Origin: Hyaloperonospora brassicae
Taxonomy: Eukaryota > Oomycota > Peronosporomycetes > Peronosporales > Peronosporaceae
Direction of reading: 5' to 3'
DNA length: 64,000 bases
Assembly (NCBI GenBank): GCA_947650285.1
Contig: CANTFL010001342.1
Span: 558,001-622,000, forward strand
Position numbers and translations under genes: made by a program. Below the pieces are notes generated by a model, which was given only the letters and a program-made list of their open reading frames with translations, was not told the DNA's origin and did no database searches. Positions 1 to 64,000 of the stretch are shown here, in pieces. The first letter of the stretch is position 1; each line of letters opens with the position of its first letter.

Positions 1-1237
1 CTGCACCTTCAGCCAGGGTCTTCAGTTTGAACTCTTCGTGTCGAAGCATCAACCAGTTCTCAAATGGCTCTAGATACTCCTTCACGGTATTTTCTGGAGG
101 CACTTTGCTGCGGCGGGACCCGATGGCAGACAGCATGTGCTCGCGTTCGCTGTCCAACATTTCCTGCTTACCCAAAACGTGTCCACAGCCTGGACACCGC
201 GATCGCATTCGCGCGTCACTTGGCACGGTCTTCACAACGTATCCAGCAGCACGAAACACACGCTGCAGTCGGTCCACGTTCAACGGAGACACTTCTCGAC
301 ACGTGAGCTGCAGATCATGCAGCAACGACGTCATCTGATCATGAAAGTGCAAGTCGCGTGAATTCTCTTCCTCCACCGTCTCGGACAACGAGTTCCTCTG
401 TCGCTCATTGTGCTTTACACACGCAATCACCATGTGCACCAACGCATCCTCCATCGCATTTGTCCACTCTATACCGTGCTGCTTCAGCTGTTGCCATTTC
501 GAATACGCACTCTGGAATTCATCGAGGCGGCACTCGTGCTCGAGCAACGGACCGACAGTCCGAAAGTGCAGTTTCGGAGCTTCGAGCTCGTTCACTCGTC
601 TTACTGCACGCATGAGCCTATGCACCAGCATCCAGGCCGCCTCTACGTCGCCTCCTGCAAGGTACAACTTGATGATTGAGCCAAAAACTGCTTCGTTCAG
701 TGACTGTCCAAGCACAAACGGTCGCGCCAAGTCGTCGACAAAGAGCTCCTGGATAAAGTATCGCAGCACTTGTCGCCGAAAAGCGTCCGTGAGCTCCACC
801 TTCTCCACCCGTTGCGCGCAGTAGAAGTAGAACGAGTCCACTGCATGCCGCACGGTCGAAGCTCGAAGCGTCTTGGTCTGCACTTCGGCCTGCACCAACT
901 GCAGCACGTCTTCCAGCGGCATTTTCTGCTGTACGACGCACGAATGGACGTTGAAGCGACCTTTCTTCGCAACGCTTACCGGCTGTGTCTTTGTCGTCCT
1001 CGTCTCCACTGCATCTCTTGCCTTCTGTATGCCCGCATCAAGTCGCAATGCGGAGCGGCGACGACGACCGAGAGTCGATGGCTCGGCCGCCGTGACTAAA
1101 GCGTTCTGGACGCAGCGATTGGCTGCGCGAGAGGAGGCCAAGCGGGTGGATAAGACAGCAGACGTACAGGCAGCACACGCACTGGGGACGCGCCACCCGC
1201 TGCAACGTCGTGCAGCGTCACGCGCGAGTCTCCGCAT
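1..1237 (-). CDS. Proteinaceous RNase P (PRORP), N-terminal 412 residues; 3' end outside window
   Basis: PRORP is a protein-only endonuclease that removes 5' leaders from precursor tRNAs in organelles and/or nucleus. Read on the minus strand from the ATG at 1237-1235, the frame stays open to the window edge. The first ~50 residues are rich in Arg, Ala and Ser with almost no acids (starts MRRLARDAARRC), which looks like a mitochondrial presequence. Residues ~110-330 form a helical PPR-like region. A CxxC pair (CPGCGHVLGKQEM; Cys348 and Cys351) matches the first half of the zinc site that links the PPR and nuclease domains in this family. The NYN-type metallonuclease domain with its catalytic aspartates should lie left of base 1 and cannot be seen. 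No intron is needed. The gene diverges from the BIG gene, with 440 bp between start codons. The call rests on the PPR-CxxC order and spacing. Confidence 0.8.
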   Translation of the reverse strand, partial: MRRLARDAARRCSGWRVPSACAACTSAVLSTRLASSRAANRCVQNALVTAAEPSTLGRRRRSALRLDAGIQKARDAVETRTTKTQPVSVAKKGRFNVHSCVVQQKMPLEDVLQLVQAEVQTKTLRASTVRHAVDSFYFYCAQRVEKVELTDAFRRQVLRYFIQELFVDDLARPFVLGQSLNEAVFGSIIKLYLAGGDVEAAWMLVHRLMRAVRRVNELEAPKLHFRTVGPLLEHECRLDEFQSAYSKWQQLKQHGIEWTNAMEDALVHMVIACVKHNERQRNSLSETVEEENSRDLHFHDQMTSLLHDLQLTCREVSPLNVDRLQRVFRAAGYVVKTVPSDARMRSRCPGCGHVLGKQEMLDSEREHMLSAIGSRRSKVPPENTVKEYLEPFENWLMLRHEEFKLKTLAEGA

Positions 1238-1677
1238 GCAGAGCTCCCGACCCCTTCGGACGTCTGTCACGCGTGACGGCTCGACGGAGAGGCTGATTGG
1301 CTGGCGGTGGCTTTCCTGTGAAAGCAGATATGGATGACGGGTATCGCATCGAGCAGGTATGTGGACCCCGACGCAATTGCGTCGTTGTGCATTTGGTCCG
1401 TCGACTTGGCCACGGTGTGTGGGTGTATTCTACCGTCGAATATAGTCCACCTCTGTCCTAGCATAGCCACCGGACCGTCTTTGGAGCCGGAACGTCCGTT
1501 GCCTCCGAGTCGGCATATCGCTATCTCGAGCGCCAGTGACCCGTACAAATCCGTCCGTACGTACGTACGTACGTACGTCTGTCTGTCGAATTGGCCGTCT
1601 GCTTCTGCCGCGCAGCGTCTGTCGCTCTCCGGCCGCGCCCCACTGCTCGCTCTTGTGTACCCCCACGTTGTATCCCC
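1238..1677. promoter_or_regulatory. Divergent intergenic region between PRORP and BIG genes
   Basis: This 440-bp gap separates two outward-facing start codons, so it must hold both 5' untranslated regions and both promoters. I see no convincing TATA box. A tetranucleotide run sits about 100 bp upstream of the BIG start codon. Transcription starts cannot be placed from sequence alone. Confidence 0.5.
1556..1590. repeat. (GTAC)n microsatellite with adjoining TCTG repeats
   Basis: GTAC units run from about 1557 to 1578, followed by two or three CTGT units. GTAC is self-complementary, so the run can fold back on itself. It lies in the presumed 5' UTR or promoter of the BIG gene. Confidence 0.85.
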
Positions 1678-4600
1678 ATGGAGACCCTTGTGCTCAAGTC
1701 GCTGAGCAAGTTGCGTCAAGCGTGTACCCGCAGCCATCGCGAGGTACGCGACACGATCGACCGCGCGCACGCGAAGGTTACGCAGGGGAGCGCACAGGGG
1801 GGTACACTCGACGTACCCTTCGAGCCCTTCCTGCTCGCTTGTCTCACGCGCTCGGCAAAGCTCGTAGCCGTGGCGCTCGACTGCCTCGAGAAGTTCCTGG
1901 CCTTTGGGTACCTCCGGGAAGCCGGTGTAGCCATCTCGGCGGGCGTGCGGCGACGCCTCGTGCAGCGAGCGGCCGCAGCAGCGTCGTCGTCGTCCTCGGG
2001 TGCTGGCCGCCGACCTGGATTTGGCTTGGGATCAGGGACAGGGGCTAAGCACGGGACCAATGGGACGAACAGTGGGCTGAGTGCGGCCCTAACTGCCACG
2101 CCGCTGAGCAGCGATTGCAACGTCATGGACGGACAAGGAGCGCAGGGAGGCAGTGCTGGCAGTGGTGACGAGAGCGTGCGGGTGATTGACTGCATTGTCG
2201 ACGTTGCGTGCGACTGCAACGACCATCCAGACGACAATGTGCAGATTCAGGTGTTGCGGGTGCTGCTCACGGCCGTGACGACGCCGACGTGTGAAGTGCA
2301 TGAACAGACGCTTTTGCGAGCAGTGCGGGCGTGTTACCACGTGCACTTGGTGAGCAAGAGCGCGATGAACCGGACAGTCGCGAAAGCCACGCTGCAGCAG
2401 ATTTTGAGCATTGTGTTTCAGCGGATGGAGACGTTTGATCGACGTGTGGAACAAGAGACGAGTGTGACGTTGCTGGCGTCGCTACAGCAACAGGAACTCG
2501 AGCGACAAAGACGGCATGGAAAGGAAGAGAAAGAGCACGAACAAGAGGACGTAGAGCAAGGCGTAGATGCTACACGTGATGTCGATCGAGACACGATCGG
2601 TCAGCTGCAGCGCGTCGAGACAATGGCTGCTATGTACCCGTCAGTTTCAGCAGTGCTTCAGCTTCCGTACGGACCGGCACGCTCAAAAAGGCCTGCAATC
2701 TCATCCGCAACGACAAGCGAAACCGTCGAGATGGCGTCGTCTCGATCGCAGCAAGCTGCGTTTTCTGCAGCTTTTCCGTCTGTGCTTCACAAGGACGCCT
2801 TTCTGCTGTTTCGATCGCTTTGTCGAATTTCTATGCGGTCGGTGGCTGATGATTCTCCGACAGCAACTGACGTCAGCACCTCCGCGACTGGAAAGACAGG
2901 AGATGGTGCCAATCCCGAAGACCCTTTTGCATTTCAAAGCATGATCCTGTCGCTGGAGCTGGTAAAAGACGTTTTGCAGAATGCCGGTCCATCGTTTCGA
3001 CAAGGAGACTGGTCTGTGCATGTCATACGGCAATATCTTTGTCAATCGCTGCTGCAAAACTGCACGAGCAACTACACGAAGATCGTGTCGTTGTCACTGC
3101 AAGTTTTCTTGGTCTTGCTGCATAACTTCAAGCGCCATTTGAAAACTGAGTTGGACATTTTCATCACAAGTGTTTTTCTGCGCTTGCTGCAGTCCGAGAA
3201 CGCCAGCTTTGAACACAAACTGCTCGTGCTGGAAGCTTTGCGAGCCATATGTGATGACCCGTCGACTATAGGCGAGATCTTTCTCAATTACGATTGCGAC
3301 TGGAATCATAATGACTTGTTCAAGCAAATCGTGCACGCGCTTGCCAAGACGGCGAAGGGCGGTTGCTATCAAGACGCTGCAGCACAACAGTACGCTGCCA
3401 GCCTGTCGAACAGCGCGCGGATAAAGATGCTGCAGCAGGATGCGGCTCTCGCTCTGAAGGGTCTTGAATGCCTCACAGCCACTGCTGCATCGTTGAAAAA
3501 GGCCGCAAATTTTGTCGAGATTGAACGACAATTCTCTTCTCAGCGTGATGAGAACGAGAAGTCCCCCGAGGACGAAAACGGTGAGGACGAAGACAACGTT
3601 GCCCCGCCAGACTTGGTTCCAATCATATCGTCCACTATGTCGGCAGTCGAGGCTTTTAAGAGCAAGAAGAAGCGCCAGGAAGAAATGGCCACGGGAATCC
3701 TCAAATTTAATGTGAAGCCTAGTGCCGGTATCGCGTATCTTGTTGCTCACGGACACATGGGAGAAGGCTCGCCGCGTGATGTTGCTGCGTTTTTACACGC
3801 ACACAATAACAAGCTGGACAAAACGATGGTAGGCGACTACCTCGGCAATGGCGTCCATTATCAGGGAGGATTCTGTGTGCAAGTACTGCACGAATATGTG
3901 GATATGATGGAATTCGCAGGCCTGGAGATTGATGTAGCTATTCGCCATTTTCTTGCTGGTTTTCGCCTGCCCGGCGAATCACAGAAGATCGATCGTATGA
4001 TGGAAAAGTTTGCCGAGCGGTTCTTCAGTTCGTGTCCACCTGGATTATTCCCCAGCGCAGACACAGCTTTCATCCTCGCATTCTCTATAATTATGCTGCA
4101 AACCGATCTGCACAACCCGAGTATCGCAGAAGAGAAGAAGATGGACAAAGCTGGATTTCTGCGCAATAACCGTGGTATCAACGATGGGAAGGACTTGCCC
4201 GAAGAATACATGAGCGCGATCTTCGATCGTATAAAGGCGACACCTATTTCCCTGAAGGAAGACGACGACTTTCGCGGTCGTCGTGGTGGCGCATCTACTG
4301 CTGCGAGCTCTCTGTTTGGAGCTTCGGGTGCAGCTACCGACCGTTTACGCCGCGACGCTTACATCAAAGAGCGTCAGTCGATGGTGCGCCAGTCTGAGGC
4401 TCTTTTTAAGCGTCGTGCACCGCCATCATCGCGCGAGCAACGACAGCTTTCCTCTCGCAGCGGTCAGCTCAGTGCTTCTACCACGCCAAGCTCCCCTGCC
4501 TCTTCCACATTACAACAAAATAGCGGGGCTGCGTCGACTCTTACAACGCCAGATCCGTCGCTATCCACGTTTCAGGAAGTCTCGGGGTATACTGAGCGTT

Positions 4601-7600
4601 CCCACGTCCGCCCTATGTTTGATACGCTCTGGGCCCCGCTGTTGGCGGTATGCTCGGTGACGTTCGAAAGCTCCGAGTCAGCAGAGGCCATTCAGCTTTG
4701 TCTGGATTCATTTCGACACGCTGTGCATCTCTCTGCTAGACTAGATATGCCAGAGGAGCGGAATGCGTTCGTGATGGTGCTGGCCAAGTTTACTGCACTG
4801 CATACGACGCACTCACGCTTGATGCGTTCGAAGAATATGGAGGCTATCAAGGCTCTGATCTCAATCAGTGTGAAGGAGGGAAACTACCTCAGCGATTCAT
4901 GGCACGACGTCCTCCAGGCCATATCTCAGCTGGCTTGGATTCAAACACATGCACAGAGCTTGCGCGAGCACCCAGCATCCGGGTCTGTTGCCGGTGATAG
5001 ACCCTACACCAACCGAGAGCCTTCGCCTGGCGTGGGCAACCTGTCTAGCTCACGCAGCAATAGCGGAAATATTGCACCGTCGTTTAGCATGCGCGGATCT
5101 TCAGCGAGCAGTAAGCGTGGTGGACCAGGAACATCACGGTTATCTCCATCGTTCTCTTACCGTGATACGGGCGGCCGTGGAAACGGCTCTGAGCCTGATG
5201 AAGGCCAGATTGAAGACGAGAATGCGGCACGTGTGCTGAACGAGATTGACCAGCTAGCAAGTGATCGCGTGTTTTCGAGCTCTGTATTGCTCAGTGACCA
5301 AGCTCTGCAGCAGTTTGTCGTGCAACTCACCGTTGTATCACTGTCAGAGTGCTCTGGCATCGGGTCGTCTGGGGCCGCAGGCGGCTCTCCTCCGCGTGTC
5401 TTTAGCTTGCAAAAGCTTGTCGAAGTAGCCGATATGAATATGCGAACACGCTCTCGTATGGTGTGGGCAGCGACATGGCAGACTTTGTCGAGGCACTTCA
5501 CCACGATCGGATGCCATGAGGACTTGACTGTTGGTATGTACGCTATCGATTCGCTACGCCAGCTTAGCGTCAAGTTTCTTGAGCGAACCGAGCTTCGCGA
5601 CTTTAATTTCCAGCGTCTATTCTTGGCGCCATTCGAAGTGATCATGTCAAATGCTACGTCGCTGGAAACGCGTGAACTGATACTGCGCTGCGTGGAAAAC
5701 CTGGTGCTTGCTCGAGTCAGCAATATTCGTTCCGGATGGAAAACAATATGGGGTGTGCTTCGTGTAGCTGCCGAGACGTATGCACCAGGTAGTGAAGACC
5801 GAGTGGTGCTTCTGGGATTTCAAGTCGCGCGCGGCGTGCTAGAGCGTCACTTTGCTTGCACTGTCGATGTGTTCATCGACGTAGTCGACTGTCTTGTTGC
5901 TTTTGCAGTTTGCGGTTGTGAGGAGGTTGAGCGCCACATGGAAGAGCGACTTACGCTCACACAGCTTGGAGTAGACAGTATTGGGCTTTTGCGTAGCGTC
6001 TGCATCGAAAGGTTAGCGACTGGAGGGATGATTGAGCCACTGACTGGTCGTGAGACGACGGGGTCGTTTTCAGCTTCTTCGGCGCCCGCTGCTGTTGCTG
6101 TTGTGACGAAGCAGACTGTTCTTCTCGACTGCGAGAAAGTCAGGGTAGTAGTGGAGGATCCTACGGATGACACCAGCTGTGCTTCGGTGGAGTATCAGAG
6201 ACAGGAAGCCGAGCTTTCGTTGGAAACAGAGGTGACCGAGTTGTCCTCGCGCGAGGTGCCGCCGGCTGCTTTGCCAGTATCATCGCATCGCCGGGGAGAT
6301 GATTTTGCCGAGACGATGGAGGAAACGTGTCTTGAATCCAGCGAAATAGCGGTCGACGACTCAATTGCACATACACGGATGTTGTGGCCTGCGCTGACAG
6401 CGCTATCCACGCTTGCTGCTGATCGTCGACTAGACGTGCGTCTCGCAGCACTGGAAGTACTGTTCGACGCGCTCGAGACTCATGGCAAGAAATTTTCACG
6501 GGGTCTGTGGAAATCGATCTTCAAAGACATCCTTATCCCACTTCTGTTTCAGCTGCGCCACCTCGAGGTGTTTTTGGAGAAGGGCGCACACCCGTTGCCG
6601 AAGCTGCCGTTACCAGTGAGGCGTAATTTGGGTAGTCAGATGCCTCGTTACACTGCTGGTAAAACGACCGCTACGCTGTGCCTCGAGCGACTGCTTCAGT
6701 GCTTCGGCCTTTTTTACGACATTGTGGGCTTTCTGCCGGAAGTTCTGTTCTTACTTGGCAAGTTCATGGATGCCGGCGATACCGAAGAGCAGCTTGCAAC
6801 AGCGTCAGCAAGTGCACTCGAGATCACGCTGACCACATATGGACACAAATTTTCTACGAGCGATTGTGGCCTCATTGTTGACGAAGTGTGCAATGCTATG
6901 AAGCGCGCGGAACCGACGTGGATATTTGCTGTCTTGCCTCCTACGCACGACGCCGAAACAGCTTCTGCTTCTGAGCCCGACGTCACATCTAGCGCCGAAA
7001 GCTCTGCGAAAGAGAGAGTGCCGTTGTCGCCCGCATCACATCCATCTGCAGTAGCATTCGATGCCTCTTCGTCACCCCACCAGCCTTCGCTTTTAGGGAT
7101 GTATCCTGGGGTCGTGGCAACACTGGGCTTCTCGTTCGCTGCAAGCTTTACACGCAAGATGATCGGAGTGGGTGAGGTGATAGCAAAACGAGTGCCGTCG
7201 CGCTCGCACTTGGCCGTTCTATTGACACTGCAGCGACTGGCAGGGAATGTGCTTGCAAGCTGTCAGAACAAACAGCTTTCACTGAGCGTCGGTCACGCTC
7301 GCTTGCTTTTGTCTTGCTTGCGTGAAAGCTTCATGTTTGCTCGCAAGGTCAACGATTCATCATCATTGCGGCGTCGTCTGCGACACACCGGGTGGCGGTA
7401 CGGCATGACGGTACCATCCTCGAGTGAGCTTCCTAGTTTGTTGCCGCAGGAAGTGCTGGGTAAGCAGCAATATCTTCATGTGCTGTTTGCGATTCTCAAT
7501 CGAAGCGTTGATGATTGTGGAGACGTGCCTATCCGAGTGGAAGAGGCTCGCGAGTACATGGCGAGGTTGGTACAAGACTCAATAGAAGAGTACCTGGTTT

Positions 7601-7944
7601 GGACAGGGTCAGCGCCGCAACAAGTACGTGAAGATGGCTCGGTTCCTGCCGATGCGAAACAAAGAGGGGAAAGCTATGCGTCGCTTGTGGTTGCAATTCT
7701 GGAGGAGCTGGTTGGGCTCGACAGCACAGAGGTAAGCGTCGTTCTTGGGACATCAAGCTTGTAGTTCGACTTCTTACAATGTTTTGTTTGCGTTGTCACT
7801 TTTGGACTGATAAAGCTTGAGCACCATATGCGATGGTTGTATCCTCTCTTGACAAGCCTGGTGATGGTGCCGAATATCGAGGTGCGAGTGGCGCTCTCGA
7901 TTGTGTTCAACAAAGCAGTACGGCGACTGCTGCAGATCACGTAA
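1678..7944 (+). CDS. BIG/Sec7-type large ARF guanine-nucleotide exchange factor (exons 1678-7731 and 7816-7944)
   Basis: The 2060-residue product should activate ARF GTPases on trans-Golgi and endosomal membranes. Domains follow the BIG order: N-terminal DCB helices, a HUS region with the NYDCDW box (residues ~537-542), the Sec7 domain (~655-865, with FRLPGESQKIDRMMEKFAER and NNRGINDGKDLPEEY), then HDS repeats. I start at the ATG at 1678, whose METLVLKSLSKLRQAC opening resembles other BIG N termini; the frame is open further upstream without support. Unspliced reading stops at 7762-7764, but a GTAAGC donor at 7732 and an acceptor AG at 7814-7815 define an 84-bp phase-0 intron. The 42-codon second exon (opening LEHHMRWLYPLL, later VRVALSIVF) fits the conserved BIG C terminus. 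Oddity: the glutamic-finger position reads GDYLGN, with Asn where many Sec7 domains have Glu. Low-complexity Ser-rich loops interrupt the HDS region. Confidence 0.92.
7732..7815 (+). other. Predicted 84-bp intron in the BIG gene
   Basis: The donor is G|GTAAGC at 7731-7737 and the acceptor is ATAAAG| ending at 7815, with an ACTGAT branch-like motif 6 bp upstream. Removing it joins two phase-0 codons and extends the protein with a typical BIG C terminus. A second GTAAGG at 7941 overlaps the stop codon and could be an alternative donor, but no further exon is needed. Confidence 0.8.
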
Positions 7945-10829
7945 GGAGGAAACAGGCTGGCTGGCTTGTCTCTTGTCGAAGAAAAAGTCTTGTATCGCCT
8001 GCGACTTGCATGTTATGCTCCAAAATACCCTGCCGGGTTGTAGCACTTGCACTGAAGATGGGCGTAGGCATATACTACGCTATAGTTCGATCGTGGCCCT
8101 AGACTTATGCCTGAAGTGCCCCAATTGCTCCACGTAAGGAGGCATGTCAACAAATTTACACAATGTGGGCGATGCCTCTCGAATCGACAGACCTCGCAAA
8201 AGCTTTGTGTCCGTGTATTTTCTAGTGCTGCAAGAGGTGTCCGTCGCACGTTAACGCTAGTGTGACAACGCAAGAGAGGAAGAAGATAAGCTGAAATGTT
8301 CATGCCCTACGTCGAGTGGAACAAGTATTGAGAACATCGCTATTTCAACGTTTTCTCGTCTATCAGGTTTGTTTGTGATGAGTTGCGTCCTTTTCATACC
8401 TCAGCAGAAAGTTGTGCCTGCCACAAACTATCCCTTATGTATCCCTCGCCATGAAAAGCTGACTCTGTTCCATCTACTTACCTCATCGTTCAATTGTGAA
8501 CGATCCCGACAGCACTGACCGACTTATCGAATGGGGTCAGCGGATGCAAATGAGGCTTCCTTCTCGTCTTGGATGATAAAATACGGTCGAAGGTCGGCCA
8601 AAGGTCTAGCAACCGGGAAACACACGCACGTTATCCTCGCGTACTTGATCAGCGGCACATTGTCAACAACAACAAGAAACTGTATGGACGCGGCGGGACT
8701 TATATGTCGATGACTGACTAGGGACATGCCGAAATCGTGAATGGCAAACAACTTTCTTCGTCTTCTTGGTTACACAACCTTTTCCAAACGATTACGTAGT
8801 CAGGATTCCCACATCACAACCCCTTCATCAACAGACTTCTGAGCAAGTGTGCCACGCGCTACGTACGATACATGAGCAAAGTGTGTCCTTTGCCATTGTG
8901 GTTGTACACATGGCGATCATCGAAGTCCGTTGTGTTGTGACCAAAGCAGCTGAGCCCGAGTATCTGCGATGACTACCGAGTCACAAGAATGCCATCACTC
9001 ATTTCAGCAGTCGCGCGGAAGCTCTGGAACTGCACGCGTCGACCAGTCTGAAAGCTGAGTCGTCGAGCTTGATCGAGTGCGTGAAGTGCTCGTCGTGCCA
9101 ACTTGCATCCTCGCGGCCCTCGAGCTGAGCGTCCCTCGTTCGTCGGATGTCCACCCTATGTCCATCGATTCTAGACAAAGTGCGTACACTCACTCACCAT
9201 CAGGTCTTTCCTTCGGAGACTGCGTTTGGCTAGTCGAGCTACTTCTGCTGCTTCTTCCACAGGGTTAGTCGGCTCACGCACGGTGCATCACCAAACCTTC
9301 GCCTCTACTGTCAACTACATGCATAACACTCGACAAAGCAGGAGCTGTAGCAGCAAGTAGCATCGTACGCCTTTCGACTTTGCGAGCAATTCTGTAGCAT
9401 CTTTCGCTGCATATGAGCAATCGTGCGGATAGCTCAAGCGTTCGACACGCGAATGTCGTCAGCGACCGCGTAAAGCAATGCGACAATGCAGCCGTCGACC
9501 CGTCTCACGTAAAAAGAATGCAGCCGTCGGTAGAGCGATCCAAAGGCAGATACACTGCATAGCGATTCAAAGACTTCCTGCACAACTCCCCAGGAACAAG
9601 GCAAAGCAAAGGTCGCGTAGTTGTTTCAGTGACGACAAAGTCACAAGAACAATCCGCTGAACGGGCCAAACGATCAGCGACAGCTCAACGAAGACGCTGC
9701 CACTCTGCAAGTCTTCCTCGTGCAAACGGACAAACGTCCATGTTCCTATCGGTTCAACATCCTTTCCCTCTAAGCGTTGTGCAGCCGTGTGATCCATCCT
9801 GTGAATTCATCATTGATATCCTGCGACTGCTTTGGCTCGCCTTGCGGCCAAGGCGACCGGCCATGTCTCGTGCAGTGCATAGACGTACGCCACAAGGTCA
9901 AAGCTGTCGGGAAAATGCCGCGCAACGTATGACAACGATGAAGAGCGAGTCGGGGCCATAGTCACGTACCCATCGAGCGAATCGCAGCGCCGTGTGCCAG
10001 GTCGTCCCATGACCGAGACCATATGCCGCTGAATGGCCAAGTGCGTCGAGTGTGTCCGGAGTCTTGACAGCGCTTTGGCTCTGAATCCATCGAGCAGCTG
10101 AGGTCCGCGACTCGAGTTGAACATGTACAGACACGATCATGTGTCTCGCTCGCGTTGAGAGCGCACTCGACAGCCCGTTGATAGAGAGAGCATCGAGTGC
10201 TACACACTTGACCATCAGCCCAGCTCCTGTTCCTGCGCCGAAAGCAGCTTGCGCGATCGGATACGCAAAGAAGAGGGAGGACCAGTGGTAACCGAATGAG
10301 ACGGTCGGCGTTCAGCAGCAGCGTGCAATTCTTCCTCGAGCGCCGTCCCACTCGCGCTGCCCGCAGTGACAAAAGAGTGTGGACCAGAGGCGTTTGCAAA
10401 TCTGCCCGTGCCCGACGCGTGCCTGCGACCAGAAAGTCGCGCTTGGCACGGCCGCTCTTGACGGTCGATCAGACGTCGTGTGAGGTAAAGTATGGAATCG
10501 CTTTCGAGGCGGTTTGGCACAATGCAGACTCTCGTGCATCTCTTTGGATCACCAGCTGCTGCTTTGAGCCCTTCGAGAGAGACACACAGAGAGAGAGAGA
10601 CACACACATGTCCAGGCAGTTAGTGAGTCCATTGGTAGTTAGTGTGCGTGTGTGTGTGTGTGTCTCTTTTCTTGCTGCTACTGCTGCTGCTGATCTGCCG
10701 GCCACCGCTAGAGTTGTTTTGCATTTGCTCGGCCGCCCCTCGACCCGTTACGCAGCCCCGCGCGCTATCTGTCTGTCTTCCGAAACCCTTCCATTCTGGA
10801 ACCCACGCCGCTTTGCCCACGTCTGCAGC
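7945..10829. other. Intergenic region, no supported gene
   Basis: Several frames of 60-110 codons are open on both strands but none shows a recognisable domain, and they overlap each other in competing frames. The minus frame at 9810-10124 (ends LAARRAKAVAGYQ) is the least shadow-like, and I cannot assign it. The right end, near 10570-10665, is a repeat-rich 5' region of the transporter gene. Confidence 0.5.
10574..10664. repeat. GA/CA and GT microsatellites upstream of transporter gene
   Basis: GA- and CA-rich dinucleotide runs (about 10574-10608) and a GT run (10642-10663) lie 170-250 bp upstream of the transporter start. They make the open frame upstream of 10830 look non-coding. Confidence 0.85.
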
Positions 10830-12530
10830 ATGCGGTCGTCCGGCGGGTCCAAGCAACTCGACCTGCCTGCGCGCGTCTCCACGTGCCTGAGCGACAAAGG
10901 GCGGGACTCGGACGCGCGCGAGTTGGACTACGCGCAGTCGAAAACACCGGACGCGTCGACGCTGGAAGGCGGCGCGCTTCGAGAAGGCGGCGTGCCGAGT
11001 CTCTGGAGCACGGACGGCATTGGCCTGCTCTTCCAATACGCGGTCGTCGGGATCAACTATGGCCTGTTGCCCGCAACGGTCTACCCGTTCCTGCAGCAGT
11101 ACCTGAACGCCACGGGCTCGCAAGTCACGACGGCCACGACGTTGGTCATCTTGCCCTGGAGTTTCAAAGCTTTCTACGGCATCTTGTCCGACTGCGTGCC
11201 TCTATGTGGCTACCGTCGCAAGTCGTGGATGCTCGTGGGCTGGTCCATCTGTGTCGCTATGCTGCTCGTGATGGCGACGTCGCCCGCAGGCGACCCGTAC
11301 TACACTGTGTCGGCCGACCGGGCCATTAAACCGAACGAGTACACGCCGGAGATCCGCGCGCGCATCAACCACGGAGCGGGCGACCAAGCGGGCAAGTACG
11401 TCATGTACATGTTCGTTGCTGCGGTCGGGTACGTGCTCGCAGTCGTGTGCGCCGACAGCGTCGTGGTCGACTTTGCCCAGCGGGAACCCATGGACCGACG
11501 GGGCAAGACCCAGTCCGCGATCTACACGGTCCGCACGGTGTTTGTCATCCTCGGTCAGCTGCTCGTTGGCTTTTGCTTCAATGGCGACGAGTACGGAGGC
11601 GACTTTAGCTTCTCGCTGACGTTTCCACAGCTCATGGCGATTGTCGCGGCGATCACGATCCCCATTTTGCCCATCACGTGGTTCTTTGTCAGGGAAGAGA
11701 AGAAGCCACGGGTTCCGTTCAAGCAGTACATGAGCGATCTGTGGGAGCTCCTTCAGAAACGCGCGGTCTACCAGGTGGTGTTCTACCAGTTTTTCCAGAA
11801 CGTGTTCTCCAGCATCTCGTACACGGCGAGCTCACCTGTTCAGTCCTACATGGTAGGCGTGACGCCGATCAACAGCACCATAAGCGAGATCTTTAGTAAC
11901 GTGCTCTTCATGGGAGGGATCATGGCTACGTCCAAGTGGGGTCTGCAGTGGAGCTGGCGCAAGATGATCCTCTTTACAGGTGTCTTTGTCATCATTGTGG
12001 ACGGCGTGACGACGTACCTCACGATCTGGAACGTGTTCCGCAGTCAGTGGTTCTGGCTTGGTCTGCCCATTGCCGTCCAGCTGCCGTACGGCGTCGGGTG
12101 GATGATCGGCTACTTTGTCATTGTCGAGCTCTCTGGCGTTGGCAATGAAGGGGCGGTCTACGGCATCATCACAATGGTTGGCAACCTCGCGGCTCCGTTC
12201 GCACAAGCCCTCACGCTTGTGATCAACCAGCCGCTGAACTTGACCACTGCTCGTATCCAGGAAGACGACACGTCGATTCGAACTGACCTCACGTACGCTG
12301 TCTCGATCATGTACGGCATGACGATCTTCTCGTGGGTCTTTTTGGTCTTTCTGCCGCCTCAGAAAGCAGAGACGCAGGCACTTTTGCGGACGGGGGGCAG
12401 CAGTAAGATGATGGGCGGCATCACCATTGCGTATATTTCGTTTGCGTTCGTATGGTCGCTCATGACCAACGTCATGGCCATGTACGCGTCCACGTCGTGT
12501 CTTATCATCGCAGGAGGAAAAGGCTGCTAA
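10830..12530 (+). CDS. Folate-biopterin transporter (FBT) family membrane protein
   Basis: The 566-residue polytopic membrane protein belongs to the FBT branch of the major facilitator superfamily, a family expanded in oomycetes. The substrate is not proven here; pteridines or folates, or related solutes, are typical. About 11-12 hydrophobic segments are visible. The family signature after the first helices reads PWSFKAFYGILSDCVPLCG, followed by YRRKSW (residues ~109-135). A second acidic motif, VCADSVVVDFAQRE, follows one of the next helices. The hydrophilic first ~55 residues are probably cytosolic. I choose the ATG at 10830; the frame is open upstream to about 10296, but that part encodes microsatellite-derived and unconserved-looking sequence. 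The gene is intronless and ends with TAA at 12528-12530. No operon-like neighbour is expected in this genome type. Confidence 0.85.
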   Translation: MRSSGGSKQLDLPARVSTCLSDKGRDSDARELDYAQSKTPDASTLEGGALREGGVPSLWSTDGIGLLFQYAVVGINYGLLPATVYPFLQQYLNATGSQVTTATTLVILPWSFKAFYGILSDCVPLCGYRRKSWMLVGWSICVAMLLVMATSPAGDPYYTVSADRAIKPNEYTPEIRARINHGAGDQAGKYVMYMFVAAVGYVLAVVCADSVVVDFAQREPMDRRGKTQSAIYTVRTVFVILGQLLVGFCFNGDEYGGDFSFSLTFPQLMAIVAAITIPILPITWFFVREEKKPRVPFKQYMSDLWELLQKRAVYQVVFYQFFQNVFSSISYTASSPVQSYMVGVTPINSTISEIFSNVLFMGGIMATSKWGLQWSWRKMILFTGVFVIIVDGVTTYLTIWNVFRSQWFWLGLPIAVQLPYGVGWMIGYFVIVELSGVGNEGAVYGIITMVGNLAAPFAQALTLVINQPLNLTTARIQEDDTSIRTDLTYAVSIMYGMTIFSWVFLVFLPPQKAETQALLRTGGSSKMMGGITIAYISFAFVWSLMTNVMAMYASTSCLIIAGGKGC

Positions 12531-15016
12531 GTGTGGCGGCGTACTATTGTGCACAGAAGAAATGGATTACGTTCTACTTGTCGGGTTGTTTCGCATACGA
12601 CGTTGGTATCTCGCTGCGTCTGTCCCTTCGTCGGTCATCTTTGTCGTTGGAGGACACGCAGCAATAATAACGGACATGACCGAAGTGGCAATGCAAGACG
12701 GTCGACCGATCCTTTCCGCCATGCTGAAGCGTGTCATCAAAAGAGGAGCAAGCAGAGTAGCAGCACACGGGTGGACGTAATAGACAAGTGCAAACAAAAT
12801 GGTATATGCAGTGTCCTACTCACTCATTGACCGACAAAAGTTGTACGTGGAGTATCCAAAGGCGCACAGTCTACTTGTACGTAGCTGACACGAAGCGTTG
12901 TAAGACCGTCACGGATAGCGGCCGCTATCACAAACATCGACGAAGCTCCTCGTTCGATACCTTTGTCAGCAAATAACAGAGCGACACTACGAATCGTGCA
13001 AGGGCCTTTCCACATACGCAAGGCCAAAGACGACTGCTGCATCAGACAAATGACATTCCTAGTGGAGCGATTGTAGCCGACGTTGCAATACGACAGCTTT
13101 CTTGCTTGGCCTCTCTCGTACCGAGTTGATTAGCTGATCGATTCAACTTCACCATCGGGTTGTGTATGCCGCCCCGGGGGCCGTCGCAAATATGATCTCG
13201 CAGTGTTACCAGCCTGTGACTCACCGCGCAGACGTAGCTATATCGGCTCTGCACATCACGTAATTGCAGTCTGTGAGCCCCCCCCCTTCAAGCGATAGGC
13301 CATGTAGCCGTCACGATGGTAAAGCGCAAACCTTTTCCAGATTCAACACCTCATCAGTGGTAGTCATATCCGTGTGGTAACATTGCGCGAATCCACTTTG
13401 GTCACGCCACGCAGTGGAGCGGAAAGGACTGTTGTGACTTGGCCTGTGTAGCGAATCGCCTTACATGTGGAACGTCTCTGCGCACACGGCTGTTCGATGG
13501 GAATTATAGGTGCCACTGCTTTGTCCAAAGACCAGCATCAGGACAGCTTCAACCAGGAGATAGACGTTGGTCACATTATGCAATATGCATGCGACGTTCA
13601 GAGCTCGGGACTCGATTGGCTATGTGTGTATATCGAGTCGTCTCTCGGTCTCGTCAGCAGCAGCACGAAGTGATCACGCTTCCGTCGAACGCTGTATTGA
13701 ATCGTCTTTATCGATCGTTCCTCGCATTCATGTCATGCTTCACCTCTTTCAGCAAGTTGCTCAGTGGCGTGACATACGAGGCAATTTGTAGCGATCGTTT
13801 GCTATCGTCCCGGGTGCTGCCGCAGCCTCCATGCATCCTCACTCTGCTCGAAATGCAATCTGCCGTCCAACCAGCATATCGAGAGTTAGGCTAGACGAGG
13901 CGGTGGACAGTTAGTGCTTTGGTAGTTTTGCAGACTCGTAGAGGGCTCTTCTTCTCGTTTCTAACTCACGAGCTGTTTTCCTCAAGAGAAGAAGGACCCC
14001 GAGATCGACGAATGTCCCTTTTGCTTTGCATGTGAAGCAAACCTCGGAAAGTATAATCTGAACGTCACGTTTGTAGCTCGATCATATCCATTTGCCGCTT
14101 CGCACGCGCATCTGCCTCGTCAGCTTCTACATCTTCCAAAACGGGAGTTGGTAATGGACGAGACTTCTATCCTCGACATCTTGACAAGTAGTATCAAGAC
14201 CACTCCAATCCTTGGCCCTATCCTGTAAGATAGCGCTGCGATGACAGTTTCTCGATCTTGTCCGCCGATCTCTCGCTTTGGAGTCCCATTCTCTGCGTTC
14301 GTTGGGGTGGATGATCGCTCTTTGACCAAACCAAATGACGAACTCGAGGGGCAAACAAGTTACATGCATCTCCACTTGGCAATCAAACATCGTGAGTATC
14401 GCTATCTCACATCGCCGGTACCCACCGTCGACAATTATCTTACCAAGACGAAGACCGAGCGCTTGACATCCGAGCCAACAGCTCAGTCGTCTGTCATCTG
14501 ATGCATTCACGTGTCAGCTTGTAAGCGCCTACATAGCTCTATGCAGCCTTTGTTGGCATTATATGGTTGGGCTGAAACCACTTATGCTGATTTGGTGGTG
14601 AAGGAACAGCAGACATCTCGGCGACCGTAGGATACAAGCCTCGATCGAACTACTTCGATCAAGACACCGCGCACATGTAGTGTACTTATCTCACCTACAC
14701 TGGGAGCTTCTTGTATCGAAACAGCGAATAGCACCGCTGAGGGCGCACCGAGTAAGCATGCCACTCGGCATTTGTTGCTTTTGCGGTTGCTCGACCAGCC
14801 AGGAAATGGCCATGATCAACGCTGTTCAAGCCATCTTTGACGGCCATCTTCGCCAGAGTCAGAGGGTGTAGGTAGTGACAATGTAGCTTGACAGGCGGGC
14901 GTAACGGAACCTTTGCTGGTTGTCACGTAGAGTGGGTGAAGATCACCCAATAATGTGGCGTAGCGTCCGCTGTTATGAATGCACTCACTTCTCGAACTAA
15001 CGCACGTCAGCATGTA
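12531..15016. other. Intergenic region, no supported gene
   Basis: Only short competing open frames are seen (largest ~150 codons at 13439-13894 plus, without recognisable features). A run of eight or nine C residues occurs near 13278-13286. I find no RNA gene or clear repeat before the solo LTR. Confidence 0.5.
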
Positions 15017-15461
15017 TGTAACGAGGTAGCCCGTTACATGAAATTGTCATTAAGGATAGAATGACAATAACGAATATTACGTTGCATATTCTTTCAACAA
15101 TATCACAAAGGATGATGATAGCGTTGGGATGACTGAAGGGTCTACTCATTGGTTGATATCGTGATGGTTATATAAACCCACCAATCGCTACTAGACGCGC
15201 GCAATGGGCGGTGAGCAGACATCATCATTCGTTTGGTTAGATTGATATAATTAAGTCAGGACGAACAGAGACACTAGAGTTATAGGACTTAATTATATCA
15301 AATAACATTTTTACTTTCACCACGACTAGAGACTTTGCCTTGGTCGTTGCCTTCCTCTGTGTAAGTGTTTACACCTAGGTGTGCACTGACCTTCACTTTT
15401 GTCAGTGAAAGGTAAACTCCGTACTGGTAGTCCAGTACGTCGTTGTCGGTGCCCAGTTACA
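15017..15461 (+). mobile_element. Solo LTR of the Ty3/gypsy family, subfamily B
   Basis: The 445-bp sequence begins TGTAACGAGG and ends CCCAGTTACA. It is flanked by a perfect 5-bp target duplication, ATGTA (15012-15016 and 15462-15466). It is close to the 3' LTR at 62722-63205 along most of its length. No internal element sequence adjoins either side, so it is best read as the product of LTR-LTR recombination. Orientation is given by comparison with the plus-oriented element at 55532. Confidence 0.93.
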
Positions 15462-17091
15462 ATGTAGTAGTAGACCGTGCTTAGCTGCTTTTTGTACCAG
15501 CTGCTTTCACCACACAGACAGACATTTGCTTCAAGTCACGTGTGCTGACGTGGAAAAATTGTGTCCCGATGACCGCCACAATCCGCTCTGCTGTAATGCA
15601 ATACACACGTATTTAGGTGTACTGAAGTTGCTGTCCCTGGTCTTAACTGATTCTTTCGCATTCGTTCAGCACAACAATTCGACACGTTCACTATCGACCG
15701 CTTTGATCTAGAGACGTGTTAGCTACAACATATAAGACGGCACGTCCCACACACGCAGCTTTGTCGATTCAACCATATCTTACGGATGCTCCTGCGCAGT
15801 CGGACCTTGAGTATTTTGCAGCCAAATAACGGCGTTTCTGGTAGGTCTGACACGGCTGACGTGGTTGCGACGATCGCTAAAAACCAATACCATATATTTC
15901 TTTGTCTCACATTAATCATTGCCTTTACTGACACTTTCGCAATCGGTCGGGTCCGGCATGGAATCCGAGAAATGCTTGACGCCTAGCGCTGTGTAATTTA
16001 GCTGCGTGAAAGCTGAAAGAAGTATAACGCAAATTGCTTTCGATTCTCGTTACGTGACGAGCGATCGGTGTCTCATCGGATTCGTCTCCGTGCGGTTAGC
16101 TGGTGTCCAATAGAGGATCGCTACAAAGCGACGAGAAGATCAACAAGTCATACACGTCATCCATCAACTCAGCTGCGAACAACGCGAAAAGGTTTTGTCG
16201 AATCGAGCCATGCTAGTAATGTGCTTGCAAGTCCCATTTACAGCATCGAATTCTGACCAGCCGATGGAGATGTACACTTCTAATGGTAGACGAATTGTTC
16301 TACCGAACAAATATGTTTACGGTGAAAGACCAGAACCGTGGAGCTACAAGTTATCTGCGAAAATCTTGCCGATAGCTATCGTCAGAGAAACTTGTTTGTC
16401 CAAACATTCTGGTCCATTACTCTTTTTGTGCGACTTTGAACGTCCAAGATAGTAGTAGTAAGGGCACGCGCGGTGAACCTTTGACTTTTCGTTTGTCTTT
16501 TCTGTTGTAGTTGTGATTTATTGTTTGTGTGTATGTGTTCACTAGTCACGCAAGGATACATCACGATAGGAAGGGTTGCCTATCATTCAGTTTATATTAC
16601 TAAGTATAACTGAGGTAAAACATTTGTACGGCACCACCACCAGCTGCAGCAGCACACCAAGCAGCGACATCAGCACGAAAACACGTCATGAAACAAACAC
16701 GGCAACACTTTCGTCAGCACAGCTCACGGCGTGTCCTAGCCACCGACCTTGATTATACGCAATATGCACGAGAACACCTAAATGTTATACAGTCGTCTGC
16801 ACTTAAGTACCAAAAGGCACGAGAGCTTGCACCGTCCTCATTAATACGATATCATTTTTGCCCTTGTAGCTTGCGCCTCCCATAATGGTATTCTTACACA
16901 CTTCGCATTTAAGGTCCATATTACCTCAACTTATGGGAGCGACAGGGCACGTTCTTTCTAGTGCGAAACGACCAAATGGAAACGCTTAAGTAATAGCGAC
17001 TATAGAGACGGTGACAGTTTGCTACGCCACAAATTTGCACACTAAGACGGTATAAGCGTACACAGAAAATGGATGATACGCAATGCGTACA
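15462..17091. other. Region between solo LTR and full-length element, no supported gene
   Basis: I see only short shadow-like open frames. Nothing recognisable as a gene, RNA or repeat was found on either strand. Confidence 0.5.
17087..17091. repeat. Left target-site duplication GTACA
   Basis: This 5-bp duplication is repeated exactly at 25067-25071 on the far side of the element. Five base pairs is the usual size for Ty3/gypsy integrases. Confidence 0.95.
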
Positions 17092-17479
17092 TGTAACGGG
17101 GCACACCCTTGCGTAACTTAACGCAAGGGATTTGGGTGCCCCGACGGACGTACACGTGGCGAGCGAGGAAGCGTAGGTAGGGTAAAAGTAGAACTGTTAT
17201 ATTAATAAATTAAGTCTTTAAACTACTGTCTCTTCGTTTGACTTAATTCAATTATACTAATATAACTGCATGTATGGTGACGTCTCGTCACCACTCATTG
17301 CGCGCGTCTTGCGGCGATTGGTGGGTTGATATCATCACGATATCAACCAATGAACAGACCCTTTGGTCGACCCTTCAATATCACCACTTTGGTGATATTG
17401 TTTAAAGAATATCCATCTTATATTCTTTATTGTCACTTTCCTTAAGTGACAATATCATGTAACGGGCTGCCCCGTTACA
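17092..17479 (-). repeat. LTR of young element (3' LTR in sense orientation)
   Basis: The 388-bp LTR begins TGTAACGGGG and ends CCCCGTTACA. I find no difference from the LTR at 24679-25066. It holds several perfect hairpins: 17106-17114 with 17121-17129, and a terminal 22-bp palindrome at 17458-17479 that carries its own TGTAACGGG/CCCGTTACA pair. A C8 tract abutting its internal edge is the polypurine tract read on the other strand. Confidence 0.97.
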
Positions 17480-17492
17480 TCACCCCCCCCTT
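17480..17492 (-). other. Polypurine tract (plus-strand DNA priming site)
   Basis: On the minus strand the sequence AAGGGGGGGGTGA abuts the sense 3' LTR, the usual place for RNase H-resistant primer formation. The plus-oriented copy has the same tract (about 62709-62721) with six G residues. Confidence 0.85.
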
Positions 17493-17610
17493 AACTGATA
17501 GTCACCGTGTGACTATCGAAATATGGAGGCCACCCGTTGGCCACCATTGGGACAGGGAGCACTTGTTTGGTCCGTTCCACTCACTTTCCGCTTGACCTCG
17601 CATAGTTAAC

Positions 17611-19215
17611 ATGTCTATGCGAGGTGACTCAAGACCCACACAGCCTGGTGCTGTGCAAGCCTCTGCGGCAGACGCTTCGTCGTCTGCCGCCCCTTCTTCA
17701 CCTGCAGCAACAGGTGCTGCAGGTGCACGCGGTATCACACCGCGTGCGCACGATGACCCCGATGTGGAGGTCATCTACTCTGGCGAGTCAGACGTGTCTG
17801 ACTCGGGCAATGCTTCAGAGGCGTCTCGCTCACCGGCGACGCCTCAGTATTCGCCAAGGCCACTGCCGAACGAACGGACTCGTGATTCGCATCACAGTCT
17901 GTTCGGCAGTGATGACGATGATCAGTGTGGTGAGTTCTATTCTTCACCACCGCCGGCTCGTGCGTCTTCGCACGAGCGTGATGACGATGGCGCGAGCCGT
18001 CGTCAATCTGGGAGCCGTGGTACCGACAAGGGTACCACTGTGAAGCGTGATGAGTTGAAGCCGTGGCGTTTGCCCGAACAACTCATCAATAGCCTGTCTC
18101 ACGAGACAGGCCAACACCATCGAATACCCTTATTCGATGCGACTGAGCTTCACGGCTTGGATCCCAGCGCGAAGAACTTTCGCGCTGAAGAAGACTTTTA
18201 TCTCGATGTCTTCCTTAGACATCGATGGTACAATAGCAACCAAAAGCGTGACAAAACATCGCTTTTGGCTGCGTGGAACGCGTTCGTCCAAAACGTAAAG
18301 AATTTTGGACGAGAAGGGTGGCTCAAGAAACTTGAGGCAACACGCCTCAGGTTCGAACGGCGAACGCCAACCGGTGCTAGGTACCGGTTGCATTGTTTAT
18401 CGAGTGAGGCAGGCATTCTTTGCCTCACATGGGGAGACCCTTGTGCGAGTTGTGTTGACAACTCGCAGCGTGCACATAGGGATGTGTACTCCCTAAATTC
18501 GCCCTGGGGAAGGGCACATCTCTCGGACGAGATGCGTGACGCGATTGCAAACTTGCAATCCGTCTACAAGCGCCTAGGGCGCGTGTTTACCGATGGGCCA
18601 CAGGACTCATCGGATGGGTCTCGTCATACTGGTGGACGAGACCTTCAACATCCATTAACAGCTGAGAGCGGGGCTCCCAGCTGTTCCAAGAGGGTGGATA
18701 CCCCCGCCACTGGACGAGGTAGCTCGTCCTTGATCCTGAATCGTCACGGTGATTCAAGATACGCTCCACTAGAAAGCGTTGATCACCGTGAGCATCCACC
18801 AAAGGATGTGGTGGAGGAGGAAAGACCTCCTCCAGAACCCCAGGCCCACCATCTCGACCCTTACGAGATGGATCGCGCAATCGATGAATTGCGCGATGAC
18901 TTGAAGCACGAGCGCGACCGACGCTACGCTTTGACCGACACCGTGCGGAAGAACCGCAAGGGTCACGAGGCTGATCGGGCGAGGGATCGCGCCGATTATG
19001 CCACGGCGCAGCTTCAGGTCGAGCGGGATGTCCGCTCCCTTTTCGGCGAGCTGGCGACAGCTCGCGGAGAGATAACTCGGTTGAATACCGAGGTATCATA
19101 TCTGCGCGACCAGACGGATCGTCTGGAGCGCGAACGCAAGAACTTGATGGATGTTCTTGAACGTGGGGGCTATCTTCATCGGAAGAAGAAGGCTCGTACT
19201 GACAGTACGACCTAA
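17611..19215 (+). CDS. Antisense open frame of the retroelement: 534-residue protein of unknown function with C-terminal coiled coil
   Basis: I do not recognise this protein. Residues 1-150 are Ser/Ala/acid-rich and probably disordered. Residues ~150-330 look globular, rich in Trp and other aromatics (PWRLPEQLINS, KNFRAEEDFYLDVFLRHRWY, GREGWLKKLEATRLRFERR), with a Cys cluster (CLTWGDPCASC). Residues ~330-415 are low complexity. Residues ~415-520 form a charged coiled coil (ELRDDLKHERDRR, DQTDRLERERKN) before a basic tail. The first ~975 bp lie between the sense chromodomain stop and the polypurine tract; the last ~630 bp overlap the sense integrase-tail and chromodomain frame. An antisense message would need a promoter in the LTR at 17092. 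A degenerate homologue sits at the same place in the other copy. Extra antisense frames are known in some plant Ty3/gypsy elements; a role as repressor or nucleic-acid-binding protein is only a guess. Confidence 0.75.
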   Translation: MSMRGDSRPTQPGAVQASAADASSSAAPSSPAATGAAGARGITPRAHDDPDVEVIYSGESDVSDSGNASEASRSPATPQYSPRPLPNERTRDSHHSLFGSDDDDQCGEFYSSPPPARASSHERDDDGASRRQSGSRGTDKGTTVKRDELKPWRLPEQLINSLSHETGQHHRIPLFDATELHGLDPSAKNFRAEEDFYLDVFLRHRWYNSNQKRDKTSLLAAWNAFVQNVKNFGREGWLKKLEATRLRFERRTPTGARYRLHCLSSEAGILCLTWGDPCASCVDNSQRAHRDVYSLNSPWGRAHLSDEMRDAIANLQSVYKRLGRVFTDGPQDSSDGSRHTGGRDLQHPLTAESGAPSCSKRVDTPATGRGSSSLILNRHGDSRYAPLESVDHREHPPKDVVEEERPPPEPQAHHLDPYEMDRAIDELRDDLKHERDRRYALTDTVRKNRKGHEADRARDRADYATAQLQVERDVRSLFGELATARGEITRLNTEVSYLRDQTDRLERERKNLMDVLERGGYLHRKKKARTDSTT

Positions 19216-19805
19216 GCCTCCCCACGTAAAACGTAGGATGCGTGCGCATCCTACGTGGCAATTCGAGTGTGTATGCATTGCCCTTGCGATGCAACACTCG
19301 AAATGGCCCAATGTATTTCGGCAGTAGTTTACTACTGCCGACACTAGTGACTGCATGTCCAGGTAGGTTTACCGTTGACAGTAGTACTAGGTCATTAACC
19401 TTAAATGAAAGAACATTTGCTCTTCCATTCTTGTCTGCGTTCCGTTTCTGACGGTCCACCGCATTTGCGATGGAGTCCTGAACGAAACGGACTACCGCTT
19501 CTCGAGTCAGCAGGAAGTTCTCTGCTGACTCTTTGTTTTGTCTTTCAGTGCGCTTCGTGCGCACTGCTAAGAGATTGCTCTCTTCTTCAGCGAGGTTGTC
19601 TTCTTCCTCGCTGGCATAATCGTTGGCGATGCTGAATATACCAGCATCGTCATCATCATCCGAATCAATAATAGCGTCTTCGCTATTATTGAGATGATCT
19701 TCTTCATCGATGTCGACTTGATCGACATCGGCATCATACGTGACGACGTTTGCGTCGACACGTGATGAGCAAGAGCCAAAACGGTTTTTGCTCGAGCGAG
19801 TCCCT
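18587..19805 (-). CDS. Integrase C-terminal region, acidic linker and chromodomain (pol 3' part, out of frame with pol)
   Basis: This frame continues the integrase after a one-base disruption. It opens with an acidic stretch, then the conserved C-terminal fold (DRQKRNADKNGRANVLSF, LLPKYIGPFRVL and RTHPTFYVGRLR). A long low-complexity linker overlaps the antisense coiled coil. It ends with a chromodomain (FLVERILNH, YLVQWRGYPPSWNSWEP) followed by a stop at 18587. Chromodomains in such elements bind histone marks and steer integration to chromatin. There is no in-frame start of its own at the junction, so expression must depend on pol. The frame differs from pol by one base at a run of five C residues (19806-19810 plus). 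Confidence 0.85.
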
Positions 19806-22800
19806 CCCCCTTATCCAAGAGCCACACTCTAGAAGGGTGGGCACACGTGGATGGCGTAGGCCATTTACGTAAAACGGTGTGTGCTGTGTTGAAGCATGCA
19901 CCGAATTATTGATGGCGAATTCCACCATGGGTAGGAATTCGCTCCAACTCGGAAACGAGTGGACATATCCTCGAAGAATCTCTTCGAGGACACGGTTCGC
20001 ACGTTCCGTCTGACCATCTGTTTCTGGATGGTCAGAAGTGGACATCTTCAATCGTGTTCCGAGAGTACGGAACACGGTTTGCCAAAATTCCGCCGTGAAC
20101 CGAGGGTCACGGTCGGATACGAGTTCACGGGGTAACCCGTGGAGTCTAAAGACCGTGTCTAGAAAGACACGAGCACAACCTTGAGCCTTGATTGACTCAG
20201 GGACAGCAGCAAGATGGACCATCTTGCTGAATCGGTCCACAAACACAAGAATACCATTATTCTTGTGAGCGTCTTCGGGAAACCCGAAGACGAAGTCCAT
20301 TGAAACGGACTGCCAGCACTCTGTCGGAACAGGCAGAGGCTGCAATGGCGCACGGGATGAAGGACTAGGCTTCACCCGTTGACATACTTCGCAAGCACGG
20401 ATGTACTTGCGAACAAACTGATACTGGCGGGGCCAGTAAAAGTCGCGACTTACCGTGAGGTAAGTCTTTTCTCTACCACGATGGCCGCTTGTTGGGGCAT
20501 CGTGACACTCATACATGATGCGCAAACGCAAATCATGATGAGCGGGTACGACGACACGAGGCGTGTCGTAGGCAACAGCTGTATAGTACAGCAATCCGTT
20601 GCGTGTACTATACCGATCCGATGAGGATCGGTACAAAGCCGGTAAATCCCTCATGGATTTACTGGATGGATTCACCAGATGATCCATCAATCGCAGAAGA
20701 TCCTTATCTTCCGCGTATGCCTTTCGTACGTCGTCAAGTAAACTTGACAACGGGACACTGGCTGACAGTGTCGCAACAGTGGGCTTGTCCTCACTGTTGG
20801 ATTGCGCGTCCGGCTCGAAATCGGGCCGGCGCGAAAGAGCATCCGCGACGACATTGAGTCGTCCCGGCTTATACTCCACGGAGAAGTTATACTCCGCGAA
20901 GAAAGACAGCCACCTCGCCATTCTTTGCGAGAGGTGTGGGCTGTTTACGGCCGTGCGTAATGACGCATGGTCCGTGTAGACAACAAACGGTCTATCTCCC
21001 AAGAGATAGACGCGAAATTTAGCCAGTGCGTATTTCATGGCAAGGAGTTCCTTGTCATGCACTGGGTAATTACGCTCAGCTGCTTGCAGCTGACGCGATT
21101 GATAACAGATGACGCGCTCCGCGCCATCTGCATCGAACTGCATTAACGCACAGCCGATTGCGAAATCGCTGGCGTCACAGACCACATGAAATGGTCTGTC
21201 CTGATCTGCAATCGCCAAGATCGGCGATTGCATCAAGCTTTGCTTGATACCTTCAAAGGAACGCTGGCACTCAGCGTTCCATGACCACTTGACATTTTTC
21301 TTGAGCAAGCAAGAAAGATGTACCGTCATCTCGGCGTAGTTGCGCGAGTACTTGTGCAAGTACGCCGCAAGACCAAGGAACTTTCGAAGTCCCTTGACAT
21401 CGACTGGCACTGGCCAGTCGGTGATCGCCTTGATCTTTTCGGGATCAGGGCGTACGCCGTGTTTTCCCACGATGCACCCAAGAAGTGGTATTTCGCTAGC
21501 CGCGAATATACACTTCTTGAGGTTGGCGTACAACTTATGCTTGCGCATAAGTTGAAGAACCTGACGAACGTGAGTTCTGTGAACTTCAACGTCCGTCTTC
21601 CCGTCCATAGCCCGGCTATGGACGAACACATCGTCGAAGTAACTCGGTGCGAAGTCTCGCACCGGTCTCAACAGATTTGTTACACATCTGTTGAATGTTG
21701 CAGGGGCATTACTCAGCCCCTGTGGCATCACTAGCCACTCCCACAGCATCCCGCTGGGGGTACTCACTGCTGTGAACGGGACGTCCCGTTCACGCATCAG
21801 GATCTGATAGAATCCATCCATCAGATCCATGGACGAAAAGATGGTACTCTTTGACATACCATCTATGATGACGTCCTTCCTCGGTATCGGCGTCTGAGCC
21901 GGTACCGTTGCAGCATTCAATTTGTTGAATGCGTGCACTATCCGCCACCCTCCTGTGGCCTTTCGCACACAGAAGGTCGGAGAGCTGTGAGGGGATGTCG
22001 ATTCCCTCACATGGCCCGCTGCTAAGCGATCGGCAAAGAACTTGTCGATCGCTATCACTTGTTCACGAGGCAGTGGCCACTGCTTCATGACACAGTATTT
22101 CGATCCCGGTTTGAGCTCGATCTCGTGTCGAGTGCCTTTGTCCTTAGGCAACTCGCAAGGTACGGATTCAGGGAACACATCCCTGAATTCGATCAAATCC
22201 TTATACAAAGGATTTGCCTGAAGTGACTCCCAGGATTGGGACGCGTATCGCTCAATCCGAGTCTTCTCATCGAGGACACTTTCGTCCATCGATGAGCTGC
22301 TGAGAACCCGTTCGTTCTCAGCAAATACTGTTGCCGACCGAATGTCGGTCACATACTCGTCCTCTGTGACGAGTACGCAGATCTGCTTGACTTTGCCACT
22401 ACGCAGATCACGCAAGAACCGTTTCGGTTCTAGCGTTGGCAACTGAGTTATCTCCGAAGTCAACTTCGGAGGCACAATCAAATCAAGCGTATAAGCGCCT
22501 ACGCTTGATCCGTCATTAACCAAGACGTTCAACGTCTCGGTTTCTTCCTGGGATCTTGCTTCCACAGGGTGCTGAGGGCCTGATCCCTCAGCAAGCAACT
22601 CTTGAGGAACTCCTTCCTCAAGTACGTGGGGACTTATTCCCTCGACGTCTTCCGACTGTGGCTGTGCAACCACAGTCAGGAACCGATCCTCTACGGTCGA
22701 CTCTCCAGTCGACCTAGGATTTTCATGTTGCCCCTTGGGGGCAACAGATTTCTTTCTTCTAAGATGCTGCCCGCTAGGCATGCATCCATGTCCCGGTCCA

Positions 22801-23426
22801 CTCGACTTATTCGAGTGGTGGACCTTCGGCGCAGCCTGTACTTCTGTACAGCCGCCGGGAGCTTGCTCCACAGTGTAGTGATCAACTACACTGTGACCTT
22901 GTGCAGTCGTGCTAACGACCGTACCGCAAGTGAGGCCATCGCGCTCACTCGCAGAACATCCACACGCTTGTGGACGCTCCATGACGTTCATCAGATGGCC
23001 ATCTGATGAACAAGCGGCAGGCATCTTCACGGATCGATGCTGCCAGCTCACCCTTGGCTCGTACCTTCTGAGCCAAGGTAATCCCAGGATGACATCAAAT
23101 TTGTCATCCAGATCTAGTACGATGAAATCATCATCGTACTGCTCGCCCTCTAACGTGTAGTGGATTCCTACTACACGTTTCTCAACGGTTATCAATGCGC
23201 CTGTTGCAAGGCGCACCGTCATCCTTGTGAGGGGAATGTCGCGCTCAACGAACTTGAGCCTACGACCCTCTAGTGACTGGCGACGAACAAAGTTGTTCGA
23301 CGCCCCACAGTCTACTAGGGCACGAAGCGACAAGTCATTTGTCGCTTCCAACTTTAAGGTGATGAGCGAAACGTCATCACCAGGTGCAGAGACACACAAT
23401 GATTGTGTATCTGGAGCAACTTTCAT
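19734..23426 (-). CDS. pol: Pol polyprotein: aspartic protease, reverse transcriptase, RNase H, integrase core
   Basis: Reading from the ATG at 23426-23424, the ~1230-residue frame shows a retropepsin with LVDCGASNNFV, reverse transcriptase (MPQGLSNAPATF; active site YFDDVFVHS at residues ~596-604), RNase H (CDASDFAIGCALMQF, then YTDHASLRTA), and integrase with an HHCC zinc finger (GHRGREKTY, CEVCQRV) and D-D-E core (MDFVFGF, LVSDRDPRF, HPETDGQTER). The frame is open upstream of the ATG to at least ~23580 and overlaps the gag end in the -1 frame, so translation is probably by -1 frameshift from gag rather than at this ATG. All catalytic residues I can check are present. At 19806-19810 the frame slips into a short wrong-frame tail and stops at 19734. 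Confidence 0.95.
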   Translation of the reverse strand: MKVAPDTQSLCVSAPGDDVSLITLKLEATNDLSLRALVDCGASNNFVRRQSLEGRRLKFVERDIPLTRMTVRLATGALITVEKRVVGIHYTLEGEQYDDDFIVLDLDDKFDVILGLPWLRRYEPRVSWQHRSVKMPAACSSDGHLMNVMERPQACGCSASERDGLTCGTVVSTTAQGHSVVDHYTVEQAPGGCTEVQAAPKVHHSNKSSGPGHGCMPSGQHLRRKKSVAPKGQHENPRSTGESTVEDRFLTVVAQPQSEDVEGISPHVLEEGVPQELLAEGSGPQHPVEARSQEETETLNVLVNDGSSVGAYTLDLIVPPKLTSEITQLPTLEPKRFLRDLRSGKVKQICVLVTEDEYVTDIRSATVFAENERVLSSSSMDESVLDEKTRIERYASQSWESLQANPLYKDLIEFRDVFPESVPCELPKDKGTRHEIELKPGSKYCVMKQWPLPREQVIAIDKFFADRLAAGHVRESTSPHSSPTFCVRKATGGWRIVHAFNKLNAATVPAQTPIPRKDVIIDGMSKSTIFSSMDLMDGFYQILMRERDVPFTAVSTPSGMLWEWLVMPQGLSNAPATFNRCVTNLLRPVRDFAPSYFDDVFVHSRAMDGKTDVEVHRTHVRQVLQLMRKHKLYANLKKCIFAASEIPLLGCIVGKHGVRPDPEKIKAITDWPVPVDVKGLRKFLGLAAYLHKYSRNYAEMTVHLSCLLKKNVKWSWNAECQRSFEGIKQSLMQSPILAIADQDRPFHVVCDASDFAIGCALMQFDADGAERVICYQSRQLQAAERNYPVHDKELLAMKYALAKFRVYLLGDRPFVVYTDHASLRTAVNSPHLSQRMARWLSFFAEYNFSVEYKPGRLNVVADALSRRPDFEPDAQSNSEDKPTVATLSASVPLSSLLDDVRKAYAEDKDLLRLMDHLVNPSSKSMRDLPALYRSSSDRYSTRNGLLYYTAVAYDTPRVVVPAHHDLRLRIMYECHDAPTSGHRGREKTYLTVSRDFYWPRQYQFVRKYIRACEVCQRVKPSPSSRAPLQPLPVPTECWQSVSMDFVFGFPEDAHKNNGILVFVDRFSKMVHLAAVPESIKAQGCARVFLDTVFRLHGLPRELVSDRDPRFTAEFWQTVFRTLGTRLKMSTSDHPETDGQTERANRVLEEILRGYVHSFPSWSEFLPMVEFAINNSVHASTQHTPFYVNGLRHPRVPTLLECGSWIRGRDSLEQKPFWLLLITCRRKRRHV

Positions 23427-23497
23427 CAAGAGGTTTGCAAATTCTCTTGAGGTTGCTGGATCAGTAGGGCGCTCCGCCCCTACTGACCCCGACCATT

Positions 23498-24634
23498 TTA
23501 TGATGGCCCGTCTCGCTGTTGCGGCTTCGCAACAGCGCTGGACCCACGCCCATTGCCCTTTCTGGCGAATGGTCGTCCATTTCGCTCAGTACTGTTTGGT
23601 ACTGGGCGCGGAGCACTACACTCGTATGCGTAGTGCCCTAACTTCTGACAGCGATTGCACCTCTGCAATCGCTTGTTGTTTGAAGAGCGAGGTCTCTCGA
23701 TCTCAACATAACAGAGTTCCATTGGTTCTGGAACTCCGATCTCTTGTCGTCTCGGTAGAAGATAAGAGTTTGAGCTAGCATGAGCCTGTCTCATGCTAAA
23801 GTCTTCCTGTTCCGCGGCTGATATTGCTTCTTCAAGCGTATTCAGCTCAAGGCGGAACAGGTGGCTCCTGACGGGCCCTTCTGCGAGCCCTTGCATGAAC
23901 ACCGTAATCAACGTGTGTTCATGAACTGGGTTTGCAGTTATACTACTCGCTAGGAGTCGTATATGTTGTGCGTAAGCGTGCACATCACGCTTACCCTGCT
24001 TGAGTTTCACGAGCTCAGAACGAGCCCTGAACTCAGCACGTGGCGGCTCAAACGTTTGTCTGAGCCGGGACTTGAAGTCATCTAGCGACCTAAACACATT
24101 TGGGTCGCTACTCTCGAGTCCCAGGGACCAAGTTTTGGCACGCCCTGCCAAGTGGGTCTGAGCAAATGTGAGTTTCATTTGATCATCTTCGACGCGACGA
24201 GCCCTTAGGGCTCTGTCGAGTTCGACAAACCATAGTAACAGGGAGTCCTCCGGGACTCCACTGTACTTGGAGATGTCGACTTTCATCACTTCGGGACGAC
24301 GCGCATGCGCCGTCCCGCCCACAGCAGCATGGAATTGCTGCTGTCTCAACAGCTCCGTCTGTTGAGCACCGAGTTCTCTCAACTGCTCGGCCTGTTGAGA
24401 GCCTTGCTGGTGAAGCAAGGCTACTTTCTCCCTCTCGAGAGCAAGTTCATTGTGAATGAACTTGGCGATAGCAGCATGTTGTTGGTCTCTGTCTAGAGAC
24501 TCCAACATGGTGCTGACGACGAGTTCGCCTACGGTAGAACTCATTCGTTCTACCGCACCCCATTCGATGTCACTCAAATGGGTAAACCCTTCACGCGTGG
24601 CGTGAAAGGTGTCTTCTTCATCCAACATGTTCAT
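23498..24634 (-). CDS. gag: Gag capsid/nucleocapsid protein of the young element
   Basis: The 378-residue protein forms the virus-like particle and packages the element RNA. The central part matches the retrotransposon gag capsid family (LTFAQTHLAGRAKTWSL, FKSRLRQTFEPPR, HAYAQHIRLLASSI). A single CCHC zinc knuckle, CNRCQKLGHYAYEC, near the C terminus serves RNA binding. A Gln-rich heptad stretch (residues ~75-105) may be a coiled coil. The ATG at 24634-24632 lies 44 bp from the 5' LTR and sits at the tip of an 11-bp-stem hairpin (24619-24642). The stop at 23498-23500 is inside the overlapping -1 pol frame. Confidence 0.95.
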   Translation of the reverse strand: MNMLDEEDTFHATREGFTHLSDIEWGAVERMSSTVGELVVSTMLESLDRDQQHAAIAKFIHNELALEREKVALLHQQGSQQAEQLRELGAQQTELLRQQQFHAAVGGTAHARRPEVMKVDISKYSGVPEDSLLLWFVELDRALRARRVEDDQMKLTFAQTHLAGRAKTWSLGLESSDPNVFRSLDDFKSRLRQTFEPPRAEFRARSELVKLKQGKRDVHAYAQHIRLLASSITANPVHEHTLITVFMQGLAEGPVRSHLFRLELNTLEEAISAAEQEDFSMRQAHASSNSYLLPRRQEIGVPEPMELCYVEIERPRSSNNKRLQRCNRCQKLGHYAYECSAPRPVPNSTERNGRPFARKGNGRGSSAVAKPQQRDGPS

Positions 24635-24660
24635 GTTGGATGATGTGGTCCTTGGAAGGA

Positions 24661-24678
24661 CTACTAAGTGCTACCAGG
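24661..24678 (-). other. Putative primer-binding site
   Basis: On the minus strand the sequence starting two bases inside the 5' LTR reads TGGTAGCACTTAGTAG, beginning with the TGG expected opposite a tRNA CCA end. I cannot name the tRNA. Confidence 0.6.
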
Positions 24679-25066
24679 TGTAACGGGGCACACCCTTGCG
24701 TAACTTAACGCAAGGGATTTGGGTGCCCCGACGGACGTACACGTGGCGAGCGAGGAAGCGTAGGTAGGGTAAAAGTAGAACTGTTATATTAATAAATTAA
24801 GTCTTTAAACTACTGTCTCTTCGTTTGACTTAATTCAATTATACTAATATAACTGCATGTATGGTGACGTCTCGTCACCACTCATTGCGCGCGTCTTGCG
24901 GCGATTGGTGGGTTGATATCATCACGATATCAACCAATGAACAGACCCTTTGGTCGACCCTTCAATATCACCACTTTGGTGATATTGTTTAAAGAATATC
25001 CATCTTATATTCTTTATTGTCACTTTCCTTAAGTGACAATATCATGTAACGGGCTGCCCCGTTACA
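24679..25066 (-). repeat. LTR of young element (5' LTR in sense orientation)
   Basis: The 388-bp LTR reads the same as the one at 17092-17479. Read on the minus strand it begins TGTAACGGGGCAGCCCGTTACA and would contain the sense promoter; no TATA box is obvious. Confidence 0.97.
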
Positions 25067-25071
25067 GTACA
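25067..25071. repeat. Right target-site duplication GTACA
   Basis: Exact repeat of 17087-17091. Confidence 0.95.
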
Positions 25072-25519
25072 TCTTAGCTGAGACATGCAATTCGTACTCA
25101 CTTGAACATAGACACCTCATGAGGACCTGGTAAGCTTAATATTCTTCCTATCGTATGACTGCAAAACGAAGTGAGCGTACTCAAGATTATTAAGGTTTCT
25201 GTAGATATCTCCTGTACAATACAAGCATTTTTCTATTGTTTGATCTCGCGAACTGTCACTTGTGATCAGTTTAACAGAGGCTAGTGTGTGTTCTGAAACG
25301 CATCGCGCTATTCTATAGAGCTCAAAGATTTCAGCAGCCGAGCAGATTGCTCGTGCAGGTTCCGGAACGCATCAAACCATTTCGCTGAGCTCAGTCATGT
25401 CAGTAGATGAGTCGAAGGCAACTGGAAAGTCGGATGGACGAGATGAGGTTCGAAGATAGCAAGCTTATATATGATGACTATGGTATCTTGGCTTCTTTTA
25501 ACTGCGCACTGGATGCGTA
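25072..25519. other. Flank of young element, no supported feature
   Basis: AT-rich sequence. One 83-codon frame begins at 25407 but lacks recognisable features and runs into a degenerate LTR. Confidence 0.4.
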
Positions 25520-25960
25520 TTATACCGAGGAAGGCCGTAACGTATCATTAATATTGAAATATACAAATAGGAATATTATCATTATCGATCATTTTTCTTC
25601 AGTTTTATCATTATTACCTAGATATGTAATATTTAGGGCCGATCCACTAATTAATTGATGTAGACGATGATATCAAGTAAATAATCATCAACCGCTTATT
25701 AACACGCGCAATGGACGTTGAGCTAGAAATATGCATAGGAGACTACAGTTTACTATGTTCAAGTAAGACGAAAAAAGGTTGTTAAAAAATTGACCATGTC
25801 AATTTAGTTCTACTTCCCACCCCACCTTGAGCTTCCTTCCCTCGATTTCTCTTCGCTCCCTCAACTATTACGTTCAAGTGACTTCATGGAGCACGCACAC
25901 TAGTATTAAATTTAGTTGAACAGATCATGAGTGCACCGTTAAGAAGTGTGCCCCGCTACA
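25520..25960 (+). mobile_element. Degenerate LTR, same family, plus orientation
   Basis: The sequence keeps the LTR landmarks in order: GTAACGTATCATTAATATTG near the start, GATGATATCAAGTAAATAATC and ACACGCGCAATGG in the middle, and GTGTGCCCCGCTACA at the end. Divergence is high and the left boundary is approximate. No target duplication survives. Confidence 0.6.
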
Positions 25961-27184
25961 GTACCGATTTACTAGCTTTAAATTTGCAGATCATCTTTTA
26001 CTAAGGAAAGAGCGGAGCAAACATTGTTGTTGCCGCAATGCGTCCCGAATGGACTCTATAATTGTTGTTCTGATCATTGGAAGATGCGTCACATATATCG
26101 AGGTCTAGTATTTACTTAGCAGAGAAGAAAACTTGTATGCGATGTGTTGGTTTCATGGTAGACTGATTTTAAACTTCAGGGTGTCAGCGTATGCTGACCC
26201 CATCTTTTAAACAGGAACCTTTCGATGGAATTGCCTTACAAGGAACATTTACGACAACACGAGCTGTAGCGGAGTTGTTATAGCTCCTGGATAATAGTCG
26301 GTAAAAGCTAAAAAAATCACTAGTTGTTCGACAAGAACCCAAGTGAAAGACTCACAATGGAGGAAATGGTAGATAATGAAAGCGATACCCTCGTTGGTTT
26401 ATAATAATGAGCAAACTCTCCATTTAAGTATATATGTGCAACATAGTGAATAATTAAGCACCAAACCTCGTACTTACGGGGAAATGTAATTCTTATTCAC
26501 TGAGCAGTGATGAGTAACCCGTACTAACAGAATCGATGAGCACCAGCAACGAGAGGTATTGGCCGAGAAGGATGCTCGTTCACATTACAGGGTCATATCC
26601 TCTTTGCAAATTATACAATGAATTGCCTCAAGAGCAAATACTTTTACAGATCGCAGGTAGTTCATTTCAATAGTATATTACCTCTTTATATAACAGCGAT
26701 GTCTAGCCAGAAAGCTGCAGGCAAATTTACCGCGAGCGCTGTTTGACAGCATGTTCGCCATTGAATCACTAGTTGTCAAGGTTACTTAATCATACACATG
26801 ACTCAACGGTATGTTTTCTGAAAACAGTGCGATCACCTGCTAATTTGGGTGAACGGAAATTGACATCGACCTAAAAATATTTCCAATGGATGCAGCATGT
26901 GCGCGAATTTCATTACATACCGTGTTTTAGATCTTGCGATGAGCTAGCCAATTCATGTTTATAGTGAAAGCTTTGTTACGACTGTGCAAAGATGAAGAGC
27001 GGAGGCTGAAAGCATTTGATGTGTCAATACTACGCAAATGATTCACTAGACGCTCAAGTGCACACAAGTTCATCAGATGCATAAAACTTTACGGTAATGT
27101 CATGGCATGACAACCCGCTTATTCAAAACCGCACTTTTTTACGTGAAGCGTCTTGTGGATCGCAGTCTACCCTGCACTAGAAGA
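25961..27184. other. AT-rich region, no supported gene
   Basis: No open frame or repeat I can support. It may include decayed retroelement 3' sequence, because a chromodomain remnant follows on the minus strand. Confidence 0.4.
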
Positions 27185-30100
27185 TCACAAACGTCCTAAG
27201 TAAGGACAATTGCTTTGTAGCGGGACCTTAAAGTTCAACGAGTTCTCAGACATAGTGTAACCACGCCACTTCACCAAGTATTGGTAGTGTCCATTACAAA
27301 TGCGTCTTCTCAGACGTTTCTGTTTGGGGAAACGGATGTATTGGATAATTGAGCAGTATAGGAGGAGGACAGATCGTCTATAGCGGAGCTGCACAGCTCC
27401 TAAAGTCAGGGGACACACTTTAACACTATACGAGCAACTTTTGTTGAAAGAACCCGACTCAGAGATTCAATAAGCTCGAGGAGATTACGGTCTCTGTATC
27501 AGGGGACCAACAAATACAAAACAGCACAGAGTGCTATAGAAAATCAAACTTTTACACTGCGTTTCTAAACTCTTCGACGATCACAAGACGTCTCAGGGAG
27601 ACACATGTCTTTAAAGGTTTAAAGTAGGAACATAACTTGTTTCTTTTTTATCGAAAAAACACTTCAGACGAACGTACTATCTCTAGACACTAATGTTCGA
27701 ATTAATTCTTTTTAAAAGATAGAGTAATTCGGTGGCTGACTCACGTCAGCCCCCAACAACTGATACTGTGTTCTAATATCATCTTTGGTGGGACTCCGTT
27801 CCTTATGTAAATCACACATGTTGTGTAAGCCCCGTTACAACGTCCCTTGTGTAAACCACACATGTTGTGTGACCCTGTTACACAGTCATTGCAATACTTC
27901 ATGTCAACCTCAGACGATTATAGATTTAACGCACGAGGTGAAACGTCTCTTCGAGCGTAAGGAACACTTTGATTATGTTAAAAGCGCCTGTGACCTCTAT
28001 AGCAGATACACACGTGTTTGTATGGGCAGCTGGATGTCATACGTCGGTAGTAATTAGTAGCCCAGAAACCTTCGTCGGAGATATCGCTTGTATATTTACA
28101 TGCTAAGTACCCCGATACGGCTCATATTAAGCCCCCGTCAACCTCGGGTGGGGGTGTACTTACATTAAGCAGAAGGTAGAGTGTAAGAAATGCCCTATTA
28201 AGTCGCGCTTGAATGGACGATCAAGGGCAGCACACTTTTACGTTTAAACGTTTAACACCAATAACTCAATAGAATGTTACCATTTACAAGTCTCAATGTC
28301 GGATCTCATACGTTCCAACATACTATTTGCCTTTTGCATTAGTTCTATACCTTTTTTTGCTTTAATCCAGTACATCACGCACATGTCAAAGACATGAATT
28401 CCGTTGCAAAAAACGCGCGCAAAATGGTTTTGAACTGTGATAGGGTTGAAATCAGCAATATAATAATCCTCCACCTTCTGATAAGGTCTATTACAACTCA
28501 TAGGTCGCTTTAATGGACCGCGAGGATGTTAAAGAGTCCTTTTATTTGATACTAAAGCCGGTTGAGGCATGCACGGAGTTACTTAACGAATACTTAATGA
28601 CAAAGTGCATAGAGTCGCAAAGATGCGACGTATCAGCCCAAATGATGCGTTACATGTTACCGATAACACGATTAGGTACCCTATGTAAATTTATTTTTAT
28701 AAGGGTTATTCGCTATAGAAATGTTTAATAAAGTATAAGTTACATTCGAGGGACAGACCTACCAAGAAGTAGTGAAGCAACGATAATTTTAGGAAGATTT
28801 AAACTCGTAAAGAGTTTGACAAAACACTCGATCGTTTGACAGCTTATATGTACCTTTGGAATCAATCGATTCCTGTATAGCCGCTAAGTGAGCTATCTTT
28901 AAGAAAAGGTCAACAGAGATTACAACAGCCGTATTAACATACGAGTATTTCGGTACGCCAAGCACAATATCCATACTAATGGAAATTCGACACCCCGCTC
29001 GTACTATCTAGAATATCTAGCGACGCAGACGCATAAGATGAGGTCATAGCGCGTTGACACGTACGCACGTATGTACTCACCCACGTATTTAGTTTAAAGC
29101 ACCCATAACGTTGGCCCACCGAGCCATATGTCGTTATTGAATCGAGATGACCGCTCAACGTAGTATCATATGCCTCATTGAGGTTTCGGTACTTTCGTAT
29201 CTCGTCACAGGCGACAACGATACGAGAAATATCCTTAACATTTGTTATATATCACAGCAGGTGTAAATCGAGCTGAACCTGCTATGACATTAAACGAATG
29301 TACGTGTGTAAACGAGCCGACAAAGTGCGTATGAGTCGATTCAGCCCGGACTTCCAGTGCACATGGGAGAGATACACAATGATCGTCATAAAAATACGCT
29401 GCATTGATCACGTTCGTGGTAAATGAAGACAGAGAAGGTACATAAACAAGTCTTCATATTGGTCTGACAGATAACGCATCAACAAAAACTTATTTGATTC
29501 CTGGCTCAGAATTCATATTGAGATTATGTTTGGAAAAGAAGAAAAGCCGACAAGTCGATAACTGAAGGTTTTACGGATACGTCGCTGATAAATAACGAAT
29601 GATCACTGTAGAATAAAGTGCCTCAGAGCTTATCGGATGTACATATTTAGATCACGCTTCTTGACAAACGTCATTTTATCATACACTATATATGTTTTCT
29701 TCGACTTCCGGCTAACGAAATTCGTCCACGACAACGCGCTTGTTTGACCGTCAGTGTCTTATTGCACAAAATGAACGGAAAATGTTGAAAATTCACAGAC
29801 GATTCGGAATAGATGCTCGGTATCTGGCAAAGCCGATGCTGAGATCGACAAAACTCTCCTTAACGTTTTCCTATTGTAATTGTGCGTGAAAGCCAAGATC
29901 CAGCACAAAAGATTTTTCTTAAATCTAATTATATCGAAGTGATGTCTGAGTAAAACGAACGGTCCATGAGTAAGAAGTTGATAAAGCCAATTCACTTGTT
30001 TAAGTCCTTTTGGTTCTTAGATCATTATCAGTAAACGATGGGTCCAAACTCAGCGGGTACCTATCTTATATCTTGCTTATTTGAAAGTCCCTCTAAAATG

Positions 30101-31190
30101 GGAAGATATATACCAGAAATATGCAACAAAATACATGAGCATACATCCTACTGTGTGCATGCACTAAAGCATAAATCATGATTAATCAAGTAAGGCTATA
30201 CACCGTACCGACTGCTAGCTGCACGAGTATGACACAAAGTCATCAACATAATTTATTTGTACAACCTCAATGCGATTAAAACAATTAGGTTGCAAGCCTT
30301 TTATATGCGGGTGTAGAGTAAGATAATCATTTAATATCAAAAGCAGCCGGTAGAGCTTATCGATCGGAATGCAGACCGCTATCATCACAATATCATTGGT
30401 TTGCATAGGAAAAAAAGTGAGCAATTAATATCTATCGTATTCTCGATCCTGCTCGACGGGTAGCAGATTGTAAGTGAGTGATTTTGACAGTAACTTCGAC
30501 ATTAAGTCAGTTAGTGGGTCGGTCTGATCATCCTTCATTCAATCAGACGACCTGACTATCTCATCGGAACGCGCAGCGACTCACCCGCTCACTCCATCTC
30601 CGACTGCCTGGGCCAAAGACTGACCAAACACCCGCCAGTCGGTCTGGTCGCATTCATAAATGTTCTCCACGTCCCGCAGGCCGTCCGCACGTCCTTTCGA
30701 GAAATTTATGCTTATGCCGGGATAGGTGCTTCAATTAGCGTATCATACGCCCAAAAACTGCCCCCCTTAAATTTCGGCCTTCTGACAAACGATGTAGACG
30801 TGGAATGGTGAGACTTTCTCTCACGCACCATTCCTGCCGCATATTGTGCACGAAGGACCTCATTAATAAAGTTGAACGGATACGTCGATAACTTTAGATT
30901 ATGTAACGCAGTACTTAGTTCCCGGAACTAGACGATACCAATGACATGATCCTTTTTAGGAGTTAAGACAAAAGCTGATTTAAAAGGCACCGAGTAAAAG
31001 AAACGTTTTTAAATAGTACAAAAATTATAGGGTCCGTTAGGATTGGATATTCGCTCCGTGCGCTACATGCCAACTTTGTATCATCAAGGATTGACTCCTT
31101 CGGTGTTGAAGATGAGCGAAATTTGATATTTTGGTGATTAACTACGACGTCGGATACGGCATCGGCCCCTACAGCATGACTGAATCCCAA
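27185..31190 (-). pseudogene. Decayed Ty3/gypsy pol (old copy) on the minus strand
   Basis: Fragments appear in the correct order for a minus-strand pol: chromodomain (27185-27418, RRRICNGHYQYLVKWRGY); integrase core (28789-28974, VVISVDLFLKIAHLAAIQES, against DRFSKMVHLAAVPES in the young copy); integrase zinc-finger area (28976-29158); RNase H start (29759-29995, LFRIVCEFSTF against FHVVCDASDFA); reverse transcriptase active site (30215-30424, YVDDFVSYS); and the protease-RT linker (30963-31190, SSSTPKESILDD). Stops and frameshifts separate them all. It is more diverged from the young copy than the 55532 element, and its RT motif is YVDD rather than YFDD. It is certainly non-functional. Confidence 0.7.
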
Positions 31191-32539
31191 TAAAGAAGTT
31201 CGGTTTGGCTATAAAAGATATAGTATATATGTACCAATTCGAGAAATAATCTCCGTTATTATGGCCCGTAACTCCATCTACAATTCATACAGTGTATCGC
31301 AATGATCACCTTGAAATCGACAGACGTTATATGTCTCGTGTCCACCGTCTCACGACGCTTTCTTCTGTTCGAGAGACTCCAAACTCATAATTGCATGACA
31401 AGGGGTCATTGGTGGATTTACCAACCTAAAAAATTCCTCTATACCAGAGCTGAAGCCACAATCGATATCTAGTACCGGTTGAAGTAACTCATACTCGTTA
31501 TTTTGGAAGTATAGTTGTCATTGTGGACACTTCCTTCCAGATCGACGTCCCAGATGCCAGGTTGGTAGTTATATTGGGTGACTTGTGTATTACACCAAGT
31601 TCTGGATTCTTTCTAGTCGTTGAGAGCAGGATAAAGCACAATATCACATCTGGATTGATTAAGCCGCTGACGGAGCCTCTGGCGGGGGGCCGAAACGCAT
31701 CTGGCGCGCGTTTTTTTATAGAATTATTGACCCATATTTTTTATGCACATTCCTCAGAGAATTCCATGTCACTACACGCACATCATGTGGGAATAGTTTA
31801 AAATACCTTGGCATATTGGCAACAATATATTTACTGACATACAATGATTTACTGTCACATCGAACATCATGTAGTGAATATATACGTGCCATTTACGCAC
31901 ATCATCTGATCTCGGATCAGGAAGTCTTAGCCCGAGGCCATCAATAATCTAAGCGTTTGCAACTTGTGATCGCAATGAGTCTCAACTAACAGGGTCCGTG
32001 GAGTGTCACTATCAGTTCTTGAGCTTTGCTATAGATGTATGTTTTTGACATGAATGAAGTAAGTTATCTATAACAATACAATGCGGAGCCCACTGATCAG
32101 TATAAGCGGTGGCTTGTACTATATAACCTTTTAGCGGAGGTAGTTTCATGACTCTCTATCGATCCTTTAGGAACGGTGTGCGTGATGTCCAATGTCTTGG
32201 ATCTCAACATAATCCATGGGGCGTGGCCGCAAGCTAAGTAATGTCAAAATGAGATCATATCTCGTGAACAAGACGAATACAAATTATTATTATACGCTAC
32301 ATAAGTCTGTGGTGAAGTGACCAAGGAGATTCGCTATTCGAAAACGGATCACGCTCCAGTTATATTACCAAATTAGCAACGTTTGGCCGCGCAGGTCCCA
32401 CACCTGGATAGAATACGTTCACTAAAATGTTAGACAGAACCGAATAATAGGTCAAAAAGAGTGGGACTTGCGACATCAGATTAAAGTATGACGGACGTAG
32501 CGCACAAGACGATAAGACTCGATTGCTGTAGAGGGGACG
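31191..32539. other. AT-rich region, probably decayed element 5' part
   Basis: By position it should correspond to the protease and gag of the decayed minus-strand copy, but I cannot recognise a conserved motif. Confidence 0.35.
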
Positions 32540-32800
32540 ATTACGATGGCGGTTGAGAGCGATCGCGATCCGAGACGTGTATACCACACCATAGGATCCG
32601 CGATTACGAAGGCGATCGAGATCGTGATCGGCGATCAGGTACGTGATCGCAAAAAGGTTGGTGTGGATCAAAACAAGCGGTCACGACCAGAGAGATGTGT
32701 GCCGCACCAGGTGATACGCGACCACCAAAGCGATCGCGATCGAGGATGTGATCGTGATGAGGATTAACGATCAGGTACGTGATCGCGATCAAGCTATTGT
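32540..32800. repeat. GATC/CGATCG-rich tandem repeat, ~136-bp period
   Basis: An 18-bp string (GATCAGGTACGTGATCGC) occurs at 32633-32650 and again at 32769-32786. The flanking sequences (ACCACACC/GCCGCACC and GCGATCGAGATCGTGATC-like blocks) are also similar, giving two diverged units. The unit is packed with GATC and CGATCG palindromes and is much GC-richer than its surroundings. Confidence 0.7.
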
Positions 32801-35800
32801 GGACAACACGACACGAAATACAAGTAGAAAGAAGACTGCGATCGGAAAGTATATATAGTGTGTGCCACGCAAGTACAAAATTGCTACGTTATGGAGGAAT
32901 ACACGTGGCATGCGGTGCCTACAGTATGAAGATAGGGATATGGTTGTTAGGTATGATTGATCAACATCAAACAGAGTTCAATTTTGCTTATAAGGACACG
33001 CGTCGTCTCTTCCGGGCTGGATTGTTTAACCACACGACGTCACAGAATACGATACACATGCTTAAGGGTCTCACCTCGATATGTGTAGCCAGATGCATTC
33101 GAGGACTCTCACCACCTACAACTGCGATCGGACGCAGGAAACCCTTTGTGGTTCAAGACTCAATATCGCGAGGCGGCTCAAGTGTTCAAAAGGCTCGCAA
33201 ATCAAGGTCTAAATTTTGAATAAGATGATCTGTTACAGATCAGGGTGACTCATACCGAGCACCCAACTAATATATAAGTGATCCCGTGAAGAATTCAACG
33301 AGATCACACCAACCCCGATCGCGTTGTGAAGAATTCCACACCGAGATCGAACCTCGACCTCATCGCAAACACGGTCGGATTTTTCATTAACACGAGTCCA
33401 TCTTAAAGAGTGCCATTCGCCCCACAGACGGGTACGAAAGGTGTGGAAGGCTATCAAGAACAAGGAATCGGAGTGGCCCCTATATTAGTCGATCGTCCGG
33501 GCGCCAGTGGAGAGTTAAAATCGACTCCTCAAAAGTGCGATCATAACTCCATTACAAGTCCAAGAATTTCACGTCGAGTGATACTAAACCTGTGGAACAA
33601 TGGTACGTATTCGATTACCATATCAGAAGTGACATTGTCATCTTAAGCATCCACTCATTCAGAATGATGCTGTCTGGTTTTCAGAGGACACGTCGAGCAT
33701 TATTTCCAGATGTTTTAATAACGATCGAAAAGCGTCTATAAATTACAATATTTGTTTATATTCATTGTACGACAAGCAAGCCTAGTTTGCCCACAATTTA
33801 TGTGATAGCGGGCCTTAAGCTCTAACGTGATAAGGCGTGATCACCTTTGCATAGTTGAGACATAAAAACCTAGTTCTATCCCATAACGTCATCTCGCGCC
33901 TATTGATAGTTGGCATTTTCCCGCGCCGTGTCGCATTTTGTTTCTAGCATGGTTTTTGGATGATACGTTTCCGAAGATGTTTAAGCAACGGCCAACTGGG
34001 GCGCAAAGGCTCTATTTTTTTTACAATAATAATAATAATAATATTAATAATAACAATAATTTAGATAATAAACACCAATAATAACACCAATAATAATACC
34101 AATATTAATGATAATATTGCACTCGGATTATTACGCAGCAACGAAATTTGACACGTGCACAAACCAGTTTCAATTATACGTTCACCTTCATCATGGCTAA
34201 GATCAATCGATTTCGACAGATAAGAAAAAGATGTAGTCATGGGCTTTGAATTATATATTTCCATCCATTGCTAGCTGGCTTAGTGTAAATATCAGTAATA
34301 AGTGATCGCTCCACCGCTTCCTAACAAGTAAAGTCGTATTTTCGAATCATTTCATCAGCAAAAACAAATACAGTATTTAAAAAAAACACGGTCTCATGGT
34401 CCACGTTAATATAACTTTATTTTGTGTTGCAGTTGCTAAATTTCTATGCCTCAAACGAACCTTGTTTATGTATTTTAAACTAGCGTATAAAAGTGAAACG
34501 TGAATGTGCGTGCGATATACCTGGTCAGTCTATCAAATTCCGCGCGAAAATCGTAAGAATAGAGATCTATGTAAGGTAGATGCAGCGTCGACTGACGTGC
34601 CGAACGTAATTGTCCGTTCAGTAGCTATTCCGCCGATCAATCAGACGTATAGCGACTTGATCTAGAGGATAGGTCGCTCTCTCTCCTAACCTTTGAAAAA
34701 TATAAAGATCATTTTGATTGGACGAAGTTCAGGCTCATAGTCTGGTTTAGATACGAAGCGTGATAGCACAGTTGACTTCATCTAATGTGGGCCTGCTACA
34801 CCATGGTTGACTTGTTTTGCAAACAGCCATCGAGAAGTCTGCTCTACACGATTGGTATATTACTAACATGAGTGCACGCTACTTTTTTTCAACGTCTCAT
34901 TTAGCACCAAAAACGTGACCTATTGGAGCATACAGGGAAAAGTGACCTTTTACATCGAAACAGAGGATTAGTCTGTACAGATCAGGCGTGGATTGACTGC
35001 TAGTCCTACCAATTTTAGTGCATCTATACCATCTTCATGCCATAAAAAGACTTATATCGAACGGGTTCGATTCGTTCCTTTTCAACAATATTTAAGATTC
35101 AGAGAGTCTACAAGTTTGCTATCAATCACTCAAACGATCAGCTAGCTCATTGGACAACAATATCGAGAGTCCACGAGTCAAAATAGCTTTAAGTCCTATT
35201 TTAAGTGACTTATTCGTAGAGTCGACCGCACAAAGTGTTTAGGGCTATACAATGTAAGGCAGATGTATATCTTTCATGATGTTAGTAGCATGAGTCAGAT
35301 AATAATTACTTATACATCAAGCGCAAGGCGATATGTTTATCATATAGAGCTTTGTGAGAAAATTCCGGTTATAAACCTATTTGTAAGGCGGTTTATCGTC
35401 CCAGATATAACTTTGAATCTTATCTCTTATGTGGCTGTAGCGCATGTGCCCCAAGTATTGAAGCGTGCCTAGAACTGCAAAATTTATATATTAGTAATAC
35501 AACACGAGATACACTGACCCATACAGTAGGGTTAAATCCACAAAGTGTACCCCCAGAAAAGCGACGACTATGTCATTTATTGCTTGTTCCTATCAACCTC
35601 AGAATGTTGCTACGCATGTGTACACATTAACAAAACATAAAGTTTCTTTTTTAGATCGACATCAGTTCGTCAATAATTGACACAATGTATATTTTATTAT
35701 AGTTTATGTACATGTTTTCAGAGTTCAAGTAAAACAAATATGACAGGTTTTCAACACAGTTTTTTTTACATTTATTATGATTTTTCGGTCAGCCAGAAAT

Positions 35801-36480
35801 GTATATATAATACTACCTGCATTCGGGTAAGTCTAATGTTTTATCATAAATGAAAACTGTATTTAATGACTGCTGTGGTTCTTTTGGACGGTTTAGACCT
35901 GTTGACGTAATCGGTATTCTCAGGATTGATTTTCGGATTCGATAATAACATATCTTGCCATAAATGTAGAATGCATGTATGACCTAACAAGGACGCGTTC
36001 GATGAAAACATCTGACCGTAGTAGAACGTAAATGGAATGAGATTGATGCCTTGATGGACTGCAGAGACAACAATTATGCACGTAACATCACGATCAAGAG
36101 ACACGATCGAAATAAATTTGTGCTCAATTGTTGTTGTTTTACTTAAAAAAGACTGAAAAAGGTGGGATTATAATCGGTGATCTATTGGAAAATTTTTATA
36201 GTTCTTTGTCGCGTATTATCGCAATATATCTGTCAATCCTCGATAGAAGCTAACGTGTCAATTGTGAAGCGCCGTATGTTATTCTTAAGCATATGTTGAT
36301 CTTCATTTAATAAGAAGGCATAGGGGCGGGGTTGTATAGGTCGTACACATGCTTGCCATAAGTTCTATAGTTATTCGAAGTATAACACGAAATTGAAGCG
36401 TCTGTATGGCGACTAACAAGAACTTAATGTGCATTAAACGAAACAAAATATTTTTTATTACATTCGATTAAATTAGTTTG
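32801..36480. other. AT-rich region, no supported gene
   Basis: An open frame of 146 codons at 32779-33219 (plus) follows the GATC repeat but shows no domain I know. The rest is frame-poor. An AAT microsatellite lies at 34024-34110. Confidence 0.45.
34024..34110. repeat. AAT-type microsatellite, imperfect
   Basis: AAT/ATA units run almost unbroken from 34024 to ~34060 and recur as CCAATAATAA blocks to ~34110. Confidence 0.85.
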
Positions 36481-36919
36481 TGTAGCGGGGCAATGGTATC
36501 AAGGCACTGAATTAAGTGCGGAGCAAGCATTCACACCCAACGGTATCCTTTAAAGCTCTGCTCGTTAACGTATAGGGTAAGCTAGAGAAAGACTCAAGAT
36601 TAAAGAGATAAGCTTACTTGATGAATATTAAAATTCATTTCAAATGTTATTAGGGTTGAAAGGATGCCTTTTCAATTCGTCCTGTATTGACTAAATTGAA
36701 TTTTAATATGTATTTTCACGTTCGCTCACGACTCAATGCGCGCATCTAGCAAAAACGATGGGTTCTTATAATTGCCAACATTAAGAATTAAGTGAATCGA
36801 TTATTTACAACAGTAATATTACTGACATTAGTGAGACAGAATGAAATTATCTATCCAACATATTTGATTTTTATCTTTTTACACAAATGATGATATCATG
36901 TTACAACCTCACCGTTACG
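36481..36919 (-). mobile_element. Degenerate LTR, same family, orientation of the young element
   Basis: It begins TGTAGCGGGGCAATG and ends GATATCATGTTACAACC followed by CTCACCGTTACG, matching the two ends of the young LTR in the same reading direction. Middle landmarks (CAATGCGCGC, a GATGGGTTCTTATAAT block) are recognisable. Too diverged to date. Confidence 0.65.
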
Positions 36920-39551
36920 TTCTTCTACTTTACATAAAAGGCGAGATAAATCTTTACTCATGCTCTTATCCTTAGATACAAAGCGCTTCACGCGCAACTT
37001 TCACAGAGATATTGCTCATGACCATAACCGTGTCTGTGTTCGACATTTGACGTTTGACAATGTACAACTAGTCAATCCGTTATCAAATTATGACAGAAAG
37101 ACTAATTAGTCAACGATAAGCCGTGTACCAGTAGATGTAGTACATATCATTATATTTGTTGACAAATGACTGATACATTACAATTTTAATAGTAACATAC
37201 GTTTTTACAGAATGCGAACCAAATATCATACTATCTAGCCTACATATCGGACCATGTATCGGATATCCATTATCCTTATATCACCCGATTACCGCCGTAT
37301 GATCCCGCAACATGTGCCTTTTTGATCTTTTTACATAGGGTCTTACTCATCTTTAAGTCATACAAAAATGAACAATTTATCCTTATGTAAATTACATTTC
37401 ATAAGCCTATATTTCGATGTTTGCGTAAGTTACACTTCAACAATTTGTATTTAAAAAAATGGTTAGTGGTTCATCATTATTCAGCATTATTAGAATGTCA
37501 GCAGTTTTTTGCTTTGTTAATCTTATAGTACTCACTTGAATTCGCTGAATTTGTTCTTGAACGATATGTCAGCTTAAATCAAATTGAAATCTTTTCCTTT
37601 ATTATATGGGTTTTTCGCTTTTTAAATTAAAACTATAATATAATCTTGAGTCGCATAACTAATATAATATTTGATACAGCCTCTTGATAAATGGCTTCAC
37701 ATCCGTTTCCTCCATCATACCCGTACATGCGGATATATTTTTAAATTCCTAGTTTTCCTCTGTCGTTGATAGATAAATACTTTTAATACATTAGAGCCCT
37801 GTATACTGCGCTTCCTACTTATCGAAACCAAATCAATGGGTGTTTTCGCGATTGTCATGATTAATGACCCAATGAATGTCGGAAATCCCGATAAAACACA
37901 ATTTCTACGGCTTAATAATGACAAAATTGCATCATAAGACTGTGGTTAATGATATCTTGATTTGTTGGGGTGACCAAACAACGCATGCCACCTATATCAA
38001 ATTCGATATAATTTCTTGCCAGTTCTAAACAAATTGGATCCAGTCATTCGAATATATACATCGAATCGAATCTAGTGCACCTGCAAAGATGCATAAGCAT
38101 TGCTTTTTGCTTCAATATTATCGGACGTGGTGTCTATATCATCGTAATAGGAGCTGGTCGCTGTTAAATTCTTGTTTCGACAGAGTATCCGACGGCGTCA
38201 ACAAAAATTGTATGGTTTTCCACTACATACGTCCTTGGATTTGTCGGATTGTTGTATTGATAATATATTATCGTCCATCTGTAATTAAAGTATTACTTTT
38301 TTATAAAGTTAACTGTGCTATCCAAAAACCTATAGGGGTGGTTCCCTATGGTAGTGGTGCAGTAGGCTGATCTTAAAGATGATGGCTGGTAATCTAATCC
38401 CCTCAATTTGCTTATAAAAATCCGTGAGGGTGACAATCGCAGTATGATTCATACAGTAGCTGAAAAAACTGCCACTGCCTTAAAATACACATGGTTGAAT
38501 TATACAGGATATAGTGGGTTGTTTGCGTACACGAATATACCTCACCAAATCAACCAGCTAAATTGATGACCTCTATCCTCTAATCCCTTCTGTTTATTTA
38601 GCTACTAAAGATACGTCCTTTTGATCTCATTATCAGTTGCGAATCATTTGTCATCACCGTGGACAACCAATGATATAATACCTCCATAATCCATCATATT
38701 ATAGTACACACAAATTGATAGAGCAGCGCTGTTATTTATGTTTAAACACCAAATTGTCGAGCTCCTTATCCCCGACCTGCCTGATTGTAAAGGGTTGTCC
38801 AAGGCTAATAGCACCATGTACAAAGTGTTTGGACTTCCACAGCCAAATTTGACCAAGTTAAACACCTGTTGCGAAAGCTTTAAATTGACATGAGGATACG
38901 CCAAATTAAATTCCGCACCGTACAACTAAAGTTCAAGCACGGATGCTAGTTTAATGTTTATTCTGATGGGACCGCACGAACAACTGATATCAATGACTTG
39001 TACTGAAAGCCAGGCGCTACCAATCTTTGTGTGCCGCAAGCCGAGCTATAAATATGATAACATACCCATAATGATTCGTTATATTAGATTAGACAAATTA
39101 TCTTTATACTAAATATACACGTGCAAGAACTTACTATGGTTGACTATTTACCAAAGATGCTTAGCGTGTAGCGGATTAAACAATTCTTATAGTTTTTGAA
39201 TTTAAACGGTTAAGTATTCATGTCTCGTACTTCAAAAGCATTTTATGAAAACGCGCTACCACTAAATTAGGCAATTTGTCGCTAGTGTCGATTTTAAATG
39301 TATTACCGGCAAAAAAGTCATCGTATCTAGAAAGATATCGTTTCTTTAAGATCATTCTTGAATACGCACATTTTACCATAATTTATACGGTCTTAGCTTC
39401 GAGTAATGCGCAGGTGAGATTTCGTTTGATTACAGTCACTTCTGCTACATTCCAACCATTTCATCTTTTTATTCAGTATCTTACCGATATATTTCGCACC
39501 AATTGTCAGTGTCGAAATCGTTATTTCTAGCACATTCACCGTCTTGAGATC

Positions 39552-39589
<38 letters not shown>

Positions 39590-42500
39590 AATGTCAAAAG
39601 CTGCATTCGACTCATCAAATATATTAGAACATTAAACCTTCGCAATTTGATTCGCTTGTGCGCGCAGAACATAAGCTCTGACTGTGAGACGTCTAAGTTG
39701 ATTTTGCTTCACATCTATCCTTTCATCGATGCTTAACTTGCTACATTTATATCACAATTAAGATTCTTAACTACATTCTTTACTGCTGATGAAGTTATGC
39801 AATTATCGTCGACATCATATGTCGCATGAGATTTTGCGTCGACAAAGACAGTAGCAGAGAGACTTGTACAAGAGTTATGCTTGCTTTTTTGTAGAACCTG
39901 TGTCTTATGACGGTTCCTGAAGTGTGGATTTACTTCAATAATCTTGATTCTTTTAAACTCGTGCAGAATCAAGAATAGTGAGGTAAATACACCGTTTATG
40001 AAGGTCTATTGACTGCATATTGTCGAGTTGTTAAAACATTATCGCCTATACTCAGGTCATGTACTGTTTATAAATTATCCGTTGTAAAGTAATTTTGTAA
40101 TTGATAAAGTCTTTATCATGTATGTCAACTTTTTGAACAATTTCTAATCAAATTGCTGCTTACTTGTTTTCGTCGTGCCTCTCGTAATATGGTCAGTAAT
40201 TTATGATCGACGCGTTATAAGTATGGTGAATACATACAACGAGCCACACAATTTGTGCAAAATAATGTCTACCTCCTTGGCGAAGATTTGTTTGTTATCT
40301 ATCAGCATATGTAAGTATACACATATACATGATAGCGTTTAATACCCTACTGTTTGCATCATAGTATCGACATAGTCTCAAGAGTCCGAAATTGTCGCAT
40401 TACAGAATTTATAGAGAATCGGTAGGTTCTATTTTTTAACTTACTGCTTTCTTTTGCGTTCCGCGCATCCAGATGCTTATTAAACAATTGCCGCCTCGAT
40501 AAGTCAATATATAAATAATAAAGGTAAAGTAGTCTTCCCATGTTAATATCGACTTACGGTACATGATCTATCTGAATTCACAACCAGTATGGCGATCAGA
40601 TCACTCGCCGTAATTACTAACGAGGCATTTCTCAGTCTGTCTATTCTTGTAGTAAATGATGTGCCACGTCAAGCACCGCAAATATGCGTTTATTTTACCT
40701 TAATTCCTTGTATGATGCCATTGCCTCGTATTGATAGTATGAAGTCCGTGTACACCGTTTCTTGTTAAAAAAACTTTTATATGCTATTTTTCTTGTTAGT
40801 ATGATAGGGCATTATATAAACGATGTTAAGACTCTCAAATCTACATTTGACGCGTTTAGTATATAATCAAATCTACCATCTCCTAATCAACCATCGTCTT
40901 AAGGTTATAAGCCCATACGTGTTTGGAAGATCGTGGCGTACGTTATAAGAGGCCGATTTATAGGCAGCTGCAAGCTTAAATTGCAGCTTATATCAGGTTT
41001 CATTATCAGGTCACTTTTTTAGTGGTGTGGGGAATCGTCTCTCACATACCAACCCACTTGTAACAATCTTATATTTTACACGACCTTACAAGACCATTCT
41101 TGCTCCTAGTAAAATCTATGCATGTAATTTGATCAGTTATAACACATTGTTCGTTGCACTGCTTACATACCTGTGCATAGTTTGCACTATGAACGTGTTG
41201 TAGATCTTTCAGCCTACATGTTTTGTCGTGGCCGTCAAAAATGGGTATACCATATTGATTCGTGCCTTCCCCAGGGCGTCGGTAAAATGCGTTGCCAACA
41301 AATGGATAAAAATAAATTATAAAATGCGTTGTAAACAAAAAAATGAGCATATTTATTATCGCTGTAAACATTTGCTCTGGTGTCAAAGAACCACAATCGA
41401 TCAGAAGGACGAACGGTCGGTTGATCTTGAACGTCTTAATTTAAAAAAAACCATTGTAAAGGTCCTACTGGTCAACAGTTCATTACTCCAATATCTTATA
41501 TATACCTATTGCTTTGATTAAAGCAATGAAAGCATTGCTTTGCAACCCATATAAGCTTTCATATTAATATTGGCTTCACGACAGTATGCTAGACTTAAGA
41601 ATTGTCAGCTTTTCGATCCTTTCTTGACACAAAATTCGATCAGCCATAGCATTGGTGCTTCGCGAACTTGGATATAACATAAACTAGTCTTCTTGTCTAA
41701 ACTATGGAGATTTCATGTAATATTATGTCCCGACCGATTAAAAGTCAACCACATCTTTACATCTAATTTTACGACCTATATACTTTCCAACGTCTCCGCT
41801 TTGATCATCCCCAGGACTCGGGAACGCTAGTTTATATTTGTGAGTTTTAATAAAGTAGTAAACCTGCTCGGCGATGTAATTCTCACCCCGCGTGATCGTT
41901 TCACTCTTTCAGTACTTATTCGCTCTATATTCAGCGTGCCGTCAACCATGTATCGGATCCTGTCTACTCAAAGTTTAGTACCGATATGATTTTAAAGATT
42001 TCGCTGATTTGAAATTATACGTAGAAGACGATCTTGAGTCTCAAGCCCAGTCTAATATTATATTATCTAAAACTCATCCGTAAGTTTTCGCATGTTTTGC
42101 TCTTGGTATAATTTTTTACTGGATTCCAAATTATCGATGGATTATTGCAATTGTACGATTTAAAAATTACCATTTGATAAAGACGTGCCCACAATCCCTT
42201 AATCTATGTCTCCATGTATATATTGTTTTGAACTTCTTCTATACTTTACTAAATCGTAGCAATACTTTGGACATTACGCCATTTAGCCGTACTCTTTAAA
42301 AGCTTCATCATCATCCACTTGCATTATATAAAACTTTTTTGTCCCGGTCATATGATATTACATCTATCGTCCGGTGAGTCTATCTGTATTGGTCATTAAC
42401 GACTTATAGACCTGTCTGTGAGTATATATAGATTGATCTTTTGATCTTCAACACTACAAATGAAGTGGAGCCAAATAATCATTTGTGCTTAGATTCTGTT

Positions 42501-45500
42501 TAACACGTAATATCTTGCAAGGTATGTGTAAATACAAGACTAGCATATCTGAGGGATTAAGATTCCTACTTATATCATTTTAACCATCTCACCAAGCATA
42601 GTATCATCATAGTCGACTTGCAGGTACTCCTTTTCGTTCTTGTGCATTTAGCTTTATTTCTCGTCCAAAAACAAGAAAGTTCCGCACCATACTTTGTATA
42701 ACTTTAAAAAATCGAATCTTTTTATCGAAGAATCGTTAGGATCAACCCGGTGCGTTGGGAGTAAGTCTCACTTTTTCATGTAAAAATATACCCATTTAAT
42801 CTTATCGAACAATACTAAAAAGAGGAACTAAAGCAATTTTATACACGATTTGGTCTGCATGAATATTCTGGATTTTCATTACCGATATACGGCCTCTCAG
42901 ACATAAAATCAGTCGAACAATAGCACGTCCTCCGATACATAGAAATCGATTAAATGGATCTTGTCTGTTTATGTAATTAGTCGAATCCGTTCGGTTAACA
43001 TATTCAAATCACGTATGAGATATGCGTGGCGCGTAGCACGATGCTCATATGCGTGCATCGACCCAAAATTATCGATATATTTATCAGGGACCGTGCAGGC
43101 ATTCGCTGATTTGATCAATAACAAGTGGTCGCGACACAAGGCGAAATATTGTACCCGAGATGATAATATCAGAGTATACATCGAGATCGGCGTTAGTCTT
43201 AGCATCTTCCATGAAAAGACATATGTCATAATCGACTGATTCAACACCTATAATGAAAAGGCACTTTTATGTAGTTTACGAAATTGATAATATTTGCAAA
43301 ACACTTTGCACGGTGTATGGTGTAATGTCTTGTCAAAAAAATTCGCTCAGAAGGACTTTAATTGGATGCAAGCGGTTAGCGCGAATCTGAATTCTTAAAC
43401 GCGTCGAACATTTAACCGATGATGATAAGCCGCTTGCACTGATGAGATTACAAGGATGTATGCTGATATATCTTAATTACACGACAATCATGATACGAGA
43501 GAAAACTGAGCAATCCACTGTTTATGAGTGACCAATTTTCTAAACTATATCTAAAAATGGATCAGTTCCTTTATGATAAATATTCATTTTTCATTGTTAA
43601 ACATATAAATTAGAAGTACGACTTCTAGATGTCAAATATCGCACAACACTATTTGCGAAAATTAATTAGCGGCTGATGGCTTTTCTGTTTGATCTCACCG
43701 CATTTAATATTTAATGCGAAGCGGCGCTGGATGCTACCTTCGAAGATATGTTGCCTCAATATTTAACTTACACGAGTAATACTAGATAAGTTGTGTATTG
43801 AAATAAATATTATCTACCCTGGCCAATGTCATTGACATGTAACATGACCATCATGACACATACTGTCCAAACTTGCCGTTATTCAATGTATTGACAAATT
43901 GAATAATGACTTGTGATAGAGTGACTGCAGATCGATCTACAAGGGAGAAAGAAGGACCTGTTAATGTACTTAAATTAGTTATTTATATACTGCAGACGAC
44001 GAGCATAGAGACGGGCTGGAAAGCGATTGTGTTTCACTACTTTAATAGTAGAAGTACATCTTCTACTAATAATATTGGTCAGCTTGTTAAGGAATGTATT
44101 TATAACTTGCGTGACACATACGTGAGCACATGACGCATTTGCACGCACTTCATGTTCAAAACAATTACGAGATAAAATATATCTATTTAGGCGACGTGGG
44201 CTAAACGCGTGACTCAAAATTATCGTGGGCGGCCCGCACTAGTGCTAGTGCTATGTATACAAAAAAGAAGTCATGCGTATGGCCCGAATATATATATACA
44301 TACAGTTCATAATTATGGTCAAGTCAAGCGTACTCTACCGAGTGTTATGAAATTCTTTGTTTACCAGTGAATGTACCAACACCATGCAAGTGATGCGAGA
44401 CCGTGTGGTCTTGCGTCAATCTACTCAATCGACTTTGTGGAAGACACCTGCACGGATGCTGCAACGATGACAAGATTGTACGACAAATTATACCGTACAC
44501 CATCATTTATTGTTGTGCGGTTTTTAAAACCTGTAAACGTTAGCCTAGAACATTCGTTTATTGCTAGCGGTTTTATGGCATCAGTTGCTTAGCGTTTGTC
44601 TGTCAATAATAACAACTTACATTTGAATAGTTAAAAAAGGTTTGTCACAAACTTCAAAATTCGTGGCCATGAGGAATTGCTAAACAATTTAAGAGCGTTC
44701 ACCATCGAGTCTCTGAAACCGGTGTATTCGTTTAAGCGCACGCTTTCTACTTTTTATTTCATCAAAAAGGCCGTATAACCCTGTCTCTTGTAAGACACTC
44801 AAATTAAAATCGAGCAAAAAAAAGAGTGCTGCAACTCGATGCATGCGTGATCACTTTTATTTACTTTTAACGATCACACTTTCAAATAATATGCTTAATG
44901 CGTATTTATTAATGCAAATTTTAGACATACGCCTAATTCCAATGATTTTGCAATGCTTTTAAAAATATTTAAATAGACCATGTCATACTTCTTCAATTTA
45001 CAGAGGCGTTTGTTTCGGATAAAATTCTCGCCATTTGTTGTCACGTAAGAATATATGGTGTCTCCTCCAAAAAACTTACCTGTAGGACCTATCTTTGACC
45101 GGCGTTGATTTTCTAAAAACGCTATACGTGTAATCTTTGACTATTTCGCATATTTACTATAGAATACGGTTGTATAGGAAAATATTAATCTGAATGAAAA
45201 TATTGATCTGAAACGTGGTGACAACTTCGTTGGTTGCTTCCGATCTGAAAAATAATCGTAACCATGAGTGGGGGAAACGTGATATTATCTCGACCTTCCT
45301 CTTATCGCATATGTTTTATGATGGAATTTACATGCAAAATACAATGCAGCATGTATTAAAATATAAAGTATACGTGCAGAGCTGATTACCATTAATCGTA
45401 TTTTCATAACTACGCGCGCCCAGGATAAGCGCTTGAATTGAGAATGTATATATATGTCAAAGTTTATGAAGGGAGAACTTCACAGCCGTAGAAATTATGT

Positions 45501-47998
45501 GCGTAAGTACGAACAAAGACGTACCACTCATACTTAAGTAGGTACAAAAAAATTATAAAGTAGCTTATCGGAGTAGGCGCTGCCCAGTTGGCCTAAAACA
45601 AATAAAAACTACGTAACGATCTATTCAAATTTTAGATTTGAAGGTTACACCTTTATAATACATAATTTAGAATGAAATGAATATATATGTGAACTAGGCC
45701 GTCAAATTTGGTACTTAAAACGTTTCATATATGTTTCTTGTTCTCGTCCCGTTTCGTCGGTACACCGCATTAGTAAGGATCCATCCACGAAAAGACAACT
45801 GCTTTTCAGGCCAGATGAATATCCACTGATAACTTCAGCATTTTTAACTGTGCTGTGCGCGCTTTTAAGAAAGTGGTTCCATACCCTTCAACGAGATTAT
45901 CTTTATACTCGCTAAATGTTGATAGGAGGAACTTTAATTTGCCGCACCTGTGAATATTAGCATCATTGCGTTTGATAAGTTTATCTTAGACTGCGTCGAT
46001 CGCGTCGAACTCGGCACCTGTCGCATAGAGAATTACCTCGACGCATGGTGAGCATGATTCAAAATGTGTTGCTTGAGTGAGTTCTTCTCTCCCTTCATTA
46101 AAGAGTCAGCCATATTATTGGAAATTAATCATGGATAGCGTAAAATTTAAATGAAAAATGGTGTTTGCGTCTTTGACGCATGCACCAAGTCATCAATGGC
46201 ACGTCGGTATTCGATGGGAACCAACTACAACTCGTAAAATAGTGAACGGGAAGGTTTATACTTCATGTATAACCACGAGGACGCTATTTGCATCTTCCAG
46301 TTTGATGTTCGTTTTTAATCAGACAAATATACGCGTTTCCCTCCGTAATTTGATGAAAACCACGAATTGAGAATGCTACTAATCAAAATGAGTTTATCTA
46401 ACAAAGGCTGACTTTTCAGGAGTACCTTAAAGACTAAAGATCGTATTTATAAAAAGCCAAACGCCGCTCCAGGAAGCTATTGGCTATAGAAATAAGAATA
46501 GATGCCCTATCGTACCGAAGTATTAAGCGTCATTAACTGTTTTCTACATTTAAAAAGATGATGCTTCGGTCATGTCCGAAACGACTAGTAAATTAATAAT
46601 ATAAATGCACTCGTCATATTCGGCTGAGTGTAAGCCGTTAACTGTGCGGGCGACAGTGGATCGAAATATACCATATGACCGGTCTTGCAGAGTCGGGTAA
46701 TGTTATTGGACAAAGGATGACGAGGAATGGTATACAATACAATGGCGCGATCGCGAATCTAATACCTGCAACCGCGGCCTATTACTAAAAGTCAAATAAA
46801 AGTTTCGAGGTCGAGCTCGTATTACGTAATTTATAGTCTATATGGACAAGTAGTAAAGAAATTTATTGTAAAACAGAAGAGATCGAGAAGCAAAATCAAG
46901 ATGGCGGTATGTACGTGGTAAATTTAGGAATGCATGTTGCGATCGTTAAAACAATCATGAACGATACGATTGCTATCCCAGAATACGAATTGCGGGCAAC
47001 AATCGGATGGTAGAAACCCATCCTACAATCATAGATGTGGATGGAAATATGAAAACAAAATTTGTAAAAGTTGATCCGTGGTCCCAGGTCTGTGGTCTGG
47101 GATCTAGTGTGCGGGATTCGTAATCCGCGATTGCGATTTAAACGACGGAGACCCTATCGATCCGAGAAGTTGGATGTTCCTCAACACCCGATCCGCGATC
47201 GCGGCCTGTATGGAGGGATGAATATGAGGAGAAATTCGAAGCGTAAAGGATATTCCTTCAGTGAAGATATAACGCGTGGAATAATCTAAAAATAAGAAAG
47301 GTGCATGATGCAAGATTTTTCGTTTAATTAAATTTTAACAATACACGTCTATATTTTTTAGTGAAATTGCTGACCACTTGATCTCATAAAAATAATGATA
47401 ATGTAAAAGAGTTATATCCTTGGATTGTTTGGCCAGAATTGCAAGGACTTTTAATACAATAAAAACACTTTCCTCGCTGAGATCGGATACGGCAACAACG
47501 CAAACGGCGAGGTGATGGACAGCGAAACGACTCAAGTGGTGAGAGGGTCAGTCTAAATAATATTGTACAGATTGTCTAGTAGGCAATCTCGTCTGTATCG
47601 GGTTGAATCACATCGAGCGCCCTCCAAGTATACTAGGAATCATGTAATAAATTCCACACTGTCACCCTATCCATCACAGAAACCGTCGATTTCCCCTCGA
47701 AACGAGTTCACGTGGAAGCGTATAGCCAGCCACACAAATAATTACACAAATCAACGTATAAAGCAAGTACGAAAACGGAGTAATTACAATAAAATTTGAT
47801 TATATAGGCTTATCTAAAGGGACAAAATCGCTAAAAGCTTGCGATCGCTACTCCACGACACAAACGAAATAAATGTAAAAAAGTATACCCATGATTTTGC
47901 AATCGTCCATAGCTTCCTTGAAAACGTATTTTCGTAAAATGGATTCTCATCTATGTGCCAAAACCAACTGATGCCACAATATTCTACGGGATGAAGTG
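36920..47998. other. AT-rich gene desert
   Basis: About 11 kb with only short frames (none above ~105 codons) and no recognisable domain, RNA gene or intact repeat. An (AT)n run lies at 39558-39586. A GATC-rich patch at about 47070-47230 recalls the repeat at 32.6 kb. The stretch is probably very old transposon debris. Confidence 0.5.
39558..39586. repeat. (AT)n microsatellite
   Basis: An uninterrupted AT dinucleotide run of about 29 bp. Confidence 0.95.
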
Positions 47999-50900
47999 CT
48001 ACATATATCTGGTTAATACAGCCATCGTGAAGCCCGCCAAATATGTTCTAGCGAGCAATCTAATACTGGCGTGGTCCACAAGTCGGCTGAACATGATGGA
48101 ATGATTGCCTCGAATATATTGTTCACATTTTCGTTCATTTTGACCCTCATTCATGACCTGCAGCCGCATATCGTCACGAGTCGGCAAGACGATTCGTCGC
48201 GCGTCGACAGTAACCATTATATGATATATCGACCCGTTGAAATGTATGTATAAATCTGACAAAGTCCTATATGGCGCTGGCATGCTTTGAAAAATTTGCT
48301 GGTATGTTTAATGACTAAATTACGACCGTACAAGTCCTTCAGATTTTGTAAAAGTCTTTTTCACGTTGTCGATAATGGGACGAAAAGACAAATGCATTCA
48401 TCGGTTTGATTGTAGGATTGTGCCCGCGTTGGAAAATACAGCGTACTCTTCAGCAGGACGGTATGACAAATAATTAGCAAAGACGTTCATTCGTCTTTTT
48501 TTATACTCCGAGAAGAAAGATAGCCTCGTCACAATTCTGAGCGAGAAGTGGTAATGATGCATGGTCCGTTAAAGCAATGGACAGTCTATCTCCGGTAATA
48601 CATTTGCGAAACTTGTACTTTAAATACTTCGTGGTAAGGCGTTATTTGGTACGCACTAATAAAAAATTGGTAGCCGCTTAGCTAAAGCGATGGATAGGAT
48701 ATGACGCTCTCTGCGCCGTCTATGTCATTCTGCATCAATGTGCAGCCTTCCAAGAGCTCAAGTAATAATTAAAGTTGGCAGATCTGTAAATACCGGGTAT
48801 AATTAGCATATGCTTTTGTAGCAAGCACTTGTCTAACTTTTAACGAGCGTGCTGACACTCAGCACCTCACAAACGGGTTTTGTAATTATTTAAAAATTGA
48901 GAAGGGGCGAAGTTGTCGCGGCGTAGTTGCGCAAGTACACAGCAGAATCAAGGAGCTTTTTATTCCCTCGATAAAGCTTGGCACTGGCAGCAATAAACTA
49001 CCACGAGATCTTTCGGAGTAATTGTTTACTTTTTTCTGCGGATGAGCCACTTCAGAAGGAACAGATCGCTAGTTATACACATCTTGAGATCTGCGCCCAT
49101 TATTTGCTCGAGCAAAAGGACAAAAAATACTAGGATATAAAGTAGGTGGAATTTCACTATTAATTATCCTCTTGGATCCTGCTACGTATGATACGTCATA
49201 GAAGCAACTTGAGGCAAATACCTGCACATATTGCACCCGATATATATCACACCTTTTGAATGTGAAAGTGGCATTACTTATCCTCTGCAACATTCTTAAT
49301 CACTCTTAAGGCGTATCTATACATGCTTTCACGGCTACAAAGACTTATATCATTCGCGCATGATGATCTGATGTACTATTTCTACCCGTTTTATCGACAA
49401 GAACGATACTTTCGACAGAACATCAGCAAAAACAAGATTATTTGGTATCGACATCAAAGCTAGAACCTGTGAGCATTCATACAACATAACATGATGAACT
49501 ATCGGCTATCATCCTGTTAATATTCGTGCCTTGCCGATGAAAAAATTAGTGAGAAATTGAATTCTTACACATGAATTTACATAAACGATTGGCATATAAT
49601 ATTTTGATCGGTAGTTATTGTACACAAGGAATTTCAAGTTCTTCAGGATACACTATAAAGAAGTAAACTTTAATCCGATTTCGTGACGAAAGCTTTTAAA
49701 CTTCGACGCCTAGCACGGTACAATTTTGGAAAATGAATGATATGTAATTCATATCAATGTAGCATATATTAGCTTAAGCCATTTGTAGACGCTTTACGAT
49801 TCGTCCGAGTCTTTTAAGCGAGCACACTTCGTTCCCGGATGAGCTACTATATAGTAATTTGTTCTAAGACAATACTTGTTGACATAAGACCCAATATTTC
49901 AAGGTGTGCGTGTATATTCTATATTTTTATTCACTTTGATCTTGCAAACCGTGGTGACTTTTGATAGCTGACAATTTAGTTGATTTCGAACTTTAATCGA
50001 AGGGGCTGCCCGATAAATGTACAAGCGCTTACACTTACTTATTCATTATAATAAGAAATTATATAGACCTCTAATGTCCTAATAATTTGCTGATTCAAGC
50101 TATTTGGGACTTCTCCCCTTAACGTCTTCTGTCTTTTTACGCTCTGACACAGCTACCTTTTCATGGTTTCATGTTAATGCGGTCTTTCTATAAAATGTTG
50201 TTAAAACTAAGTGATATTATTTTTGTACTGTGGATCTAAAAACTTATATTGTTTTCATGTTCCTGTCTCCTCGAAAGTCATGAGAAGTGTCCCTATGACA
50301 CTGTATGTGACTCAACAAAATCTTCGGCAGCTTGCTTTACTGTGCAGTGGTCAGTTACACTGTAGGTTTTGTGCAATATTACGTATATAAACAGCCCACG
50401 CGTGGTTCATCGCACTGACTTTCATAATGCTCCCACCCTCACCTACAATCCAAGACGGTCATTCGATGACGATCTGAGGAGAAAGTGGTCGGTATGCTTA
50501 TAAATCGGTATGGCCATCTAGTTCGTGGCCAATAATCTTTTAGCTATGCTAGACCGACGATAAAATCGAATGTTGGACCTGCTTTCGATATGATTAAATG
50601 TCATCGCACGGTGTATCTCTTAACAGGTCTTGTATTGCCGAGAATGTATTACCGTTACGCATGCGTCAATGCGGGGCGCACCGTCATCCTCGTAAGAGGA
50701 TGTCTTACCCGGCTTATAATCCATAGCCATGATATTCTAGCGACTCACGCAGTATAAAGTTCTACGACGGCCCAGAGTCGACTAGTGCTGGTAGTGACAT
50801 TTCTCTGGTCATTTCAAATTTAATAGGGGGTCAGAGCTAACTCATCGCCAAGGACAGTCACAAGCAATGACTGCTTGTTGTGAAAAACCTTCGTCAAGAC

Positions 50901-52060
50901 GATTGTGTATTTTTTTGACGGTATTAGCTGGCATGTCTCTTAGCCCATACTTGTCCCAGTCTTACTATGATAAAAAACGTTATTAGTGCCATTTTGCTTT
51001 CGCTTAAGATCCGCTATCAAAAACCTTTTCGTTTCCTACCGGTCGTTCTGGCTTGTCGTTAGCAAATGTGGATTTGGTGCAGCTAACCTATTTGATTAGT
51101 GCTCACTCTTGGACAACGATTGTATTTCTGCAACCTCTTGTATCCAAGATATCAGAAGGGCTCGCTCTCGATGTAACTGAATTGAATAATGTTTTGTCTT
51201 ACTATCTTCTGTCGTCTTGATAGACACTTAAGGACGATCCATCTCGTTCGTGCCTCGACATAAGGGTTATATGATCCACTATTTTTATAATTTTGTTAAG
51301 CGTATCCAATATAAGGCGGAGTGGGTTGGCCTTAACAATGCCATTCGCAAGGCCTTGGCTGAGCACAGTGATTTTTCGTGTGTGTTCGTCAACAGGTTTT
51401 CCAGTTGGACCTTAAGAAATACGTAATGTATCAATTTTGCTGCGCGTAAGCACTTTCACGCTTAAAAGCAGAAATCGCTGATCGAGCACTAAAATTAGCT
51501 TCCGGCGGCTCAAAGTGTTGTCTGATCCGAGACACAAGGCCCTCTATCGACCCAATTGAATGTAGGCCGTATGCCCGATCTGAAGGCCCAATGTGACACA
51601 ATCTAAAATACCTTTAACCAGTCGAATGCGACGCGCGTGTCCTCGTATAGAATACGAAGATACTCAATGCAATCTTCCAGCTTCATCAACCTCAAAGCTA
51701 ATTTTCTTTCTTGACTTAATATAAATTATTCACTCACATTATTATGCTTCAGGTCGACGCGATTGCGTCGTCATGGATCCTGTAGATCGCGCCGTTTGCG
51801 GTCAAAACGGTTTGTAATGTTAAATTGCCTGTATTTCATACACCTGCCTGTAAAGAACCTTTCTGAATTAGCAAGGTTCTGTAATCGTTAAGTTTTCAAG
51901 TTTGAGCAAATCGACATCAGAATTATAGACTGCCGCTCATCTCTTTCCATATCTAATAAATTAACCTAAACGGCATATTCGCTAATTGTGGATCACACAA
52001 TCGATTGAAGCCCATTTGATGTTGCTCAAGTGGAAAAAGTCTTTATAGTTATCTTATTGG
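47999..52060 (-). pseudogene. Decayed Ty3/gypsy gag-pol (second old copy) on the minus strand
   Basis: The region is colinear with the young element over gag and most of pol. Integrase zinc-finger lead-in lies at 47999-48283 (ARRIVLPTRDDMRLQVMNE against TPRVVVPAHHDLRLRIMYE). RNase H follows at about 48490-48780, the end of the reverse transcriptase at ~48840-49030, the pre-RT linker to ~50370, the protease area at ~50580-50890, the gag zinc-knuckle area at ~51050-51150 and the gag start region near 52000-52060. Many stops and indels make it dead. Several hairpins of the young copy have lost one arm here (near 48570, for example). The integrase core and chromodomain are missing or unrecognisable below 47999. 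Confidence 0.7.
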
Positions 52061-52359
52061 TTTTTCTATTTGATGATTCAAAATTACTAGGATGGCTGTA
52101 ATCTCGCCTATTATCATACAGACAATAAGGTATTACGAAGTGTTACCGGCCCACTTTCGCCTCTAATGATAACCGTGCAAGCTACCTCTCTATCCATAGC
52201 GTCATAAGATGCTGTAAGCTTGTAAGACACGCTTCGTTTAGTAGAAGGTTTCTCTTAATCACTATTACATTGAGAAAAGGGTGGAAGTTTACGATGTAAA
52301 AACGCTATATTAAAGTGTCAATTCTCTCAGTTAGCCCCCTTTATCCTACATTAAATGTA

Positions 52360-53838
52360 GGGATCCGCTATTAACCACTCACTATTCGCTAACCACCACT
52401 CACCCCCATTAATTCTAGGAATTTCATACTTTACCTCGCGCTGTGATTGGTTAAATGTAAATTGATAATAAAGAATTTTAATTAAACGCACATTTAACGC
52501 GAAACAAAATCCTCGTTGAAAAGATGCGCGTGCTCTTCAAGCTCATCCGGTCAAGTCATGGCCAGAGATCTCCATCTACGTTTGTTAGAGGATACCTCTG
52601 TCTCCGCCTCCTATACCATTACATTAGAATCATTGTTCCCGAAAGACGAGAAGCATGAGCTTTACGATCTCTACGTGAGTCGACGACAAATCCCCGAGTC
52701 CGGTATCGTCAAGTCGATCATCTCCTACAGGTAGACAGAAATGCACGCCACTGTGATGTTTCGCCAAAAGTGTGAGCGTCTGTGTCTGAACTCGATGACA
52801 GGAGAACACCGGATTTAGATTATCAATGCAATCGTCCATGGCCTCATGAGTTTCGAGATCGATGGATCTAGCGTCAATGCTGAGTGCTCGAAAGGGTACA
52901 ATATCGAGTTCGGCGACGAAGTCTTTGGTGCGTATAATACGATTACTGATAGCATCCTTACGAGCAGTGGATACAGCATGTACCTGAACGTGACTAATTC
53001 TTACAGCGCGTTTGTGGCGACGAGCGGCGGTGTAGATACTGGATGTCCGCGGGTGGTGAAGCAAATTGCTGTGACGAACGAATTTTGGCTATTCGGTATT
53101 GGATTCTTGGCCTTGGGACGAATCAGCCCTTTTCCGGAATAAAGCAGTCAAACTCTTCGCGATTGATTGTGGTGAGCATTAACGAACTAGTATTTCAGCT
53201 ACGTACCAATTTCAAAATAATTTGTTGATGCTTTGTTGTTTTTTTGCTTGGTTGGTTGGATGTATGTAAACAACATTGACTGTGTTGGACTAGGGATTTT
53301 TTACGGAGCGTTTCTTGTGTAGGGCACCGGAGATTCCTCGACATCTCCATCAAACGTTGGACATGCGGCAAGTGTGTCGCCATGCCGACAATACATTGCA
53401 CTGGATGTCAGTGAAGCGTTTTAACATAATGCGGACAGTCAATGAGCTCGTGTGTTTTAAATTCGGCAGCTGCTGTCACTTTTGGCGCGCATGAACACTG
53501 CAAAGTAACAGCTTTGATGTCGCCTTCTTTTTTATTCCTGACTTGCCTAGTGTGTAGAACAGTCATAATTTAGCCTTCATCAGCAAAAAGTGAGTAAAGA
53601 GCAGCCCGCGCATTTTCTAGACTAGCATAGCTGGTGTTGAAATGTTCATGGTAACGATCCATGCCGGCGACGTGAGCGGTGTTTCGAATGTCGATGGCTG
53701 TGCAGCTAAAAAAGAATCGTTGGTACTGAGTAAGACCGGAACAACGGTTTTATTTTCTTATTTAATTGGCCAATCACAATGAACTTGAATTAGGAGTGAG
53801 TGGTAGTGAGCGAAAAGGGAGTGGTGAATAGCGGCTCC
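52360..53838. mobile_element. Non-autonomous inverted-repeat DNA transposon, probably Mutator-like (MULE)
   Basis: The 1479-bp unit has long terminal inverted repeats (left 52360-52457; right 53758-53838) that share CCGCTATT, ACCACTC, TTCGCT, ACCACTCAC and GTGATTGG in mirrored order. It is flanked by a 9-bp near-perfect duplication (TTAAATGTA at 52351-52359, TTAAATGTT at 53839-53847). Terminal repeats of 80-100 bp with 9-bp duplications are typical of Mutator-like elements; an 8-bp hAT reading is the alternative. No transposase domain is visible. The interior is clearly GC-richer than the flanks and has open frames on both strands, as in elements that have captured host sequence. Confidence 0.75.
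52516..53142 (+). pseudogene. Open-frame fragments inside the inverted-repeat transposon, unknown origin
   Basis: Two plus-strand frames (52516-52734, 72 codons, and 52846-53142, 98 codons) and an overlapping 144-codon minus frame (52630-53064) are present. The plus fragments read more protein-like (LESLFPKDEKHELYDLYVS; EFGDEVFGAYNTITDSI). I do not recognise them. They could be one broken captured gene or the rest of an element-encoded protein. Confidence 0.35.
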
Positions 53839-53847
53839 TTAAATGTT

Positions 53848-55526
53848 TGAAACTACTCTAACTTTACAAGCTCACTTACCACCCATCGCGTGGGTGTAGC
53901 TCTATTAGGGTTTCGATACGATTTTTTTGGGGCGTATATTAACAAATATGTTAAGCGACGCTGAATCTTACCATTAAAGGTAATATTCCATCTATATAAA
54001 TGATGGAAATCGACTTTAAAAATTATTATCAATTACGATAAAATGTACAGTGACACATTTTTTGACGTTTACAAGAAATGGATTTACTCTGCTTCTGTTA
54101 AAATCAACTCTAAGACTGAAACACCTCCCTTACAAAGCGATTCATTCTTTTTTTACGAATGACAAGCTATATGCGTAAAAATTATAATAATGTTTGAATA
54201 CACTACGATAAGAATAGATCACCGATAGTATAATCCGTTTTTTTGTTGAACAGAACGCCAAAAGTCACGCGCAATTATAAGTTTTATCGTGCCGTAAAAA
54301 TAAACTAGTACAGCTGGTGTATGGGGCTCACAAAAATTCTGTTGTTATAATGGCTACATTTGCTTCACATGTTACTTCTTTGTCGTAAACGTGCACGTAA
54401 GTTTAGAATATGCTGAAAGGCTCTTTCGGGGAACAACGATTATATTGACGGAAAGAAACACAACGAAGAAGGATCAAGTAAACAAGGTTTAGGTCGTCCA
54501 GAGGTAGTGTGGCGTTCCAAAAGATGTATCATCGTAGAAAGTGACTCCTGACCGTACATTTCCATCCGTACGGATAAAAAAGCGCATAAAAATATTAAAT
54601 CGTGATTTAAAACGACGTTATTTTTGACATCGATAAATGAGGCGGTAGGTGACAGATTTTTGTAAACCACATGTGAGCATGTGACCATTCATTGGCAGCA
54701 CTACATCACTACTGTCTTTGGCTGCGATGTAACAGAGCCCTAAACGTTTACAGCGTATTATCTACACGCAAAAATGCAATACAGCACTAGGCATATAAAT
54801 GAGCGAAAAATGTTCTTGAAAAACAAGTGAATTGAGTCAGCATGCAAGGCCTCTTGTCTGAGAATGAACCCGCGCTGCAACAATCGACAAATAGCATTAG
54901 AAGTTGCCAAAGTTATATGGATGAGTCTGTAAAATATCTCGTATGCTTTGGATGGGCAGACAAATGTACAATTTATTTTTCTTACGCGTCGGAGCACTGC
55001 CACGGAACGTTTTCGTCAAACGCGCAAAATGGGGTGGCTGCACCTCTTGCGACATGTATAATTATTGATCCGCGTTATGAATAGAATCCTTAGCTTTTTC
55101 TATTAATGTTCTGCATAATGTGATTACTCTACATACTAGCGCGGAAAGCTTTATAAATGACGGCAGTTTCTAGGAACGAGCACGAATACCTGTTATTGAC
55201 AATTACAAAATGCGAATCGTTTGCTGCGGTCTTATCGGATTATTTTTGAGACAGGATCGATATACAATTACAAAGCATTATGGTCAGGCATCTTCTCGTG
55301 CAAAATAGAAAGATATTATCAAATCGAACAGCGGCAACGACGGTCAAGAGGCTAGCCTAAATCTTCATAGTAATCAGTATGCTGCTTGGTTTGTGATGAC
55401 TTTTTCGTATGTCTTGTCGAAAAGCGAAATGATAGTTTGCGAGGATATACTGTAGGCCATAAAAGTCATTCAATATTAAGCGTACACAAGGTATGGGCTT
55501 AAATAAAAAACAGCCAGTAGATACAG
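53848..55526. other. AT-rich region, no supported gene
   Basis: Only short frames without recognisable features are seen. Confidence 0.45.
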
Positions 55527-55531
55527 ATGTA

Positions 55532-55972
55532 TGTAACGGGGCTACCCATCAGATGATGGCACCATTGTGAAAAAACATGGAAACAAAGAATATTACATTG
55601 AATTTTCTTTTAAAATTATCACGAAATACAGTGATATTGTCGGCATGACCGAAGGGTCAACTCATTGGGTGATATCGTGATGATATTAATCCACCAATCG
55701 CTGCTAGACGCTCGCAACGGGTGGTGAGTAGACGTCATCATACATTTAGGTATATTGATATAATTAAGTACGGACAAAAAAAGAATTAGAGTTAAACGAC
55801 ACAAATATATTAAACGCATGTTTAAATTTTACCACGACTAGAGTCTTTATCTTAGTTGCTTATCGTCCTCTGGATCAGTGTTATACATATCAGAACACTG
55901 ACCTTTACTGTTTTTAGTGGGAGAAAACTTCGTGCTGAAAATCCAATACGTAATTGTCGGTGCCCCGTTACA
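55532..55972 (+). repeat. 5' LTR of decayed element
   Basis: The 441-bp LTR begins TGTAACGGGG and ends GTGCCCCGTTACA. It belongs to the same subfamily as the solo LTR at 15017 but is visibly diverged from its own 3' partner, which indicates an old insertion. Confidence 0.9.
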
Positions 55973-56022
55973 CCTATTAAGACCTTTATAGTTCGTCCAA
56001 TGATTACAATCCCATCGCCCAA

Positions 56023-57125
56023 CATGAACATGTTGGACATTGAAGAAGACAACAGCTTTCACGGCACCCGTGAAAACTACTCCTATTTGATCGATATCGA
56101 TTGGAGTGAGACCGAACGAATGAGCTTGACCGTTAGCGAAGAATCTACCTGGGCTATGCTATATTAGAAAGAAATAGGGACGACCAGAATGCCGTCATCA
56201 CCAAATTCTTGCAACGAGCACTTGATGAGTCAAGAGCGCGGGTGACCTTGCTGCAGCAACAAGATCATTAGTGGACTGAAACTCTGACACAACAACAGTC
56301 TCAGTCCGCAGAGGCGACGCGTGAGCGTCGACGGGAATCTCTATAGCTAGGAATCTACAAGTATCGGAGAGTCGAGGGAGACTCGCTGTAAAGATAGTAT
56401 GTCAAGGCGGACCGTGCTATCGAGGCTCGTCGCATCGACAATGAGCAAATAAAAGTCGAATTTTTTCAGTCGTACTTGACAGGGGACGCCAGGAATTGGG
56501 CCCTGACTCTCAAGTTACACGATCTAAACGTTTGTGGGTAGTTAAAATTCTTCAATATCCTGCTCAGGAAAATGTTTGAGCTGCCAAGTGGCGATTTCAG
56601 GACTATTTTAGTGTTTCTGCAACTCAAACAGGGTAAGCATAAGGTTCACACTTACGCCCAATACGTGCGTTACCTTGCAATTTGCATGACAGAAAATCTG
56701 CGAGTGAATTTGTGCTGATTACAATATTCATTGAATGACTTTCAGATAATACCTTCAGGGACCACCTGTTCCGCGAAGAGCTTAAGAGGGTCTCGGACTC
56801 AATCCACGCTGCGGAGCAGGAAGCCTTTAGTGTGAGACAGGCTCATACTGCTTTGGTCCCTTATCATCGACAGACAAGACAAGCGGTTCGAGGTTCAGAG
56901 CCAATTGACCTCCGTTATGTCGTGGGCGAAAAACCTTGCCCTGCAAATGACAAGCGGTCGCTGAGATTCGATCGCTGTCACAAGCTGGGACACTACGTAT
57001 TCGAATGCAGTCTATTCCGCTCTGTACCTTGCGGTGCAAAGAGGAATAACCTTCCACCAGCCAGGATAACTGAAGGACGAGGGCCCGACGCTGTTGCACA
57101 GCCTCAACAGCGAAGAGGACCATAA
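56023..57125 (+). pseudogene. gag remnant of decayed element
   Basis: It begins MNMLDIEEDNSF, matching the young gag start MNMLDEEDTFH, and ends with a damaged zinc knuckle: the RFDRCHKLGHYVFEC stretch has lost the first Cys of the CCHC set. Stops near 56167 and several frameshifts break the frame. The 56832-57125 segment is the longest open piece. Confidence 0.85.
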
Positions 57126-57199
57126 AAAGTGGTCGGGGTCAGTTGGGGCGGAGCGCCCTACTGATCCAGCAACATCAAGAAAATTTATAAACTATTGAC

Positions 57200-60100
57200 G
57201 ACGGTTTCTCCCGACACACAGATCTCTATATCTCTCCACTCGGTGATTTGGATCCCTTCATCACCTTAACGTTGGAAGTGACAAAAAACTTGTCATTGTG
57301 CACCCTAGTTGAGTGTAGGGCATCGAAAAAAATCGTTCGTCGCCAGTCAGGAGAGGCTGGCAGACTAAACTTCGTCGAGCGGGAGATCCATCCGACGAGG
57401 ACGACGGTGCGAGTAGCGACAGGCGCATCAATCATTGTGAAAGAAAACACGTAGCCGGAATCCACTACGCGTTAAAGAGGAAAGAGTAAGATGATGATTT
57501 TATCGTATTAGATTTGGAATACATGGTCGACGACATCCTACGTCTGCTGTGGCTCAGGATATACGAGCCAAGGGTGAGCTGGCAGCATCGATCAGTATCG
57601 ATGCCTGCCACTTGTTCATCAGATGACGATCTGAAGAATATCTTGGAACGCCCAATTTCCTGTGGGCGTACTGCGAGTGATTGCGATAGCCTCACTTGCG
57701 GTACGGTCGTTAGCACGACTGTACAAGAACATAGTGTAGATGATCACTACATTGTGGAAAAAAACTCTCCTGAATCCTGTTAAATTGACATTCCAGGAAG
57801 TTACCGAGACATTACATGTCTTGGTCAATGCCGGATCAAGCGTAGTCGCTTATACGCTTCATCTCAATGCGCCTCCGAAGATAACTTCGGAGATAACCTA
57901 ATTACAAACGCTCGAACCAAAAAGGTTCTTGCGTGATCTGCGTAGTGGCACATGTCAAGCAGATTTGCATACTCGTCAAAGAAGATGAGTATGTGGCCGA
58001 TATCAGGTCGGCAACAGTATTTGCTGAGACCGAACAAGTTCTCAGCAGCTCATCGATGGACGAAATTGTCCTCGATGAGAAGACTCGGATTGAGCGATAC
58101 ACGTCTCAACCTGGGAGTCACTTCAGTCAAATCCTTTGTATAAGGATTTGATCGAATTCAAGGATGCGTTCCCTGAATCCGTACCTTGCGAGTTGCCTAA
58201 GGACAAAGGCACTCGACACGAGATCGAGCTCAAACCGGGCTCGAAATACTGTGACATGAAGCAGTGGCCACTACCTCGTGAACAAGTACCAGCGATCGAC
58301 AATTTCTCTGCCGATCGCTTAGCAGCGGGCCATGTGAGGGAATCAACATCCTCTTACAGCTCTCCGACCTTCTGTGTGCGAAAGACCACAGGAGGATGGT
58401 GGATAGTGCACGCGTTCAACAAGTTGAATGCTGCAACGGTACCGGCTCAGACGCCGATACCGAGGAAGGACGTTATCATAGATGCTATGTCAAAGAGTAC
58501 CATCTTTTCGTCCATGGATCTGATGGATTAATTCTATCAGATCTTCATGCGTGAACGGGGCATCCAGTTCACGGCAGTGGGTACCCCCAGCGGGATGCTG
58601 TGGGAGTGGCTAGTGATGCCACAGGGGCTGAGCAATGCCCCTGCAACGTTCAGCAGATGTGTTACAAATCTGTTGAGACCGGTGCGAGACTTCGCACCGA
58701 GTTACTTCGACGATGTGTTCGTCCATAGCCGGGCTATGGACGGAAAGACGGACGTTGAAGTTCACCGAACTCACGTCCAGAAGGCTTTTAATTTATGCGC
58801 AAGCATATGTTGTATGTTAACCTCAAGAAGTGTATATTCGCGGCAAGCGAAATACCACTTCTTGGGTGCATCGTGGGTAAACACAGCGTACGCCCCGATC
58901 CCGAGAAGATCAAGGCAATCACCGACTGATCAGTGCCAACCGATGTCAAGGGACTTAGAAAGTTCCTTGGACTAGCGGCGTACTTGCACAGGTACTCGCG
59001 CAACTACGACGAGATAACTGTTCATTTTTCTTGTTTACTCAGGCAAAATGTGAAGAGGTCATGAATCGCGGACTGTCAGCGTTCCTGTAAAGGTACAAGC
59101 AAAGAATGATGCAATCCCCAATATTAGCGATTGCAGATCAAAACAGATCATTCCATGTGATCTGGGACGCCATCGATTTTGAAGTCTGCTGTGCGTTGAT
59201 GCAGTATGGCACAGACGTCTCAGAGCGCGTCGTCTCCTATCGATAGCGTCAGCTGCAACCAGCCAAACGCAATTACCCAGTTGCATGACAAGAAACTACT
59301 TGCCATGAAGTATGCACTGGCTAAGTTCCGGGTCTATCTCTTTGGAGATAGACCGTTCATCGTATATACGGACCATGCGTCACTACGTACGGCCGTAAAC
59401 AGTCCACACCTCTCGCAAAGAATGTCGAGGTATTTGTCGTTCTTCGCGGAGTATAACTTCTCCGTGGAGTACAACCCAGGACGACTGAACATTGTCGCTG
59501 ATGCGCTATCACGTCGGCCGAATTTCGAGCCGATTGAGCAAGTCAACAGTGTAGTCTTGCCCACTATTGTGGCGCTGTCAGTCAGCGTGCCTTCGTCGCC
59601 TTTACTCGACGACGTGCGGAAGGCGTACGCAGGAGATACGAATCGCCTCCATTTAATAAATCATCTTGCGAACCCATCCCGATAATCTATGTCGAACTGC
59701 TGTACTACAAAGCAGTTGCAGACGACACACATCGTGTCGTCAATTCTGATCAGAATGATTTCGCGTTCACGTTTCACGTTCAAATGACCCGATAGCCCAT
59801 TCGGTGGAAGTCGTGGTAAAGAAAAGAGGTATCTTTCGGTAACCACAACTTTTACTTGCCACGCCAGTATCTATTTATGCGCGAGTGCATTTCTTTTTGC
59901 GAGGTCTATTGGCGGGTATAGCCTAGCCTTTCATCCCGCGTGCCATTGTAACTTTAGCCGATCCCGGCAGAGTATCGATAGTCCGTTTCCATGGAATTCT
60001 CCTCGAGGTTCCCGAAGACACTCACAAGAATAATAGTATTATTATGTTTATGGACCGTTTCAGCAAGATGGTGCATCTTGCTGCGGTTCCCGAGTCGATT

Positions 60101-61157
60101 GATGCACACGGATGTGCCCGTGTCTTTGTCGACACATTATTTCAAATATACGGGTTAACAGCTCGTATTCGACCGTGATCCTCGGTTCACGGCGGAGTTT
60201 TGGCAATCCGTATTCCGCACAGTAAGACCACGGTTGAAGATATAAATCTCTGACCATTCCAAAACGGATGGTCAGACAGAATATGCAAATCGTGTCCTTA
60301 CAGAAAAGTTTCGAGAAAACGTTCACTCTTTTCTGAGTTGGAGTGAGTTCTAGGCAATGGTCGAGTTCGCCATCAACAACTCCGTGCTTGCGTCCTCGAC
60401 GCATACACCGTTTTACGTAAATGGCTTACGCCACCTACGTATCCCCGCCCTATTACAGAGTGACAATGGGTAAAGGGGAGGGAATCGCTCGAGCAAAAAC
60501 CGTTATAGCTCTTGCTAATCACGTAGCATCTCTCACGCCGATACATTCGATGCCGATGTCGATAATGTCGACGTCGACGCAATTGGCTTTAGCAGTAACA
60601 ATGACGCTGCTGCTACATCTGACAGTGATGGCGATGCTGGGATATTCATTTTCGTCAACGGTTATGCCAGCGAGGAAGACGGCAACCTCGCTGAAAAAGA
60701 GAAAAATCTCTTCTCAGTGTGCACAAGGCGCACTAAAAGACAAAAAAACGAGCCAGCAGATAATTTCCTGATGAGTTTAGAAGCTGTAGAATGCTTAGTT
60801 CAGGACTACATAGCTTATGCGGTGGACCGCCAAAACGGAACGCAGTCAAGAATGAAGGAGCAAATCTTCATTATTTTAAGGTTAACGAACTAGTACTACT
60901 GTCTACGGTAAACGTACCGGAACATGCAGTCACTAATGTCGGATGTAGTAAACTACTGCCGAAATATATCGGTTCCTTTCGCGTATTACACCGCAAAGGG
61001 AATGAATAACCGATTGAGTTGCCTCGTAGGATGCGCACGCATTCTACGTTGTATGTTGGTCGTCTCCTCACGTACCATCAACACGAGGTTTCTTCCAAGA
61101 GCGAAGACATCCGGCACGCTCATCAATCTTCAACTGATTATTGTGATCACGGACTAA
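57200..61157 (+). pseudogene. pol remnant of decayed element (protease, RT, RNase H, integrase)
   Basis: The protease segment is at 57248-57454, where the catalytic motif LVDCGASNN reads LVECRASKK, losing the active-site Asp. Reverse transcriptase lies at 58136-58975 with YFDD intact but a stop at about 58528-58530. RNase H is at 59206-59685 (YTDHASLRTAVNSPHL), the integrase core at about 60040-60420, and the integrase C-terminal fold at 60791-61157 (NVGCSKLLPKYIGSFRVLHR). An in-frame TAA interrupts the integrase-to-C-terminal junction near 60467-60472, close to where the young copy is frameshifted. Confidence 0.88.
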
Positions 61158-61239
61158 ACTCTCAGGTTTGTTATTCAGCAATTCCCTCTCGTGACGAGCT
61201 GCCACTAGCTCGTCGCGCAAGTGACGTTTCTTGCGTTCA

Positions 61240-62590
61240 TTTTAAAGCTGAGAGAATTCCGATCGGTATTTTTCCAGATCGGTAAGGAGACGTCCTACGG
61301 TCGCCAACAAGTCGTGTCGACGATCGTACTCGTAATCGACGTCCTCTCTCAACTCGGTCAGGAAGCGTTCAAGGTTACGCAAAGCCTCCTGCAGGACGGG
61401 CAGATGAGCCAGACCTTGTCTTTCCACCCAAAACCGGGACTGCTGTTGTTTCTCACGGAGTTCGACGCTTTCACGTGGGCCTAATCTTGAACAACCGCCT
61501 TATCCCCCGGGGAGCGGACAAGTTGCCTTGTCCGCTGTCGGGGTATCCACCATTTTATGACAGCTAGGAGTCTCGTTACCATCTAATAGCTGACGTTAAG
61601 GGTCTCATCCGCCACTACGACTAAAACCATCCGATTGGCCATCGGGCTTCCGATAAACACACGCTTTTACCGCTTGTGGACGGATTGCAAGTTTCCACCC
61701 GCTTTACGCACTCCTAATGAGATGTGTGTTTTTTACAGGGTGAGCCCAGGGAAAGTCTTCCTTCCAGCGCGTTGCGAATTTTTGACACAACTCCCACAAG
61801 GGTCATCCGATGTGAGGTACGTAATTTCTGCCTCACGTGACAATCGATGCAACCTGTATCTTGCATGGATTGGAAGTCGTTTTTCAAACTTAATGCGTAC
61901 TACATCAAGCTTTTGAAACCACGCCTCACGTCCAAACCTTTTGACGTTCTGGATGAACGCGTTTCAGCGAGGTGTTGGCACGCGTTTGGTTGCCATTATA
62001 CCATCGATGCTTACGAAAAGCATCGAGATAAAAGTGTTCTTCAGCGCGAAAGTTCTTCGCACTGGAACTTAAACCATGAAGCTCACTCGCATCGAATAAG
62101 GATATTCGATGGTGTTGACGTGTCGCGTGAGACAAGCTATTGACTAGCTGCAGCTCATCACTCTTCGACGTGGTATCTTTGCCGGAACAACGGGTTTCAG
62201 TATAAATACGGCTCGCATCATCGTCAACGCGCTCGTGCGAAGTGCACGAGTTGACTGTGGTAATGAGTACTCATACTCATCACCATATTCATCATCGCTC
62301 CCGAACATACTGCACCGTATGTCGCGAGTCCGTTCGTTCCTCAGGATTCTAACGAAAGAGGCACCGCAGGTGAGCGCGATGCCTCTGAAGGATTTTTCGA
62401 GTCAGATACATCTGACTCGCCAGAGTATCTCACCCCTAGCCCGAGGTCGCTGTGTGCATGAGGTGCGATACTACATGCGCCTGAGGCAACACTTTATGCA
62501 GTTATATAAAGAGCAGAAGACGACGAATCATCTGCCGCAGAGGCTGGCGCAGTAGCATAACGTGTCGTCTTTGGGTCTTCCCGCATAGAC
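61240..62590 (-). pseudogene. Remnant of the antisense coiled-coil frame in the decayed element
   Basis: On the minus strand the start region survives at about 62588 (ATGCGGGAAGACCC after AAGTCT). The globular core is at 61926-62135 (QHHRISLFDASELHG and SAKNFRAEEHFYLD, against QHHRIPLFDATELHG and SAKNFRAEEDFYLD in the young copy). The coiled coil is at 61242-61427 (LTELREDVDYEYDRR). Stops and indels separate the pieces. This shows the frame is a standing part of the family and not a chance frame of one copy. Confidence 0.8.
61500..61630 (+). pseudogene. Chromodomain remnant of decayed element
   Basis: A short stretch encodes YPPFYDS, a stop, then ESRYHLIADVKGLIRHYD, aligning with the YPPSWNSWEPRSQLLMDVEG end of the young chromodomain. 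The N-terminal half is too mutated to follow. Confidence 0.65.
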
Positions 62591-62708
62591 TTGTTATTTA
62601 TGAGGGGCAAAGTCAGAATGAATGGGTCTGACGAACAACTGCTTCCCGTCCCGTTGGCATCCAACGGGTGGCCACAAAAGGTTTAATTGTCAAACGGTGA
62701 TTATCAGT

Positions 62709-62721
62709 TAAGGGGGGTGAT
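62709..62721 (+). other. Polypurine tract of decayed element
   Basis: TTAAGGGGGGTGA abuts the 3' LTR, equivalent to the tract at 17480-17492. Confidence 0.8.
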
Positions 62722-63205
62722 GTAACGGTATCCCGTTAAATGATATTGTCATTAAGGATAGAATGACAATAACGAATATTACGTTGCATATTCTTTCAAC
62801 AATATCACAAAGGATGATGATAGCGTTGGGATGACTGAAGGGTCTACTCATTGGTTGATATCGTGATGATTATATAAACCCACCAATCGCTACTAGACGC
62901 GCGCAATGGGCGGTGAGTAGACATCATCATACGTTTGATTAGATTGATATAATTAGGTCAGGATGAACAGAGACACTAAAGTTTTAAGACTTAAATATAT
63001 TAAATAACAGTTTGACTTTTACCACGACTTGAATCTTTGTCTCAGGAGCTATTGGTCCTCTGGATTAGTGCTATATATAGCAGGTCACTGACCTTTACTG
63101 CTGTCAGTGGGAGATAGCTCCTTACTGAAAAGTCATTACGTAGTTGTCAGTGGGAGATTACTCCGTACTGAAAAGTCAGTACGTTGTTGTCAGTGCCTTG
63201 TTATA
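62722..63205 (+). repeat. 3' LTR of decayed element
   Basis: The ~484-bp LTR begins TGTAACGGTATCCCGTTA. A duplicated CAGTGGGAGAT...CTGAAAAGTCA block (about 63100-63180) makes it ~40 bp longer than the 5' LTR. The end (CTTGTTATA) is degraded. Most of its length is close to the solo LTR at 15017-15461. Confidence 0.88.
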
Positions 63206-64000
63206 TATGCCTATTTGCATGCAAACATACCAGACATGGGTTGTGCTCATATAAGCTTATATTATCGGCGTGCGAGGACCGACTCCAGACGGCTTTTAAC
63301 GCGTCATTGCACGTATTTGTGTTACACTAATTGCATCTCGATGGTATCAAGAGAAAGTAACCGATTCACTAATACTTGAGCAAAGGTATTCGGTGTTGCT
63401 TTCGGTGGTAACGACCGATTATCATGATACGAAATCGGCATTGGTGCGATAAATAGCCGTTATTATGCATTCACATGTACCGTTCCAGGCGTCTGCTTCT
63501 ATCAGCTACAAAGATAGCGATTAGTGTTATACATTGGAGGGTGGTTCTCAATGATATTTTTCTATCGGTAGTGTTCTTGCCGACGGCTACTCTTGAAACA
63601 AAGACCCAAACGATCGAGGATCTGGCTCGGTTGCACAAGCACTTTTATGGAAACACCTCTCTGAGGTCTAGGAAGTACGACACATGATCGATCCAAACCT
63701 CCTCATTTTACCGACGCAAGCGGGTGAAGTGGACCTATCCCTTATAAAAATAAATATTTTAACTAAACAAACGAAATATGCGCTCAATGATCATCGTCAC
63801 TTCGTATAAGTACATTGCGGCTAGGGCGAAGTGGCGAAATTATTGCAGCAAAATCCGTCTTAACATCAACCCAACGGTCCATCAGGACATTGAACTTCGA
63901 CGGCCGCTGAAACCGCATCTTCCTCGCTCCTTGAAAGTCATATTCAGGCTGGATAGTTAGTATCAAATCCTGTTCAGATATTAGCCTTGCAGTGTCAAAC
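63206..64000. other. Right flank, no supported gene
   Basis: Short frames on both strands without recognisable features. Confidence 0.45.

Follow-up and report, generated by a model that had tools for sequence, protein, structure and literature searches.

Why a protein-coding retrotransposon should be filled along its length with short perfect hairpins is the question raised by an element at 17092..25066 (minus strand) of the window, the 64,000-nucleotide stretch of Hyaloperonospora brassicae DNA analysed here. Ty3/Gypsy chromodomain elements have LTRs with a 5-bp target duplication, gag, a protease-reverse transcriptase-RNase H-integrase order in pol, SH3_Tf2-1 and a chromodomain, and all of these are present in the 7,975-bp element. 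Its two LTRs are identical and of 388 bp each (17092..17479, the left in the window and the 3' LTR in the element's sense; 24679..25066, the right and the 5' LTR; both minus strand), and are flanked by the duplication GTACA at 17087..17091 and 25067..25071. Between them, on the minus strand, lie a gag ORF (23498..24634; Retrotrans_gag, Ty3 capsid), the pol ORF (19734..23426) and an ORF matching SH3_Tf2-1 and a chromodomain (18587..19564). The element differs from others of its kind in its hairpin tiling and in a long antisense ORF across its 3' end. This 534-residue ORF (17611..19215, plus strand) overlaps the chromodomain ORF and gave no Pfam match above the cut-off, with weak coiled-coil-type matches only. 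An older, decayed relative lies in the opposite orientation at 55531..63023 (plus strand), in which 3.4 kb of pol match at 81% identity and the other parts at about 71-78%.

Hairpin density and coding fit

With stems defined for the main counts as perfect, of at least 8 bp and with loops of 3-14 nt, the element contains 110, compared with a mean of 1.44 and a maximum of 4 in 100 dinucleotide shuffles, a surplus of about 76-fold along 8 kb. A preliminary description had held the stems to be far above chance end to end and to occupy the LTRs, gag, pol and the antisense frame, and counts of stems lying wholly inside each part bear this out: 6 in the left LTR, 7 in the right, and, against means of 200 codon-preserving shuffles, 49 vs 1.16 in pol (taken over 19734-23429), 13 vs 0.48 in gag, 9 vs 0.45 in the chromodomain ORF and 22 vs 0.71 in the antisense ORF. 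The sixteen stems reported for 19900-21100 were recovered with loops of 0-20 nt, and 14 lie wholly inside that interval with loops of 3-14 nt. There are none in the 44-base leader, and 0 and 1 in the flanking kilobases; the stretch 57000-64000, which covers the decayed relative, holds 22 vs 1.4 in shuffles. The host ORFs for a Sec7/BIG protein and a BT1-type transporter, said earlier to lack the pattern, each contain 0 stems (1.01 and 0.38 in codon-preserving shuffles). The finding thus survives both comparisons by which it could have failed, that of real density with codon-preserving shuffles and that with two large host genes. Chance, composition and codon usage are ruled out by the shuffles as the source of the stems, and an assembly artefact was rejected because copies on many contigs share them. 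Such self-complementarity is extraordinary for protein-coding DNA.

Stems in the family of the window element (here W) are mostly of 8-10 bp and capped near 10-12 bp, and the hairpins have a median span of 24 nt; the window copy has 52 nine-pair windows with one mismatch beside 74 perfect stems of at least 9 bp. Recurrence every 30-60 bp, as originally proposed, agrees with the median spacing of non-overlapping hairpins (51.5 nt for stems of at least 7 bp, 39.5 nt for at least 6 bp), but hairpin-poor gaps reach 201 nt and the tiling is not gap-free. As to regular spacing of W hairpins, only a mild surplus of 5-20-nt gaps was seen, and no clear sequence motif is common to them.

The stems were shown to be fitted into the W genes via codon choice, as had been suggested, and they fill the LTR too. 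Third codon positions pair with each other in only 5 of 50 W pol stems (p 1.3e-4). The hairpin at 20009..20036, with 10-bp arms and an 8-nt loop, encodes SDHPETDGQ of the integrase; its arms (20009-20018 and 20027-20036) had been credited with the conserved HPETDGQTER, and they do encode SDH and DGQ around a PET loop, but TER falls outside. Folding energy is also strongly low against 20 codon shuffles (z of -23.6 in pol and -13.1 in gag, compared with -2.3 for a piece of the host BIG ORF), in line with the check that had been proposed. The antisense strand of pol gives -25.9, close to the sense value, and 47% of 25-mers from both strands of W are predicted to fold on themselves, vs 26% in shuffles.

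Related families and the rest of the genome

The window copy was examined whole and relatives, numbered as L loci of the same genome, as pieces of about 2-5 kb. Several related Ty3/Gypsy families carry short perfect Watson-Crick hairpins along their sequence, each with its preferred stem size: about 7-9 bp in two of them and 5 bp in a third, which has no surplus of 8-bp stems. The distinct 5-bp geometry was absent from the preliminary description. Stem positions are also particular to the family, with axes in common with W for 1 of 15 L056 stems and 2 of 11 L049 stems. L055 hairpins span about 14 nt, and their codon register is without skew (17/15/23; third-third in 17 of 55). In L055 the loop is closed by a pyrimidine-purine pair in 72 of 88 hairpins and in L056 by a purine-pyrimidine pair in 26 of 32; W prefers neither type (59/107). 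L056 and L049 hairpins favour G as first base (22/32 and 15/24) and C as third (20/32 and 13/24). Arm G+C is 0.536 vs 0.515 for the rest in W, and 0.618 vs 0.533 in L056. Sense folding energy is weakly low in L049 and L051 (z of -2.4 and -2.2), not below that of the RVT_1 locus L021 (-2.5). W, L055 and L056 each have an antisense ORF in the corresponding position, and these ORFs show no detectable similarity to each other.

Among the loci examined, the strong signal lies in one Ty3 family group. The 30 RVT_1 loci (L009-L038; putatively LINE-like, judged by reverse transcriptase length) have 0-3 stems each, and the remote Ty3 loci L050 and L054 have 2 and 1; together they rule out a general property of the genome's transposons. 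Confinement to the group may not be strict, because L050 has a mild surplus of short stems (at least 5 bp, loop 3-5 nt; 22 vs 8.2), as do a few RVT_1 loci (e.g., L026, 19 vs 7.2), and because some of the ten RVT_2, or Copia-type, loci (L039-L048) exceed their shuffles of 0.2-1.0, with 4-7 stems in L040-L043 and 3 in L045-L047. Of the four with 4-7 stems, L040 and L042 were folded and gave no energy signal. One 1.5-kb query found no match among plasmids, and a single protein scan over viral contigs returned 2 pattern matches, neither a relative.

Stem evolution and strand symmetry

Changes shared among copies, with at least three carriers on each side, were taken as changes of the lineage still making copies. 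These gained 13 stems, lost 7 and kept 2, vs 36 gained and 211 lost by changes private to one copy (Fisher p 1.8e-6), showing that lineage changes rarely break stems and private changes break them freely; shared gains and losses taken alone do not differ significantly (13:7, p 0.26; 7:5 with five carriers). An initial count of 45 lineage changes (10 from mismatch to pair, 2 forming a compensated pair, 0 from pair to mismatch) leaned on stems from young copies and was set aside in favour of this symmetric count. When only the window copy is used to place the arms, the ratio of shared to private synonymous changes is 19:61 in arms, 20:35 in loops and 124:173 in the remaining sequence (p 0.004 for arms against the latter), and nonsynonymous changes show no difference (28:133 vs 90:397). 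Across twelve related LTRs, 3 of the 132 arm columns carry shared changes, compared with 27 of the 220 remaining columns (p 0.0007), making arms 5-7 times slower, whereas private changes are equal (26 arm vs 40 other columns, p 0.78). Arms are therefore slow at synonymous and LTR sites, and loops are not; in the LTRs, constraints unrelated to hairpins may also play a part. Of 96 LTR stem pairs, only 3 are represented by two Watson-Crick types that both recur in 2 or more of 25 sequences, and one LTR stem has three adjacent compensated pairs in a six-sequence alignment.

The constraint looks strand-symmetric. Single mismatches in near-perfect stems of the element are G.U in 24 cases and A.C in 26, and shared pair-breaking changes go 13 to G.U and 13 to A.C; an early per-copy count of 76:41 favouring sense G.U had counted inherited states repeatedly. 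This makes conventional structure of the sense RNA a poor account of the stems.

Selection, mutation and known systems

Genome-scale ordered RNA structure (GORS), to which the pattern was initially likened, resembles it in that folding energies along a coding genome lie well beneath those of sequence-order controls; GORS, however, belongs to a single RNA strand, and here both strands are equal, G.U is without advantage, and the hairpins are short, perfect and capped in size. A sense-strand structure that helps Gag to package the RNA, stabilises it, controls its translation or hides it from RNA sensors, as proposed for ordered structure in some RNA viruses, would fit the very low folding energy, loops that begin at 3 nt as real hairpins need, and the constrained arms. 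It does not predict indifference to G.U, an equally structured antisense strand, loops with no apparent common motif, or an arm G+C content that in W hardly exceeds that of the remaining sequence, even if higher in L056, and it appears quite improbable; the packaging and ribosome-slowing roles first suggested would act on the sense strand and fail on the same symmetry. The hairpins or dyads might instead be sites recognised by a protein that the element itself encodes (Gag, integrase, reverse transcriptase or the product of the antisense ORF), acting on DNA or on each strand of the cDNA with a footprint that varies by family; such sites would be symmetric by nature and could account for stem size and base preferences by family (the closing pair in L055 and L056, the first G and third C in L056 and L049). 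Yet perfect pairing also covers positions where no base is clearly favoured, more than a dimer that reads sequence would require, and extrusion of 5-bp arms from a DNA duplex is not to be expected, leaving such sites just as improbable.

Mutational drive needs no benefit: fold-back at imperfect palindromes during reverse transcription would copy arm from arm and perfect the stems, protein selection merely filtering what is tolerated and family stem size reflecting each reverse transcriptase. Template switching yields perfect short inverted repeats in coding DNA, and arm homogenisation of this kind is known in yeast (PMC8604942); the strand symmetry, the family-specific stem positions, the slight G+C enrichment of W pairs (227/440 arm bases) and the three adjacent compensated pairs are all consistent with it. 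However, the events in that source are scattered, and the element has about one hairpin per 40-50 bases with slow arms. Unbiased arm copying predicts fast concerted arm change at the neutral rate in non-coding sequence, and the observed LTR arms are slow with few pairs of two Watson-Crick types; efficient conversion would also remove one-mismatch stems, which the young window copy keeps, and L050, L054 and the 30 RVT_1 loci, which reverse-transcribe as well, lack the pattern. The pure template-switch by-product suggested at the outset fits less well than selection and is unlikely. In nematomorph mitochondria (PMC6649704), perfect inverted repeats are likewise fitted into conserved coding sequence by codon choice, are gained and lost between relatives, and avoid third-third pairing, as in W pol and not in L055. 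Those palindromes, for which the authors favour conversion, reach 284 bp and are nearly all perfect or absent, unlike the short, capped stems of this nuclear retrotransposon, many with one mismatch, which vary in size by family and also occupy non-coding LTRs.

Strand-symmetric selection of some kind for stems is thus probable. Its most specific form, selection for self-folding of both strands as an anti-silencing function, a shielding role of the kind first suggested, is given a probability of about 0.35. The decisive process would be base pairing between one strand of the element and its complementary partner, with sense RNA meeting either antisense RNA or antisense guides of the small-RNA kind, and a local hairpin would fold both partners and slow their pairing. 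The 24-nt span in W lies close to the 25/26-nt small-RNA class of Phytophthora, which derives mainly from transposable elements (PMC3804510). Long antisense ORFs in three families suggest that antisense RNA may exist, and the host has matches to RNAi components (3 Piwi; 6 RNase III, including two tandem pairs). Against an anti-silencing function stand the L055 span, which is not a small-RNA length, the unskewed L055 register, the dissimilar antisense ORFs, and a study of 101 human shRNAs in which guide-strand structure was uncorrelated with activity, although target accessibility mattered (PMC2648742). More tentative still is the general proposal that a group of LTR retrotransposon families may carry a whole-length self-complementary script, in which at intervals of a few dozen bases a stretch precedes its own reverse complement. 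Stem length would be set per family and selected with equal force on either strand; element RNA, its antisense counterpart and guides derived from either would then self-fold, a sequence-agnostic defence against homology-based silencing made possible by code degeneracy.

In summary, no earlier description of a hairpin-tiled LTR element was found in the open-text literature searched. If the constraint is left out of account, codon-based analyses and small-RNA maps of such elements may give a misleading picture. Related families differing in stem size offer a natural comparison within one genome, which opens to test whether the sequence of a mobile element is moulded, beyond its proteins, by small-RNA silencing, by reverse transcription or by packaging.

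Hairpin content and setting of the window element

In the assembly searched (100.6 Mb in 898 contigs, the window being part of it), the element at 17092-25066 on the minus strand is a Ty3/Gypsy chromodomain retrotransposon with 388-bp LTRs identical to each other, a flanking GTACA duplication, gag, pol and an ORF matching SH3_Tf2-1 and chromodomain. An ORF of 534 amino acids lies antisense over its 3' end (17611-19215). With a hairpin defined as a maximal perfect stem no shorter than 8 bp around a loop of 3-14, the element carries 110 versus 1.44 in shuffles, and pol 49 versus 1.16 in shuffles preserving protein and codon usage; two large host ORFs tested had none by this count. With loops of 3-30, stems of 8, 9, 10, 11 and 12 bp occur 36, 37, 27, 8 and 1 times, none being longer than 12 bp, and loop sizes peak at 4-5; a few stems with loops below 3 extend to 12-13 bp. 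Where six or more pairs follow in a row, pairing distances are enriched from about 3 to 26, fading beyond about 24. The tiling is size-capped and symmetric, follows no single sequence, and spans LTR, gag, pol and antisense ORF.

Searching with the LTR listed 41 matches, 40 of them full-query at about 100% identity (the best 40 of 2631 candidates were scored), and the element is a member of a large young family. An older, decayed relative in the opposite orientation (55531-63023) retains 22 stems versus 1.4 in shuffles, counted over 57000-64000. A solo-like LTR fragment at 15018-15321 on the opposite strand is 78% identical to the element's LTR; members of this older LTR subfamily elsewhere share some of the element's stems and also have their own. 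At another genome locus (L005:1150-1887), an LTR fragment of 89% identity directly adjoins an LTR of 100% identity, as if a copy had inserted beside an older one. The raw count of 11 stems at about 39001-40000 coincides with an AT run (39552-39586) and was taken as low complexity. The genome search also found a triosephosphate isomerase-GAPDH fusion gene, a fusion typical of stramenopiles that points most probably to an oomycete.

Strand symmetry and stem geometry among families

An RNA helix tolerates G.U pairs and not A.C. One-mismatch stems of the element, read in sense, gave G.U and A.C counts of 24 and 26 (8-pair windows), 18 and 15 (9-pair) and 14 and 15 (10-pair), each against a shuffle expectation of at most 3. 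Pair-breaking changes, counted in lax stems with one mismatch allowed, went to G.U and A.C 13 times each when shared by several copies, and 112 and 113 times when private to one copy. Folding-energy z against codon shuffles was similar on the two strands, at -23.6 in sense and -25.9 in antisense for pol, -13.1 and -13.3 for gag, -7.8 and -6.2 for the related Ty3 locus L056, and -6.3 and -6.5 for another, L055; across 17 ORFs folded, antisense z fell below sense in the four hairpin loci. A contrary count put sense G.U ahead, with 76 versus 41 mismatches summed copy by copy over seven copies, a tally that takes in inherited states more than once.

Fourteen further Ty3 loci, picked from reverse-transcriptase matches, were compared. 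Six belong to the element's family, with pol 90-98% identical in amino acids and 8-14 pol stems per kb. L056 (58% identical) has 5.5 stems per kb, and L049, L051 and L058 (56-58%) have 2.6-3.7; by the same count no pol stems were found in L055 and L061 (56%) or in L050 and L054 (28%). Among the 17 ORFs, folding was clear in L056 and L055 and weak in L049 and L051, the rest lying at z -2.5 to +1.7. L055 owes its folding excess without 8-bp stems to a different geometry: in 4.5 kb, stems of 5 bp or more with 3-5-base loops number 79, versus 9.5 in shuffles, those of at least 7 bp are nearly absent, and pairing distance ends at about 13. The excess of 5-bp stems is abrupt at loop 3 (27 versus 2.8; at loop 2, 5 versus 2.5), which agrees with the loop of at least 3 that real hairpins need. 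The pattern recurs downstream of pol in the same element (L099; 28 versus 3.8), and hairpins of L055/L061 and L099 have 5 bp, loops of at least 3, a median span of 14 nt and a pyrimidine-purine loop-closing pair in 72 of 88.

Stem positions are mostly family-specific. Of the 15 stems in L056 a single one shares an axis with the window element, and of the 11 in L049 two do; the close pair L049/L051 has 8 axes in common. Hairpins of L056 and L049 begin with G in 22/32 and 15/24 and have C as third base in 20/32 and 13/24, possibly a sequence preference besides pairing. Copia-type loci (L040-L043) have a small stem excess (4-7 versus 0.2-1.0), some with larger loops of 15-39 nt.

Probable selection and possible arm-to-arm copying

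A 3.2-kb piece of pol was compared in 20 sequences, the window element plus 19 copies; of the 20 copies retrieved, L064 was too short and was dropped. Private changes gained 36 stems and lost 211. Shared changes were polarised by copy age; where each side had three or more carriers, they gained 13 and lost 7, and two more, together one compensated pair, keep stems; the ratio was 37:14 with two carriers and 7:5 with five. Gain against loss by itself is significant at the two-carrier threshold only, and the shared-versus-private contrast at three, two and five carriers (p = 1.8e-6, 6e-16 and 9e-4). When the window copy alone sets which bases count as arms, shared synonymous changes are depleted there and not in loops, and nonsynonymous changes show no depletion in arms. 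Counting against selection, in-arm codons of the window element are slightly less conserved than the rest; in the comparison with L056, for example, 84 of 160 are identical versus 399 of 630 others.

Twelve related LTRs (L005, L034, L077-L086) carry shared changes at 3 of 132 arm columns versus 27 of 220 others, and differ from the window element at 3 arm columns versus 34 others; private changes are equal in the two classes. Two LTR subfamilies differ at 8 of 100 both-arm columns versus 56 of 208 non-arm columns, a count that omits gapped or no-clear-majority columns and is biased towards kept stems. A drive copying one arm from the other may act together with selection, and one LTR stem with three adjacent compensated pairs resembles a copied patch, a further point against selection. 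Neutral copying of this kind predicts concerted change, whereas the arms evolve slowly, and for this reason maintenance of the hairpins by selection is favoured from these comparisons.

Possible role and known systems

The simplest selective reading would be that tiling hinders pairing of an element strand with its complement. Long antisense ORFs cross the 3' end in the families of the window element, L055 and L056 (17611-19215, L099:648-1901 and L100:447-1826), related Ty3 families whose antisense ORFs have no mutual similarity by BLASTP. The host genome has three Piwi-domain and six RNase III-domain matches, the latter including two tandem pairs, and transposable elements are reported as the main source of 25/26-nt small RNAs in Phytophthora (PMC3804510). 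Predicted folding at or below -3 kcal/mol, on both strands, reaches 47% of 25-mers in the window element versus 26% in shuffles, and 52% versus 23% in L055. An anti-silencing role would fit these data, which do not prove it; the L055 hairpin span of about 14 nt counts against it, as does the finding, reported from human cells, that guide structure was without effect (PMC2648742). An element-encoded factor acting at the hairpins is also in play, and would suit stem sizes and base preferences that vary by family.

No hairpin-tiled LTR retrotransposon was found described in the open full texts searched. The nearest case among these comes from nematomorph mitochondria (PMC6649704), whose coding palindromes likewise are perfect repeats in conserved coding sequence that avoid third-third pairing, but are long and nearly all-or-none. 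Genome-scale ordered RNA structure shares the folding-energy signal but is a property of one RNA strand. The tiling is regarded as a variant of coding self-complementarity, of which the new part is a two-strand, family-sized tiling.
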